Source of the DNA: Amphibalanus amphitrite
Lineage: Eukaryota; Arthropoda; Thecostraca; Balanomorpha; Balanidae
Reading direction: 5' to 3'
DNA length: 64,000 nucleotides
Assembly: GCF_019059575.1 (NCBI RefSeq)
Contig: NW_024883417.1
Span: 25,047 to 89,046, forward strand
Shown: positions 1-64,000 of the stretch, piece after piece
Layout of the letters: each line of letters opens with the position of its first letter
Position numbering within the stretch: position 1 is the first letter of the stretch
Program-made: the position numbers and the translations under genes
The notes under the pieces: model-generated
Database searches by the model: none
What the model was told of the DNA's origin: nothing
The model's input: the letters and a program-made list of their open reading frames with translations, nothing else

Positions 1-263
1 CTAGTTATTGTCTTAGTCTATTGCTATAATAAGCATGATTGATTACACTATTTTGAGAACAATTCAAATTGCATGAATATTAACATGGCAATCATGACTC
101 CCTTCTTTTCAATGAATATAATCATTTAAGTACGTACCTATGGCACAAATTTTAACAGCAACAGCAAGCACCCCAGTCAATTAGGTCATGATTACACACC
201 TATAAAAAGTTTACATGATTATATTAACTACATTATATAAGTAGTTATCTTGCAAGCTGATGT
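1..263. other. AT-rich non-coding flank
   Basis: AT-rich sequence with no gene, repeat or splice signal that I can support. It ends at the 8-bp target duplication of the hAT element starting at 272. Confidence 0.5.
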
Positions 264-423
264 GTGTGAACTAGAGATGCCCTTTTTGAACCCGCAAACC
301 CGCTTTCTGCGGGTTTTCGAAACCCGCAGGGTTTTTGGCGGGTTCGAGAAGCAAAACTTGTCGTGTGGCGGGTATTTGGCGGTCAGACTTTAGAACCAGG
401 GATGCGGAGCCGTGGAAATTTCA

Positions 424-462
424 GACGGCTCCGGCTCCGGCTCCGGCTCCGGAGAAAAAAAT

Positions 463-495
<33 letters not shown>

Positions 496-568
496 ATGAA
501 ATGTTATGGCGGCTCCGGCTCCGGCTCCGGCTCCGAGTAAAATGGTCCGGCTCCGGCGGCTCCGGCTC
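424..568. repeat. (GGCTCC)n hexanucleotide array, left end
   Basis: Interrupted tandem GGCTCC hexamers in four blocks separated by short AT-rich spacers. They belong to the MITE at 397-1220. Confidence 0.9.
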
Positions 569-1095
569 CGACTCAGTACATCCCCTATGCAATCAATTAA
601 ATACGGGTGGAAAAAAATTGGATTGGTTATACGCGTTACTCTTTGCCATGACCGGCTCATGACCGCGTCCCCGCGCAAACGCACCTCGGAGAGAACTGGC
701 AGAACAAGGGACTAGGAAGCGATGGCATTGGAAACGCAGTCGCCGCGAATCGGAGTTCACTGAACCATCGTAAGCTGACACCCGTCTCGGCAGGGACGGT
801 GCTGGGAGTCGCAGTCCACTGCACTGGCTTGAAAACAATGGCCGTTACCTGATGACCGGTCCTCATGTTCTGGGGATGCAGTAGACGTGGGGGGGGGGGG
901 GGAGGAGCAGACAGGAAGTTGATTGCGTACTGTGGGATACTGGGGATATTCGGCTTTTTTCATTCACTTGATGGCCCATGACGTAAGTACATACCATATG
1001 TTTCACTGCCTTGTACTGTCAAACCGAACTAGGTCAATTATTTTTTTCCTCTTCAAAAAATAAAAAGGAGCCGGAGTCGCCCCCTTTTTTGACAG

Positions 1096-1212
1096 CTCCG
1101 GCTCCGGCTCCGGCTCCGGTCTATATTGTTTCACGGCTCCGGCTCCGGCTCCGGCTCCGGGCAAAAAATGCCGGCTCCGGCGGCTCCGGCTCCGACTCCG
1201 GCTCCGGCTCCG
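1096..1212. repeat. (GGCTCC)n hexanucleotide array, right end
   Basis: Counterpart of the left array of the 397-1220 MITE, again in blocks with AT-rich spacers. Open reading frames here are products of the hexamer and not genes. Confidence 0.9.
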
Positions 1213-2451
1213 CATCCCTGTTTAGAACCTATAATTTTTTGTTTTTTTAGATGCAAAACACAATGCCAAGTGCATTTGCTCAGGTTAACAATACAATATT
1301 CATCAAAACAACTTTTAAAACAGAACCAAATATAAAAATATATCAAGGAAGCACATTTCAAATGCAAAACTGAAAACAACCAGCAATAGCATCCACAGTC
1401 TAGCAATGACCAAACCACGGTACAAACAACAAACTACAAAGCATAAATAAATGCTGATGAAAGCATTCCATAAAACATAAAAGAACCTGAAAGCAAACTT
1501 ATAGGAAGCTGAACTGAAGTCTATGTGCAGTGTGCACTAGATATAAATTATGGAAGAACCCAGACTAAAATGAGATGTTGATGTTGAAAATCAGAGCAAA
1601 TGCCACGTGTTACTTTATTTGCGTCTGGTCGGCATAAAAAAGAGCTAAACAAAATTTGATGCAAATTCATTGATTACCTATCCTACTCTATGTTCTGTCC
1701 CACCCTATATTACGAAAATAACACACCAATTACCTGCAATTACCCTTACAAAAAATCAAAATATTGACTGGCATGCGGCCCAAACATAACGCAATACAAT
1801 ACTGGCGCACTTTCGACATTCTGACAAGGATTGACATTTGACTGCGTCAATTTTGGTCTTTGAGGCGAAGGAAAACTGTCATTGATGACGCAATAATACT
1901 TTTACAATCAATTTTTCTGTCTTGGTTTTTGAATACCTCAAAATAGCAGTTATACATGTTACAAAACCACGTAGCTGGTCGCATTTATTTGTCTTTTTAC
2001 GTCCTTATCATTTGTATGCCGATTGCCGAGAGAGGACCGGCCGGAGAGCATTACCAAGACCAACTATAAGATTATTACATTTTATTTAGTATTTACTGTC
2101 TCTTTATTTCCTAACCGGTGATTAACCTCTGAATTGTAAACCTTTAGCTGTTGTGTAAAATAATATCAGAATGGCACATTAATATGCATTATACAACGGT
2201 GTTTTCGCAACAAGTTCGCACTAACTACGGCTGCAATAATTTAGTCGCTGTAACATTCCTTGCAATCAGCTGTTGCTGACGCTTCTGACGCATGTTTCCA
2301 AAAATGCGTGGTTCATTGGTTAGTTGGTTTTTGCTGGGCTTTTGCATGATTTGTTTTATGTGTAGATCGACTGGATACGCATTATTCACCGTGTCACTAT
2401 TTATTTTTAACTGGAAATCGCATATCTTTTTATATCAACATTCATTTTGAT

Positions 2452-4436
2452 CACTGGCGGTCCCAGGGGGGGGGGGGCACGGGGGCCATGGCCCCCCTTT
2501 GGTGCTGAAAGGTGGGGCCATACTATCTTTTGGCCCCACCTTTCAGATCGAACAAAAGTCCTAGAAAAGCTTTTCGTATGTTTCATTTTCTTTCTTGCGC
2601 CATCAAAGGACGTAAATTTCACTCAGTCATGAGTGGGCTCAGTTTCGCATTCTGTCAATTTGGCGGTCAGCGTCGCTGGCACCGGTTCACGAGTATGGTC
2701 GGATCTTATATGGAATATCAGCGTGGGTTTACTTGAGGCTCTCGTAGGCCCAGCAATGGCTGGCATGAGACCCTCTTCGGCAGTGGTGAGGTGCACCACC
2801 AGACTTCTGGTAGTGCACCTCAGAAGCCTGGTGGTGACGCCGTATGCCGGCTTGGACGGATTAGCGTGGGAACTCCGGGGCCTGCATAGAGTTTGCATGA
2901 GCTAGTATGTAATCTCAGAGGCATGTGTGTAACGTGTACACAGTGGCGGTCGCGGGGGGGGGGGCATCAGGGCCATGCCCCCTTCAAAGGTCAATAAAGG
3001 GGGCCATCATATCATTTGCCCCCCCCCCTCAAACAACCAATGGGCCCCCATATAGGTGTATGGGGCCCTGGCAACTATTCGATCGTCACGAGGCTCAAAA
3101 AACCCACGCCCAGCTATTAATATAGCTCCCACACCGGTCTTTGAGCGTCCTACACTGACCTCTGAGGGAACTTCAGTAACAGTCAAGCGCTAACGTTGAC
3201 CGCTAAGAACCTACATCAACCTCTGAGACCCCACATCTGGCCTATGAGGGCCCCTAACCGGTCTCAGGGGTCCCAACCGGCGTTGAGGGTCTCACACCGG
3301 TCTCTGGTGGCCTTATTTCTGTCTGTGGTGTCCCAAGACGAACCTTTAGGTGCCAATGAGGGCCCCGCACTGGCTGCTGAAGACCCGATGCCGGCCTCTA
3401 AGGGCCTGCATTGGCATCTGAGGAGGGCCCATCTTGGCCTTTGAGGGCCCTCTGCTGGCCTCTGGGGTCCAACGACGGCTCATGCCGGTCTTTTAGGGCC
3501 CCACGCTGACCTCTGAGGGCCCATGTTGGCCTGTAATGACCCACATTAGCCTCTGAGAGCCCAACTCGGTCACTGATTGTCTCAAACTACTGGCCTTTGT
3601 AGTTTGCAGGCCCTGTACTGGTCTCTGAGGGCCCTAAACTGGCCTCTACGTGAAAACATACATGGGTGGGTTTCTGAAGATCAGAGGGCTCACGCAGTCT
3701 CCGGCACAGCCTTACGTTGGTCCTGATCGAGATTACGTCCTGATGGTCCCGCGCAGATTCCATCATATTTCGACGTCGGGACCCCATGAGCCGGTGTGGG
3801 TCCTGGGGCTGGCAGAGACTGATGAAGTCCTTAGGGCTCAGGGCCAGTCTTTTTAGCAGTAAGACTAGGCAGGTTGAGTGAGCCCCAATAGAGCCGTTGC
3901 GAAGCCCCGCAGGAGTCGCGCGCGGCCCTCAGATGCCAATTTTGAAAGCTCGGAACCTGTGGGGGGTCTCCAGAGGTCGGTGTACCTACTCTCTCCCGCC
4001 GCCACACAACTAGGTATGTTACCTATATGGGTAAATGTCATAGTCTGAGAATGCTCTCTGGGTTTCACATGCTTGTTCAAAGCAAGAGGTATCTGTACTT
4101 TTCCGAATTGTTTTATAGTGGTAAGGTCATGAATCCGCGTGCCTGACCTTCCAGTATACCTATGCTACACCGATCCGTCGTCATGGTGCAGTGGGCCGAC
4201 CGGTGAAAGCACCGTGGGGCGGGAAATGGAACTGGTGATTTTGCCTTAAATTGAGCTTAAAGATTTCACGCAAGAATCAGATGGATGAAGCATAAGTAAT
4301 GCCAACTGCGCGGCACCTCGTGGACGTAAAAATTAGCCGATCACCCCCCCCCCCCTCCCGGTGACGGATAAATGTTATGTCCCGCGAGTGTCACTTTGGC
4401 CCCCCCCCCTTTTGCTAGCGGCTGCGACCGCCAGTG
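2452..4436. mobile_element. hAT-type element with internal minisatellite, TSD ATTTTGAT
   Basis: The terminal inverted repeat is CACTGGCGGTC/GACCGCCAGTG. ATTTTGAT is exactly duplicated at 2444-2451 and 4437-4444. G-runs near the left end and C-runs near the right end face each other. Most of the interior (about 3100-3850) is a degenerate array of units resembling CCTCTGAGGGCCC with an ACACTGG spacer. A second GTGGCGGTCGCGGGG terminus-like sequence occurs at about 2942, suggesting a nested or rearranged relative. No transposase is visible. Confidence 0.87.
3100..3850. repeat. Degenerate GGGCCC/CTCTGAG minisatellite
   Basis: Units of roughly 25-40 bp built on CTCTGAGGGCCC, diverged in both length and sequence, inside the hAT element 2452-4436. 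Similar arrays occupy the hAT-like elements at 23146-25163 and 43648-46397. Confidence 0.7.
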
Positions 4437-4878
4437 ATTTTGATAACAGTATCATTCCAGAAGCCTAACATTGAGAGGAACCAGAGTGAAATTTTGATCC
4501 TCAGCCAATGCTGAAGGGTAAGGTGAGATAAAAATTTTACTGAATTCTTTTCAGAAAGGAACTTCAAATGTATTGATGCATTATTCGTTTTCCATTATCC
4601 AGTGTGCACTTCCTGAGGACTTAGCATAGCAATTTTAAGTCCTTACTATTTGTTTGGCTGTCTTTTTCTGCACAACAATGAAGCAAGTAAGGTTTATATA
4701 GCTCTAGCATTGACCCAGCTGTATTTTTTCCTTGCAAAGGCAGGTTTTTAAAATTGCGGGTTTTTTGCGGGTTCGGCTCAGCCAAAATCAGCTTGCGGGT
4801 AGTTGTGGTTGGGCAAGGGGTAGCTGCGGGGCGGGGCGGGTAATGAAATTGCAAATTTGGTGCATCTCTAGTGTGAAC

Positions 4879-6121
4879 ATATCATTCATAATTGGTGACT
4901 CTAATGCATACTTGAAGGAAGTATTTGCAACATACTCTATACTTCCCAGCACTTACCAGCAGAAAAAAGCTTGACTTATGGGAATTGATGAATCTGTCTG
5001 GGATTGACCTTGCTGTTAAATTCACTCCACTGATGCTGCAATATCAAAAGCCTGAGAAAGCATACAAAATGGTGACACTAACTTTAGCACTGTCTTCCAA
5101 AAAAAAAGAAGAGAAAATCCATCCATTTATCAGCAAAACTGATTTAATCTATTTTCAATTCATGCCCACGTGTCAACCGAATCTCTCTGTGGACAACTAT
5201 CTGCTTCTTTCCTTGCTATTTTATGTTAGGCTCTTTTCAAGATATGGATATCGCTAGCAGCGTAAGCAGAAAACATGGTAAGCTTGAAATGTCATTGGGT
5301 ACTTTTGCGACTTTTACGCATCATCATCATCAATCGAAAATGAGCGAACACTTCTTGATTGCCGCAGCTGCGGCAGGTCGCGATTCTGACCAATTGTATA
5401 ATAAAACATATATGATCAAGTTTTTATTTTGTTTTTCGTTCGAGTTTTCAGACTTCCTGATTTAGGTTTTATTTTTTATTTGTTTAATTTTGTTTTTCAC
5501 CTTGATACTTACTTAAAAACCGTATTTATTTGATATACTGTTGTGTATACTACCTAGATGCCGCCACATAAACATATCGCCGCCGCCATGATCGCAAATT
5601 TTGTTGAGAAGGGGCTCGTTTGTTGTGATTTATTTTGACAAATTTATGGACATTTAAAGAAGCTTTCATCGCGAAATACTCTGTAGAATTCCACGTTACT
5701 TACAGTGTGTTTTGTGAGTATCCTTTTAAGGTTCTGTTCGTTAAAAAGCCGTCGGTGAAGGAAAAAAGGCTGTGTTGGAATTGTCTCACTATCGCCATAT
5801 ATAAGTGTTAAACCTAATGTAGCCCTGTAGCCCATCATTGTTGAGTGGCTTCTTAGTTTTTGGAGTAGTAGTGCTAAGTAAGTTATTCTGATGACTACAT
5901 TTTAACTTTTATTAACAAACTAATGATGCTAGAGATTCTCTGATCTTTTTGGTTGCGTAATTTTTATGAAAACCCTCCTATGTGTGACATGATGTGATAT
6001 TGGATAATTCTCAAGATTCCCAAAATTCAATATCAAGTAGGTTTTCTTTCACATTGCTTAAATTTGGTTTAGTTTTTGTATTTTCCCAGTGGGTTTTGTT
6101 TGCATCAGTTTCCAAATTTTC
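4879..6121. other. AT-rich unique sequence, no supported gene
   Basis: Open frames here, such as those near 4925-5257 and 5223-5465, show no recognisable domain, no codon-like composition and no convincing splice context. I see nothing to annotate. Confidence 0.5.
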
Positions 6122-6125
6122 TTAA

Positions 6126-6897
6126 AGGAAGGGTGCCACCTTTTGGACACAACGCAGTTTTTACAAGATTAGCCTCACACGAACCTAAAAACCGGCTTCA
6201 CTTACCTATGCTCGAGACGGTCAGCATTGAACCCGCACGTGAAGTTATCATTTGCGAGTTTTGCTGCCAGCATTCGGGCAGGCAAAAATCTTCAGCACTA
6301 TTTCCTCGTCGTGTTAAGGGTATTTTATAAAACATGAAATCAGCAAAGGTATGTATAAAAGTTATACTTTTGAAGCATGTTTTATCATTTTGAAAGGGTA
6401 TATTTTTTCTTTATGGTATACACTTAAGTTTTAAAATTTCAATTGGGAAGTTTTTCTAGTAAGTTGCATGAAGGGTGAAGGGTTCCATAGATCTCTTAAG
6501 CATTGTAAAGGAAAAACCTTTACTCGACTTATTTGATGTTCTTTAACTGTTGGCAAATATGGCCAACAGTTACCTACTTGGTTACCTACAACTTAGTTCA
6601 AATCATGTTATCTTCTTCCTTTTTATTTGTTCATCTTTTTGTCTCAGTTGCGCCATCAATGCAAATGGCAGAATGATATGTTGCCATGACAACAGGATAT
6701 GCCAGCCGTCCTAGCTGCCACATCAAACGACCTTGAGTTGTAGTGGTGATATAAACAACGATCTTTTTTTTTTGGCCAATGTATTAAATGCAATGTTTCG
6801 GTTTTTTGTATATTGTGGACGCGCTAACCACGTCTAAAAATTCAAATAAGTAAAATAGATTCATAGAACAAAAATTTCGGAAGGTGGCACCCTTCCT
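6126..6897. mobile_element. TTAA-flanked MITE with AGGAAGGGTGCCACC ends
   Basis: TTAA at 6122-6125 and 6898-6901 brackets inverted ends AGGAAGGGTGCCACCTT and AAGGTGGCACCCTTCCT, a 17-bp perfect match. The TTAA duplication is characteristic of piggyBac-like elements. The end sequence is unrelated to the CCC...GGG family elsewhere in the window. The small open frame at 6076-6330 crosses the left end and is not a gene. Confidence 0.8.
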
Positions 6898-6937
6898 TTA
6901 AATTGACATTAGTCGCAAAACCCATAGTGCACTCAAA

Positions 6938-7045
6938 GCTCTTGGCCCGGCCCGTCCATAGCCCGTTAACTAATGATATTTGGGGGCCCGGCCCAGCCCG
7001 TAGCCCAGCCCGGCCCATGGCCCGTTGGGCTGGCCCGGCCCGTGG
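6938..7045. repeat. GGCCCG-rich simple repeat
   Basis: Degenerate tandem GGCCCGTAGCCC-type units. No coding support. Confidence 0.6.
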
Positions 7046-7125
7046 CGAACACTGTTTGGGAGGCGTGGATGTCGAGTGTTGATTGGTCTTGAGCCATTAC
7101 AGCTGTCGTTTGCCAATGGCCAGAG

Positions 7126-9103
7126 CAGGGTTGTATACGACTCAATCAATAGCAATCAATTCAACCACGACAAATTTGGGAAACCAATCAAATCAATCAA
7201 GTCAGAGCAGCTTTCGGGAATTGATTCAATCGACTCAAACGCGACAATGATAGGAATCAATCAACTCAATCAAACGACTCAAACCAAGATATACATTAGG
7301 TTTTTTGCCCCACCAACTTGGAAAAGTGTCCATAGCAGTCTGGTGTACCTACCTACCTACCTACCTACCTACCTACAGAAGAAACAAAAATATTGTCATT
7401 TAAAATTATAAATTGCCATGCCATTCAAAGTTTCTATGCAATAAGGAAGGATGCCTAGTGATGGACAGGTGGATCATGATATTGAGGTTCAATGGGTAGA
7501 ATTGGAGCAGAAGTTTCATTTAATGGGTGCAAAATAACCCAGTAGTTGACTTCAACAAACGCCCCTTAACCCAAATCACCACCTTTCACCTAAAAGTTGT
7601 CAATTTAATTTTGGCCATATTCCAGCTAAGTCATCAGGCCATCTACCCCATCTAAAGCCCCCGTCTGTCTCTTATGTGAGTTATGCGGAGCTCTTCTGAA
7701 TTGAACCCTGAACATAATGAACCTAGCTAGGTTACATGCCATACTGACACCATATTGATATGAAAGTGTTGAAAATGTGCTACAAATTTGACAACTTCAT
7801 TAGGTATGCTTTATGATGACAGCAGGAAAGCAGGTAGGTACCTACTTACCTGCCTAGATGTGTCACTGGCTACCAACAGTACCAACGAAGGTAGATAGGT
7901 TTTATGTGAAGAATTCAAAACATTTTATTGCAATACAATTTGAAACTGTTAGGACTGGGGATAGGGATGAGCATTAAAAATATGTTTAAAAAGAAATGGA
8001 AAGGACAGGGACTCTGGAACCACAGGATAAGTTAAGGACAAAGGAAGAAGAACAAGGAAAATTAAATACCGTTGGTTGGTTGGTTTGGGTTAAGCACCAC
8101 ATCCAGTGGACCAAGGTGCTAACCAGAACTCTCACGCTGTTCCAAGCGGTCAGGTAGTAAATACCGTTGGTGCGACTGCGAAAAAACAAAGAAAACGTTT
8201 TGCCAAGAAGTATGCTAAGCTTTTATAAATCCTTATTCTACGTCTTTTGATTTTTTGGTAAGATGACGTCATTGATTATCATGTAGTATGGTAGATCATC
8301 ATAAAATAAATCGGTTGTACAACACCAATTTCGTTTTAATTATTATTTCATTTGAAATAAAACCACTTAATAATATTCGGTAAAATATTTTAAGGAAAAT
8401 GAAATATATTAAATATGTTATGCCTAGGCTCTCAGGAGAAAAGGATCAACAAACGTTCTGCTGCAAATTAAACAATGCAGCAAATTAGCTATTAATGTAA
8501 AGGTAATTAGCGGGACGAAAACGGCGCTTTTGTTTCAGTTCTTTTTGTAGGGGTTTCAGATATTTATAGAGTTCAGTGGGTTGTTTATGAGATGTGGAGA
8601 TGTGAATTAGTAATTAATCACACTTTATTAGTATATAGGGCCTTGCACTTTATCATCTGGATTAAAGAAAAAGTTTCCTGCTGAGTGCAGAAAGGTAGGT
8701 AGGTGCATCGCCAGGTTCTATCACAGGATTGGAGCAGTTATTGCAGTTGAAAGTCAAAGTTTGCTGTTCATATTTAGGCCCTGTTCTTTATTTGGCCAGG
8801 CCATCTACCCCATATTGCAGTTGTGATGACAAGTAGTTTTCAGTGTAGTTTTGTGATCTTTGATGTCATCAATTGGTGTCATTATTTTTTGTCAACTAAA
8901 ACTTATTTCAACTTTCCATTCAATCGACTCAATCATACGAGTCACTCTAATTTTCGGGAATCAAATCAGTCAACCAGTCGCTAAAGTCAAACGAGTCAGT
9001 CAACCAGTCATCTCGAAAAGTCAATCGACTCAATCCAATCAACTCAAAATACGCGTTGAATCAAATCAATCAATTCAATCGACTTGATTGGTATACAACC
9101 CTG
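7126..9103 (-). mobile_element. hAT element copy 1 (CAGGGTTGTATAC ends), TSD GGCCAGAG
   Basis: The inverted ends CAGGGTTGTATAC/GTATACAACCCTG are bracketed by GGCCAGAG (7118-7125 and 9104-9111). Beyond the short termini, both ends carry many TCAATC/GACTC repeats within 150 bp, plausible transposase-binding sites. Its reverse complement matches the element at 13876-15978 over both flanks, but the centre differs: the part holding the BED zinc-finger exon in the other copy is replaced here by unrelated sequence (about 7640-7880). It is an internally deleted copy, itself interrupted by a short insertion at 8076-8157. Confidence 0.9.
8076..8157. mobile_element. Short insertion with 13-bp flanking duplication
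   Basis: TAAATACCGTTGG occurs on both sides (8063-8075 and 8158-8170). The 82 bp between is absent from the sister element at 13876-15978. A 13-bp duplication fits target-primed retroposition, so this may be a short SINE fragment, although no poly-A tail or clear RNA polymerase III boxes are visible. Confidence 0.5.
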
Positions 9104-9430
9104 GGCCAGAGTCGCCGCGGGCTGTTCGACAAGGTCTGCAGCCAGGTGCGCTGTGCTGGTGGCGTTCCAGCGTGCTCCGTGCTGCGGAGCTGGCCGTGCC
9201 GTCGCTGTGACTAATCCGGCGCGCCGGCGTCCACCGCACCACAGACGCCAAATACGGCCCAGACGATCGCGGCGCATTCCGCACTGAGCCGAGACGATCG
9301 CGGCGCATTCCGTACAGAGGCGAGGGAGACCCGACCGGGTCTGCCATGGCCGTGCAATGCCGCACTGCTGCAGAGCATAGAGGTCCTGCGAGAGCGGCCG
9401 CACAGACAGTGGGACCGCACCGGTACTGTG

Positions 9431-9469
9431 ATTAGGATGTACCTGTACTACGTATCGGTACATCCTAAT
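9431..9469. repeat. 13-bp perfect hairpin
   Basis: ATTAGGATGTACC (9431-9443) pairs with GGTACATCCTAAT (9457-9469) around a 13-nt loop. It lies at the edge of a GGTACTGTG-rich tandem region (9410-9600). Confidence 0.75.
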
Positions 9470-9474
9470 TGCCA

Positions 9475-9600
9475 GTACTGTGGGGCCGTACCGGTACTGT
9501 GAGGCCGTACCAGTACATGGGACCGTACCGGTACTGTGAGGGAGGCCGAACCTTTACTGTGGGGAGGCCGAACCGGTACTGTGGGGCCGGTACTTCTGAC
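9475..9600. repeat. Degenerate GTACTGTGGGGCCGTACCG tandem repeat
   Basis: About five imperfect units built on GGTACTGTG and GGCCGTACC or GGCCGAACC. No coding support. Confidence 0.65.
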
Positions 9601-9627
9601 CTTCGCTGAACAGATCGGTGTGCTGTA

Positions 9628-11225
9628 TACGCCCTGGCTGCGAGGAGGGATGGGGAAGAACCCTCCCTCTCGCCGTTTCGTTCCTATTTGAGCTAGAGCC
9701 TCGCGGAAAACCGAGCCTGTGTAGGCTGTCACGAGACGCATCGACTGGTAGCCAACTGGTTCCAGGTCAATCGGTGACCTCTGAGATCAGGTTAAGTGCG
9801 CCAGGTCCTTAACCCGGCAGGCGGTGGGCCTACCAGCCACCTTCCGCGCGGTGGGGGGGGGGGCACTTTTTTGCCCCCCCCCCCGTATCTCCGAAACTAC
9901 TGGACGGATCCGGAAAATTCAAACAGCGTTCGATAGCCCTGTCAAATTTGTCAAGGGAAACCAAATTTCATTGACCTCGGGGTCACCGATGACGTCACAG
10001 GTCAGGTCAAAGATAAAATGTTTCACCGTTCACGGGGCTTCTAGGGAAAGCGCTATAACACCGAGTAAAACGCATTTTGTCGAAAATTTGTCGAAAATCA
10101 GCGATAAGGCGCCAGTTGTCTAGTACATATGTTGCTATTAGAGGTCACTGGTCATACCAGGTCAGGTCACAGGTCAGGTCACCAAAGGTCACCAAGGGTC
10201 ACCACATGAGCCCAACTTTACTAAGGTTATGCGATGCATGTTTTATGGCCAGTTTTTCATTTCCAACTCAATGGTGTTGGTTATAAGACCATCAGGTACG
10301 GTTTAGGTCACTTTCTGGTGGAGGTCAGGTCAAGGTCAGGTCAAAAAAGGTCAAATTTCAAAGTTGATATTTTGCATAAAATGGGTATCGATTCGATGCA
10401 GCTCGTCACGGGGAGTCTAATAGTGGTCTTTGTTTTGCGCTACGAGGTCTAGAATTGCTAAAAATTGAGTTTGAAAATTTGACGTCATCAATTTTGAACA
10501 GTTTTTTCACTATAACTTGGCCAAAAAAAGAGGTATCGATCTCAAATTTGGTATGTAGATAGAAGGCGGTAGGGGCTATCACATATATTCCGGGTTTTTT
10601 TCGAAATTCAAAAAACTTTTTGGATTTTTTGGCTATTATATTCAAAAAATCTATTTTTTTATTTTTGGGGGTCAAAATCCAAAAAATTCGAAAAACCGAA
10701 ATAGCAGTTTTGTAGCTCTTTTAATTCCACACCTTTTATGTCAAAAAATTTTCTGTATCTCTAAAGCTGTAGGCCTGACAGCTCTTCCCGCGAAACCTTT
10801 TTTTGGGTCGAAAATGGCAAAAATGACGTCACTCTGACGTCATTAGCGGCCAACCTATCGTAGCCTTTGGAAAAAATTTGGTCACCATGTGCGCTAGCTG
10901 CTCCCGGGAGGGTACTGAAAGTTTGGTGACGATCGGCGCAGCGGTTCTCGAGATATATCGAAAAAACTAAAGGGGAGGCAAAAAATTGCCCCCCCCCCCC
11001 CACCGCCTGGAAGGTTTATCTGGTCGGCGGAGATCGTAGGTATCCTGTATCTCCGTTTAGCATGTATTTATGGTACTTACATACCTAATGAGTCTATCGG
11101 CGACTTTCTCAACTCGCTAGCTCAATTTGATCGGGAGTTATAACGGAAAGTTGCAAGCCCCAGCGACGTCACATATGACGTCACACGACGTCAACAATGC
11201 CAAAGACAAACATTAGATCTTGCAG
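9628..11225 (+). mobile_element. Decayed TTAA-family element, split by a second one
   Basis: Segments 9640-9808 and about 11010-11225 align in order with the intact element at 28790-29821 (CTCGCCGTTTCG, TTACGAGACGCA-like, GACCTCTGAGGTCAGGTCA, CTCGCTAGCTCAATTTGATC, tandem GACGTCA). The two halves are separated by the element starting at 9813. The termini are decayed, so the ends are approximate. Confidence 0.65.
9813..11010 (+). mobile_element. TTAA-family non-autonomous element (same type as 37950-39138)
   Basis: It begins CCCGGCAGGCGGTGGG after TTAA (9809-9812). It contains the G-run/TTTTTT/C-run hairpin and then a body that is nearly collinear with 37950-39138, including CGTATCTCCGAAACTACTGG, GACGTCACAGGTCAGGTCA and TTCCCGCGAAACC. 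The right end reads into CCACCGCC without a clean GGGTTAA, so that terminus has decayed. Its AT-rich open frames are not genes. Confidence 0.75.
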
Positions 11226-11427
11226 CCGCGGCCGGAGGATGGCGGATGTAGTCGGCGGTTATCCGGCGCGCAGGCACGGTAAGCCGCCGCCGCCGACCGC
11301 GCCGGCCGGCGGCGCTGCGCGGAACCTCCGACCTGCACCCCGGCCGGGGGCGGGTAACTGCAGCCAGGCGGAAATCCACGGTAGCAGCACGTCCAGCGAT
11401 TACTGTCAGCAGGGATTTAATCATTAT
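11226..11427. other. GC-rich non-coding stretch
   Basis: GC-rich sequence (GCCGCCGCC and CCGGCCGG motifs) between two TTAA-family elements. No supported coding region. Confidence 0.4.
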
Positions 11428-12411
11428 CCCGCGCCGTGCTGGTGGACTGAATTTTCCATGGCGTGCTGGGGGGAGGGGGCGTTTTCACGACCTTCCGCCT
11501 AACTCGACTCCCGGGCCACGTAGCGACACGAGGTAAGCGGCATTCGAAAGAGTAACTACATAATGCAAAATAATAATGCGAAAATAATAATGCAATAATG
11601 TCAAAAATAATGCGAAAAGCGCTAGACATTTTTTAGGTCAGGTTAAGCCCTCAGACCTCACCAAAGGTAAAACTTTGGTTATTTCGACACTTTTCGACGA
11701 GCTGGTGCATAACTCGGGAATGAAAAAAAGCTACTGCGCCGCCGCGGAAAAGCGCATTCAATAGCTCTTTAAATGCTCTTTCTGAATAATTTCCAGATTT
11801 GACCTCAGATTGACGGTTTAGCCTCCAGAGGGCAAAACAGTAGCAGTTCTTACGAAAAAATAATCCGCAATAGCTTTTGACTCAAGAAAGGAGCATTTAT
11901 TTTACCAGCATCAGGCTCCTCTCGTTAAGACGCGTCGAATGAACTATAAGTTGATTTTAAAAGCTATTTTTGATAATTTGACATGTGGTCAGGGTAATGA
12001 CCTGACTGGAAAGGTCATGTTGCATGTCAGTCGATCCGCATCGCCGATATCCGAATTCCGAGAAAAAAATACATACATTACATACTACTTCATATTATCA
12101 ATCGCTGAAAGCTTCAAAGCGATTGTTCAGTCGGCGTTGCTATGGCGAGTTTCTAACTTTTTTTCTGAGGTAAGGTCACTGACGTGACCTTACCTCAGAA
12201 AAAAGACGTGACCTGGTGACATGACCTTGTGCGATGTTGGCCTGAATTTTTCAGGACATGTGCAAAAGATGCATGTACAGGTGCGCCAAAATGGTGGTGC
12301 TCCGCGCCGACGTTTTATATCTGGGAAAATATCAGCAATATCTTTTTTAAATTGACGAAAAAAAAAACACAGGACGGTGGGGATGTCCAAACATCCCCGG
12401 TCCAGCGCGGG
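11428..12411 (+). mobile_element. TTAA-family element (same type as 21122-22314)
   Basis: The left end is CCCGCGCCGTGCTGG after TTAT, a likely mutated TTAA. The right end is CCAGCGCGGG followed by TTAA (12412-12415). The interior shares CTCGGCTCCTGGGCCACGTAGCGA-like text, a GCGTTCGAAAGAG module and GGTCA-rich stretches with 21122-22314. No protein is encoded. Confidence 0.75.
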
Positions 12412-12415
12412 TTAA

Positions 12416-12940
12416 AAGTCATATTCTATTTCTAAACCAGTACCTATAGTCTGTTCCATATCAGTCTTGCGGTCGACGTTCATTCGGTATTTTTTTTTCT
12501 TTGCTCAATAAGTTGCAACTGTAAATGTAAGGGCTAGCGTGCAGGAATCACGTAGTCATGTACTGTGTTCAGCAGCGCGACTCGGCCGTAAGCATGATAT
12601 TGAACATGTTTATAACAGGTATGTACGCATTTTATGGCGACAAACGAACGAACGCGGGACTGAGCCCTTTGTGCAGAGCTAATTGCAGAGTTGGTGCAAA
12701 TTTGGTGCAGATTTGGTCATATTAAATTCAATGTGTTTCCTACAAATTACAAATTTCGGTTGTACAGTTGCTCGTGTGCCTAATTTTGTTTTCAAATTAT
12801 ATCAGACATTATTTTCTACGAAAACACAATGAAAAAATCCTGCTATGAAGATATTTGTTGAGAAAGGGATTTGGTACAGATTTGGTGAAGTTTGGCGCAT
12901 TCGCCAGGTAACCCGTCGTGAAAACGGCTATTACCCTTTT
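12416..12940. other. AT-rich sequence, nothing supported
   Basis: Spacer between two mobile elements. I see no gene or repeat worth naming. Confidence 0.4.
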
Positions 12941-13499
12941 ACCCCGCGCCCTGGTGGGGGAGCGGCTATTTTTTGCCCCCCCCCAGACTTTTCGACAGGT
13001 ATATCTCCAGAACCGCTACGCCGATCGTCACAAAACTTTCAGTACCCTCCCGGGCAGCAATTTTACACATTGTGACCACATATTTTTCCAAAGTATGTGA
13101 TATGTTGGCCGCCAATGACACCAGAGTGACGCCATGTTCTGCCGTTTTCGACCTAAAAAAGGTTTCGCTTGAAGAGCTGTCAGACCTCTAGAAAAAAATT
13201 GACTCCATATGGGTCAAAACTCTTGAAAATGCTCCCCTGAAAACTCCTTAAAACCATTGATAACTCCCTTTCCAGCGGAGTTATTGAGTGTGTTCTAGGG
13301 TAACTTCGAACCTTCCTCATTTTGCGAAAGAGTTTTCAAGAGTTCTTAATGGATGGCGATATGACTCCATGTGTGACACCCCATAACCCTGTGACGCAAC
13401 TCTCCATTATTCCCGAAAAACTTTTCCCGAACGTTCCGACAGGAGTAAAAGGGGAGTTACGAAGGGGTTTTAGCACACGTCGCGAGGCTGCCAGTGGCC

Positions 13500-13629
13500 G
13501 CCATCTTTTGCGCGTAGTACACAGCACGTTGTGCGGGGCGGCGGGCGAGGTGTTAGTGAAGAGCGTGTTGACTTAGACGGACCTGACCTATACAGTGACG
13601 GATAATTGGACCTTACTTTGGATTTAAAG
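13500..13629 (+). promoter_or_regulatory. Candidate promoter and 5' non-coding exon of the long-TIR element
   Basis: A GC-rich patch with GGCCGCCATCTT, a YY1-type site common in transposon 5' UTRs, runs into TTTAAAG/GTAAGC, a good 5' splice site. It is the natural partner of the acceptor at 16858. No long open frame is present, so it would be largely untranslated or would start within a few codons. Confidence 0.4.
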
Positions 13630-14818
13630 GTAAGCTTAGCTGTATTTCCCATCATGCTTTTATAGTGCAAAGTGTTATAATGCTGTGATGAGAACATATG
13701 GTAACCCCATGTTCTTGATGGGCTGGAATGGTCTCTGTAAGGGTAATTGATTTCTTTCGTTCCTTAGTGAGAAAAAAGATCGGAAACAACATGCTCTGAG
13801 TTTCTAGGTATTTGCAAATATCATACATTATTTCCCTCGAATAAATTGGAAAGTTAGGATTACACAACTTTACACCAGGGTTGTATACCAATCAAGTCGA
13901 TTGAATTGATTGATTTGTTTCAACGCGTATTTTGAGTTGATTGGATTGAGTCGATTGACTTTTCGAGATGACTGGTTGACTGACTCGTTTGACTTTAGCG
14001 ACTGGTTGACTGATTTGATTCCTGAAAATTAGAGTGACTCGTATGATTGAGTCGATTGAAAGGAGAGTTCAAATAACTTTTAGTTGACGAAAAATAATGA
14101 CACCAATTGATGACATCAAAGATCACAAAACTACACTGAAAACTGCTTGTCATCACAACTGCAATATGGGGTAGATGGCCAAATAAAGAACAGGGCCTAA
14201 ACATGAACAGCCAACTTTGACTTTCAACTGCAATAACTGCACCAATCCTGGTGATAGAACCTGGCGATGCACCTACTTACCTTTCTGCACTCAGCAGGAA
14301 ACGTTTTTTCTAATCCAGATGATAAAGTGCAAGGCCCTATATACTAATAAAGGGTGATTAATTAATAATTCACATCTCCACATCTCCTCAGAAACAACCC
14401 ACTGAACTCTATAAATATCTGAAACCCCTACAAAATTAACTGAAACAAAAGCGCCGTTTTCGTCTCGCTATTTACGTTTACGTGCCTAATTAATAGCTAA
14501 TTTGCTGCATTGTTTAATTTGCAGCAGAACGTTTGTTGATCCTTTTCTCCTGAGAGCCTAAGCATAACATATTTAATATATTTCATTTTCCTTGAAATAT
14601 TTTACCGAATATTATTAAGTGGTTTTATTTCAAATAAAATAATAACTAAAACGAAATTGGTGTTGTATAACCGATTTATTTTATGATGATCTACCATACT
14701 ATATGATAATCAATGACGTCATCTTACCAAAAAATCAAAAGACGTAGAATAAGGATTTATAAAAGCTTAGCATACTTATTGGCAAAACGTTTTCATGCAG
14801 TCGCACCGTGCCGTTTTC

Positions 14819-14972
14819 GGACGCCGGTGAAAACAGGGCGCCGGAGGGCATTTTAGTCACGTGACATTTGGAAGTGCTCCCCCTTCGTGGGTCTTCTACA
14901 TGCTAAACGTCACGTGTAAATTTCACCAACCTTGGTCAAATCGCCCAAGGCGCCCTGTTTTCACCGTCGTCC
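14819..14972. mobile_element. 154-bp hAT MITE, TSD CCGTTTTC
   Basis: The inverted ends GGACGCCGGTGAAAACAGGG... and the complementary GGCGCCCTGTTTTCACCGTCGTCC differ by one base over 24 bp. CCGTTTTC is duplicated at 14811-14818 and 14973-14980. The segment is absent from the sister hAT copy at 7126-9103, confirming insertion. Confidence 0.9.
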
Positions 14973-15178
14973 CCGTTTTCGCGTTTTATTTTCCTCGTTC
15001 CCACTTCCTTTGTCCTTAACTTATACTGTGGTTCCAGAGTTCCTGTCCTCTCCATTTCCTTTTAAATATATTTTTTAACCCTCATCCCTATCCCCCAGTC
15101 CTAACAGTTTCAAATTGTATTGCAATAAAATTCAAACACAAATGTTTTGAATTCTTCACATAGGTACCTAACATTGAC

Positions 15179-15325
15179 ATGCCACGTCCAGAGTCGTGGA
15201 CCGCTAAATACTTCAAATCTCTTCCTTCCCAATCTGACAACATCCCACGTCTCAAATGCACATTGTGTGGAAAGATTTTTCAGGCTGCCCGTCAGTCTCT
15301 GTCTAACCAAAACCGTCACATACAG
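15179..15325 (+). pseudogene. BED zinc-finger exon of a hAT transposase (truncated gene)
   Basis: Reading from ATG at 15179 gives about 49 codons: MPRPESWTAKYFK, then a C-x2-C pair (CTLC) and a terminal NRH motif. This is the N-terminal DNA-binding BED finger typical of hAT transposases (aromatic W/YF start, CxxC, HxxxH-type end). An acceptor-like TTCACATAG lies just upstream, and the exon runs to CACATACAG/GTAAGA, a strong donor at about 15326. No following catalytic exon is present in the element, so the gene is broken. The frame differs from the longer overlapping open frames, which are spurious. Confidence 0.7.
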
Positions 15326-16559
15326 GTAAGATATTTATTTCTATTTCCCTATGGTTAATATGTTATTGATGCATATAATCCATTGAAATAGACATGGTGT
15401 AGGGTAAATGGCCAAATCACGAACACTGCCAAAATCCGAGCAGCCAACTTTCAACTGCAATATCTGATATTTAGTGTAAATGGAGTTGGAATATGGCCAA
15501 AATTAAATTGACAACTTTTAGGTGAAAGGTGGTGATTTGGGTTAAGGGGCAAGTCAACTACTGGGTTATTTTGCACCCATTAAATGAAACTTCTGCTCCA
15601 ATTCTACCCATTGAACCTCAATATCATGATCCACCTGTCCATCACTAGGTATCCTTCCTTATTACATAGAAACTTTGAATGGCATGGCAATTTATAATTT
15701 TAAATGACAATATTTTTATGTTTCTTCTGTAGGTAGGTAGGTAGGTAGGTAGGTAGGTACACCAGACTGCTATGGACACTTTTCCAAGTTGGTGGGCAAA
15801 AAACCTAATGTATGTCTTGGTTTGAGTCGTTTGATTGAGTTGAATGATTCCTTTCATTGTCGCGTTTGAGTCGATTGAATCAATTCCCGAAAACTGCTCT
15901 GACTTGATTGATTTGATTGGTTTCGCAAATTTGTCGTGATTGAATTGATTGCTATTGACTGAGTCGTATACAACCCTGCTTTACACGTCATGGATCCTAT
16001 TGTTATTGCCCAATTATTTTAATATCCATGCCAATGACAAATATCAAATTTGAAGGGCTTTCAAAGCAGAGCCAGAAAATTAAACTATCTTGGCATAAAA
16101 GCCTTGATTTTCCTAGCCCCTATATATAAAAAAATCAGTTACCTACTTACCTACCACTGCCACTGCCCATGAATGATGAAACCACCGACAAACCAGCATG
16201 TTTAAATAAATGTTGTCGAAATTGTTGTATGATTTTAGAAAGTGTCCATAATTGAATTTCGTTCTTTAATGTTAACATGGGTACCTATGCAGCGTACAAC
16301 GTCCTTAGCTTATTTTTAGCTAGCGACCTGTTCAACCTTTTCAGCGTTCAAGTAGGTACGTTTTATAGCATTGCCCTACTGTGTCTGCAACGATGGAGGC
16401 TGTTAACTTGCCCTTTAGACTTTCACTGAAACTTAACTTAATCAAAATTGTAGTGCATAAAAATTATGCTAACTTTGCAATCTCTTGCTTTCATTATTTT
16501 GACATCATGTGCCGAAATTCAGTATCAGTGCCAACACGTCAGGTCGCGTATGTCTCGTC

Positions 16560-16806
16560 TCGTCCATCTTGTCTCATCTGCCTACCTCTCAATCTCCTCC
16601 CTCATTTCTTCCTTCCATCTTTCCTCGCTTCCTTCCTCACTCCCTTTTTCCCTCCCCTCTCTCTCCCTTTCTTTCTGCCTCTCTCCCTCCCTTCCTTCCT
16701 TCCTTTTTTCTTACTTCCTTCCTTCCTTCCTTCATCCCTCCCCTCCTTCCCTCCCTTTCTCCTCATTATTTCCCTCCTTCTCTTTTTTCTTTATCCTCCA
16801 TTTCCT
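16560..16806 (+). repeat. Polypyrimidine tract (CCTT/CCCTCTT)n
   Basis: About 250 bp almost entirely of C and T, made of CCTTCCTTCC-type simple repeats. It lies just upstream of the acceptor at 16858 and could act as an enlarged polypyrimidine tract. The open frames through it are compositional. Confidence 0.85.
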
Positions 16807-16858
16807 CCCACGCAATGTTAAGTGTACCTATAATTTCATGGTTATTAACATTTTGCAG

Positions 16859-17004
16859 GGGATGAGCTGAAGAGCCTGCAGCGCATCCCGCAAGACACGT
16901 CGGAAGCCAACGGAGGCCTGCAAAATATCCATCCCACCATCGTGAAAGGAGAGCCGGACGAAGAAGACGCAGTATTCGTCGAAGCCCAGGAGGTGGTAGG
17001 GTAG
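16859..17004 (+). CDS. Terminal exon of unknown protein in long-TIR element
   Basis: After ACATTTTGCAG the sequence stays open for 47 codons (frame from 16861) to TAG at 17002-17004. The product starts DELKSLQRIPQD and ends FVEAQEVVG. It contains VKGEPDEED, a classic negatively charged SUMO-attachment pattern (hydrophobic-K-x-E followed by acidic residues). Codon usage is balanced and unlike the simple repeats on either side. I do not recognise the family. The missing upstream exons suggest either deletion or replacement of the interior by the hAT insertion, or a gene fragment captured from the host. Confidence 0.5.
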
Positions 17005-17254
17005 CGGCACCACCAGACCAAGCATTCCTGCTGTGGTAGGCCGCCTTTTGGATTCTTAACATCAAAACTCGCGACCGTGAAGCATATGGACTATGGAGTG
17101 AGATCCCCGGAGAGCGTGCCGCGGCGGGATGTCGAAAGCGTTTGTTAATTTTTTAAGCCTCCCACCGCCCCGGACTATGAATACACATTTCTTGAAATAT
17201 ATTTTTTATCTGTGCTTCGGTACAAGAGCTTTGGGTGGTTGCGCTATTCGTCCA

Positions 17255-17640
17255 ATATTTATTTTCGGGTGGGGGGGGGGGGAGGGGCTGGAGTGGAGTG
17301 ATGGGAAGTTTGGGTGAGTTTGATGGGGAGTAACAAGAGGTATACCATGTGAAGATGTAAACGGAGTTTTGGGGAATAATGGAATGGAGTAATCGGGAGT
17401 AATTATGAGGCAGTAGGGAGTCATTGAGAGTAATGAAAGGGAGTTTCAGGGAGTATGCTGTTTGTTTTGATAGGGTAAAGGAGAGTAATGAAGAGTTTTC
17501 TAAAACGGTAGGGAGAGTTACAGAGAGTTTCTCGAGGGAAGTTTTGGGGTGTAATGGAGTTTTGGAGGGGGTGTAATGAGGAGTACCACCTGGGAGTTTT
17601 GGGGTGTCGTTTTGGTGAACTCCCCCTGGGGGTGTCATGC
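17255..17640 (+). repeat. GGAGT/TTTGGGG-rich degenerate repeat
   Basis: Imperfect units around GGGAGTTTTGGGGTGTAATGG inside the long-TIR element. They produce a spurious Pro/Thr-rich minus-strand open frame. Confidence 0.6.
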
Positions 17641-18721
17641 GGAGTCAGGATTTTTCTCAGATATTAAGAACTCTTGAAAACTCTTTCGCAAAATGAGGAA
17701 GGCTCGAAGTTACCCTAGAACACACTCAATAACTCTGCTGGAAAGGGAGTTATCAATGGTTTTAAGGTGTTTTCAGGGGAGCATTTTCAAGAGTTTTGAC
17801 CCATATGGAGTCAATTTTTTTCTCAGTGATACTTAACTTCAATCTCGAATTTTTTTTCAATCTCGAATTTCTCGAAACTTCAAATTTTTTTAAGCTTTCG
17901 AATTTTGACCCGCAAAAACTTAAAAAAATATTTACTGAATATAATAGCCAAAAAATCCAGAAACTTTTGCGATTAGAAAAACGAAATTTTATGATAGCCC
18001 TTACCGATTTCTATTCACATACCAAATTTCAGATCGATACCTCTTTTTTGGCCAAGTTATAGCGAAAAAAATCCTCAAAATTGATAACGTCAAATTTTTA
18101 AACTCAATTTTTAGGAATTGTACACTACGTAGCGCAACACAAAAACCACCATTAGACTTGCCGTGACGAGCTGTATCGAACCAATGCCATTTATTGCAAA
18201 AATATCAATTTTGAGAGTTGACCTTTTTTGACCTGACATTGACCGGGCCTCCACCAGGAAATGACCTCAACCGTTCATAATGGTCTTATAACCAACACCA
18301 TTGAGTTGGAAATGAAAAAATGGCCTTAAAACATGCATCGCACAGCCGTAGGTAGTAACATTGGGTTCATGTGCTGACTCTTGGTGAGCTGACCTGTGAC
18401 CTGACCTGGTATTATCAGTGACCTTTAATAACAACATATGCAATAAGCAACTGAATCCTTATCGCTGATTTTCGATGAAATGCGTTTTACTCGATGTAAT
18501 AGCTCATTCACTAGAATCCCCGTGAACGGTAAAACATTTTATCCTTGACCTGACCTGTGATGTCATCGGTGACCCCGAGGTCAATCAAATGAAATTTAAT
18601 TGCCCTCAACAAATTTGACAGGGCTCCGGAGCGCCGTTTGAATTATGCGGATCCGTTCCAGTAGTTTCGAAGATATGAGGAGCCCAAAGAATAGTCCCCC
18701 CCCCAGGTTGCGTTATAAACA

Positions 18722-18945
18722 AACCCCACCAAGTGTGGTTGTAGTTTTGAAGGGTGAGAAATGCACCTACTATGCATTTCAGACCCCATGAGACCCTGTT
18801 TTTCGGCGATAATTTCTCCAGTTTTTGTCCAATTAGCTTGAAATTTTGGCATACGGTATTTCAGCTCAAGCGCCAATTTTCGTTAATATGGTCTCTTAAC
18901 AAAATATCAAAATTTAGAGCACTTGTCGTTGGCTCGTAATGTTAA
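18722..18945 (+). repeat. Dispersed repeat, copy 1
   Basis: It matches the reverse complement of 25741-25973 over about 200 bp (ACCCCATGAGACCCTGTTTT and CAAGCGCCAATTTTCG-like text). Its second copy ends in GGGCGCGGGTTA, so it is probably a terminal part of a further TTAA-family type. Confidence 0.75.
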
Positions 18946-19194
18946 TCAGTTTTTGCACCCGGATAGAGGCTCGTTCGCTACCGCAGCGGATTGGATGGGA
19001 GCGCTGGCCAATCACGTTGCGCCGGGCCCAACTAAACCCCGCCCACTGGCCGTGACCGCGCTGGGTCTATGCCGGCTCAGTTGGCGGCAGCACCGCGGGG
19101 AGGTCGCACGGGGGCCGCGCGCTGGAAACATACATGCAATCGACAGGAAGTGTCTGAGCGAAAGCTTGCCCTTCATTTGGGGGAGTTGGTAACC
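18946..19194. other. GC-rich island
   Basis: CpG-rich segment with CCAATCACG and CCCCGCCC promoter-like boxes. No open frame that I can support. Confidence 0.35.
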
Positions 19195-19200
19195 GCTTCT

Positions 19201-19890
19201 CTTTTTGGTTACGGAGCGAGCGAAGCGAGCGTAGTCTTTCCTTAGATTAGCGGAAATTTCTGAGTATGAGCGGCCGGCCGGCCGGCCGGCCGGCCGTGCG
19301 GACGCTTTTGCGAGGCTTATATCTCAGCAACCACTTGACCGATTTACATGCGGTAATTTTTGTAGGGTAGCTTCATTCCTTCTACCAAGTATTGGACTAT
19401 TCCCGATGCATGTGGGTGACCCCTTATGCACGTGCCACGTGCAAAACGAAGAGGTGTCAGTTTTGCAATTGTTGCAATATCTCGGTAACTACTTGGCCGA
19501 TTGCGCTCAAAGTTGGCATGTAGATAGGCACCCACTAGGCACTGCATATCCATGTGCCAGAGTTGGGGTGCTGCTGCACGTGCGCACGTGCAGGGGTCGT
19601 TTCCAGATCTCGAGAACGGCTCGACCGATTGCGCTCAAATTTGGTACACAGTTAGGGACCGGTTAGTAGGGTGCCGTGCACAAGTCAGTTGGGACCCATT
19701 TTGCACGTGCGCACGTGCAGGGTGCCGCTTCCAGATCTCGAGAACGGCTGGGCCGATTGCGCCCAAATTTGGCACATCGTTAGAGACCGGTTAGTAGGGT
19801 GCCGTGCACAAGTCAGTTGGAGGTACCCCCTCGAAATTCCGCACGTGCAAGGCTCACCCTCTCGCTCGCTCCGTTAGTCGCCCCAAAAGG
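19201..19890. repeat. Repeat unit with GAGCGAGCGA ends and ~125-bp internal repeats
   Basis: It is bounded by GGTTACGGAGCGAGCGA and the inverse TCGCTCGCTCCGTTAGTC, imperfect inverted ends. Inside are a (CCGG)n tract at about 19271-19297 and two to three copies of a unit of about 125 bp. Each unit contains CAGATCTCGAGAACGGCT, GATTGCGC and GTGCCGTGCACAAGTCAGTT, with palindromic GCACGTGCGCACGTGC linkers. Probably a non-autonomous mobile element; no protein. Confidence 0.6.
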
Positions 19891-20469
19891 CGTTATACTG
19901 GTATATTAACACCGATCCAGCTCAGAATACGAAGAATAATCATAATGAGGATATCAACCTTCCCAGAACCAACCTTCAATAGAGAGCTGAGTCATACACT
20001 GTCTGAATATCTGAATGAATGCAGATTCTGGCGCTTATCTCATGGTCAGGTCGTGCCATTGTTTTGTCATACATGACATGCGAAGCCTCTGCACTACTCG
20101 AAAATATCGATATGGTTGGCTGCGTCAATCGCTGTTTCTGAAGACGCTGTTATACCTATGCAGAAAACAACGGAGTAGGTAAGGATGATGAGTTGCGAGC
20201 ACTTCCGATTACCTAAGACATCGCTCTAAGAGCTGTGTTCGTAATTCGGGAAGCGTTGAGAAGGGAGCAGAAATGTGATGTGCGATTTATTGCGCATGAT
20301 AGAAATGTAACATCAGAATAAGAGAAACAAGCCCATAGGCTATAGTAAAGAAATCGCGTCTTTTTGTGAAACTAAAGTAACATTTCAAGCCCTCCAATAA
20401 TGACTCAGTAGGCTACTTACTTACAGGTACGTGGTACACTCCAGAAGTTTTGAGACTTTTTCAGTAGAG
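19891..20469. other. AT-rich sequence, nothing supported
   Basis: No convincing coding, repeat or splice signal. Confidence 0.4.
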
Positions 20470-20489
20470 ACAGTTGTCTGTTTCAGAGA

Positions 20490-20930
20490 AGCATGAAACT
20501 TGTATGACTCTCGAAATGGAACCTCCCGAGTCCAATGCACCTGCTTTAGCGCTCCTGTCGCTGCCTGAAGGCCTTCTGATAGGCCTTCAAAGTGAAGGTG
20601 CCCAGGGCCTCTGTCACAGCCTCACTCATCTCCTCTTGATCCTCCGAAAGACGGCCCCTGAGCTTCCCTGTCAGTCTGGGGAACATCCAGAAGCCAGGGG
20701 GCCAGATCTGGACTGTGGGAAGGGTTTCGGACGGTTTTGACGCACATCTGTGTCAGATAGTTCGTCTCCATGGTAGACTTGTGGGTGTGTGCACTGTCCT
20801 GGTGCAGGAGCCCCTGGCCACAGTTGAAGAGTTCCGACCTCTTGCGGCGAAATCTCTTTCTCAACTCCCTCAGAACCTTCACAAATCATTCCTTGTTGAC
20901 CATCTGGCCGTGTAGGGGACCCAGGTTATG
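20490..20930 (-). pseudogene. Broken mariner-type transposase fragment
   Basis: The minus-strand frame within 20622-20882 reads SELFNCGQGLLHQDSAHTHKS and later SPDLAPW. This resembles the second and third catalytic-aspartate regions of mariner transposases (HDNARPH-like and YSPDLAP). Continuing past a stop, a degraded tail is readable towards about 20500. The spacing between the two aspartates is about 29 residues, shorter than the usual 34, so a small deletion is likely. In-frame stops and the missing N-terminal half show it is dead. No terminal repeats were found. Confidence 0.7.
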
Positions 20931-21121
20931 AAGTTTTTGCCTTTTTTCTAAGTAAGGGACATAGGTGTAGCAACGTATCTCTTTGGTGAAGGATACCTTT
21001 CACCAAAGTTTCAGATTGGTGAAGGATCCTTCACCAATCTTGGGCAATGCAAGGGAGGGTCTTCACCTACCTATGCTTAGAACTACTGGATTCGACGGTT
21101 GATCAAATGTCTGTTTTTTAA

Positions 21122-22314
21122 CCCGCGCCCGGCTGGGGGGTCCTGGATTTCCACGCCCTGCTGGGGGGGGGGGGGTGTTTGAACATCCCCCTCTTCTAAC
21201 TCGGCTCCTGGGCCACGTAGCGATACGCGGAAGGCGGCGTTCGAAAGAGCGCCAAAAATAATGACGAAATCACTTCGGTCACTTTTTTGGCCAGGTCAAA
21301 GGTCAGGTCACCAGAGGTCATTGAAGGCAAAATTTCGCCGATTTCCAGGTCGAATGTCAACAATTTCCAAGAAGCCAACGCATAGCTCGGGAACCAATAG
21401 AGCTACAGCGCCACGGAAAAGCGCATTCGATAGCCCTATTAATGCCCTTTCTGAGTAATTCGCTCAGATTTGACCTAACGTCAACGGTTTTGCCTGCAGG
21501 GGGCAAAAACTGCCAAAATAGACGATGTTTCGGGAACAGTTTTTCTGCAATAACTTTTGACTCAAGCCTTGCACGAGCTTTCTTTTACCGACATCGTGTT
21601 CCTCTTGTCAAGGCGCATCGAATGAACTATAATTTGACATTGAAAGTTCAACTTAAAAATTTGACCTCTGGTCAAGGTCATGATTTGACCGGACATTGTC
21701 ATGTTGCATATTAGTGGATCTGTATTGTCGAGCTGAACATATATAAGGCGTTTTCATCGCTCTAGCATGCCTCTTTCAAAAGTTAGTCGCAAAAAAACTG
21801 TTATATACCATTCGTGACCTGAGATGACCTCAGGGGCATAAACAGGGGTCACGGGTGCCGTTTTCATGTTCAGTGTGTCAAAGTTACTTGTAATGTAGTG
21901 TTTGAGAGTGTTTAGAATGACTTTCGTCCGAAAAAGACGGTTTTGAATTTTCTCCCATTGACTTATAATACTTAGAGAGGTCGCAAAATTGACCCGACCT
22001 TAGGTCACCGATATGGAAATTCCGAATTTTGTACATACTGTTGCACTTATCAGTTGCTGAAAGCTTCAAAGCGATCCGTCACTTGGTGTAGCTATGGCAT
22101 ACATTGAAACATTTTATTATGTGTTTATGAGGTGAGGTCACTTGTAGCGACCTGGTGACCTGACCTTGAAGGACCCTGGTCTGAAATTTTCACAAAATGT
22201 ATAACATTGATAGATGATAAGGTGCCGCCGTTTTTCAGATATCCGCGAAAAACCGCAGGGGGGGGGGGTGGGTGGGTGTTCAAAACCCCCCCCCCCCTCC
22301 CCGCAGGGCGCGGG
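21122..22314 (+). mobile_element. TTAA-family element with clean ends
   Basis: TTAA (21118-21121 and 22315-22318) brackets CCCGCGCC...GGCGCGGG. Subterminal G-run and C-run hairpins are present at both ends (G-run/TGTTTGAACA/C-run at about 21165-21193 and G-run/TGTTCAAAA/C-run at about 22259-22296). The interior carries GGTCAGGTCA clusters and is related to 11428-12411. No coding capacity. Confidence 0.88.
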
Positions 22315-22318
22315 TTAA

Positions 22319-23137
22319 CACACTTTGACCATTTGTCCCAGTAGTCAAAATTCCTTAGCCGAGGCCCTGATTTACATCTTGCTGTCATGGCAAGATGCAC
22401 AATTCAATTTTAGGCAGGCATTGAAAATTTGACGTTAATGGGATGATAAGGGCGTAAGATATCTGCGAAAAACAAGGCGTTGGCGAAATTCGCCCCCCCC
22501 CCCCCGCTTGCACTGTGCGTGTTGGTTGGCACGGTCCTGTCCCTTTTCATAAGGTTCAGGTGGCATCCTTCACCAATATTTTTGGCGCTCCTACACCCAT
22601 GGTAAGGGATTAATTTGAGCTTCCCAGTGGACCTGCGCTGTCTGTCTTTATTGGGTCTGAAGGAGTCAGTGTGTTTTCATTGGACCTTCTGTCTCTTGGT
22701 CTCATGATGGTAAAAATACATCCAGCTTTCGTCTCAAGTCACTTGAGAGTCAATTTGCTATGTTTCTCGGGCATTTTTGCCAAGCTAATCCCAAAATTTA
22801 ATTGCACAGCGACCCTCCAAGTTGTCTTCATATGAACAACCTGACTGTGCTCTACACTGGTCACTGTGACAAGCCGCTTGCGACTTGCCATGTTCAAGGT
22901 GACACCGTTGCCGTCTTTTGCAACGTAGAAAAACCAAATTACGCAAGTACGTTTATAACAACTGTGGTAAGGACTTGTGAGAACAACAAGTATCTGGCAC
23001 TGTTCATATGGATTTTAAGAGGCCAGTCTCAAAACTTCTGGAGTGGACGACGTATTTTAATTATTTGCAGTTCAACACGAAAGCCTTTGGTCAAGTCAGT
23101 CCGGTGACCTCAATCTAGCCAATTATAAAATGGGTTA
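22319..23137. other. Mixed unique and C-run sequence, no supported gene
   Basis: Contains a C-run at 22494-22505, possibly a decayed element end. The open frame at 22802-23107 has no recognisable domain. Confidence 0.4.
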
Positions 23138-23329
23138 GTTCTGAACATAGGCGGCGGAACGATTTGAGACAAGGGGGGGCACCATGGCTCAAGGAGCCAA
23201 ACCTAGGGTACCCCCAAATCCTGTTTTCTCATCGGATTTAGGCCACTTATTTTTCGTCACAGCCCTGACACGATGATTTTTTTATTATTTTTTTTTTACT
23301 AAACGAAAATGGCAGTTCACCCCCGTATG

Positions 23330-24197
23330 CAGGGGTGTACCTAATTTTATATCTCTTTGTGGGGGCATATGCAGCCACCCACAATCCTGAATTATGCCCC
23401 CACAATGATGAAAAAGCACCCACAAGTCTTTTACAAGGCTGCAAGCGTCCTTTCGAGAGCACGGTGCCCTTCGCATGCTCTAACGGCGTCCTCCTGACCG
23501 TCTCGCGTTCATGGATAGCGTTTTTAATCACTCGGCGCCCTTCTGGGAGAATGGCGCACTTTTGACAGCACCGCGCCATTCTCATGGTCTAACGGCGCCC
23601 TCCTGACCGTCTCGCGTCCTTAGGTCTCTGTTCACCGTGCATCCCTCGACTATTCGGCGCCCTTCTGGGCTCTCAGCGCCCCTGAACCACATATAGCGTT
23701 TTCAATCACTCGGCACCTTTTTACGAGAATGGCGCCCTTTTCATGATCTCAAGGCGCCCTCGTAACCATCTGGCGCCCCCACGTCCCCACCAACGTAGCA
23801 CTACTGACTGTGCGGCGCCCTTCTGGCCTCTTAGCGCCCCTGGACCACATAGCGTTTTCAATCACTCGGCGCCCTCCTAGGAGAATGGCGCCCTTTTCAT
23901 CGTCTCACGGCGCCCTCGTAAGTCGTAACCGTCTGGCGCCTCCACATTTGGTGCCCCTCCTACTGGATGGCGCCTCTCTACATATTTTTTACGTCCTTCC
24001 GGTCAGTTTCCACTTTTAAGCGTGTATTTGCTTAGTCAGACACGTCACTTGAAGCGCCATTCGGCTAGCAATGTTATCAAATTCGGTGTTAATTTAGGCT
24101 CCCACATAAAGAATATCTATCGCGCCCCAAAACGGCCTGGCGCCGGGTGCCCCTACAGCTGGGCACCCACAATCATTTTAGGAAAATTACACCCCTG
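23330..24197. mobile_element. Nested hAT-type element, TSD CCCGTATG
   Basis: Ends CAGGGGTGTA/TACACCCCTG with CCCGTATG duplicated exactly (23322-23329 and 24198-24205). The interior (23500-23960) is a degenerate array of GGCGCCCTTCTGG / CTCACGGCGCCCTC units. Confidence 0.9.
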
Positions 24198-24339
24198 CCC
24201 GTATGTGTGGTTAACTTTAAGCTGATCCTCAAGTACCTATGTGTTTGTCTTTTCCTTATTGTCGTTTGATAAATTCCATTTATCCTACATGTATAATTCC
24301 CAAGAAGCCATCGCAGTACTAATCAGTGGCGAATCCCAG

Positions 24340-24900
24340 GGTGGAGGTCACATGGGTCATGACTTAGGGCCTGGGGTCACCACATGCCTGCCAGGAGCAC
24401 CACAGGCCCGCCAGGGGTGCCAAAGGCCTAGCAGGGGCACCACGGGCCTGTCAGTGGCACCACAGGCCTGCCAGGAGCACCATCGGCCTAGCAAAAGCAC
24501 TGCAGGTCTTCCAGGGGCACCACAGACCTGCCAGGGGCACCAGAGGCCTGTCAGGGACACTATCGGCTTCGCAGGGGAACCACCGGCTTCGCAAGGGCAC
24601 CATGGGCCTGTCAAGGGCACCACAAGCCTGTCGTTGGCAATTTAGGATTGTCAGAGGCACCACAAACCTGTCAAGGGCACCTGCGTTCTAACAGGGGCAC
24701 CACAAACCTGCCAAGGCCCAGGGACACCACAGGCCTAGCAAGGACACCACAGGCCTGTCAGGGGCACCACGGGCCTGTCAGGGCCCATGGGCACCTAAGT
24801 CATGTCAGGGCCCACCGTAAGCTTGTCAGGGGGCAGGGTAGGTAGGTACCACAGTCTTTCCAGGGGCACCAGCGGCTTAGCAGGGGCACCAGTCATCACA
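24340..24900. repeat. Degenerate ~30-bp minisatellite (CAGGGGCACCACAGGCCTGC)
   Basis: Around 18 diverged units built on CAGGGGCACCACAGGCCTG inside the 23146-25163 element. It gives overlapping spurious frames on both strands. Confidence 0.85.
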
Positions 24901-25171
24901 TGACTAACCAAAAATAAAGAAAAAAAAACTGAAAATAGGGCACCACCAAAATTAAGTGGCCGAAATCCGTTGAGGTTTTAATTTTGGGCATAGGTAGGGG
25001 CACCACTACGATTCATGAACCTCCCCTTAGAGTTTTCCCGAATCCGCCCCTGGTACTAATACATCAAATTTAAGGGGGGCACCTTGCTATTGGTGCCCCC
25101 TTGCAGAATTCAAGGGGGGGGCACGGTGCCCCGGTGCCCCCCCCCCCCGTTCCGCCGCCTATGGTTCTGAA

Positions 25172-25740
25172 GGTGTTCATGTTGCACCGCAATCGCATGA
25201 ATCCATCTCAAGTATACGCATAAGCATAATATATTTCATATTGCAACCACATTTATGAAATGCTACGGTGTCACTGTTTATCATGTCTTGCAAATTTGAC
25301 GTAGGCTGACCGAAGTCTTGCATCAGTTCACAGTCAATTGACGTCAACGGTTTTTTAATGACGTTCAATCGAGCAAAAATGCAGTCACTAGCGCTGAACT
25401 TACTGAACTTGTAACTTACGTATATCTTTATTGATTGACATGGTGTAGGCTAATTTGCGATAAATGCAATAACGAAGACTAGTGCGCTAATTACGAGCGA
25501 TAGTTTCTGCTGTATCGTTATTACTGCAACGGCAACCGCAAGGCAGCCACGTCCAATGCGAGCCGCACCGGTCCGGCATACGGCCTTGGGCCCGGCAGCT
25601 ACTGCCCCGTCGGCTCCACGCATCCGACTGACCGGCCAAGGTCACCGCTCCGTCCGCCGGGAGGGCGGAGCTTAATGGTCACGTGCCTGTGACGTCACGC
25701 CTACGTACGGATAGCCTCTACTCCACTGACGGATTTACGG
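25172..25740. other. Unique sequence grading into GC-rich, promoter-like patch
   Basis: 25550-25740 has CCAATGCG, GGGCGGAGC, CACGTG and GTGACGTCAC boxes but no adjoining coding exon that I can support. Confidence 0.35.
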
Positions 25741-25973
25741 AGCTGATTTTAACATTACGAGGCAACGACAAGTACCCTAATAATTGATATTTTGTTAAAA
25801 GACCATATTAGCGGAAATTGGCGCTTGAGCTGAAATGAGCACTGTGAAAATTTGAAGCAAATTGGACAAATATTAAATAAATTATCGCCAAAAAACAGGG
25901 TCTCATGGGGTCTGAAATGCATAGTAGGTGTAAAGTACTGCCAAACCTTTATGAAAAAGGCCGCAGGGCGCGG
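25741..25973 (-). repeat. Dispersed repeat, copy 2 (ends GCGCGGGTTA)
   Basis: Inverted counterpart of 18722-18945. It finishes in GCAGGGCGCGGGTTAC, matching the right-end signature of the TTAA family apart from the last base. Confidence 0.75.
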
Positions 25974-25979
25974 GTTACC

Positions 25980-26689
25980 GACCATCCTACTAACCAGACC
26001 ATGAACCCAACCAGTTCCGGGTAACAAGCGGCGTGTACGAACTACCAGGGCGCAACCGGCAACCGCCTACACGCCGTGCTATGCATAACGTCCCAGAGAT
26101 TTTGACATGTTGTTTTCCTTTTTTGTGTTTGGAGTTTTATGTTTCAACTTTCGATACTGCTTTTCTCTGTCTCCGATATATTTTGTCTATCGAAATAAGC
26201 TTTTTGTCTTATCGGAATTTTCTTCTGTCGATATTTTGCCTCTGGCATGTGTTTGTAGCTGCGTGAATAACAAACAGAAGACAATTGTGTAAACAACGCG
26301 CTCCTGGAAGTGCACATTCCTGGCTCAGCCCAGTCGCTTTCGCGGTCTACTCTGTTACTAATTCTTACCTGTACGACCGTTCTCGTGGTCTGCTCTGTCA
26401 CCAATTCTTACCTGCACCGTCTTTCTCGCGATCTGATGTTACCGGCTCGCACCTGGATGGCCGTTTGGCCCCTCCGTATGTTTGCTTGAACGGCCGGCAT
26501 ATCGTGCCTGCGGCTCGTCGTCGTCTTGTCCGGCCACGGCTGGCTGCCTTATCCTCGACCAGCTATCACCGGTGGTCGATGTGTGACAGTGGTCCCCTCT
26601 CAAACCCACCGCTCTCTGATGTCTCGTCTCCTTCCTCAGAGCACGAATCACACTAAACCATAGACACTAAACTGGCAGCGCAAACTCCG
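25980..26689. other. Unassigned sequence with one unrecognised open frame
   Basis: The plus-strand open frame 26285-26656 (123 codons) has no domain that I recognise. Both strands are open over parts of it, so I do not call it a gene. Confidence 0.3.
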
Positions 26690-27015
26690 AGCTCTGGAAA
26701 ACTCCACTCCCCGGGACTCGGCCACTCTCAGTAACTCCACTGCCCGGGACCCGGCCACTCTCAGTAACTCCACTGCCCGGGACTCGGCCACTCTCAGTAA
26801 CTCCACTGCCCGGGACTCGGCCACTCTCAGTAACTCCACTGCCCGGGACCCGGCCACTCTCAGTAACTCCACTGCCCGGGACTCGGCCACTTTCAGTAAC
26901 TCCACTGCCCGGGACTCGGCCACTCTCAGTAACTCCACTGCCCGGGACTCGGCCACTCTCGAACATCTCCACTGCACGGGACTCGCTCTCAGTAACTCCA
27001 CTGTCCGGGACCCGG
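26690..27015. repeat. 33-bp minisatellite (TAACTCCACTGCCCGGGACTC)
   Basis: About nine well-conserved units of 33 bp (GTAACTCCACTGCCCGGGAC / TCGGCCACTCTCA). The unit length is a multiple of three, so spurious long frames result (for example a GSGVTES-type repeat on the minus strand). Confidence 0.92.
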
Positions 27016-27306
27016 TCACTCTCGACAGCCCGACAGTGATCACCGCGCCTGCGTCGCCCCTGGCCCCTCGGGTGCACCACTGTCGGAGTCTCGGCCGGCG
27101 CGACGCGCCCCGGCCGCCCCGCCGCTGCCATCCGACACCGCAGCGTCGCACCCGTCGGTGAGTGCGACGATCCGGCGCGCCGTCCGGCCGGCCGGCCGGC
27201 CAGACCTGGCCGTCCGCAGTAGAGCTGACAACAGGTGAACATTTCTGCAACCAGACTCGAACCAGACCCGACTGGACATTTCTATAGAGGCCCAATAAAC
27301 ACATAA

Positions 27307-27543
27307 CCCTCGCCCTACATATATGGGGGGGGGGGTCGAACGGACCCCCTCCCCTCGTTTTTTTGTGAATAAGTCCCGTAAAAAACCGCCGATCGTGACT
27401 AAACTTTCACTGTACCCTCGAGTTGATCAATTTTACACCTACCCTGAAAATTGCATGGCCCTCATCCAAATGCTTTTTGACCTGTTGTGACCTATTACCC
27501 GAGATCTTGTTTGGCCGGAATCGTGATTCGGCGTAGGATATGT
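27307..27543 (+). mobile_element. Remnant of a TTAA-family element
   Basis: Starts CCCTCGCCC after ATAA, with a G-run/TCGAACGGA/C-run hairpin, then a short GATCGTGACTAAACTTTCA-type module as in the family. The right end is not recognised. Confidence 0.5.
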
Positions 27544-27892
27544 TTAACCCGCGCGGGGCTGGGGTCTCCAGCCGAACGCGCGGGGCTGGGGGGGGGGGGG
27601 GGGTGGTGGTGGTAAATTTTACCCCCCCCCCCTTGTTATCTCCCGAACTAATGGTCCGATTTGGAAAATTCAAACGCCAATCGAAAGCTCTCATCACGAA
27701 CAACTAAAAACATGTACTTAATTTAAAGTTTGAGCCTTGAGGTCAAGGTCAAGGTCAGGTCAAGGGTACAAATTGCAAGTTTCTACACTTATTGGCCTTG
27801 CACCGTAGTTGCCGAAGAATGGACTGAGACTGATTGCCCAAAACGTGTTCTTAGGCTACCAAGACAATATTCGCTGCATACAATATCATTCA

Positions 27893-27952
27893 GAGGTCAA
27901 GGTCAAGGTCAGGTCAGGTCAGGTCAGGTCAGGTCAGGTCACCAAAAACAAA
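27893..27952 (+). repeat. Tandem AGGTCA half-site array
   Basis: Consecutive GGTCA units, including six GTCAG repeats in a row and TCAAGGTCA sites. These match the half-site of nuclear hormone receptors. Whether any protein binds here is inference. Confidence 0.7.
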
Positions 27953-28487
27953 ATGTAGAAAAGGGCATGTGCGACACATGTTTTATGGGTCATTTTACTC
28001 ACAGAATTCAATAGGCACACTCAATAGGTGATATGGACCACATCTGGATGAATTTCAGGTTGAGTTCAGGTCAAGGTCAGGTCAAGTGAGGTCAAATTTT
28101 GATGTTGGTTGTTAAGGCCTAAAAAAGGTAGGGGAAGTTGGGGCAATGCCGGAGTTGGGGCAAATCCGAAATTCGAGATATTTCGAAAACCGTAAGACAT
28201 GGATGCCACCTGTCAGTGATGCTCTGAAGCTTAAGTGACTACAATTATCGCATGTTTGTTACGAGTCGTCATTCGGAATACTTTGGCTGTGAGGGCGCCA
28301 AGAGCGTTTTCAAGGTACGCGTTCCTTGTACTACATGCGCCTTTGAAGCTGCATTTCTTACTCATTATGCTACCGTTTGTCTGGCCAATTCGGTCAAGTA
28401 ATCTTCAGCATGTCTTTGCATAAGTGTGCTGCCAATTTGAAATTTATACGGCACGTTGAAAAGTTATGGGCCTGCAAATGAAAGTAG

Positions 28488-30474
28488 GGGAGAGTGGGAT
28501 GGGTTGTATCAGTTTTTACTCCGAGACCCATAAACTCGTAACTATCCGTGATAAACTCATTATTTCCATACTGTCCCCTTCCTTGATTCTTCTGCTTTTT
28601 TGTGCAAAGTAACTTTTCCGCTACCTCTACCAGTTTTTCTTCTACGGTCTGCCGAATAGAACAATGTTTTTGATACAACTTGCCCCATGGCTTGGGTGAG
28701 TTGTATCACATGGTGGGGTAATTTGTATCACTATTTCACGTTTCAGGGAGTGTGCTTGCTACTGGTTTTGAACATAACAGCAACATTAACCCTCGCCGGA
28801 CCTATTGGTTTTCTACATACGCGCCGGCCGAGGGGGGGGGGGGGGGGCGGGTACGACCCCCCCTCGCCGTTTCGCCCCTGGTGGAGCTAGCGCGTCGCGG
28901 AAAAAACGAGCGTGTGCGCCGTTACGAGACGCAGAGATTGGTACCCGATTTTAAGGTCCTAGGTCAACCGGTGACCTCTGAGGTCAGGTCAAGTGCCCCA
29001 GGGTACGGTTCAGTTTTTGGTGAATAACTTCGCAAAAAACGGCCGCAGAGCGCCGATTTTGGCAGCATCGTGTTCGCCTCGCTCAGGCGCGTCGAATGAT
29101 ATACTTTTTGTCCGGGTCAGGTCAACTTGGGGTGTTGACCTCAGGTCAAGGTCAGGTCAGCACCCCCAGGTCACGAAGTTGGTCGAAAGAGGTCATGTAT
29201 TATATCATTCGATTCGGCAGGCCTTCCTGAGTCCATTGGTGCCTTTCCCGACTCGCTAGCTCAATTTGATCAAGAGTTATTGACGAAAAACTAATTTGAC
29301 CTTGATGACGTCATAAATGACGTCACGCAAGGTCAACATTGCAAAAGTGACGCATCTAACCTTGCAAGGAGTGCATCAAATCACGATTCTGTGTGCTTGA
29401 GATAGTTGGAGATCGTTCCCGGCGCCAGAATAGCAGTTTTCATTTTTCCCCATTGACTTATAATGGTGAGGTCACGAAAATGACCTGACCTCATATGACC
29501 TTTAGGAAAAATCCGAGATATACAAGTTGTGGGACTCATAATGGATACTAGATCCTGCAAGTTTCATTTCCCTGTGACATCTCCTCTGGCAGTGAGGGCG
29601 TTGCGAAGTTGCGACATCTGAAGACCGTGCAGAGGTTCACTTATGACGTCATAGGTCAGTGACCTGACCTGACCCAAAAATGCGGTTGGTGTCAAAAGAT
29701 CCGGCTTGGATCAAAGGTCAGGTATGCCAAGTTTCAGCTCTCTATCGCCAGCGTGTTCGGAGCTATCGCGAAAAAACCCTATGGGGGGGGCGGCACCCGC
29801 CCCCCCCTCGGCCGGCGAGGGTTAAATGGGGTTAATACAATGTATAGGTATGCTCAAAGGCTTCACTTTATTAGAGCAAACTTAGGTCAATGCAATCCGA
29901 ACGAAACATCAACAGACTAGACGCAAAAGTGGCCCGTTAAGAGCAAAGAAGCCAACACATTGTGCCGAAATGGAACGAGCATTGACTAGCTACCTACAAA
30001 CGCGAGCCAGGGCTTAGCTTTCGCGATCAAAAGCAACATACCCATACATACATACCTACATACATGTTACAACATACCCCACCCGGCTCTGATGCAACAT
30101 GTACCTAGCCGCCATCTTGGAAAAACATCCTCGTGCTAAAAAAAACAGCGGACAGCTGGAGAAATCCGTTTTCACTCACGCAGCCTTAGAACCTACCCTC
30201 ACCACCGCTACGGAGATCTTTCAAATTCGTGCACATCTAAATGCCCAAAACACACATTTTCTTGCAACTTATTTGTTTAGAATGACATTAAAAAAAAACA
30301 TAAAATCGGCTCTCACCTCGAGACGCGTCCACTCAGCCACAAGACAGAACAGGGAAAGATGGCGCCCGGAAAACCTCGTCGGCTGGTCGTGTCGCGAGCG
30401 CCATCCATTGGATAAGTTTGGCACAATTCGCCCTGATACAACTTGGACATGATACAACTCTCCCCGCTCTCCCC
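28488..30474. mobile_element. TA-flanked element copy 1 (GGGGAGAGTGGG ends)
   Basis: Ends GGGGAGAGTGGGATGGGTT... and ...CTCTCCCCGCTCTCCCC with TA on both sides (28486-28487 and 30475-30476). It is near-identical to the uninterrupted copy at 41007-41959 except for one insertion at a TTAA (28790-29821). A GCCGCCATCTTGG (YY1-like) motif lies at about 30108. Open frames at 30099-30452 and on the opposite strand are shared with the other copy but lack recognisable domains. Confidence 0.9.
28790..29821 (+). mobile_element. TTAA element with empty-site proof
   Basis: CCCTCGCCGG...CCGGCGAGGG between TTAA 28786-28789 and TTAA 29822-29825. The sister host copy (near 41308) has the unoccupied ACATTAAATGGGG at the same point with a single TTAA, so the insertion duplicated TTAA exactly. 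Hairpins of G-run/CGGGTACGA/C-run (left) and G-run/CGGCACCCG/C-run (right) are present. The interior carries AGGTCA clusters and TGACGTCA-type sites. It is 1032 bp with no coding capacity. Confidence 0.95.
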
Positions 30475-31636
30475 TATGGCTGGCTGGGGTAATGCCGAAA
30501 ACGTGCAATTACGCAAGTTAAAGCACGCTACGTGGACTTTACTGTTGTAGAATAGCAACGCGAATTTTTAGTCACACAAATTACACTTTCAACAGACACA
30601 ACGGCCTGTTACCTATAAGGAATTATTTACCTGGCATTTTCTTATTATATCACACAATTATAACTTCCAGTGTGCACCAAGCGTCCTCAAGCTCTTAAAA
30701 CGCGTGTCAGCTTTGATAAATTCTGGATAAAGTTTGAGATAAAGTGGCAAAACATCAATGTCGGCATTCCCCGTAGATCATTTCTCCCATTTTCGGCTTT
30801 CCCCGCAGTCCGGGGCAACGCCGAAAAAGTCACTTCTTTGATATTTTTAGTTTGTGCGCTTAACGGTATGCGAATTCATCAAATGCGCCTGGTATGTTTG
30901 AAAGGCAAAAGACTGGCCTCTCGAATGACGCCAACAAGAATAGCTTATGTTGTCTTCCTTGCGTGCTACGGGCGTCAGAAAAAAGTATTCGGCGTTCCCC
31001 CAACTTCCCCTATCTATCTGATGCAGTTTTTCACGGCGAATCGAATGATGCTATTTTTGTTTCCGTAAAACGTCTAGAACTTCCAAAAAAATCATTTTTC
31101 AAAATTTTTTTGTGTCGTGACGTCATGAAATTTTTAATAACTCCCACATTTTTGAACCGATTCTTCTAAAAATTGGTATGTAGGTGCACATAGACCACAT
31201 CTCTAATATATATTCCGGTTTTTTCGATACACTCAAAATTTTGGATTTTATAAATACTTTTTCCAATAAAGTCAGTTTTTTGAAAAAAAGTTTGGCCAAA
31301 ATCCAAAATTTTCAACAAACCGAGATAGCCATTTGATAGACAAGTAGAATTACGTATAACCTTTTTTGTTACGTCTTGATTTCTTTAAAAATGAAGATGT
31401 TAGCGGCGTTTGAAATTTTGCCGTTTTTGAGGCGAAAATGGCGAACATGACGTCACTAAAACGTCAATTTCTCAAAAAAATTCCGACGGATTTCGCTCAA
31501 ATTTTCAGGGAACGTGTCAAATTGATGTAAAAAAGGTACTGAGAGTTTGGTGGCGCTGCGCGCCGCCGTTTTTGAGTTATTGCAAAAATTCGCGAGGGTA
31601 GGTAAAATTTACCCCCCCCAGCCCCGCGCGGGTTAA

Positions 31637-32860
31637 CCCGCGACCACCTGGGGGGGGGGGGGTCGGATCCGACCCCCCTCCGTTTTTCCTGAATAACTCA
31701 TGAACCACTTTCGCTATCTACTTGAAACTTGGCATACCTTCTCCCCCATCAATTTGACGTCTCCTGTGTAATTTTTAAGAAAAAAAATCCTTTTTTTTAG
31801 ATATATCGATTTTAGTGATGTAACTACATGGCGTTTTTTAGTCAAAAAGTGGTAAATGTTAAAAAAATCGCCAAAACTCAGGGTTTAGAGCAAATTGCAA
31901 ATTAAGGACATGAAAAGACGCAGCTCAACAAGTTCTTCAAAATGGCAATCTCAGATTTTCCATAAAATGCGTTTTTCACCCCTAAAAATTCAAAAAACTA
32001 TATTTTTTGGAAAACAGCTAATAAATCCAATTTCTTTTTTGAATTTCCAAAAAAAACGGAATATATGTTGTAGAGCTCTATTAGAACATTAGATGCCCCA
32101 AATTTCAACTTTCTATCTTGATTTTTGACCCCCAAATTGTAAAAAATAGCTCCAACATGCATAGGGCATGGCGACGTCATAAGCATTTTCGTGAATTAGA
32201 GGCACTTCTGAACATCGCATGTGAAAACAAATGGCACCACTAGATTCCTGGGACAAAGCTCGTCCAGAAAAGTGCATTTTATGTCAAAAATAAAAAGTTG
32301 AAAAATTGACTTTTTTCTTAGCCCTCGTTTAGTTATGTATGGTATAAACGATTTTTATGCTTTCAATGCACACTTATCACCAGCACAGTGACTTGGGGTT
32401 ACATATAACCATTACCATCGGATTCGGCGTGAAAAATAAGCCATAAAACATGTGTCGCACGCCCATGTAGCAGAAAGTGAAAACCGTGACCTTTCGTGAC
32501 CTGACCTGACCTTGACCCGTACTTAGTATGACCCCTATACGCACATGGTATGGTACCTTCACTAGGCCTTTGAGGTCATTTTTGGTGAGTTTCGAGCAGC
32601 AGCTATCGATTCCGCTGTCCGTAAGCCTAATTGTAATCATGCAAAACCCCTGAATTTGACCTTTGACCTGACCTTGACCCGAAAGTTGACCTAAATCTTA
32701 AAATCTTAAGAGTGCTTTGGGAAGGTCTCGTAGAGACCTTTCGAACGCCGCCTCGTGGGGCTCGATACGACCATTGGTTCTCGAGATAACATGGGGGGGG
32801 GGGGTCGGATCCGACCCCCCAGGCTGTCGTGGGTACGGAAATAGCCCAGGCGGTGCCGGG
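31637..32860 (+). mobile_element. TTAA-family element abutting the previous one
   Basis: It shares the TTAA at 31633-31636 with its left neighbour and ends ...GCCGGG before TTAA 32861-32864. Both ends have the perfect palindrome GGGGGGTCGGATCCGACCCC (about 31653-31678 and 32795-32819). The interior is AT-rich with GGTCA clusters at 32480-32690. No genes. Confidence 0.87.
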
Positions 32861-33069
32861 TTAAATCATCAAAGAAATAGGCAAAACATGCCCTTTAGTT
32901 TTCAATGTTTGCGCTACTATTTGCCCAAAATAAGATAAAGGAAAGACTACAAATTGACTAGAGGTGTTGCTTCCCAAAGCGCATTATCATATGGCGAATG
33001 ATTTGGCTGTGATGACGCTTGAAAGTTAGCGCCCTAATGGCAGGTCCCTAATTTCTGTGCACAGTCCAG

Positions 33070-33246
33070 GGGCCGTATTCACGTCGACTTCGTAAGTCGA
33101 TTTTCTTTCCTAAGTACAATTTGGTATTCACGTCGACACTTCTTAAGTTTTTATCGACGGAGTTCACGTGATTAAAAAAAATTTGCTTAAGAAGTAGGTC
33201 ATTCGTAAGGAAATTCTTACGAAAATAATCGACGTGAATACGGCCC
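33070..33246. mobile_element. 177-bp MITE, GGGCCGTATTCACGTCGA ends, CAG flanks
   Basis: Inverted ends GGGCCGTATTCACGTCGA/TCGACGTGAATACGGCCC with CAG duplicated at 33067-33069 and 33247-33249. The interior is itself full of complementary TCGACGTGAA and CTTAAG motifs, so a long hairpin can form. A three-base CWG flank is shared with 39743-40520 and 62541-62942; a Harbinger-like origin is possible. Confidence 0.85.
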
Positions 33247-33249
33247 CAG

Positions 33250-34546
33250 GTATATAGTGGTGTATGATATATGTATATGTTTATAGTCTGTTTTTCGTAT
33301 CTTCTACCTTCACTCAAAGACGGTAAACTCTCTAATCACGTGCTCCAGCGAACATCTAATTAAATCAACACCACTGCAAAGCAAGTGCAAAGTCAATTTT
33401 TATCTCGAACGCAAGATCGAACGTCTGTCCCCTTGGCCTATCTCGTTAATCAAAATGCAATGTTCTTTGTCAAGTGAAATGCATTTGCATAAAAACGTGA
33501 CATCACATTTTTATTCTGGCAAAATTATTCCTTTCTAATTTCATTATGTTTTCAAACAACAGAAGGGCAATGGCGTTGGTTTCAGACAAGACAAAATTAT
33601 CGTAATGTTTTCTTTCAACGTTTCAAAGCAAAAGAAATGTGGGTTAGGTGACTGAAATAAGGCGGTGAAGAAGGAGCACAACCAACGAATATCGCCAGAA
33701 TAACGAACTTACTTCCTTGGATACCAGAAAGAAAAGTGTTGAAGGCGCGGAGAAACACCGACGGTGGTGGCACAGTTCAACTCCGTCATGCTTTCAGCGC
33801 AATATAATACGAAAAATGCATACGTGAGTGTTATTGTTGTTATTACCTGCATTTGTGTATCATAATATAAACCCTAATGCGTTGGTGATTGCCAGCGGTA
33901 AAAAAAAAGTCATGTCAGACGATAAAGATCACCAGCAGCTTTCGTCTTTCGACAATACCTAATAGCTGCTAGAATTAAAAATGTTTCGACGGCGCTGTAG
34001 TTCAATCGGTTGACAAGGTTTGGTCAGATTTGTCCAAACATGTTGAGCTCGGGAGTTATGACCTTCAGTGGCCTTCACTATTGACCTCAGCAAAATGTGG
34101 TATAGGTATACTATATACATACACTGCTGAAAGTAATTGTTGAGAGCTATCGATTCTTGCCCGCGTCTTCGCATCTTTCTTACTTTTCGGGATGATCGCG
34201 TGAGGCAGATAGGAAAACTATAAGATGAAGCAAATCTGCCTGGGGAGCCCCAAGCGGGCGTGGGCTAAGACAATTTTGTTATTCGTCCGTGTAAAAGTTA
34301 TCGCAACGTAAATAACGCAAAACATAAATTAAGCATTTGAAAAAAAATGGCAGAACACATAACAAATTTAGTTTCTTTTACCCAATGAAAAGGAAGTGCA
34401 AGCTTTAAACTATTCTTTAAATGTTCTTAGCAAGAGCGCTTCGCACAATGCAAGTACCTATGAACAGCAAAACGTCCTTGTGTATAGGTTGGTAGTCAGT
34501 ACCAGGCAATAAACCGTGGTAACGATAATACAAGCGATACTCTAGC
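33250..34546. other. AT-rich sequence with one SINE-like patch
   Basis: No supported coding gene. See the separate entry at 33985-34085 for a tRNA-like segment. Confidence 0.4.
33985..34085 (+). repeat. Possible tRNA-derived SINE head
   Basis: GGCGCTGTAGTTCAATCGG resembles a tRNA 5' arm with an A-box. About 45 bases later, GAGCTCGGGAGTTATGACC is a degraded B-box candidate. There is no cloverleaf that I trust and no second copy in the window. Confidence 0.25.
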
Positions 34547-34550
34547 TTAA

Positions 34551-35602
34551 CCCTCGCCCGCACATGGGGGGTGGTTGCCATCCCCCCCCCCAGGTAGTCT
34601 TTCTGCTCTGCACTCAACATTTTTAGAGCTAGAGGGCTGATTTTTCGATAGCTGCTCCTCTATCCTTTCTTGATGTCCACTGAAAATTTGAAGTTTCTGT
34701 GACTTTTGGTTTTGGAGATATGACCTTGTTTTTCAGGTCATGTCATGACCCAAATGGCCAATTCTCAACATCTTGCGTTTGCCATGGGCCTTGTGAGCTT
34801 TTGACACCTTGATTTCGGCCTTTTTTGCCAGTCTTACCTCCCACCTATCATGGAACATGTTGTTCGACGATGTACAGGGGTCAAGGTCAGGGTCAAGGTC
34901 AACCTAGGTCATCTAAGATAATTGCGTTTTAGGCAAGCTGAATTTACTTTTTGTGAAGTTTTTTGACTGCATTTTTGGTAAAAGCTTCTCAGATCATGAT
35001 TTCATGTAATATGGACCCAAAAACAATCGGTGCACACATCAGTATACACACAGACGTACACAGACATACAAACACATATAACTGACCTTGACCTAACTTG
35101 ACCTGAAATGACCTCAGCAGCAAAATTCTGGTCGGGTAGTGTGACAAAGAGGTTCTAGCTGGCTTGGCACCAGAAAACAGCATTGTCATCGGCATTTGAT
35201 AAGCAGCGCACTTGATATCCAACGGTGACCCAAAACAGCAACATTTTTTAGTTTGACCTGACCTGGAAGGTCAATGACTGACCTGAGAAGGTAAAACTGG
35301 GTATTTGAACGTTCATTGTGACAATTATGACTAGATAAGTGAAACTTTTTTAAATATAAAGGTACTGTATTATAGAAAGCCTTCGCAAGAAGGCTTTCTA
35401 TAATACAAGAAAGCCTTCTTGGGCCTATCATTGGATTCGTCTTACTGGGTATCATTGGATTCGTCTCTTCCCAAAGAATCTTTTTGGTCTCTACCGCTAA
35501 GCTCTATCTCCAACAGGAACGAGATGGCGCGGGGGGGGGGGGTGGCAACCCCCCCCCCCCATGTGCGTTCTAGGATGGGAAAATGGCATGTGCGGGCGAG
35601 GG
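34551..35602 (+). mobile_element. TTAA-family element with perfect 16-bp ends
   Basis: CCCTCGCCCGCACATG and its exact inverse CATGTGCGGGCGAGGG lie between TTAA 34547-34550 and TTAA 35603-35606. Matching hairpins G-run/TGGTTGCCA/C-run (left) and G-run/TGGCAA/C-run (right) are present. The interior includes GGTCAAGGTCAGGGTCAAGG and a perfect stem-loop at 35367-35406. Confidence 0.9.
35367..35406. repeat. 18-bp perfect stem-loop with GCAA loop
   Basis: GTATTATAGAAAGCCTTC, loop GCAA, then the exact complement. A third partial copy (AGAAAGCCTTCTTGG) follows at 35408-35422. As RNA this is a long perfect helix closed by a GNRA tetraloop. Confidence 0.9.
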
Positions 35603-35606
35603 TTAA

Positions 35607-36826
35607 AGGTTTCTTTTCCGATATTATCTGCGCAGCGAAGGCGAACTCCAACACGAGCAACAAACTCCTGCAATGAGTGGTGGGCCATGCGGTCAAGATT
35701 TGAAAACTATACCCTAAAAACGTGCTGGAGGGGCAAAACATCTTTGAGTGAAGGTAGAAGATACGAAAGACAGACTATAGACGGGGAGAGGGGGCGAGAA
35801 AACGTCCTCCCCACTGGCCCCCAGCACGACACGGAAAACGACCACCAGCACGGCGTGGGTTAACGTTGAGCCTAAGATGAGATGTCAGTAGTTTGAGGTT
35901 CCAAAGTTTTGATATGCTGTTTTGCACTTTTTGCGTGCAACACCCGGGCTGCGCGCGCACATTCAAATAACGCAGGCGAACACTTCGATTGTCGTCTGCA
36001 TGTATTGGACACGCTCCTATACACTTAGTCAATTTACAACGGTATGCAGCAGATATGGACACCGAATGTCCAGCCTTCACAGCGCGGCCGGCGGCGCGTG
36101 TGTTTGGGATTTCACAGAGCCCTCGCGGCTATACAGGGGTCCACTGCCTCATCCATCTCTAATAGCTTTAACGCTAAAACTAATCCTACGAAAGCCAGGG
36201 CACTTAATGATTAAGCTTTTAAGAGCATATTTGAACGATCGGACAAAACATAGCGCACAGTCTGCTAACGTTGTCCCAACTGCTCGTCGGAATCCACGAC
36301 ACATTGTTCCGCGAACAAAAATACAGCGCATTTTCTCCTGTCATACACTCGCACGCATGCGGTCCCATTTGCGCCAACTGCTCAGCTATCACCGCCCCGA
36401 GGGCATCTGCACCAGAATCAGCTCAGCTCGGCTCCGCGGAGTGGCCTTACACTCCGAACGGCGGCCCTCCGGCCACCCACCCATCGGCGGTCCACCGGCC
36501 ACCCACCCATCGGCGGTTCACCTCCGCGGCTCCTACAGTCGGGCGCACAGTGCGGATCGCTGCCACCGCCACCGGCGACCAGCGACCACCGGCGACCACC
36601 GGCGACCACCGCAACCACCGGCGACCACCGGCGACCACCGGCGACCACCGGCGACCAGCTCCTACAAATTATTGCGAACACCACCGTCCCTGCGGGAAAC
36701 CCTGCATGCGCGGGGTGGCCGCGGAGCCTCCGACTCGGTCATAGGCTGAACACTGGCGCTCACACGGTCCCGCTCAGCGGCCCGCGCCGGGGTGCAGGCG
36801 GCGCCGCGCCTCCGCCGTGACACTGT
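35607..36826. other. GC-rich sequence with simple repeats, no supported gene
   Basis: Includes a decayed right end of a TTAA element at about 35767-35863 (ending GTGGGTTAAC) and GC-rich text from 36040. The open frame at 35922-36749 spans a GGCGACCACC repeat and lacks any recognisable domain. Confidence 0.4.
36570..36658. repeat. (GGCGACCACC)n decamer repeat
   Basis: About eight imperfect 10-bp units. Confidence 0.85.
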
Positions 36827-36827
36827 C

Positions 36828-37552
36828 CGCAGGTGGCGCCGAGCCTCCGCCGTACAACTGTCCACAGGTGGCGCCGTGCAACTGTCCACAGGTGGCGCCG
36901 CGGCTCCGCCGTGACACTGTCCGCAGGTGGCGCCGAGCCTCCGCCGTGACACTGTCCGCAGGTGGCGCCGCGCAACTGTCCACAGGTGGCGCCGCACCTC
37001 CGCCGTACAACTGCCCACAGGTGGCGCCGAGCCTCCGCCGTACAACTGTCCACAGGTGGCGCCGTGCAACTGTCCACAGGTGGCGCCGCGGCTCCGCCGT
37101 GACACTGTCCGCAGGTGGCGCCGAGCCTCCGCCGTGACACTGCGCAGGTGGCGCCGCGCAACTGTCCACAGGTGGCGCCGCGGCTCCGCCGTGACACTGT
37201 CCGCAGGTGGCGCCGAGCCTCCGCCGTACAACTGTCCACAGGTGGCGCCGTGCAACTGTCCACAGGTGGCGCCGCGGCTCCGCCGTGACACTGTCCGCAG
37301 GCGGCGCCGCGGCTCCGCCGTGACACTGTCCGCAGGTGGCGCCGCGCAACTGTCCACAGGTGGCGCCGCACCTCCGCCGTACAACTGCCCACAGGTGGCG
37401 CCGCACCTCCGCCGTACAACTGTCCACAGGTGGCGCCGTGACACTGTCCACAGGTGGCGCCGCGGCTCCGCCGTGACACTGTCCACAGGTGGCGCCGCGC
37501 CTCCGCCGTACAACTGTCCACAGGTGGCGCCGCGCCTCCGCCGTACAACTGC
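36828..37552. repeat. ~33-bp minisatellite just downstream of the MDR stop codon
   Basis: About 21 units alternating GCCTCCGCCGTACAACTGTC/CACAGGTGGCGCC and GCTCCGCCGTGACACTGTCC/GCAGGTGGCGCC, with some units shortened. It starts about 27 bp beyond the stop codon at 37579, so it would lie in or just past the 3' UTR. It creates very long false frames in several phases on both strands. Confidence 0.95.
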
Positions 37553-37578
37553 GGGTCTCCGCTGTGTTCCGGCGCAGT

Positions 37579-37710
37579 TCACGTCTCCGGGGCGTCCGGG
37601 ATCGGGTCAAAGTGCAGGATGGCGCGGCCGTGGATTTTGGCGCGGCCCAGCTTCATGAAGACCTCCTCAGCCTTGTCGGACGGGAACAGGTTGTAAGGGG
37701 GCGGCTCCAC
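37579..37710 (-). CDS. MDR exon 9 (terminal)
   Basis: Begins after CCCGGGCAG with [18 protein letters not shown] and ends in TGA at 37581-37579 (residues 348-390). [18 protein letters not shown] is the canonical C-terminal MDR helix and strand (cf. family pattern A-x-x-x-L-x-x-G-x-x-x-G-R-x-V). Three copies of a 17-bp repeat (ACAGTGGTACCGTAACG) lie just upstream of the acceptor (37725-37777). Confidence 0.88.
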   Translation of the reverse strand: MEPPPYNLFPSDKAEEVFMKLGRAKIHGRAILHFDPIPDAPET

Positions 37711-40700
37711 CTGCCCGGGCAGACAGTGGTACCGTAACGTCAGTGGTACTGTAACGACAGTGGTACCGTAACGACAGTAGAAATAAACGCTCGGCAGGCA
37801 AGGGGGTGATGCAGCTCCGTAATGATTAGTCACGTAAGATGCTTAAACGTCATACACAAAAGACAAACACAAGCTTAGTCGCGAGCAAAATAATGTATGA
37901 AAAGTAAACGAAGCATGAAAATATAAGATTATTTACTAGCATCAATTAACCACCGCCCTGGTGGGGTCTGTTTATAACGCGACCTGGTGGGGGGGGGGGC
38001 TATTTTTTGCCCCCCCCCTCGTATCTCCGAAACTACTGGACGGATCCGCAAAATTCAAACGGCGTTCGAAAGGCCTGTCAAATTTGTCGAAGGAAACCAA
38101 ATTTCATTGACCTCGGGGTCACCGATGACGTCACAGGTCAGGTCAAAGATGAAATGTTTCACCGTTCACGGGTCTTCTAGGAAATGCGCTATAACACCGA
38201 GGAAAACGCATTTTGTCGAGAATCAGCGATAGGGCGTCAGTTGCCTAGTAGATATGTTGCTATTAGAGGTCACTGACAATACCAGGTCAGGTCACAGGTC
38301 AGGTCACCAAGGGTCAGCCCAACTTTACTAAGGTTGTGTGATGCATGTTTTATGGCCAATTTTTCATTTCCAACTCAATGGTGTTGGTTATAAGACTATC
38401 AGCTACGGCTTAGGTCACTTTCTGGTGAAGTTCAGGTCAAGGTCAGGTCAAGGTCAGGCCAAAAAAGGTCAAATTTTAAAGTTGATAGTTTTGCATAAAA
38501 TGGGTATTGATTCGATGCCGCTCGTCACGGGGAGTCTAATGGTGGTCTTTGTTTTGCGCTACGGGGTCTATAATTGCTAAAAATTGAGTTTGAAAATTTG
38601 ACGTCATCAATTTTGAACAGTTTTTTCGCTATAACTTCGCCAAAAAAAGAGGTATCAATCTCAAATTTGGTATGTGGATGGAAGGCGGTAAGGACTATCA
38701 CATATATTCCGGTTTTTGCGAAATTCAAAAAACTTTTTGGATTTTTCGATTATTATATCCAAAAAATTTACTTTTTGATTTTTGGGGGTCAAAATCCAAA
38801 AATTTCAAAAATCCGAGATGGCAGTTTTGTAGCCCTGTTGATTCTACATCTTTTATGTTTTATCATTTTTTCTGTATTTGCAAAGCTATAGGCCTGACAG
38901 CTCTTCCCGCGAAACCCTTTTTTGGGTCGAAAACGGCAGAACATGACGTCACTCTGACGTCATTTCCGGCCAACCTATCATAGCCTTTGGAAAAATTTTT
39001 GGTCACAATGTGTAAAATTGATGTCCGGGAGGGTACTGAAAGTTTGGTGACGATCGGCGCAGCAGTTCTGGAGATATAGCGAAAAGTCTGGAGGGGGGGT
39101 GGGGCAAAAAATAGCCCCCCCCCCCACCAGGTCGCGGGTTAATTATGAGCACCTGGCGGTGTCTGCCGGGTCGGTGCGCCGTTAGTTATTTACCTTTTTG
39201 GAGGCGATGAGATGTACGAGTGTGTGCAGCTGCTCGAGGGAGCCCATCTCGACGGGCACGATGGTCTGATCGCTGGCCTGCGCCACGCTCTCGAACCGGC
39301 TGACGTAGCGCTGGGCAGTCTCGGCGCCGATCACGATCACACCGCCCTGCCGCCGCACAAACACAGTTACACACCGCCCTGCCGCCGCACAAACACAGTT
39401 ACACACCGCCCTGCCGCCGCACAAACACAGTTACACACCACCCTGCCGCCACACAAACACAGTTACACACCACCCTGCTGCCGCAAAAACACATTTACAG
39501 ACGATATTCAACACGCTTATAGGCGGCAGTCAAACATACGGACGGTTGTAGCTGATCGCAACTCATGAGATCATGTCAGGTTAGATGGGCGATCTGCTCT
39601 CATGGCTGGACAGGCATCTGAGGAAGCAGTTCACGAAGCGGTTCACGGGGAGGACAGTTCATGGAGCGATTCACGGAGCGGTTCACTGGGCGGTTCACGG
39701 TTCACGGAGCGGCTCACGGAGCTCACCTTGGATAGACACCTGGGCCTCGTTTCATAAAGCTCTGCCGTAACTTACACTTTTCCGTAATTCACACCCTTTC
39801 AAACTACGGAGCGCAAATAAATCCGTTTCACAAAGCCACAACTGGAATTGTTTACACCTCCGTAACTAAGCACATTTGCGTAGTTACCGTAATTTATCAA
39901 GCGTCCTACAAATTACAATTTCATGTCAACACTTATTTTTTACGAGAATTTATAAAACAATTATGTTGAATTTAAATCTTAAAAATTATTTTATGAAAAA
40001 AACAAAATTGATATTGATGACCATCCTTTATTAAAACAATATATTAAAAACAGCAGAAAGCCAGCTAAGCAGAAGTGCCTAACTACGAAAGTGGCGCGGC
40101 GCGGCGAATAAACAAAATTCCTATAGTGGCCACAAAAAGCGACTGGTACAGAAGATTTGCAGTTTCTTTTTCTCATTTTGGCTGTTCTTTCTTCCTCACC
40201 GGGCTCAACATTATAAAATATATTAAAAATTAGCTTCGAATCTTCACATTAATTCAAAATCACGCAACATTTTTGTGCGTAGTTTACACCACTGATATCA
40301 AGAGCTTGATAAAATATTTGGCGTTAATTACGTCGTTTTATGAAACCCAAATGGCATCAATTGGTCCGGAATCTAGCATTTGCCGTAAATGAAGCTCCAT
40401 ACTTTCGATGGCGTGAATTACTCCGGTCTCCGGCTTTATGAAACCGAATTGGCATCAAATACGCCAAATCTGGCATAATTGACGGAACGCCGTAAGTAAT
40501 TCCTTTTATGAAACGAGGCCCTGATGGAGCGGTTCATGGAGTGGTTCACCGGGCGGTTCACGGAGCGGCTCAGGGAGCTCACCTTGGATAGGCACTTGAG
40601 GGAGCGGTTCATGGAGCGCGGGTTGGCAGCGAAGTCGATGATGATGTCGACGTTGCCCTCGCAGGCGTTGATGGTTCGCTCGATCAGCTGGGTCTCGTAG

Positions 40701-43700
40701 CAGTCCTCGCTCCACTGGACGATGTTCACCCTGCCGGGGGCGGCGAGATGGTCAAACGCTGCTCGGACGCGGCGCCAGCCGGCACCCGTGCGAAACTCGG
40801 AACACACACCCCTCCCCCCCCCCCCCCCCCCCCCCCGATAACGTAAATAGTGAAACTTAACACGAAAGCGCATTTTTGACAGGGAAGTAATAGAAGCGTT
40901 GAGGAAAAGTCAACCTTCAAGCGATTAGTTCCATCTGTGCGTTTTGGAACTAAATATTAGAACAGTGATGATGTCATCCTGTGCAACTTGCATTATCTAC
41001 CATGTAGGGGAGAGTGGGGTGGGTTGTATCAGTTTTTACTCCGAGACCCATAACCTCGTAACTATCCGTGATAAACTCATTATTTCCATACTATCCCCTT
41101 CCTTGATTCTTCTGCTTTTTTGTGCAAAGTAACTTTTCCGCTACCTCTACCAGTTTTTCTACTACGGTCTCCCGAATAGAACAATGTTTTTAATACAACT
41201 TGCCCCATGGCTTGGGTGAGTTGTATCACATGGTGGGGTAATTTGTATCACTATTTCACGTTTCAGGGAGTGTGCTTGCTACTGGTTTTGAACATAACAA
41301 CAACATTAAATGGGGTTAATACAATGTGTAGGTATGCTCAAAGGCTTCACTTTATTAGACCAAACTTAGGTTAATGCAATCCGAAAGAAACATCAACAGA
41401 CTAGACGCAAAAGTGGCCCGTTAAGAGCAAAGAAGCCAACACATTGTGCCGAAATGGAACGAGCCTTGACTAGCTACCTACAAACGCGAGCCAGGGCTTA
41501 GCTTTCGCGATGAAAAGCAACATACCCATACATACATACATACATACATACATGTTACAACATACCCCACCCGGCTCTGATACAACATGTACTTCGCCGC
41601 CATCTTGGAAAAAACATCCTCCTGCTCAAAAAACAGCGGACAGCTGGAGAAATCCGTTTTCTCTCACGCAGCCTTAGAACCCACCCTCACCACCGCTACG
41701 GAGATCTTTCAAATTCGTGCACATCTAAATGCCCAAAACACACATTTTCTTGCAACTCATTTTTTAGAATGACATTAAAAAAACATAAAATCGGCTCTCA
41801 CCTCGAGACGCGTCCACTCAGCCACAAGACAGAACAGGGAAAGTTGGCGCCCGGAAAACCTCGTCGGCTGGTCGTGTCGCGAGCGCCATCCATTGGATAA
41901 GTTTGGCACAATTCGCCCAGATACAACTTGGACATGATACAACTCTCCCCGCTCTCCCCTATAGTTAACATAGACAGAAGCGCTTATTCGATTTTGACCT
42001 CGGTGACACTGAAAAACAAAGTGATCCCTCATCCCAGTTTTGTTGACACGTTAACTCAATGTCCTTACAATTGTTCTATTGTAAGGACATGGAGTACCAG
42101 CTGCATCCAGTGACGTCATCAAAGTATAGACATTTTGTCGACACAATTTCCATGTATTTACTGAGCACAAATCGAAAATTAACATTTTATAGGTGGGAAT
42201 TTCTTGGGAAGACTAAGAAGTTGCCCAACCTCACATTGTTTTTAATAAATTTAGTTCGAATGTTTGAATGGACGGTTTGACAGAGCAGGAGCCCATGCTA
42301 AGCAGAGCTTGTTGCGCAGACTGCGACCCCTGCCGTCCGATCGCGCAATTATAGGTAACGGGAGAATTTAGATGACAACATTTACCGTGCCCTTCAAAGC
42401 CGGAGACGGCCTGTCCCACAATCGGGTAAGGAGACACGCCCCGAGGGAAGTTAGCACCGAAAAGCTACGGGCCATGAGTTAGCTAAGGACGGACAATGCC
42501 TACTCAATGTTAAAACAAAGGACTTCGGTCAGGCCGTATAACTACAAATGACACTACTTTATGCATGACATTCAGGAACTGTCACACCGACACGTACACC
42601 AATTACCAGGAATGAAGCATATATGTACAAGGAAAAATGTCGTCCCTGCCTCCATGATTGACATCCATCCGTTATCTGCAACTACAGTCTGCATCCCGGA
42701 GACACGCTGGACGTTAGGTGTGTGTTAGTGAGGTCGACCGATCGAGCCCTCCGCGGATTAGTGGGTCTGGTGCTGTTAGAGGCCAGCCCAGCGGGGTAAC
42801 CCAGCAGGGTAACCCAGCGGGGTAACGCGGCGGGGTAACGCAGCGGGGTAACGCATTGCAGCCGTACCGGCCGTGAATTCCGGGCTCCTCCGACATGTCG
42901 GTGGCGCTGTGACAACCGAAAACAGCATCATCAACGGGCGGCCGAACACAACACAGCCGAAAACAGCATCATCAACGGGCGGCCGAACACAACACAGCCG
43001 AAAACAGCATCATCAACGGGCGGCCGAACAAAACACAGGACAACCGAAAACAGCATCATCAACGGGCGGCCGAACACAACACAGCCGAAAACACCATCAG
43101 TATAGGGCGGCGCGAACAGAGCACAGGACAACCGAAAACAGCATCAGCAACGGGCGGCCGAACACAACACAGCCGAAAACACCATCAGCAAGGGGCGGCG
43201 CGAACAGAGCACAGGACAACCGAAAACAGCATCATCAACGGGCGGTCGAACACAACACAGCCGAAAACAGCATCAGCAAAGGGCGGCCGAACACAACACA
43301 GCCGAAAACACCATCAGTATAAAGGGCGGCTGAACAGAGCACAGGACAACCGAAAACAGCATCAGCAACCAGCGTCCGAACAGAGCACAGCCAGCCGCCG
43401 GGAACACCATCAACTCAGCGATCGAACACCTGGGACAGCTATAACCTGCATCAGGATCCCGGCGGATCAACACAGTAGTCAGCACAACCAGAAAAGTTGA
43501 ATCATGGACCTCTGACACAAACTTATCCATCCCCACGGGGGGGGGGGGGGCTTGGTGATAGCCCCGTGATGGTTTTCGCAATTTCTGCGTACGAAAAGGT
43601 TCAAAGCTCGAGTTGAAAGCCGGTATACCTGACCTCTGGTGGTTAGTCATAGGCGTAGGAACAGGGGGGGGGGGGCAGGTGGGCAAGTGCCCACCCACTT

Positions 43701-46700
43701 TTCGAGGTGGGGGGCCAACCATGTGTTTTGGCCCACCCACTTTTTACTCGAGGCCCCTCGTCTCGATTTGAGAGGACGTCGTCACCTTCCAGAATAAACA
43801 AACTCGGTAGAAATAAGTTCCACGAATCCCCACGCACGGACTCCAAGGGGCCGTGATGGATCCAAGGAGGCCCTCTGTTCATACTTGTCAGTCGAAGCCC
43901 CTGAGACTGATGGCCTGAGAGGCCCTAGTGGATCTGAGGAGGCCCCAATATCCACACTAGTCAGAGGTCTGAGACTGGTGATCTGGGAGGCCCCTCCATC
44001 CACACTTGTCAGAATAGGCCCCTGACACTGGCGGTCTAGCCGAGGCCCCCTACCCTCACTAGTCAGAGGAGGCCCCTCTATCCTCAATAGTCAGAAGAGG
44101 CCCCTGAGACTGATGGTCTGGTAGGCCTATCCATCTACACTGTAGCCAGAGGAGGCCCCTGAGACTGATGACCTGAGAGGCCCTTATAATCACACCAGGC
44201 AGAAGAGGCCCATGAGACTGATGGATTGAGAGGCCCTTCTATTCATACTGGCCACTTGAGACCCCCAAAACTTTCGGTCTGGGAGGTCCCTCAATCCGGC
44301 ACCAGTCAGAAGAGTCCCCTGAGACTGATGGCCTGGGAAACCCTTATATTCACACTAGGCAGAGGAGGCCCCTGAGACTGATGGTATAAGAGGCCCTCAT
44401 ATTCACACCAGTCAGAAGAGGCCCCCGAGGCTGATGGCTGTGAGGCCCTTCTGTTCACATAACTGGCCACTGGAGGCCCCTGAAACCGGTGGTCTGGGAG
44501 GGCCCTCTATCCAAACTAGTCAGAAGAGGCCCCTGAGACCGATGGTCTGAGAGGCTCTTAGGTATATTCATACTGGCCACAAGAGGCCCCTGAGACTGAT
44601 AGTCAGAGAGGTCCACTCCTAATGAATCTGAGGGGGCCCTCTATCCACATTTACACTTTTCTAGGGAGGCCCCCGAGACTGATGGTCTGAGAGGCCCTTT
44701 TATTTATACTGTCCACAGGAGCCCCCTGAGATTAATGGTCTGAGAGGCTATTCTATTTATACTAACCAGAAGACAACAGGCCCTTCTATTTATACTAGCC
44801 AGAGGAGGCCCATGAGACTGATTGTCTGAGAGGCCCTTCTATTCAAACTAGGCAGATGAGGCCCCTGAGAATGATAGTCCGAAGAGCCATGCGGCGGCAA
44901 CTGGCCGTGGCCATATTTCGGCTCGGTAGGGCCCCACAGAGCTCATGAGAGCACCTCAAGGGCTCCTAAGTAGACACGCTTATCCCCATAAGGGTGCCAC
45001 GCCGGCTTCTGAAGGCTCCTTGTAGGCATCTAAGGGCCCCTTCCGGCCTCTAACGGCTCCACCCGCCTGTGATGGCTCCACACCAGTGTTTATGAGCGCC
45101 ACACAGCGGCGCCTTTGAGGGTCATACTAGTGTCTCTTAGGGCCCTATATCGGTGGCTCTGGGGACCCCACACCGGCGCCTCTGTGGGCCACCACACCTG
45201 TGCATCTCAAGGCTCTATAGGTACATCTGAAGGACCCACACCGACACCTCTAAGGGCCCCACACCAGTATCTCGGAGCTCTGAAGGCCCCACACCGGTGA
45301 CTCTGAGGACTTGCACCGGCTCCTGAGAGCACTATGTTGATGTCTAACGGCTCCACAAGGCCACTGAAGGCACCACACAAGCTCTCACTGAGCTTTAATG
45401 TCCATGTACCGGCCTCTGAGGGATTTAAGCCAGCGCATTCATAGCTCCACACCAGCAATTGTAAGGACTTCACACTGAAGTATCTGGGGGTTCCACACCG
45501 GTGTCTCTAAGAGCCACATACCGGCATCTCTGAGGGCCCCATACCGGCGTCTCCGAGGGTCCACATCTGGCGGGCACCCGTCAGCGACTGAAGGTCCCAC
45601 ACTGTCGACTCCGAGAGCCCCATCTGCGTCTGGGAGCAACATGCCGTCTCTAAGAACCACAGCGGCTCCTCCGTCGAAAGATGGGCGTCTGCATGCCAAA
45701 GGGGAGCGGTTCTGAGACAGTAGGGCACCTACGTGCAATAGAGGGGCGCCTATGAAGCCCATAGCGGGCGCCTCAATGCGAAAGAGGGGTGCCTCTGAGG
45801 CCTACCTACATACATATATATGGGCGTCCACATGCAATAGAGGTCTGCGACTGCAATTGATCAATGATCAATGCCATGGGGGACGGGGGTGCATTCGTAA
45901 GAAACAAGGGCGCCGGCATGGCAAAGGGAGGCGCCTTCAAGTGCCCATAAAAGATAGACGCCTATGATAAGCGCACATTGTATGCGACAACTGTGGGACT
46001 GTGGGACATATAGGGATGTCTCTGATGACTATACATAGGGCGCTTATATGCCAAAGAGGGCGCCTATGAAGCTAATGGGGGCACCTGGGAAACGAGGAAG
46101 ACATTTGTACAAGGGTTTTCAGGGGTCATGCGCCGTTTGCGGCAAATAGATTCTAAAAAAAAATCGGAGGGGGAATAAGTTTTAAAAATGGTGCCGACTT
46201 TCCGCACTGTTCGCTTAAGCGGTTACGCCCCTGGGTACATCTGCCCGATCTCAGAAGCTAGATTTGGAGGTCATACTTGAAAGCAGCCAGCAGGACGAGG
46301 AAAAGGTTGGAGGCCCCTGAAAATAGGAGGCCCCCTGGAAAAGGAGGCCCCTTGACAGGGTGGCCCACCCACTTTTCATGACGTTCCTACGCCCGTGAGT
46401 GGTCTTAAAGCTTAAAATTTGGTACCCGTCGCTGCGCCTCGTAACGGCAGACATCCTCTCTTTTCCACGAAGCCCCATCTAAATCATTTGCGAAATGACG
46501 AGGGGTTCGTAACCAGCCCCACTAGGCCCCTCGGCCCTCGGTGTGTAGAACGCGGGTCGGTTCAGGGCAGGTCAGTGCGACTCCCGACTTTGGCCAGCCG
46601 TCAGTCAGTATATACGGTTAGAGCAGCTGTCGGGGACGGTGGTGTCAGGTCAGTGGGGCCGCCGGTGCAGCGGGTCGCGGCGCCCACTCACTTTTGGTGC

Positions 46701-49700
46701 TCCTGCTCGGTGATGCTCTGCAGGCCCTCGTCACGCAGCACCGCCACAGTCAGTCGCACCGCCTGGCCCTCGGTCCACTCGGGGAAGTAGTGGCGCCCGA
46801 TCCGGATCGCCCAGAGCGCCAGGCCGCCCGTGCCCACCACCAGAACGTTCACCTTGCCTGCCGAGGGTGCACCAAACACAATATACAAACACACAGCATA
46901 CAAACAAACACCATATAAACACCCACACATATTTACACCCAGCGACGGCCGACATGGCAGGTGGGGCGCGGGGTCAGCGACACCGGCCCGTCCGTCCAGG
47001 AAAGAACGGGCTGATGACCGAAGGGTCTGATGCTACTCTCACCAACTGCTCAGTCGATGCTCAGTCGAGGACAAAATCTCCTGACAATGAAACGACGTAA
47101 TGAAATGGAAGAAAAAACAAACACTGTTAAAGGCGACCCTAGCACGTCAGCTTTGTCACACAGGGACCGGCGAACAGCCTGCAAGGTGGAGGGTACCTAG
47201 TATCTACATGACTCAGGAGTCCTGGGTAACGAACAGGTCCTTGTCTTGTCTGACGAGGCGGCGGCCCGCCGGTGGGGCTGAACCAGGGAACAGGTGGTCT
47301 GGAGCGGCCTGCCTAGCCGGAAACCATGTGGCTTGGGAGGGAGCCCTATACCCATAACCCGGACCTCACGCACACAACAGCGGCCGGTTCTTGACGTGAC
47401 TGAATGGCTTCCGGGTCCACAAGTTGGATGAAACAGGAGCTGACGGACCTCTGGGTCCCGCCGGGGGAACAGGAGCTGACTGACCTCCGGGTCCCGCCGG
47501 GGGAACAGGAGCTGACGGACCTCCGGGTCCCGCCGGGGGAACAGGAGCTGACTGACCTCCGGGTCCCGCCGGGGGAACAGGAGCTGACGGACCTCTGGGT
47601 CCCGCCGGGGGAACAGGAGCTGACTGACCTCCGGGTCCCGCCGGGGGAACAGGAGCTGACGGACCTGCGGGTCCCGCCGGGGGAACAGGAGCTGACGGAC
47701 CTGCGGGTCCCGCCGGGGGAACAGGAGCTGACGGACCTGCGGGTCTCGCCGGGGGAACAGGAGCTGACGGACCTCCGGGTCCCGCCGGGGGAACAGGAGC
47801 TGACGGACCTCCGGGTCCCGCCGGGGTAACAGGAGCTGACGGACCTCCGGGTCCCGCCGGGGGAACAGGAGCTGATCGGCGGGGACCTCCGGTTCCCCAC
47901 CGATCAGCACCCCGGATACCAATCTGCATCAGCCAAACTCAACCAGACCCCGACAGAACGCTACAGCGAATCGTGCCAGTGTCTTCCCGAAATCAGCCAT
48001 AGCTGACACAGTGTTGGCGACAGAAGCACGCCTCTATCACCCTCCGTGAGAGACGATTCGACAGTGGCCGGGAAACGACAGCTCGGATAGTGCAGACCAT
48101 ATTTTCAGATCGGATTTTAACCACCAGCACCAGTAGAACTTGTTTAAAGTTTAAAAGGCCGAATCTCACAATACCACTGGTGTACTAAACTAACGCCACC
48201 GAACGGGAAAGGTCAAATAAGTACTGAGCATCTGAGGCCGGCTTGTCGTTGGGCCCCGATCGGCGCAGGGTCCAGGACAGGCCGTCGCGCCGGCCGCCGG
48301 CCTGATTTAGCTCGCCTGTCACGGGGCGTGCGGGCGCCCTGTCACCGGGTGGCAGGGCCGGCAGGGTCTCGCGCCGGCCACCTATTTGTGGCTCGCCATG
48401 ACCTCTCTGGCACATCGGGCCGGGAGACAGGGTTAGGTGGGCCTGGCAGTCCAACCAGCAACCAGCCCAGCCCGCCCAGACAGGACGTCTCGACTGACCC
48501 CGGTGCCCTCCGCAAATCAGACGGAAAAGCCTATCCAGAATGTGACGGCTACGACCTCGAAAAGGTGGCACAGACCCACATAAGCTGCCGCCAGGAAGGA
48601 ACTGCGAGCCATCGCATATCACGATGGCTACGCTGCTGCATTCCTCGATAATCGGACAGATACCTCACGGAGGCGATTTTTAGCACTCGTCTCGACGACT
48701 TCACCGGGATTGATACACTAACCGCACGTCGGCACACTAGAGAATGAGTTCATGTAACCAGAAAGCCAGAGACTTCTATATCCCACAGCTTTCAAGGACA
48801 GAGCCGTCAGGATGAGAGCAGACAGCTACAGCTCTGTGTGTAGTTACCTTTGTCGCCGCGCTCTTTCAGCAGCTTCTCGACGTATTGTCTGGCGGTGAAC
48901 ACAGAGTTCATGGCCCACAGGCCGCCGCTGGGCAGCATGGAGGCCACCGGCATGGGTACCTCGTCCGGCACCTTGACCAGGTACTGGACGTCCTCGACGG
49001 CCACGTACTCGGCGTACCTGTCGGGAGTCGGCGGCGGGGGGGGGGCGTCAGAGGACCGTCAGAGGACTGTCAGAGGGACAGACAGAGGACAGACAGAGGA
49101 CAGACAGAGGGACCGTCAGAGGGACAGTCAGAGGGACAGACAGAGGGACAGTCAGAGGGACAGACAGAGGGACAGACAGAGGGACAGTCAGAGGGACAGT
49201 CAGAGGACAGTCAGAGGGACAGTCAGAGGACAGACAGAGGGCAGTCAGAGGGACAGTCAGAGGGACAGTCAGAGGACAGTCAGAGGGACAGTCAGAGGAC
49301 AGACAGAGGGCAGACAGAGGACCGTCAGAGGGACCGTCAGAGGACCGTCAGAGGACCGTCAGAGGATAGTCAGAGGACCGTCAGAGGACCGTCAGAGGAT
49401 AGTCAGAGGACCGTCAGAGGACCGTCAGAGGGACAGTCAGAGGACAGTCAGATGACCGTCAGAGGACCGTCAGAGGGACAGACAGAGGGACAGTCAGAGG
49501 GACAGACAGAGGACCGTCAGAGGGCAGTCAGAGGACCGTCAGAGGGACAGACAGAGGACCGTCAGAGGGACAGACAGAGGACCGTCAGAGGGACAGACAG
49601 AGGACCGTCAGAGGGACAGACAGAGGACAGTCAGAGGGACAGACAGAGGGACAGACAGAGGGACAGACAGAGGGACAGACAGAGGGACAGTCAGAGGGAC

Positions 49701-52700
49701 AGATAGAGGGCAGTCAGAGGGCCTCTGTCACCCTCGCCTTGGGAGGGAGCTCACCCAGGTACAGACCCATCAGAGCAGCGTTTCGCCGAGAAACGTGCTC
49801 GCTTTGTTATCAGAAACACAGCCTTCACGGTCATCTCATAGTCATCCTAGACATTTCTTAGAACGGCGTGGTGAATGAATAAAGCCGTTAAGTTATCAAG
49901 GTTATATAAGTATTTTTTTCATTGGTGATAAACAGCAAATAACTGCAAAAAAATGCACATTGTCACTCACCCTTCGGGACATCCTATGTACGGGTACACA
50001 ATGACATTGTCGCCGACCTTCAGACCACATTTCGGATCCACATTTTCACCGAAGCTCTCAATCTGACCGGCAACCTCGAAACCTGCAACACAAGGCCGGC
50101 GTTCATTACCGAGCCGTGCCGCACAATCATCCGTAGGTCGTCTCAGAGGGTTGTTATCACGCGTTTTAGCAGCTAGCGCCTGCCAATACATAACCATAGC
50201 TGATAGGGCCTATAGAAAAGACTGGTAGCTAGGGAAACTGGCATCTCAGTGTTCAACATACATCGCATGCATATTACAGGTCAACTAGTCAAACTGTAGG
50301 TCAACTAGTCAAACATTACAATAACAAGTATTGCACTTATCTGTACAAATGTCAAAAACAAGTCTACATATATATCGTATTTCGTATTTGGGTTTATCAT
50401 TGTTAAGTTGTTTTAAAATGGATGGTGGCTGCCTAAATCTTAGGTCAAACAAGTTGTAGGACGTGAGCCAACAGCAATAGTCCAGCGCGGCCCGATTCGG
50501 CACATTAATCGCCAGAAGGTCGAGGGGAGAAGACATTTACTAAAATTACGCCGGAAACTGAGCAATGGCCAGACGTGTGTGTAACGTAACGCGTTTACAT
50601 AGTTTACTGTGCCAGGGACTCAGCACGTTCCCAGTGACCCGGCCAACGGTCAACGCCCCGCAGCGCCACACCGCCACTGGTCAGGGACGTCCCAGACGGG
50701 GTGAGTGGACATATTGGTAAGAGCTAGTAACATCCCAGACATGATAAAATGCAGGCGCCCGGTGTCCTATAGCACCTGAGCTCGTCATTGTTAACGGCTG
50801 ATCCGATTCACGAGAAACAGATTTTGATACTTCTGATTCAAACGTGGCTTCCCAGCGTCACTTCCAGTTCCAGGCACCCACCGGGAACAATCAACAGAGA
50901 CGTGTCCCCAGACACCCACCGGGGAACAGTATAGTGTCGCGCACACCCACCGGGGAACAGTGACGTGTCGCACACACCCACCGGGGAACAGTGACGTGTC
51001 GCGCACACCCACCGGGGAACAGCGACGTGTCGCGCACACCCACCGGGGAACAGCGACGTGTCGCGCACACCCACCGGGGAACAGCGACGTGTCGCGCACA
51101 CCCACCGGGGAACAGCGACGTGTCGCGCACACCCACCGGGGAACAGTGACGTGTCCCCAGACACCCACCGGGGAACAGTGACGTGTCGCGCACACCCACC
51201 GGGGAACAGCGACGTGTCGCGCACACCCACCGGGGAACAGCGACGTGTACACCCACCGGGGAACAGTATAGTGTCGCGCACACCCACCGGGGAACAGTGA
51301 CGTGTCGCACACACCCACCGGGAAACAGTGACGTGTTGCGCACACCCACCGGGGAACAGTGACGTGTCGCGCACACCCACCGGGGAACAGTGACGTGTCG
51401 CGCACACCCAACGGGGAACAGCGACGTGTCGCGCACACCCACCGGGGAACAGCGACGTGTCGCGCACACCCACCGGGGAACAGTGACGTGTCGCACACAC
51501 CCACCGGGGAACAGCGACGTGTCGCGCACACCCACCGGGGAACAGCGACGTGTCGCGCACACCCACCGGGGAACAGTATAGTGTCGCGCACACCCACCGG
51601 GGAACAGCGACGTGTCGCGCACGCCCTTGTTGCTGCAGCTCGAGTGGTCGGAGCCGATCGAGGAAAGCGATGCGCCGCTGTTGATCGACATGGAGCGCTT
51701 CGAGCGGTAGCACACGCCGGCACACATCACCTGCGGGCAAAGCACAGGGAAAAGAAACTCAGCACGGTAGCACACGCCGGCACACATCACCTGGGGGAAA
51801 ACACCGGAAAAAGAAACTCAGCACGGTGGCAAGCGTTCGGTAACTGACCGGAGGGAAAACTCGCCACTGTAGTGCACAACTGCGCGTATACACCTGTGCA
51901 CCTGAGAAGGGACCGGATGGAAAACTCAGCAGCCAGCGCGCTATGAACTTCAGTGCGTCTACTGCTGAGATCATTTTGCTCTGATTAACAATAATTTTGA
52001 ACAAGTTGAAAATATAATATGTGGATGTTGGAATCTACGCATGGTAAAATGTTTGCGGGGCGAGAGTCCATGAGACCAGTGACTGGCGAGACAGCCGTTT
52101 GCGGACGGAGGTCAGCGGCCGCCTCTGTCGGTGACCGAGTTGAGTTAGCATGGCTGAAGCTGGGCCCGAGCGTCATGACCGCGGGCTCATGTCAGAGACA
52201 CCGACGGACGCACGGCGCCCACTGCCAAACGACCTCTCTGGCCCGCCTCCAAAGACGCCGGCCATGGCGCCGGGACTGACACCACCTCCTCCTATATTCG
52301 CAGAAGGAACGCCTCGCTCTCATAAATAGGGTGAGGCTGCAGCAGTTGATGTGTGACAGGGGCCTTAGCACCACCCAGGGCACCTGGAGTTCGAATAAGC
52401 AAGGGAAGAAGCAAGGAAGCATACCTATTCTAGCTGCAGCGTATATGAATCCTGTTTAGACCAAAGTCCAGCTCGGCGACAGCTAACTATATCGACAGTT
52501 TGCCCAGGTCGCCGTCATCGCGTCCCGTCGGGTCTGAGCCCGGCCCCGCCCGCAGTGGGCAGTATAGGTACACACACAGCCCACCCTGCAGCCGTTATAT
52601 CGCCCCGTGGGTGGGGTCGGAGGGATACTCTGCCGTCCGCCCGCCGTTGCCGCAGTCCACCGGCCAGTTGTCGCCTGTGGGCCGCCATCCATTGCCGCCG

Positions 52701-55700
52701 TGCCCTGCGCACCTCTCCTGACAGCGAACCCAGCCTGAGCCGCTCCCACGCTGCAGTCGACGCCCGACGCCGGCGGTACACGGTCCACAGCCAATCTGAT
52801 GACGTCACGCCACGGAGTGCACAGGCCGCCCGGCGACAGCGGCCGGCGAGCGGGCACGGCAAGCTGCGGGCGCCGGAAGCCCAGCTCCGGGAGCGGTAGG
52901 CTGCGGCCTGCGGGCGCCGGAAGCCCAGCTCCGGGCGCGGCAAGCTGCGGGCGCCGGAAGCCCAGCTCCGGGCACGTCAAGCTGCGGGCGCCGGAAGCCC
53001 AGCTCCGGGCACGGCAGGCTGCGGGCGCCGGAAGCCCGGCTCCAGCTTCAGCTACTGCCATAGCGGCCGAGAGAGTCGTCCTGTCATACGTCCGCCGTCC
53101 ACAAGCAACCGTCCACCGTCCGTCCATAATCAACCGTCCACCGTCCGTCCACAATCCACCGTCCACCGTCCGCGTCCCCCGTGTCCGCTGTATCCGTTGT
53201 GTCCCCTGTACCCGTTGTGTCCCCTGTGTCTGTCAGTGTACGCTGTGCCCGCTGTGTGCGCTGTGTCCGCTGTGTCCGTCGTCACAGGGAGGGAGGCTCA
53301 GCGAGGGAGCGTCTGCCGCCGTGTGACCTTGATTTGCGCCATGGTCGGTGCATCTCGCGAGTGGGCGACACGTGCACAGTGCACAGTGCACAGTGCAGGC
53401 CACATCGCCCGGCCGCCGGCGGACCGGGACGGACCGGGCCGGGCCGGTGCGGCGTCCGTCGGCTCGCGGCGTCTGCGCAGCATACCCGGAGCTGACTGGC
53501 CGGAGGGCTGCGCCTGCCACACCTCCGCAGACGATACGACCGCACCGAACAAAAATATTGATACGGAAGATTCAATAAGAGACAGTTTTCTATAAAAAGC
53601 AAAAATAACATTACGCAAATCCAGTTCACAAAAGTACTGAGAAGAGGCGGTAAATTCGATGCAAGCCGAGCGTGTGTTTATTGGCGGCTCATGTCGGCCG
53701 CACTGGCTGATGCAACACATAACATCCCGCTCATTGCCCAATGCACTTTTCACAGCCCTGCTCATTCCTTTCATTAGGTTTGCCTGCAGAGCTGTGAATT
53801 ATGGATCAGATCAGAGTTAAACAAAATTTAAAGTTCTGGGATTTTATCAAATCCATCTTAGTGTGACGCTTGTTATTATTTGCGCTTTACGCAAAATAAG
53901 TCAATATTAATGAATGAAAATTCAGTCATCAAATAAGCCGTTAAATACGTAGGTTAACCCGCGCACCGACGGGGGTCTGCGCCAACTTCGCACCGACGGG
54001 GGGGGGGCGGATGACCGCCCCCCCCCTGAGATCTCGAGAACGAAGCAAGATAGCGACAAGCGGTAAACGGCATCGGATACGCACGGCCAAGATCTACAAT
54101 TTTTACAAAGGTCATTTTCAGGTCAGGTCAAAGATGACGTCACAGGGGTCGAAAAAGTCAAAATGGCGGCGCTAGATATGGAGAGTTTTTCTCGAATAAC
54201 TTTCGAATTAGTCAAGATAGGAACACACTAAGGGCATCATCGTGATCCTCTCGTCAATCCGCATCGAATATATATGTTGACCTCGAAAGGTCAAGGTCAA
54301 AGGTTGACCTCAGGTCGCGTGACCTCGAGGTCATCATGTATATCATTCGATGCGTCTTGACGAGCTGAACACAATGAGACCATCCACGCGTCTGTATCTT
54401 GTTCCTGTACGGAGTTATTGGCCAAAACCCTTTGGTGACCTTTGATGACGTCACATGACCTCACAGCTGCCCAACAGCAAAACAGACCTCAAGGTAGTGA
54501 AGGTTGATCGTATATGAAGTCATGTAAAGTATATGGGGCCATTCCGACCCGTTTTAGTGGTAAAAACAGGGAGTTGATTTTTCCCCCATTGACTTATAAT
54601 GGGGAGGTCGCGAAATTGACCTGACCTTAGGTCACCGATATCAAAATTCCGAGATATACAAATTGTAGCTACTAATGACCTAGTAATATCCTGCGACTTT
54701 CAAAGGCCTCCGAAATCTACTGTAGCTGTGGCACGGTGACAAAGTTGCAAAAAAGTGACTTGAGGCTGGGTCATTCAAAGTGACCTGGTGACCTGACCTT
54801 AAAAGGTAGGAAGTTCAAACTTGCACACCATGTGTAAAATTGATGAGGTTATAGTCATACCAAATTTCCGGTTTTCCCGCTATTCGCGAAAAACCTCAAG
54901 GGGGGCGGATATCCGCCCCCCCCCCCCCCGTCGGTGCGCGGGTTAAATCAGCAACCACAGGAGCAGGGGTGTCCGCTGTCCAGTGTCCACTACTCAACAC
55001 TACTAATGGGTCGTCATCGGTATTCAGTCAGTAGTGACTCCAAATTTCAATTTGATTCTGACCTACCAACTCCAGACTAAGCATCTGAGCATATCGTGTC
55101 AAGCGTGAAAACCAAGCCAGCAAGACGTTCAGCAGTGGCAGCTACCACCTACATATGTATGTACGCCTGCCGCATAATTCAACAAAAATACATGTCTGCC
55201 TTGGTTGAGTGACACCCTCCGGCTCGGGTGTGGGCCACTACAGGGGCCCCGAGGGCACCCAGCCAGGCGCCGCTCAGACTCACCCTGATCCGGGCGCCGG
55301 AGGGCGACGCTGGGACTCACCCACCCTGATCCGGGCTCCCGAGGGCGCCGCTGGGACTCGACTCACCCTGATCCGGGCTCCGGAGGGCGCCGCTGCGACT
55401 CACCCTGATCCGGGCTCCGGAGGGCGCCGCTGCGACTCGACTCACCCTGACCCGGGCTCCGGAGGGCGCCGTTGGGACTCGACTCACCCTGACCCGGGCT
55501 CCGGAGGGCGCCGCTCAGACTCACCCTGATTCGGGCTCCGGAGGGCGCCGCTGAGACTCGACTCACCCTGACCCGGGCTCCGGAGGGCGCCGCTGGGACT
55601 CGACTCACCCTGACCCGGGCTCCGGAGGGCGCCGCTGGGACTCGACTCACCCTGACCCGGGCTCCGGAGGGTGCCGGCCCCACACCTCACCCTGACCCAG

Positions 55701-57635
55701 GCTCCGGAGGTTGCCGCTGGGACTCGACTCACCCTGATTCGGACTCCGGAAGGCGCCGGCCACACCTCACCCTGACCCGGGCTCCGGAGGGCGCCGCTGC
55801 GACTCACCCTGATCCGGGCGCCGGAGGGCGGCACCTCCGGCATGGGCACGTCGAAGTTGAAGACGCACCCCTTCATGGTGGGTCCCGGCGACTCTATGCT
55901 GACCTGGTGGAGCGGCATGCCGCGCTTCTTCCTCTCACTGCTGACACACAGAGGGGGGGGGGGTTGTCAGAAGAGGGGTGTCAGATGGAGGGGAGGGGAG
56001 ACGGCGTCAGTCTGGGGGAAAGGCAATGTCAGTCGGGGCGGCGGGGGGCTGTCAGTCGCCGGGAGACGCCAGTTCTCAGACAAGCATCTGTTCGCGGCAG
56101 CGGCAGGATGTCCCCGAGACCCCAGTTCGTCACACAAGTCAGTTGGGAACAGACCTAAATCTATTGCGGCAGGATGTCACTGAGACCCCAGTTTGTCACA
56201 CAAGTCAGTCAGGAACAGACCTAAATCTGTTCGCGGCAGCGGCAGGATGTCCCTGAGATGGAACTTGCGGTGTTCTGTAATGCATACATAGGTACCTACC
56301 GTGAAAAAGATAAACGAGGAAACTAAGAATTAGATAGACATACTGAGAAGGAAGACCATAAAACCGTAGAGAGACAAAACACACACACAAAAAGAGGCGA
56401 TATACATATGTATGCACTATACAATTGCATATTATCCTTCGCAGATTGAAGTCGAATGTTCAATGGGCATTGGGGAGCGCTTCGCTAAATTGCTCTCAGC
56501 ATATGTCATCATCATCAAATAGCAGCCCGCTAGCATCAGACACCACACCTCCCATGTGAACATGGAGCGAACACAGCGGAACTATAGTTAACCAGCTGAT
56601 GACATGACTAATGACAGTTACCTGCCGGAATCACAACGTTTACCAATTACCTCATGATGGCCGTACAATCCCTTCCCCAGCTGGCGAAAGGTCGCTGCTA
56701 CTCTGTGACCCCGGCAGGGCACGGCGTCACTGTTCGGCGGCGGCCGCGCTGGTGTCACTGTGCCGTGCTCCGACCCACGCCCACCACACGGCGGCGCCGA
56801 CTGGCGCGCCACAGCGGACCGACCGACCGAGGCGCCCGGCCCGGGCCGGCCGGTCCGGCCCGGCCCGCGCCGCGGGGAGGGGAGGGGGCGCTGCGCAGTG
56901 GGCCGGCCCCCTGACAGGCGCTGCGCTCAACTGCAGGCCACGGTCCCGGGTACGGCGGATACCGGAGCGGAGGGAGGACGTCCTGCTCTACACTCTACAG
57001 TCTCCACCCGACCGAACCGCCTCAGTCCATCCGCTGGCCGCTATCGGAATAGACGTGAGCCATTTCCGACACGACCTGGACGAAATCCAGCGCGGCGCGC
57101 ATCCGAACAGCCGCAGACTCCATACTGCTCATTGAAAACACCCAGCGCGCTCAAATCGTGCGTCAAAATGATGCTCACGCATGGATGCCATTCCGACCCA
57201 GGTATCGGACAGCGGAAGCCAAGGTTGAGTCTTGCTGCAGGTTTATGGTTCAGGTACCCCTCATATTTTGAATCAACAGCGAAGCAGACTATTTTCGTGG
57301 CAAGATTGAAACACGAATGGTTTGCAAAATAAATAAGCGAGCAACTAACCGATCACACTAATTCCTGCAAAATTTGCGGTACGTTAAAAAAATAATGGTG
57401 CAACAGCAAATATTTTGAGAAGCATTAATTTCAGGTTAAAGAGCTGAGGGAGGGGGGTGTCAGATGACCTTTCGCGCCTTGCAAACGCCGTCCAGCTGAC
57501 CCTCTGCCCATTATCAGACACATAGCCGGGCTACGAAGCCACATCAGTCGCTGGTAGCAACAATCATCACAGGGACGGCGTCATCCGAACCCAACATGGT
57601 TTTGGTTACTGCAGTGGAGACAGATGCCGCGACAT
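37579..57635 (-). CDS. Nine-exon medium-chain dehydrogenase/reductase gene
   Basis: Joining 57635-57610, 55940-55808, 51730-51598, 50082-49971, 49017-48848, 46857-46692, 40730-40583, 39346-39194 and 37710-37579 gives 1173 nt with every phase matching: 390 residues plus stop. It is an MDR-fold oxidoreductase. The N-terminal GroES-like domain (about residues 20-185) carries GVCYR (Cys60, the position of the catalytic zinc cysteine) and GFEVAG (98-103), with Phe where zinc enzymes have His. The Rossmann domain has GTGGLA (200-205), a [10 protein letters not shown] strand and GGVIVIG (297-303). The cysteine-rich structural zinc lobe is missing. It is probably a cytosolic NAD(P)-dependent reductase; the substrate is unknown. 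If translation starts in exon 2 (55918) the protein is 374 residues. Several splice junctions are tandemly repeated (see findings). Confidence 0.88.
37725..37777. repeat. 17-bp tandem repeat upstream of exon 9 acceptor
   Basis: Three copies of ACAGTGGTACCGTAACG, starting about 15 nt from the exon edge in intron 8. Confidence 0.85.
37950..39138 (+). mobile_element. TTAA-family element inside intron 8
   Basis: TTAA 37946-37949 and 39139-39142. The right end is ...CCACCAGGTCGCGGG. The matching left-hand CGCGACCTGGTGGGGGG begins at about 37978, preceded by an extra CCACCGCCCTGGTGG copy, so the left terminus is doubled. G-run/CTATTTTTTG/C-run and its inverse lie near the two ends. It is the best copy of the type also seen at 9813 and 12942. 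No coding capacity. Confidence 0.85.
39194..39346 (-). CDS. MDR exon 8
   Basis: 153 nt, phase 0 at both ends, residues 297-347 starting [17 protein letters not shown] (the conserved glycine turn after Rossmann beta-5) and ending in a Lys-Lys before GTAAAT. Its acceptor lies within the first unit of a 32-bp tandem array. Confidence 0.9.
39341..39500 (-). repeat. 32-bp array of repeated 3' splice sites at exon 8
   Basis: Five units on the minus strand, each containing TTTGTGCGGCGGCAG/GGCGGT or a diverged version: the acceptor plus the first exon bases, followed by GTGTAACTG. The innermost unit is the true exon 8 edge. Confidence 0.92.
39590..39742 (-). repeat. Duplicated exon 7 end plus donor, with GTGAACCGCTCC repeats
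   Basis: The minus strand reads GTGTCTATCCAAG/GTGAGCTCC, a copy of the exon 7 3' edge and donor, followed by degenerate GTGAACCGCTCC dodecamers. The MITE at 39743-40520 separates it from the real exon. Confidence 0.8.
39743..40520. mobile_element. MITE with GGCCTCGTTTCATAAA ends, CTG flanks, in intron 7
   Basis: Inverted ends GGCCTCGTTTCATAAA/TTTATGAAACGAGGCC with CTG at 39740-39742 and 40521-40523. The interior has many CGTAACTTAC-, CGTAATT- and ATGAAACC-type internal repeats. It inserted into the repeated donor region of exon 7. Confidence 0.87.
40583..40730 (-). CDS. MDR exon 7
   Basis: 148 nt, residues 247-296: the end of the coenzyme-binding domain, including [19 protein letters not shown] (Rossmann beta-4 strand and following helix). 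The donor CCAAG/GTGAGC is followed at once by GTGAACCGCTCC-type repeats derived from the exon's own ATGAACCGCTCC. Confidence 0.9.
40811..40837. repeat. Long C homopolymer run
   Basis: About 27 near-consecutive C bases, a likely assembly-sensitive site in intron 6. Confidence 0.9.
41007..41959. mobile_element. TA-flanked element copy 2 (uninterrupted)
   Basis: GGGGAGAGTGGGGTGGGTTG...CTCCCCGCTCTCCCC with TA at 41005-41006 and 41960-41961. It is collinear with 28488-30474 and has an unoccupied TTAA where that copy carries the 28790-29821 element. CATA microsatellite at 41526-41552. GCCGCCATCTTGG at about 41597. Confidence 0.92.
42059..42090. repeat. 13-bp perfect hairpin
   Basis: ATGTCCTTACAAT (42059-42071), loop TGTTCT, ATTGTAAGGACAT (42078-42090). 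Confidence 0.9.
42786..42856. repeat. 13-bp tandem repeat (CAGCGGGGTAACG)
   Basis: Five units of CAGCGGGGTAACC/G in intron 6. Confidence 0.9.
42912..43415. repeat. ~41-bp minisatellite (CGAAAACAGCATCATCAACG)
   Basis: About twelve units of CCGAAAACAGCATCATCAAC / GGGCGGCCGAACACAACACAG, with longer variants containing GAGCACAGGACAA. Intron 6. Open frames here are artefacts. Confidence 0.93.
43648..46397. mobile_element. hAT-like element with minisatellite interior (no clear TSD)
   Basis: Ends CATAGGCGTAGGAAC and GTTCCTACGCCCGTG are inverted repeats with two mismatches. The flanks do not show a clean 8-bp duplication. The interior is nearly all degenerate array: AGGCCCCTGAGACTGATGGT-type units at 43830-44900 and GGGCCCCACACCGG/CTCTGAGG units at 44950-45830. 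It is similar in plan to 2452-4436 and 23146-25163. Confidence 0.65.
43830..44900. repeat. Degenerate ~50-bp minisatellite (AGGCCCCTGAGACTGATGGT)
   Basis: Around 18 diverged units with CCTGAGACTGATGG and GAGAGGCCCTTCTATTCA-like parts, inside the element above. Confidence 0.85.
46692..46857 (-). CDS. MDR exon 6 (Rossmann motif)
   Basis: 166 nt, residues 192-247. [20 protein letters not shown] is the first beta-alpha-beta unit of the NAD(P) site with glycines at 200, 202 and 203. The acceptor CCCTCGGCAG is preceded by TGTTTGTATG-type repeats. The donor AA/GTGAGT splits a Lys codon completed by exon 7. Confidence 0.92.
47440..47875. repeat. 36-bp minisatellite in intron 5
   Basis: About twelve well-conserved units GGAGCTGACGGACCTCCGGG/TCCCGCCGGGGGAACA. 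36 bp is a multiple of three, giving collagen-like and other false frames on both strands. No splice-site content. Confidence 0.95.
48848..49017 (-). CDS. MDR exon 5
   Basis: 170 nt, residues 135-192. [20 protein letters not shown] is the conserved AEY-x-V-x-x-x-x-L-x-x-I/V-P segment linking the two MDR domains. [11 protein letters not shown] corresponds to the helix before the Rossmann fold. The acceptor CTCCCGACAG is followed upstream by a long TC-rich repeat. Confidence 0.92.
49044..49722. repeat. 12-15-bp array (GGGACAGTCAGA) abutting exon 5 acceptor
   Basis: About 50 short units GG(G)AC(A/C)G(T/A)CAGA. On the gene's strand they read CTCTGACTGTCC, a pyrimidine-rich tract 680 bp long beginning about 27 nt upstream of the exon 5 splice acceptor. 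The open frames are artefacts. Confidence 0.95.
49971..50082 (-). CDS. MDR exon 4
   Basis: 112 nt, residues 98-135. [15 protein letters not shown] is the MDR GHE-x-x-G strand with Phe in place of His, then [17 protein letters not shown], which goes straight on without the four-cysteine zinc lobe. The acceptor GTGTTGCAG/GT completes the Gly codon begun by the exon 3 donor; the donor is GTGAGT. Confidence 0.92.
50200..50860. other. Part of intron 3, nothing further supported
   Basis: Unique sequence with duplicated GGTCAACTAGTCAAAC at 50278-50313. Confidence 0.5.
50885..51622 (-). repeat. 31-bp array of repeated 5' splice sites at exon 3
   Basis: About 23 units. On the minus strand each reads GTGCGCGACACGTCGCTGTT then CCCCG/GTGGGT: the last 25 bases of exon 3 plus its donor. 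The first unit is the genuine exon edge. Two or three units are variants with ATAGTG or CCCCAGACA. No frame contains a stop on the gene's strand. Confidence 0.95.
51598..51730 (-). CDS. MDR exon 3
   Basis: 133 nt, residues 54-98. [13 protein letters not shown] includes the MDR GVC motif. A serine-rich stretch ([12 protein letters not shown]) follows, and VRDTSLFPG leads into GFEVAG of exon 4. The donor G/GTGGGT is chosen because it joins in phase to exon 4 and gives the expected PG-F-E sequence. The same donor is repeated downstream every 31 bp. Confidence 0.9.
51731..51805 (-). repeat. 60-bp duplication of the exon 3 acceptor
   Basis: A second acceptor (TTTTCCCCCAG) followed by GTGATGTGTGCCGGCGTGTG lies 60 bp upstream of the one used in the model. 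60 nt is in frame and stop-free, so using it would add 20 residues, repeating VMCAGVCYR. Confidence 0.88.
52855..53045. repeat. ~37-bp minisatellite (GCTGCGGGCGCCGGAAGCCC)
   Basis: Five units of CAAGCTGCGGGCGCCGGAAG followed by CCCAGCTCCGGGCACGG in intron 2. Confidence 0.92.
53095..53285. repeat. CCGTCCACCGTCC and GTGTCCGCTGT simple repeats
   Basis: Two adjoining degenerate short-unit arrays. No coding support. Confidence 0.8.
53958..54941 (+). mobile_element. TTAA-family element in intron 2
   Basis: TTAA 53954-53957 and 54942-54945. CCCGCGCACCGACGGGGG and inverse ends ...CGTCGGTGCGCGGG. Hairpins G-run/CGGATGACCG/C-run and G-run/CGGATATCCG/C-run. GGTCAAGGTCAAAGGTTGACC and TGACGTCAC motifs inside. 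984 bp, no genes. Confidence 0.92.
55230..55815 (-). repeat. 42-bp array of repeated 5' splice sites at exon 2
   Basis: About 14 units including the real one. On the minus strand each holds GCCCTCCGGAGCCCGGGTCA then GG/GTGAGTC: the last coding bases of exon 2 plus its donor. Most units are 42 bp, some 33-36 bp. The exon frame stays open from 55918 to 55484, reading a repeated GARVRVSR motif. Confidence 0.94.
55808..55940 (-). CDS. MDR exon 2
   Basis: 133 nt. SERKKRG, then [19 protein letters not shown] and [12 protein letters not shown] up to donor AGG/GTGAGT. The Met at 55918 is an alternative start. The acceptor TGTGTGTCAG/C joins in phase with the small exon at 57610. [15 protein letters not shown] corresponds to the usual first strands of an MDR (K-A-x-V-...-P-x-P-x-P). 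Confidence 0.85.
55941..57605. other. Intron 1 with GC-rich island, no further gene supported
   Basis: Contains a G-rich stretch at 55951-56060, a twice-repeated AGGATGTC/CAGTTCGTCACACAAGTCAG unit (56085-56250) and a GC-rich island at 56700-56960. The open frames at 56611-57332 lack any recognisable domain. Confidence 0.45.
57610..57635 (-). CDS. MDR exon 1, small initiating exon
   Basis: ATG at 57635 gives MSRHLSPL plus two bases before donor A/GTAACC. It is the only nearby upstream ATG-donor pair that I found which joins exon 2 in phase. TATA-like sequences lie 30-60 bp upstream. It is short, so the evidence is phase and promoter context only. Confidence 0.5.
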
Positions 57636-57654
57636 TTTCGCCGGCAGTGGAGAT

Positions 57655-57700
57655 CGACTGCGCTCTCCCCTTATACCGCTATACTCGTATAGTGTGATAT
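57655..57700 (-). promoter_or_regulatory. Candidate TATA promoter of the MDR gene
   Basis: On the minus strand, CTATACGAGTATAGCGGTATAAGG offers two TATA-like boxes. The upstream one lies 32 nt before a CAGTC initiator-like site (57660-57656). The ATG of exon 1 follows about 24 nt later. Upstream is GC-rich. Confidence 0.4.
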
Positions 57701-57754
57701 GCCGCGCGATGGGCCCGTGCAGCTGTGGGGGCCGCGCCCGGCACCGAGAGCGCA

Positions 57755-57850
57755 GAGGAGCGGAGAGGAAGAGAGGAGAGGAGAGGAGAGGAGAGGAGAG
57801 AGGAGAGGAGGGAGGAGAGGAGAGGAGAGGAGGAGGCAGAGGAGAGGAGC
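57755..57850. repeat. (GGAGA)n purine repeat
   Basis: GAGAGGAGAGG repeats, potentially polypurine/triplex-forming, just upstream of the candidate promoter. Confidence 0.9.
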
Positions 57851-58249
57851 GGAGCGCGGCAGTTGGGAGGGGGCGGCTGTTGGGAGGGGCACAGTAGCTC
57901 GGACGGGAGCGGCTGTTGGGAGCGGAGCGCGGCAGGTGGGAGGGGCGCGTGTGTATCGCACAGCACAGGTGCTCGGCACCGATTACAGCTCTCTCGGCCA
58001 GATGGTGCCGGCACTTGCGAGACAAGCACACACAGAAGAGCTCGCATTAACCATAAACATAAAACGTGATGCGACTCATGTAATGGATGTAAGGAAACGA
58101 ATATCAATCAGTCCATGCAGATGACGAAAATTAAATGTAGAAGTCGGCGACCCTGTTATATTGTTGACAAAAAATAACAGTTTTATTAGGTTCAATTGCT
58201 GCCAATTCTCATTTATTGACGAAGATCCCATCTTAGTCAGAATTATTGC

Positions 58250-58950
58250 TATAGCCTCGCCGGCGGAAAAAGAGTCTATTCGCCGTTACGAGACGCGACG
58301 ACTGGCACTTATGTAGATCTTAAGGTCTAATGTCACCGGGGTCCGGGACTTCTGAGGTCAGGTCAAGTGTCTGAGGTAGGGATTGGTTTTTAACTAATAT
58401 CTTGGCCAAAAATGTTAAAAAACACAATTTTAACACCATCGTGTTAGTAATGGCCAGGCGCGTCGAATGCTATGTTTTTAGTTTGGGTGAGGTCCAGTAA
58501 CAGTGTTGATCTCAGTTCCAGGTCAGGCCAAAGTCAGTCTGGTCAGTGGCGGATCCAGGGGAGGGGCAAAATGGGCATTTGCCCCACCCCCCCCCCAACG
58601 GCATGATTTTAACACTACGCCTATGGACGATGCATGGAAAGAATCGATAAATTGTTATGGTTTGCCCCCCCCCCCCCAACTCTGAGCTGGATCCGCCTCT
58701 GAGTCTGGTCACGGAGTTGGTCGGGGAAGGCCATCTGCAGCATATCATCATTGGATTTGGCAGGTCTTCCCGAGTCCAGTGTGGTGCTTTCCTGGCTCGC
58801 TAACTCGGATTAGGTGCGAGTTATTGACAAAAAAAAACTCCGATGACCTTAGTGTGACGTCACTCAAGGCCAAAAACGTAGTGGAGCAACAAACCTCGCA
58901 AGGAGTATTTATGAAGAGCGACTCCATATGCTTGAGATAGTCTTATATCA
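58250..58950 (+). mobile_element. Decayed TTAA-family element carrying a hAT MITE
   Basis: Matches the body of 28790-29821 (GTTACGAGACGC, GACTTCTGAGGTCAGGTCAA, GGCTCGCTAACTC modules) without clean ends. Interrupted by 58544-58701. Confidence 0.65.
58544..58701. mobile_element. 158-bp hAT MITE, TSD AGTCTGGT
   Basis: CAGTGGCGGATCCAG.../...CTGGATCCGCCTCTG ends, one mismatch; AGTCTGGT duplicated at 58536-58543 and 58702-58709. The G-run and C-run interior and GTGGCGG terminus relate it to 2452-4436. Confidence 0.92.
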
Positions 58951-60537
58951 TTTCGGGCGAGTTTATGAAACTAGACAGGTTGAGAAAGTAAATGCAGCGA
59001 AGACCTGTAATTTTTTTCCGAATAGTCATAAAATCGATTTAAGTAAATCACATCAATATAGCATTGCTTATACTCTCCGTGGAAAATATTGGGAAATACT
59101 GAGATTAGATCCGTGGGATCGGATCCCATGCCCAATTTTATCCATGCACACCTCTGACTACCGTGTCAACTTTTTTGCACTTTTTTCATTACGCATAAAA
59201 TTTACCCTTATTGCCTTTAAAATGAAAAATTCGCCGAACATCGAAAGGCACCCAAAACCGACTGTGCGCCAGGTGCTTCCTATCAAACAATTTCATCGGT
59301 AGTACAACTAAAAATTGCATCATGTTAAAAAAAAACACTTGAAGTAACACCAAATAAGCAAAAAGCTCTCCAGTAAAGTCTCTGAGTCAGCCGCCGAGGA
59401 CAAAGAGCTGGCTGGCGCGCCGGCGTTCGCGCTCCCGTACCCACCTCTGCGGTCGACCCCAGTCCTCCGCCAGCTGCCTGTGACCGTCCTGCCACTCGAG
59501 CCGTCCGCACTACCGACCTCCGCCGGGCAACTGCGCCTCCAGCAGGTCACCTCCCCACTGTCCGTCCGTGCCTGCTGACCGCCGGGCGCAGCACACAACA
59601 GCCGCCGGGCCGGGCACGCCTCGATCAGGCCGCGAGCATGTGATCGGGCCGGCCGCACCAGGTATTGATTGGAGCCAGGGCGCCGGCGCAGCTGCGACCG
59701 CCGCCGAGCGAGCTGCAGCCGTCCACACCGGCCGGTCGGCACACGGACACAGCGCGGACACGGGGCGGAGCACGCCGGGACAGCGGCCTTCTGCCGGCGG
59801 CCCGATATAGCGGCCCACCGACAGTCGAGTCGTACCGGCAGTGCACACAGAGACGCTGCAGGGTCCACCGGACACCACTCGACCCGGGTCATCGGGCGCC
59901 TCACTCGAGGGCCTATCGCCAGCGCCCCGCACCGAGCGGCTATTTCAGTCCACCGAGGCCGGTCTGTGTGCCGAGTATCAGCCGACACGAGAGCTCATTG
60001 ACCCGAGATAATCCACTTTAGCGTGCCGTGTTTGTCGACTTTATCCCTGAACACACGGGCCGATAGTGAAGTGTAATGTGGACATAGCGCAGAGACAAAC
60101 GGCACCCCGATAACGGCAAAACTGGAGGACAGCTAAGGTCCATAATTCTAAGCTTAGGCTGGTACCTTATAAGTCGAATAAAATTATCGAAGCGAGACGC
60201 AATGCTTACTCGTTTGCAGTGTGTACTGGCGGAGCCCTTCTCGCTGGCCATCCTGAAACTGTAGATTACTGCATACGCTCACATACCTACACTCAGACAC
60301 ATTTCACTTTGCGAAAAAATGTTCATAATGTCGCAGGATATAGAATAACAACAATGGAAAAAGAGGCACAGAAGGAAATGTCGCGATACTGAGAAACGGG
60401 GCAAAACAGAAGCCCTGTTTGGAAGAGTTATATTCTCTCGTGATAAACCAATCACAGAGCCTCTTATTTTTCAGAAAAAACATGAGGTATGTCGGTCAGT
60501 AAGAGGACAACGGGCAATAGTGGTTTAGATCACCCGA
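58951..60537. other. Unique sequence with GC-rich island at 59400-60000
   Basis: The GC-rich island has long overlapping frames on both strands, as expected from composition. I find no recognisable domain. It may be a CpG island of the MDR gene or of a gene beyond view. Confidence 0.4.
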
Positions 60538-60660
60538 TGTGACGTCACTGTAACCCGAGGGGGGACCGAAACATACCTTTTGGCTATTGCCTAGGGCGTA
60601 GCCGAGGGCAATAATGCTAGCCGAGGTCTTCACCCGAGGGGTACAGTAACGTCACAGTAG
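60538..60660. mobile_element. Possible small MITE with GTGACGT ends
   Basis: TGTGACGTCACTGTAACCC at the left and GGGTACAGTAACGTCACAG at the right are imperfect inverted repeats around an internal palindromic GAGGGCAATAATGC/ATTGCCTAGGG core. No clear duplication. Confidence 0.5.
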
Positions 60661-60743
60661 GCAAATTTTCCTTTCGTCCCATGAAATCAAGCAATCTATA
60701 TTTACATAAAATAGTATTCCTAATAATATATAAAGAATGCATA

Positions 60744-61931
60744 GGGGAAGGAGGGTGAATTGCGCCACCTTAACGAAAAACGCTAATTGTAAGAAAACCG
60801 CTGGAGATATAAGCATGCACTGGTAACCATTTCAAAGAGGAACCATTGGCTACGATTTAAGAGCCTCCCGATCAATTGAGAATGTTTCGTTTGCTTCTGA
60901 CAGCTGCTTTTTCAGAAACATGCAAAAGGGCGCATTTGCCAACAACTGCTGTAAATTGCGCCAGGGGGATGGCGCAATTAGAACCCAATTGCGCCCTATA
61001 ATTAATATGGCTAAGTGATTAATTGAGACGGAATGCATACACCCCGGCAGTCTAATGTCATTGCGGCTTACTTAAAATTTATAATGTTTCAGGCTGGTTA
61101 AATAATAAATGTAGATATAAATCGCGATGTTTTTTGCCCAGGTAGATAACTTTACATGTCCGTACGCTTGTAAAGTGCAACAAAAACGTTTACTGTAACC
61201 GACTAGATATATGTGATCGTGCGCTATACAGTTAAATTTCATCGTTTCTCGCAAAATTAATCATTTTATCGTTTTGAAAACTTAATGACATCAGTTTTTA
61301 GTTTTTTTATCATAGCTGTCACTTCTCACGCCTAAGTCCATGTTAAAAATGTCGTATTTTGTCCATTACACCACAAGCCGTAGCCTAAATGGCAGCTGCA
61401 TTATAGTGTTTGACGAGAGAAATAATTTGCGGATGACGACAGCGGGCTGCTCCCTTGCCTGACATCAAGCTCCTGCTTTATTGCAATCAGTTAATGATGC
61501 ATTCATACTGTCGTGATATAAACTACACTATTATTCTATTTGCGCCCCCTGGCGCAATTGCCATGGGCGCAATTAAAATTGAGGTACTTTTAATAAAAGC
61601 GTAGAGTTATCATAAAGATGTTGAAGAATGTTTACTGTTTCAGTGATACAATGAAAAAATGGGTTTCTTTCTAAATATCACTCTGAAATCACACAAATAT
61701 CGCAAATTGTATAGCCAACGGCTCAAAATACTGCAAAAAAGTTAAGAAAACGCCAAAAAATCTTTGATGGCGTAATGAGCCTTGCTATGGCTTCATCAGA
61801 GAGTTTGGGCCATAAAATGACTATCCAGTGGTGAAAATATTTTCGAACACAAAAATCTAAACATGCCACTGAATCCGTGGGAATGTTGGTGGGCGCAATT
61901 GGTTAGGAGGCGCAATACACACCACTTTCCC
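60744..61931. mobile_element. TA-flanked element with GGGGAAGGAGGGTG ends
   Basis: TA at 60742-60743 and 61932-61933. Imperfect inverted ends GGGGAAGGAGGGTGAATTGC and GCAATACACACCACTTTCCC. Repeated GGCGCAATT motifs inside, near both ends and centrally. Related in plan to 28131-31010 and 41007-41959. No coding region recognised. Confidence 0.7.
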
Positions 61932-61933
61932 TA

Positions 61934-62255
61934 CAAGATACATTATTAGGCAACAAAATTTATCGATATAAAAATTGGAGAAGTGCATACAGATGGGAAA
62001 AATTGAAAACCGGGAATCAGCGGGGAACTTTCAACGTTGACATAAGGATCAACAGCATTGCAAGACCAGCACGCCCTTCACTATGTTCAAACATTTGAGA
62101 AATCAATTAAAACGATTATATATTATATCGAGAAATAAAACCGAGAAAAGCAAAATACATCACGGAACCTGACAGCTACCACATGCCACGATCACAGCCA
62201 TTATCTAAACTTAACTGTTTTACCGAAGCACGTTATCGTTGAATAATGATACATA
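61934..62255. other. AT-rich, nothing supported
   Basis: No gene or repeat recognised. Confidence 0.4.
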
Positions 62256-62513
62256 TTGTTTGTTGATTTTGAGCAAGACGTTACAGCGGTGCAATGCATT
62301 GGAGCATCGCGTTGTTTTTCCCATTGTAGTGCCTATGACGTAAACCGTCAGCTGAGGTCGGCCCAGTGTAATAGGTCTATACTCGCCGCGACTGAGACAA
62401 AGGAGAGACAGCAGGTGACTCAGCTGAGACAGCAGGTGACTCAGCTGAGCCAGCAGCTGACTCAGCTGAGCCAGCAGCTGACTCAGCCGACTGGCGGTCT
62501 CACTGCTGACTGA
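62256..62513 (+). CDS. Small open frame with 21-bp/heptad repeat (doubtful)
   Basis: An 85-codon frame. The last third is built from five copies of a 21-bp repeat (62400-62495) encoding QQVTQLR/QQLTQLS heptads. Seven-residue repeats with regularly spaced hydrophobics could form a short coiled coil. The first part has no recognisable domain and there is no clear promoter or splice support, so this may simply be a minisatellite. Confidence 0.2.
   Translation: MFVDFEQDVTAVQCIGASRCFSHCSAYDVNRQLRSAQCNRSILAATETKERQQVTQLRQQVTQLSQQLTQLSQQLTQPTGGLTAD
62400..62495. repeat. 21-bp tandem repeat (CAGCAGCTGACTCAGCTGAGC)
   Basis: Four to five units, also rich in CAGCTG E-box palindromes and TGACTCA AP-1-like sites. 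Confidence 0.92.
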
Positions 62514-62540
62514 CCGGGCGGCCGACCCCGCTGACCCCTG

Positions 62541-62942
62541 GGCCCTGTTTCACCGGTGATAGCAGCACGCCACTATCAAATTGCGCGAGCTGACGTAATG
62601 TGATGACGTCATACTGCTGACGTAAGGGGCAATTCTGGCGCACGATTGCCGCAATATTGTTTTACGTCATCAACTAAATGTTCGAAGTTTACGTCCAAAT
62701 TTTCCTTAAACCTAACTTCTTTTAAATACATCATATTAAGAAAAATATATAATAAAAATAAATATACTAGAATGACTGCGTAAACTCTTACTATTAGTCT
62801 CATACGTCACTTAATGCTGCGGCCAAGGTCGCGGCCATCGTGCGCCGGAACTGCCCATAACGTCAGCAGTATGGCGTCATGACATGACGTCAGCTCGCGA
62901 AACGTGATAGCAGCTTGCTGCTATCACCGGTGAAACAGGGCC
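62541..62942. mobile_element. 402-bp MITE, GGCCCTGTTTCACCGGTGAT ends, CTG flanks
   Basis: Near-perfect inverted ends over about 29 bp; CTG at 62538-62540 and 62943-62945. A second inner inverted pair (GACGTCA and TTGCGCGAGCTGACGT-type) is present. Same plan as 33070-33246 and 39743-40520. Confidence 0.9.
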
Positions 62943-63355
62943 CTGGTCAGCCGCCGACCGCCGTCAGACCGACCCGGCGGGAACCTCGACTGTTGTGACG
63001 TCACCCGGCCACCGGCACAAGGACTTAACACCCCTTCAGCCTGCATGCGCACACAATCACCCCAGCTAACACAGCAAGACAAACATCAAACATCAGCCCG
63101 CCTAAACATTATAGCGAGTGTCACAATGGCAGGTGGTAGCGGTCGGCAGTAGCGGTCAGCGGCATCCCGGCAAGAGCGGTTCGTTGGTCACTGCTCAGCA
63201 GAATCCCGATACGGGAGGTTCGTAACGCCATGCGGGACCAGGGGATCACAGTTGTGTCCCATGTGCCGCGGCAGGCTGCCAGCGTGCCCACTGCGCACTG
63301 CTCACTGCACAAGTGTGCACACGGGCACACGGGTGGGGGTGGGGGTGGGGGGGGG

Positions 63356-63460
63356 AAGGACAGCCAATGACGTGACGTCACACCAAGCAGTGATGTGACG
63401 TCATGTGAGATGATGTGACGTCATGTGAGATGATGTGACGTCATACCGCGCAGTGTGTGA
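63356..63460. repeat. Tandem GATGTGACGTCATGTGA repeats (CRE-like)
   Basis: Five TGACGTCA palindromes within about 90 bp, in units of about 22 bp. TGACGTCA is the CREB/ATF consensus; binding is inference. Confidence 0.85.
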
Positions 63461-63532
63461 TGTGATGACGCGTAGTGAGGTGATAACATACCGCGCAGCG
63501 ATGTAATGAAATGCGCTGAGCGGCGCAGCGGA

Positions 63533-63599
63533 GTATGTATGTATGTATGTATGTATGTATGTATGTATGTATGTATGTATGTATGTATGTATGTATGTA
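63533..63599. repeat. (GTAT)n microsatellite
   Basis: About 16 perfect copies of GTAT. The tyrosine-methionine-cysteine-valine frames are artefacts. Confidence 0.97.
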
Positions 63600-64000
63600 C
63601 AGCGGCCAGCCACTGCGCCGCGCCGGCGAGGGCGGTGGAAACGGTCTATTACGGACGGTGTGTGCACGGGCCAGTTGTGGCCGGTTCAGTGACGCGGCCA
63701 GTGAACACTGGACACCACAGCGCAGCAGAGCCTGAGTCAGCTATGTCGTGATGGGCTCATGGCACAGATCCGCAGCGATGGGACCGTCCAACAACAACAA
63801 CAACAACGCCCGAGAACGGGGAACGACATCTGACCATTCCTTCTCCGCTTCAGCAGGCTATTTTCAGAGCTAGAGAAGAATATCCGAAAAATAGGATCAT
63901 CGAATAAAGATCGAAGTTATCATTAGTTAAATACCTACACTGAAAAGCGCTATTTCAAAAGGGCAGGCAATTATTGAGGAAAATATCATAATAACATGAA
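63600..64000. other. Unique sequence, nothing supported
   Basis: Contains a short (CAA)n tract at 63791-63806. No gene recognised. Confidence 0.4.

Follow-up and report, generated by a model that had tools for sequence, protein, structure and literature searches.

Several splice junctions of one gene in the barnacle Amphibalanus amphitrite occur in tandem copies that combine a piece of exon end with its splice signal. The gene encodes an MDR (ADH-like) protein and lies on the minus strand of the 64,000-nucleotide stretch of DNA analysed here (the window), whose first letter is position 1 in all coordinates below. Joining the copies closest to the exon bodies gives an intact protein, arrays of the same kind stand at exon ends in other genes, and array length differs between two contigs that carry the MDR gene. 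We think it probable that these exon-end arrays are junction-spanning minisatellites, which are tolerated because the copy adjoining the exon body still gives a correct mRNA. A first-pass annotation of the window had described one of them, at exon 3, and had proposed that what was amplified was the splice junction itself. That observation is real and was understated, as the same holds for more MDR junctions and for other genes.

The MDR gene and its protein

The window contains one intact MDR gene, modelled as eight exons (E2-E9, without an exon 1) that join into one frame with 0 stops. Its internal exon borders are GT-AG, and the open frame is obtained by joining exon-proximal sites.

55808..55940, minus strand: exon 2 of the joined-exon model
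51598..51730, minus strand: exon 3, from acceptor A2 to donor D1, encoding ...VRDTSLFP
49971..50082, minus strand: exon 4, beginning GFEVAG..., with its acceptor outside the 31-bp array
48848..49017, minus strand: exon 5; a 12-bp array (49047..49721) stops 29 bp short of the acceptor
46692..46857, minus strand: exon 6; a 15-bp array stops 15 bp short of the acceptor
40583..40730, minus strand: exon 7, donor 40582; a 12-bp array begins 4 bp inside the intron
39194..39346, minus strand: exon 8 of the joined-exon model
37579..37710, minus strand: exon 9, which contains the stop codon; an array of 17-bp period stops 11 bp short of the acceptor

Counted from the first ATG, the protein has 374 aa. 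It matches the Pfam families ADH_N (PF08240, E 4e-7) and ADH_zinc_N_2 (PF13602, E 3e-9), both over the cut-off, with PF00107 falling under it, and its matches among solved structures are distant MDR enzymes (2h6e, E 5.6e-7; VAT1L, 4a27, E 6.5e-4). The segment created by the D1 join of exons 3 and 4, PGFEVAG, aligns with VAT1L (PGFECSG) free of gaps. In zinc ADHs the catalytic-zinc motif is GHE; the residues at the join are GFE, as in VAT1L, which rules out the zinc-ADH catalytic motif at this position. No relative of the protein was confirmed in the genome contig collection, and plasmid records yielded 36 distant matches, each below 60% identity. A codon scan of the window for a second gene, trained on the MDR gene alone, found none that was convincing, and Rfam gave no match over the window at gathering score.

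Repeats of other kinds are also present. An array of 94-bp units with shorter sub-repeats (36795-37547, 7.9 copies, score 1207) starts about 30 bp past the stop codon, where the 3' UTR is presumed to lie. Two copies of a repeat family that begins GGGGAGAGCGGGGAGAGTTGTATCATG stand at 41000-41960 and 28490-30480, and the copy at 28-30 kb is broken by another repeat rich in GGTCAGGTCA.

The exon 3 donor array

50881..51622, minus strand: array of exon 3 donors, with 24 donor-like sites; the 31-bp unit combines the final 25 nt of the exon with GTGGGT

TRF places this array at 50893..51626 (period 31, 23.8 copies, score 1177). Exon 3 ends in ...CTGTTCCCCG/GTGGGT, where the slash marks the splice site, and the donor-like sites span 51597 to 50881. 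CCG/GTGGGT occurs in 23 of the 24; D7 (51411) reads TTGGGT and has no GT, and the unit preceding the last site (50881) is degenerate. The first-pass annotation had reported a 5' splice site repeated in tandem at exon 3, a unit of 25 exonic bases followed by GTGGGT, and an innermost unit that joins exon 4 in phase. All of this is found in the sequence, including the in-frame join of D1 to exon 4 (...DTSLFPGFEVAG), which gives a family-like protein with PGFEVAG. The exon 4 acceptor, TGTGTTGCAG/GTTTCG, has no copy on the searched strand of the window and is not a copy of the array unit. With a predicted U1 pairing of -8.1 kcal/mol, the exon 3 donor is middling for the gene, in which donors range from -5.2 to -9.6.

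The reading frames of the array bear out the earlier description in part. The proposal that every third unit restores the frame holds through D10 and fails thereafter, because the 31-bp spacing is broken by one interval of 26, one of 32 and one of 38 bp. The sites that keep the frame are D1, D4, D7 (which has no GT), D10, D15, D17, D20 and D23, that is, 7 of the 23 GT donors. Likewise, all three frames are indeed stop-free, up to D23, yet this is uninformative: with 31 equal to 1 modulo 3 the same codons are read in every frame of the array, and 63% of shuffled exon 3 units are stop-free in all phases. Selection for open frames is thus not needed to account for them. The further claim that many donors would give readable products is not supported. 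Only six alternative GT donors (D4, D10, D15, D17, D20 and D23) are in frame and stop-free, adding 93 to 678 nt (31 to 226 aa) beside the conserved motif, whereas 16 of the 23 shift the frame into two stops in exon 4, the last donor meeting a third stop in the tail of the array.

Splice-site columns have changed less than the rest of the unit, with 1 change in 9 columns against 38 in 22 at exon 3, and 3 in 9 against 68 in 33 in the corresponding array at exon 2. We claim no selection on the donor columns from these counts, as 4 of 31 (exon 3) and 3 of 42 (exon 2) circular windows are equally quiet.

Other multiplied junctions of the MDR gene

Extra copies were found with five of 15 junction probes: the exon 2 donor, the exon 3 acceptor and donor, the exon 7 donor and the exon 8 acceptor. 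A copy within 2 kb was also found for 588 of 2437 sampled intron positions (24%), and therefore five of 15 is no clear excess.

55266..55830, minus strand: exon 2 donor array, 14 donors spaced 37-42 bp; the unit includes the last part of exon 2
51705..51831, minus strand: exon 3 acceptor duplication, a 60-bp tandem of pyrimidine tract, AG and 26 nt of exon, with 2 acceptors
39715..39738, minus strand: exon 7 end and donor repeated, TGTCTATCCAAG/GTGAGC, donor 39726, 856 bp beyond the first copy
39338..39499, minus strand: exon 8 acceptor array, 5 acceptors 32 bp apart (39474, 39442, 39410, 39378 and 39346)

Units within the arrays vary by substitutions and indels. At exon 2 the donors read AGG followed by GTGAGT, GTGAGG or GTGGGT (AGG/GTGAG in 13 of 14, AGG/GTGGG in the other). 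The upstream acceptor of exon 3 (51790) is in frame and would add 20 aa with no stop. The donor array of exon 7 is cut in two by an inserted element of about 790 bp (39737-40526), whose 22-bp inverted ends (39737-39758 and 40505-40526) are 91% complementary. Each unit at exon 8 consists of a tract, AG and the first nine or so nucleotides of the exon; the four upstream acceptors of the five lead to ...CLSKGGV and an immediate in-frame UAA. Four of these five units also contain the word GTAACT, which resembles a branch point; in the first unit it is GTAAAT.

The arrays lie close to splice junctions more often than expected by chance. In the MDR gene, the one gene to which these statistics refer, TRF identifies 25 arrays on the gene strand from E2 to E9, of which 8 are at most 30 bp from an internal junction (14 junctions; about 1.4 arrays expected, P <= 1e-4) and 4 overlap an exon by at least 6 nt (0.65 expected, P 0.003). 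Under the least favourable treatment, in which the exon 3 array that had been given at the outset was removed and placement was GC-matched, 7 of 24 remained near a junction against 1.53 expected (P 6e-4). The overlap with exons is weaker once that array is removed (3 of 24 against 0.61-0.73 expected, P 0.02-0.035).

A second contig with arrays of different length

The window belongs to contig C1920 of the assembly that was searched (807.55 Mb, 2644 contigs; contigs and loci carry our own C and L numbers). A second MDR-bearing contig, C759, is 99.56% identical to the window, with 12 mismatches over 20.7 kb; identical on both are the exon 2 array, the 24-site exon 3 array, the exon 3 acceptor and the exon 7 donor region. 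From about 39.4 kb onward identity is 93%, and the exon 8 array has 9 acceptors on C759 as against 5 in the window, with 7 of the 8 upstream acceptors on C759 leading to GGV and a stop. We read the two contigs as probably sharing a haplotype at first and then representing two different ones; the matching exon 3 arrays look like the same haplotype at that place.

Arrays at exon ends of other genes

The assembly was searched for CAGGTGAGT occurring three times with gaps of 15-45 bp, which gave 184 matches against 75 for the reversed pattern. The matches listed comprise 26 places, of which 22 are distinct, those on C161, C214, C478 and C513 being set aside as repeated units. For each of the 22 we read the sequence that precedes the first donor. 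Among these listed matches, the first donor ends a homology-supported exon in six: FoxP, an SDF-type transporter (twice), Ric8, an importin repeat and PI3K (PI3Ka). Three further loci are weak (TRIM_CC, 0.0088, and WD40-type, 0.016, both under the cut-off; KIF14, 0.11), and 13 of the 22 listed arrays have no family support on the exon side. By eye, L026, L035, L050, L070 and L074 do not look coding.

The FoxP exon matches FOXP4 (E 0.0018), and the next exon, AIIESPDKQLTLNEIY (AIIESPDKQLTLNEIYSWF), lies 405 bp past the last donor and joins D1 in frame; D2 and D3 keep the frame as well. In the six loci measured, the exon sequence copied in the unit is shortest in FoxP (5 nt) and longest in L028 (about 44 nt). 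There is no sign of a preference for frame: the periods measured are divisible by three in 5 of 22 distinct arrays, and among the eight donor arrays whose frame is known or apparent (exons 2 and 3 of the MDR gene and six loci) an open second donor in frame occurs in just two, FoxP and L024.

A family-based rather than array-based search was made with aldehyde dehydrogenase, for which 12 of 152 candidates were scored and the resulting 12 loci paired into seven distinct exons. One of the seven has a 32-bp array of 9.3 copies that begins at the donor, a count that may be low because the script apparently took the wrong strand for some loci. On contig C135 a similar exon has just two or so units. 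In this pair of loci (L054 on C139 and L055 on C135) the donor GTCAGT thus has about nine copies on C139 and about two on C135. Another pair, L065 and L066 on contigs C205 and C214, has a transporter exon that differs at 4 of 300 nt and is followed by CAGGTGAGT arrays of unequal length, which account for 6 (C205) and 16 (C214) of the matches listed.

A blind Pfam scan was applied to stop-free stretches of at least 45 aa in the 300 nt beside the arrays. It covered 91 stretches in the upstream flank of the 22 donor arrays and, as a control, 70 stretches in both flanks of nine arrays of the reverse word (C194 and C329, of 11 listed, were excluded as repeats). Strong matches were found for four donor-side stretches (SDF twice, Ric8 and PI3Ka) and two control stretches (GMC oxidoreductase and myosin head), which is no clear difference, with weak matches (E 0.001-0.008) to DUF6093 and HEAT on the donor side and to PHD_2 and Plasmodium_HRP on the control side. 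The reverse word is no clean control, because it contains TGAGT, and both of its strong matches (C270 and C437) are themselves exon ends that lead into arrays whose donors read GTGAGTGG. On C437 (L090) the exon encodes a myosin heavy chain head, and its end, ...YFIKLIY, runs straight into the repeat.

Word counts alone prove little, since the trends are opposite for other donor words: triplets of CAGGTAAGT number 14 against 38 for the reverse, and those of GTGGACATG 9 against 124. We therefore discarded a word-level enrichment of triple donors despite the excess for CAGGTGAGT. That CAGGTAAGT is not over-represented also indicates that strength alone does not always lead to a donor being amplified.

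Origin of the arrays

Junction-spanning minisatellites could arise in two steps. A short tandem duplication straddling an exon-intron boundary would copy the exon end with its splice signal, and the copies would then multiply through slippage or unequal exchange. Correct mRNA would continue to be made from the exon-proximal copy, namely the first copy in an array of donors and the last in an array of acceptors. The remaining copies would become decoy splice sites within the intron; if used now and then, they would for the most part yield mRNA that contains a premature stop. As the copy that gives the intact protein is the first for donors and the last for acceptors, a simple rule favouring the first-transcribed site could not cover both cases, whereas exon definition could. 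We infer that splicing uses the exon-proximal copy, that exon definition directs it there, and that the arrays are for the most part passengers.

The extra sites might instead be put to use. In the first-pass annotation the exon 3 array was a possible generator of isoforms, several donors being used to make proteins that differ before GFEVAG. The sequence lends this idea weak support, and we consider it unlikely. All 23 GT donors share the 9-mer CCG/GTGGGT and hence have equal predicted U1 pairing, and six alternative ones are open and in frame, but the other 16 shift the frame, and stop-free units are in any case expected by chance at the rate seen in the shuffles. The upstream exon 3 acceptor (+20 aa) and D2 and D3 of FoxP also keep the frame, and human IFI6 is described as using two downstream repeat units as donors (PMC4526556); against these stand the immediate UAA behind four of the five exon 8 acceptors, the lack of preference for periods divisible by three (5 of 22), and the insertions that would fall in a segment aligned gap-free with VAT1L. 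Because the arrays ignore frame, in their periods as in their second donors, which are rarely in frame, tolerated duplications across the boundary explain them better.

Frame-breaking copies could, conversely, act as a rheostat of expression, with decoys diverting some transcripts to nonsense-mediated decay and array length tuning output between alleles. The in-frame UAA reached from four of five exon 8 acceptors in the window and from seven of eight upstream ones on C759 would fit such a role, as would the tract and AG that each exon 8 unit has of its own, the branch-point-like GTAACT in four of five units, the difference in exon 8 array length between the contigs (5 and 9), and the 16 exon 3 donors that shift the frame into stops in exon 4. 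Neutral arrays would give the same pattern, however, and we regard the rheostat as improbable. It is very improbable that the assembler multiplied the repeat units. The assembly does contain redundant contigs (the window and C759 are 99.6% alike over 20.7 kb), but the same 24-site exon 3 array is present on both, though possibly from the same reads, its units differ by substitutions and indels, and arrays of like kind occur at unrelated exons.

Significance and comparison with known systems

Beyond the tolerated minisatellites favoured here, minisatellites could arise by preference at the splice junctions of this genome, or arrays could be retained preferentially when they preserve splice signals, with a sizeable share of genes carrying donor or acceptor arrays that vary between alleles. 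We put this forward tentatively and would sooner bet against it. If true, the spliceosome must systematically choose the exon-proximal copy, and the additional copies may form a landing field that strengthens exon definition.

The choice among equal splice sites is usually studied using engineered duplicates. The arrays described here are near-identical donors and acceptors of natural origin at conserved exons (FoxP, myosin, PI3K, Ric8), with lengths that differ between contigs. They constitute a natural experiment in which ordinary long-read cDNA could show how proximal sites are chosen, how exon definition works and what decoys cost, and they point to a way for minisatellites to begin at, and carry, splice signals.

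No title listed by a literature search that reached a minority of the subscription journals concerns junction-spanning arrays genome-wide or in barnacles. That a minisatellite can supply multiple donors is already known from human IFI6 (6-16), where, as given in the passage of PMC4526556 that cites Turri, Cuin and Porter (1995, NAR 23:1854), two downstream units are used and three mRNAs result. The exon 3 array resembles it in having a donor in each unit of the tandem array (24 donor-like sites, 23 with GT) and in starting at the exon end, its unit including 25 nt of exon 3 and D1 completing the frame. Unlike in IFI6, several junctions of one gene are affected here, acceptors as well as donors, along with exon ends of other genes, and whereas downstream donors of IFI6 are used, the extra donors here are putative. 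In the potato RdRp gene, according to PMC4974935, a tandem duplication across an intron-exon boundary made a new intron. That duplication, like those at the acceptors of exons 3 and 8, crosses a boundary and carries splice signals; it was a single event that created an intron, whereas here many copies lie in an intron that was already there, and there is no sign that another was gained.
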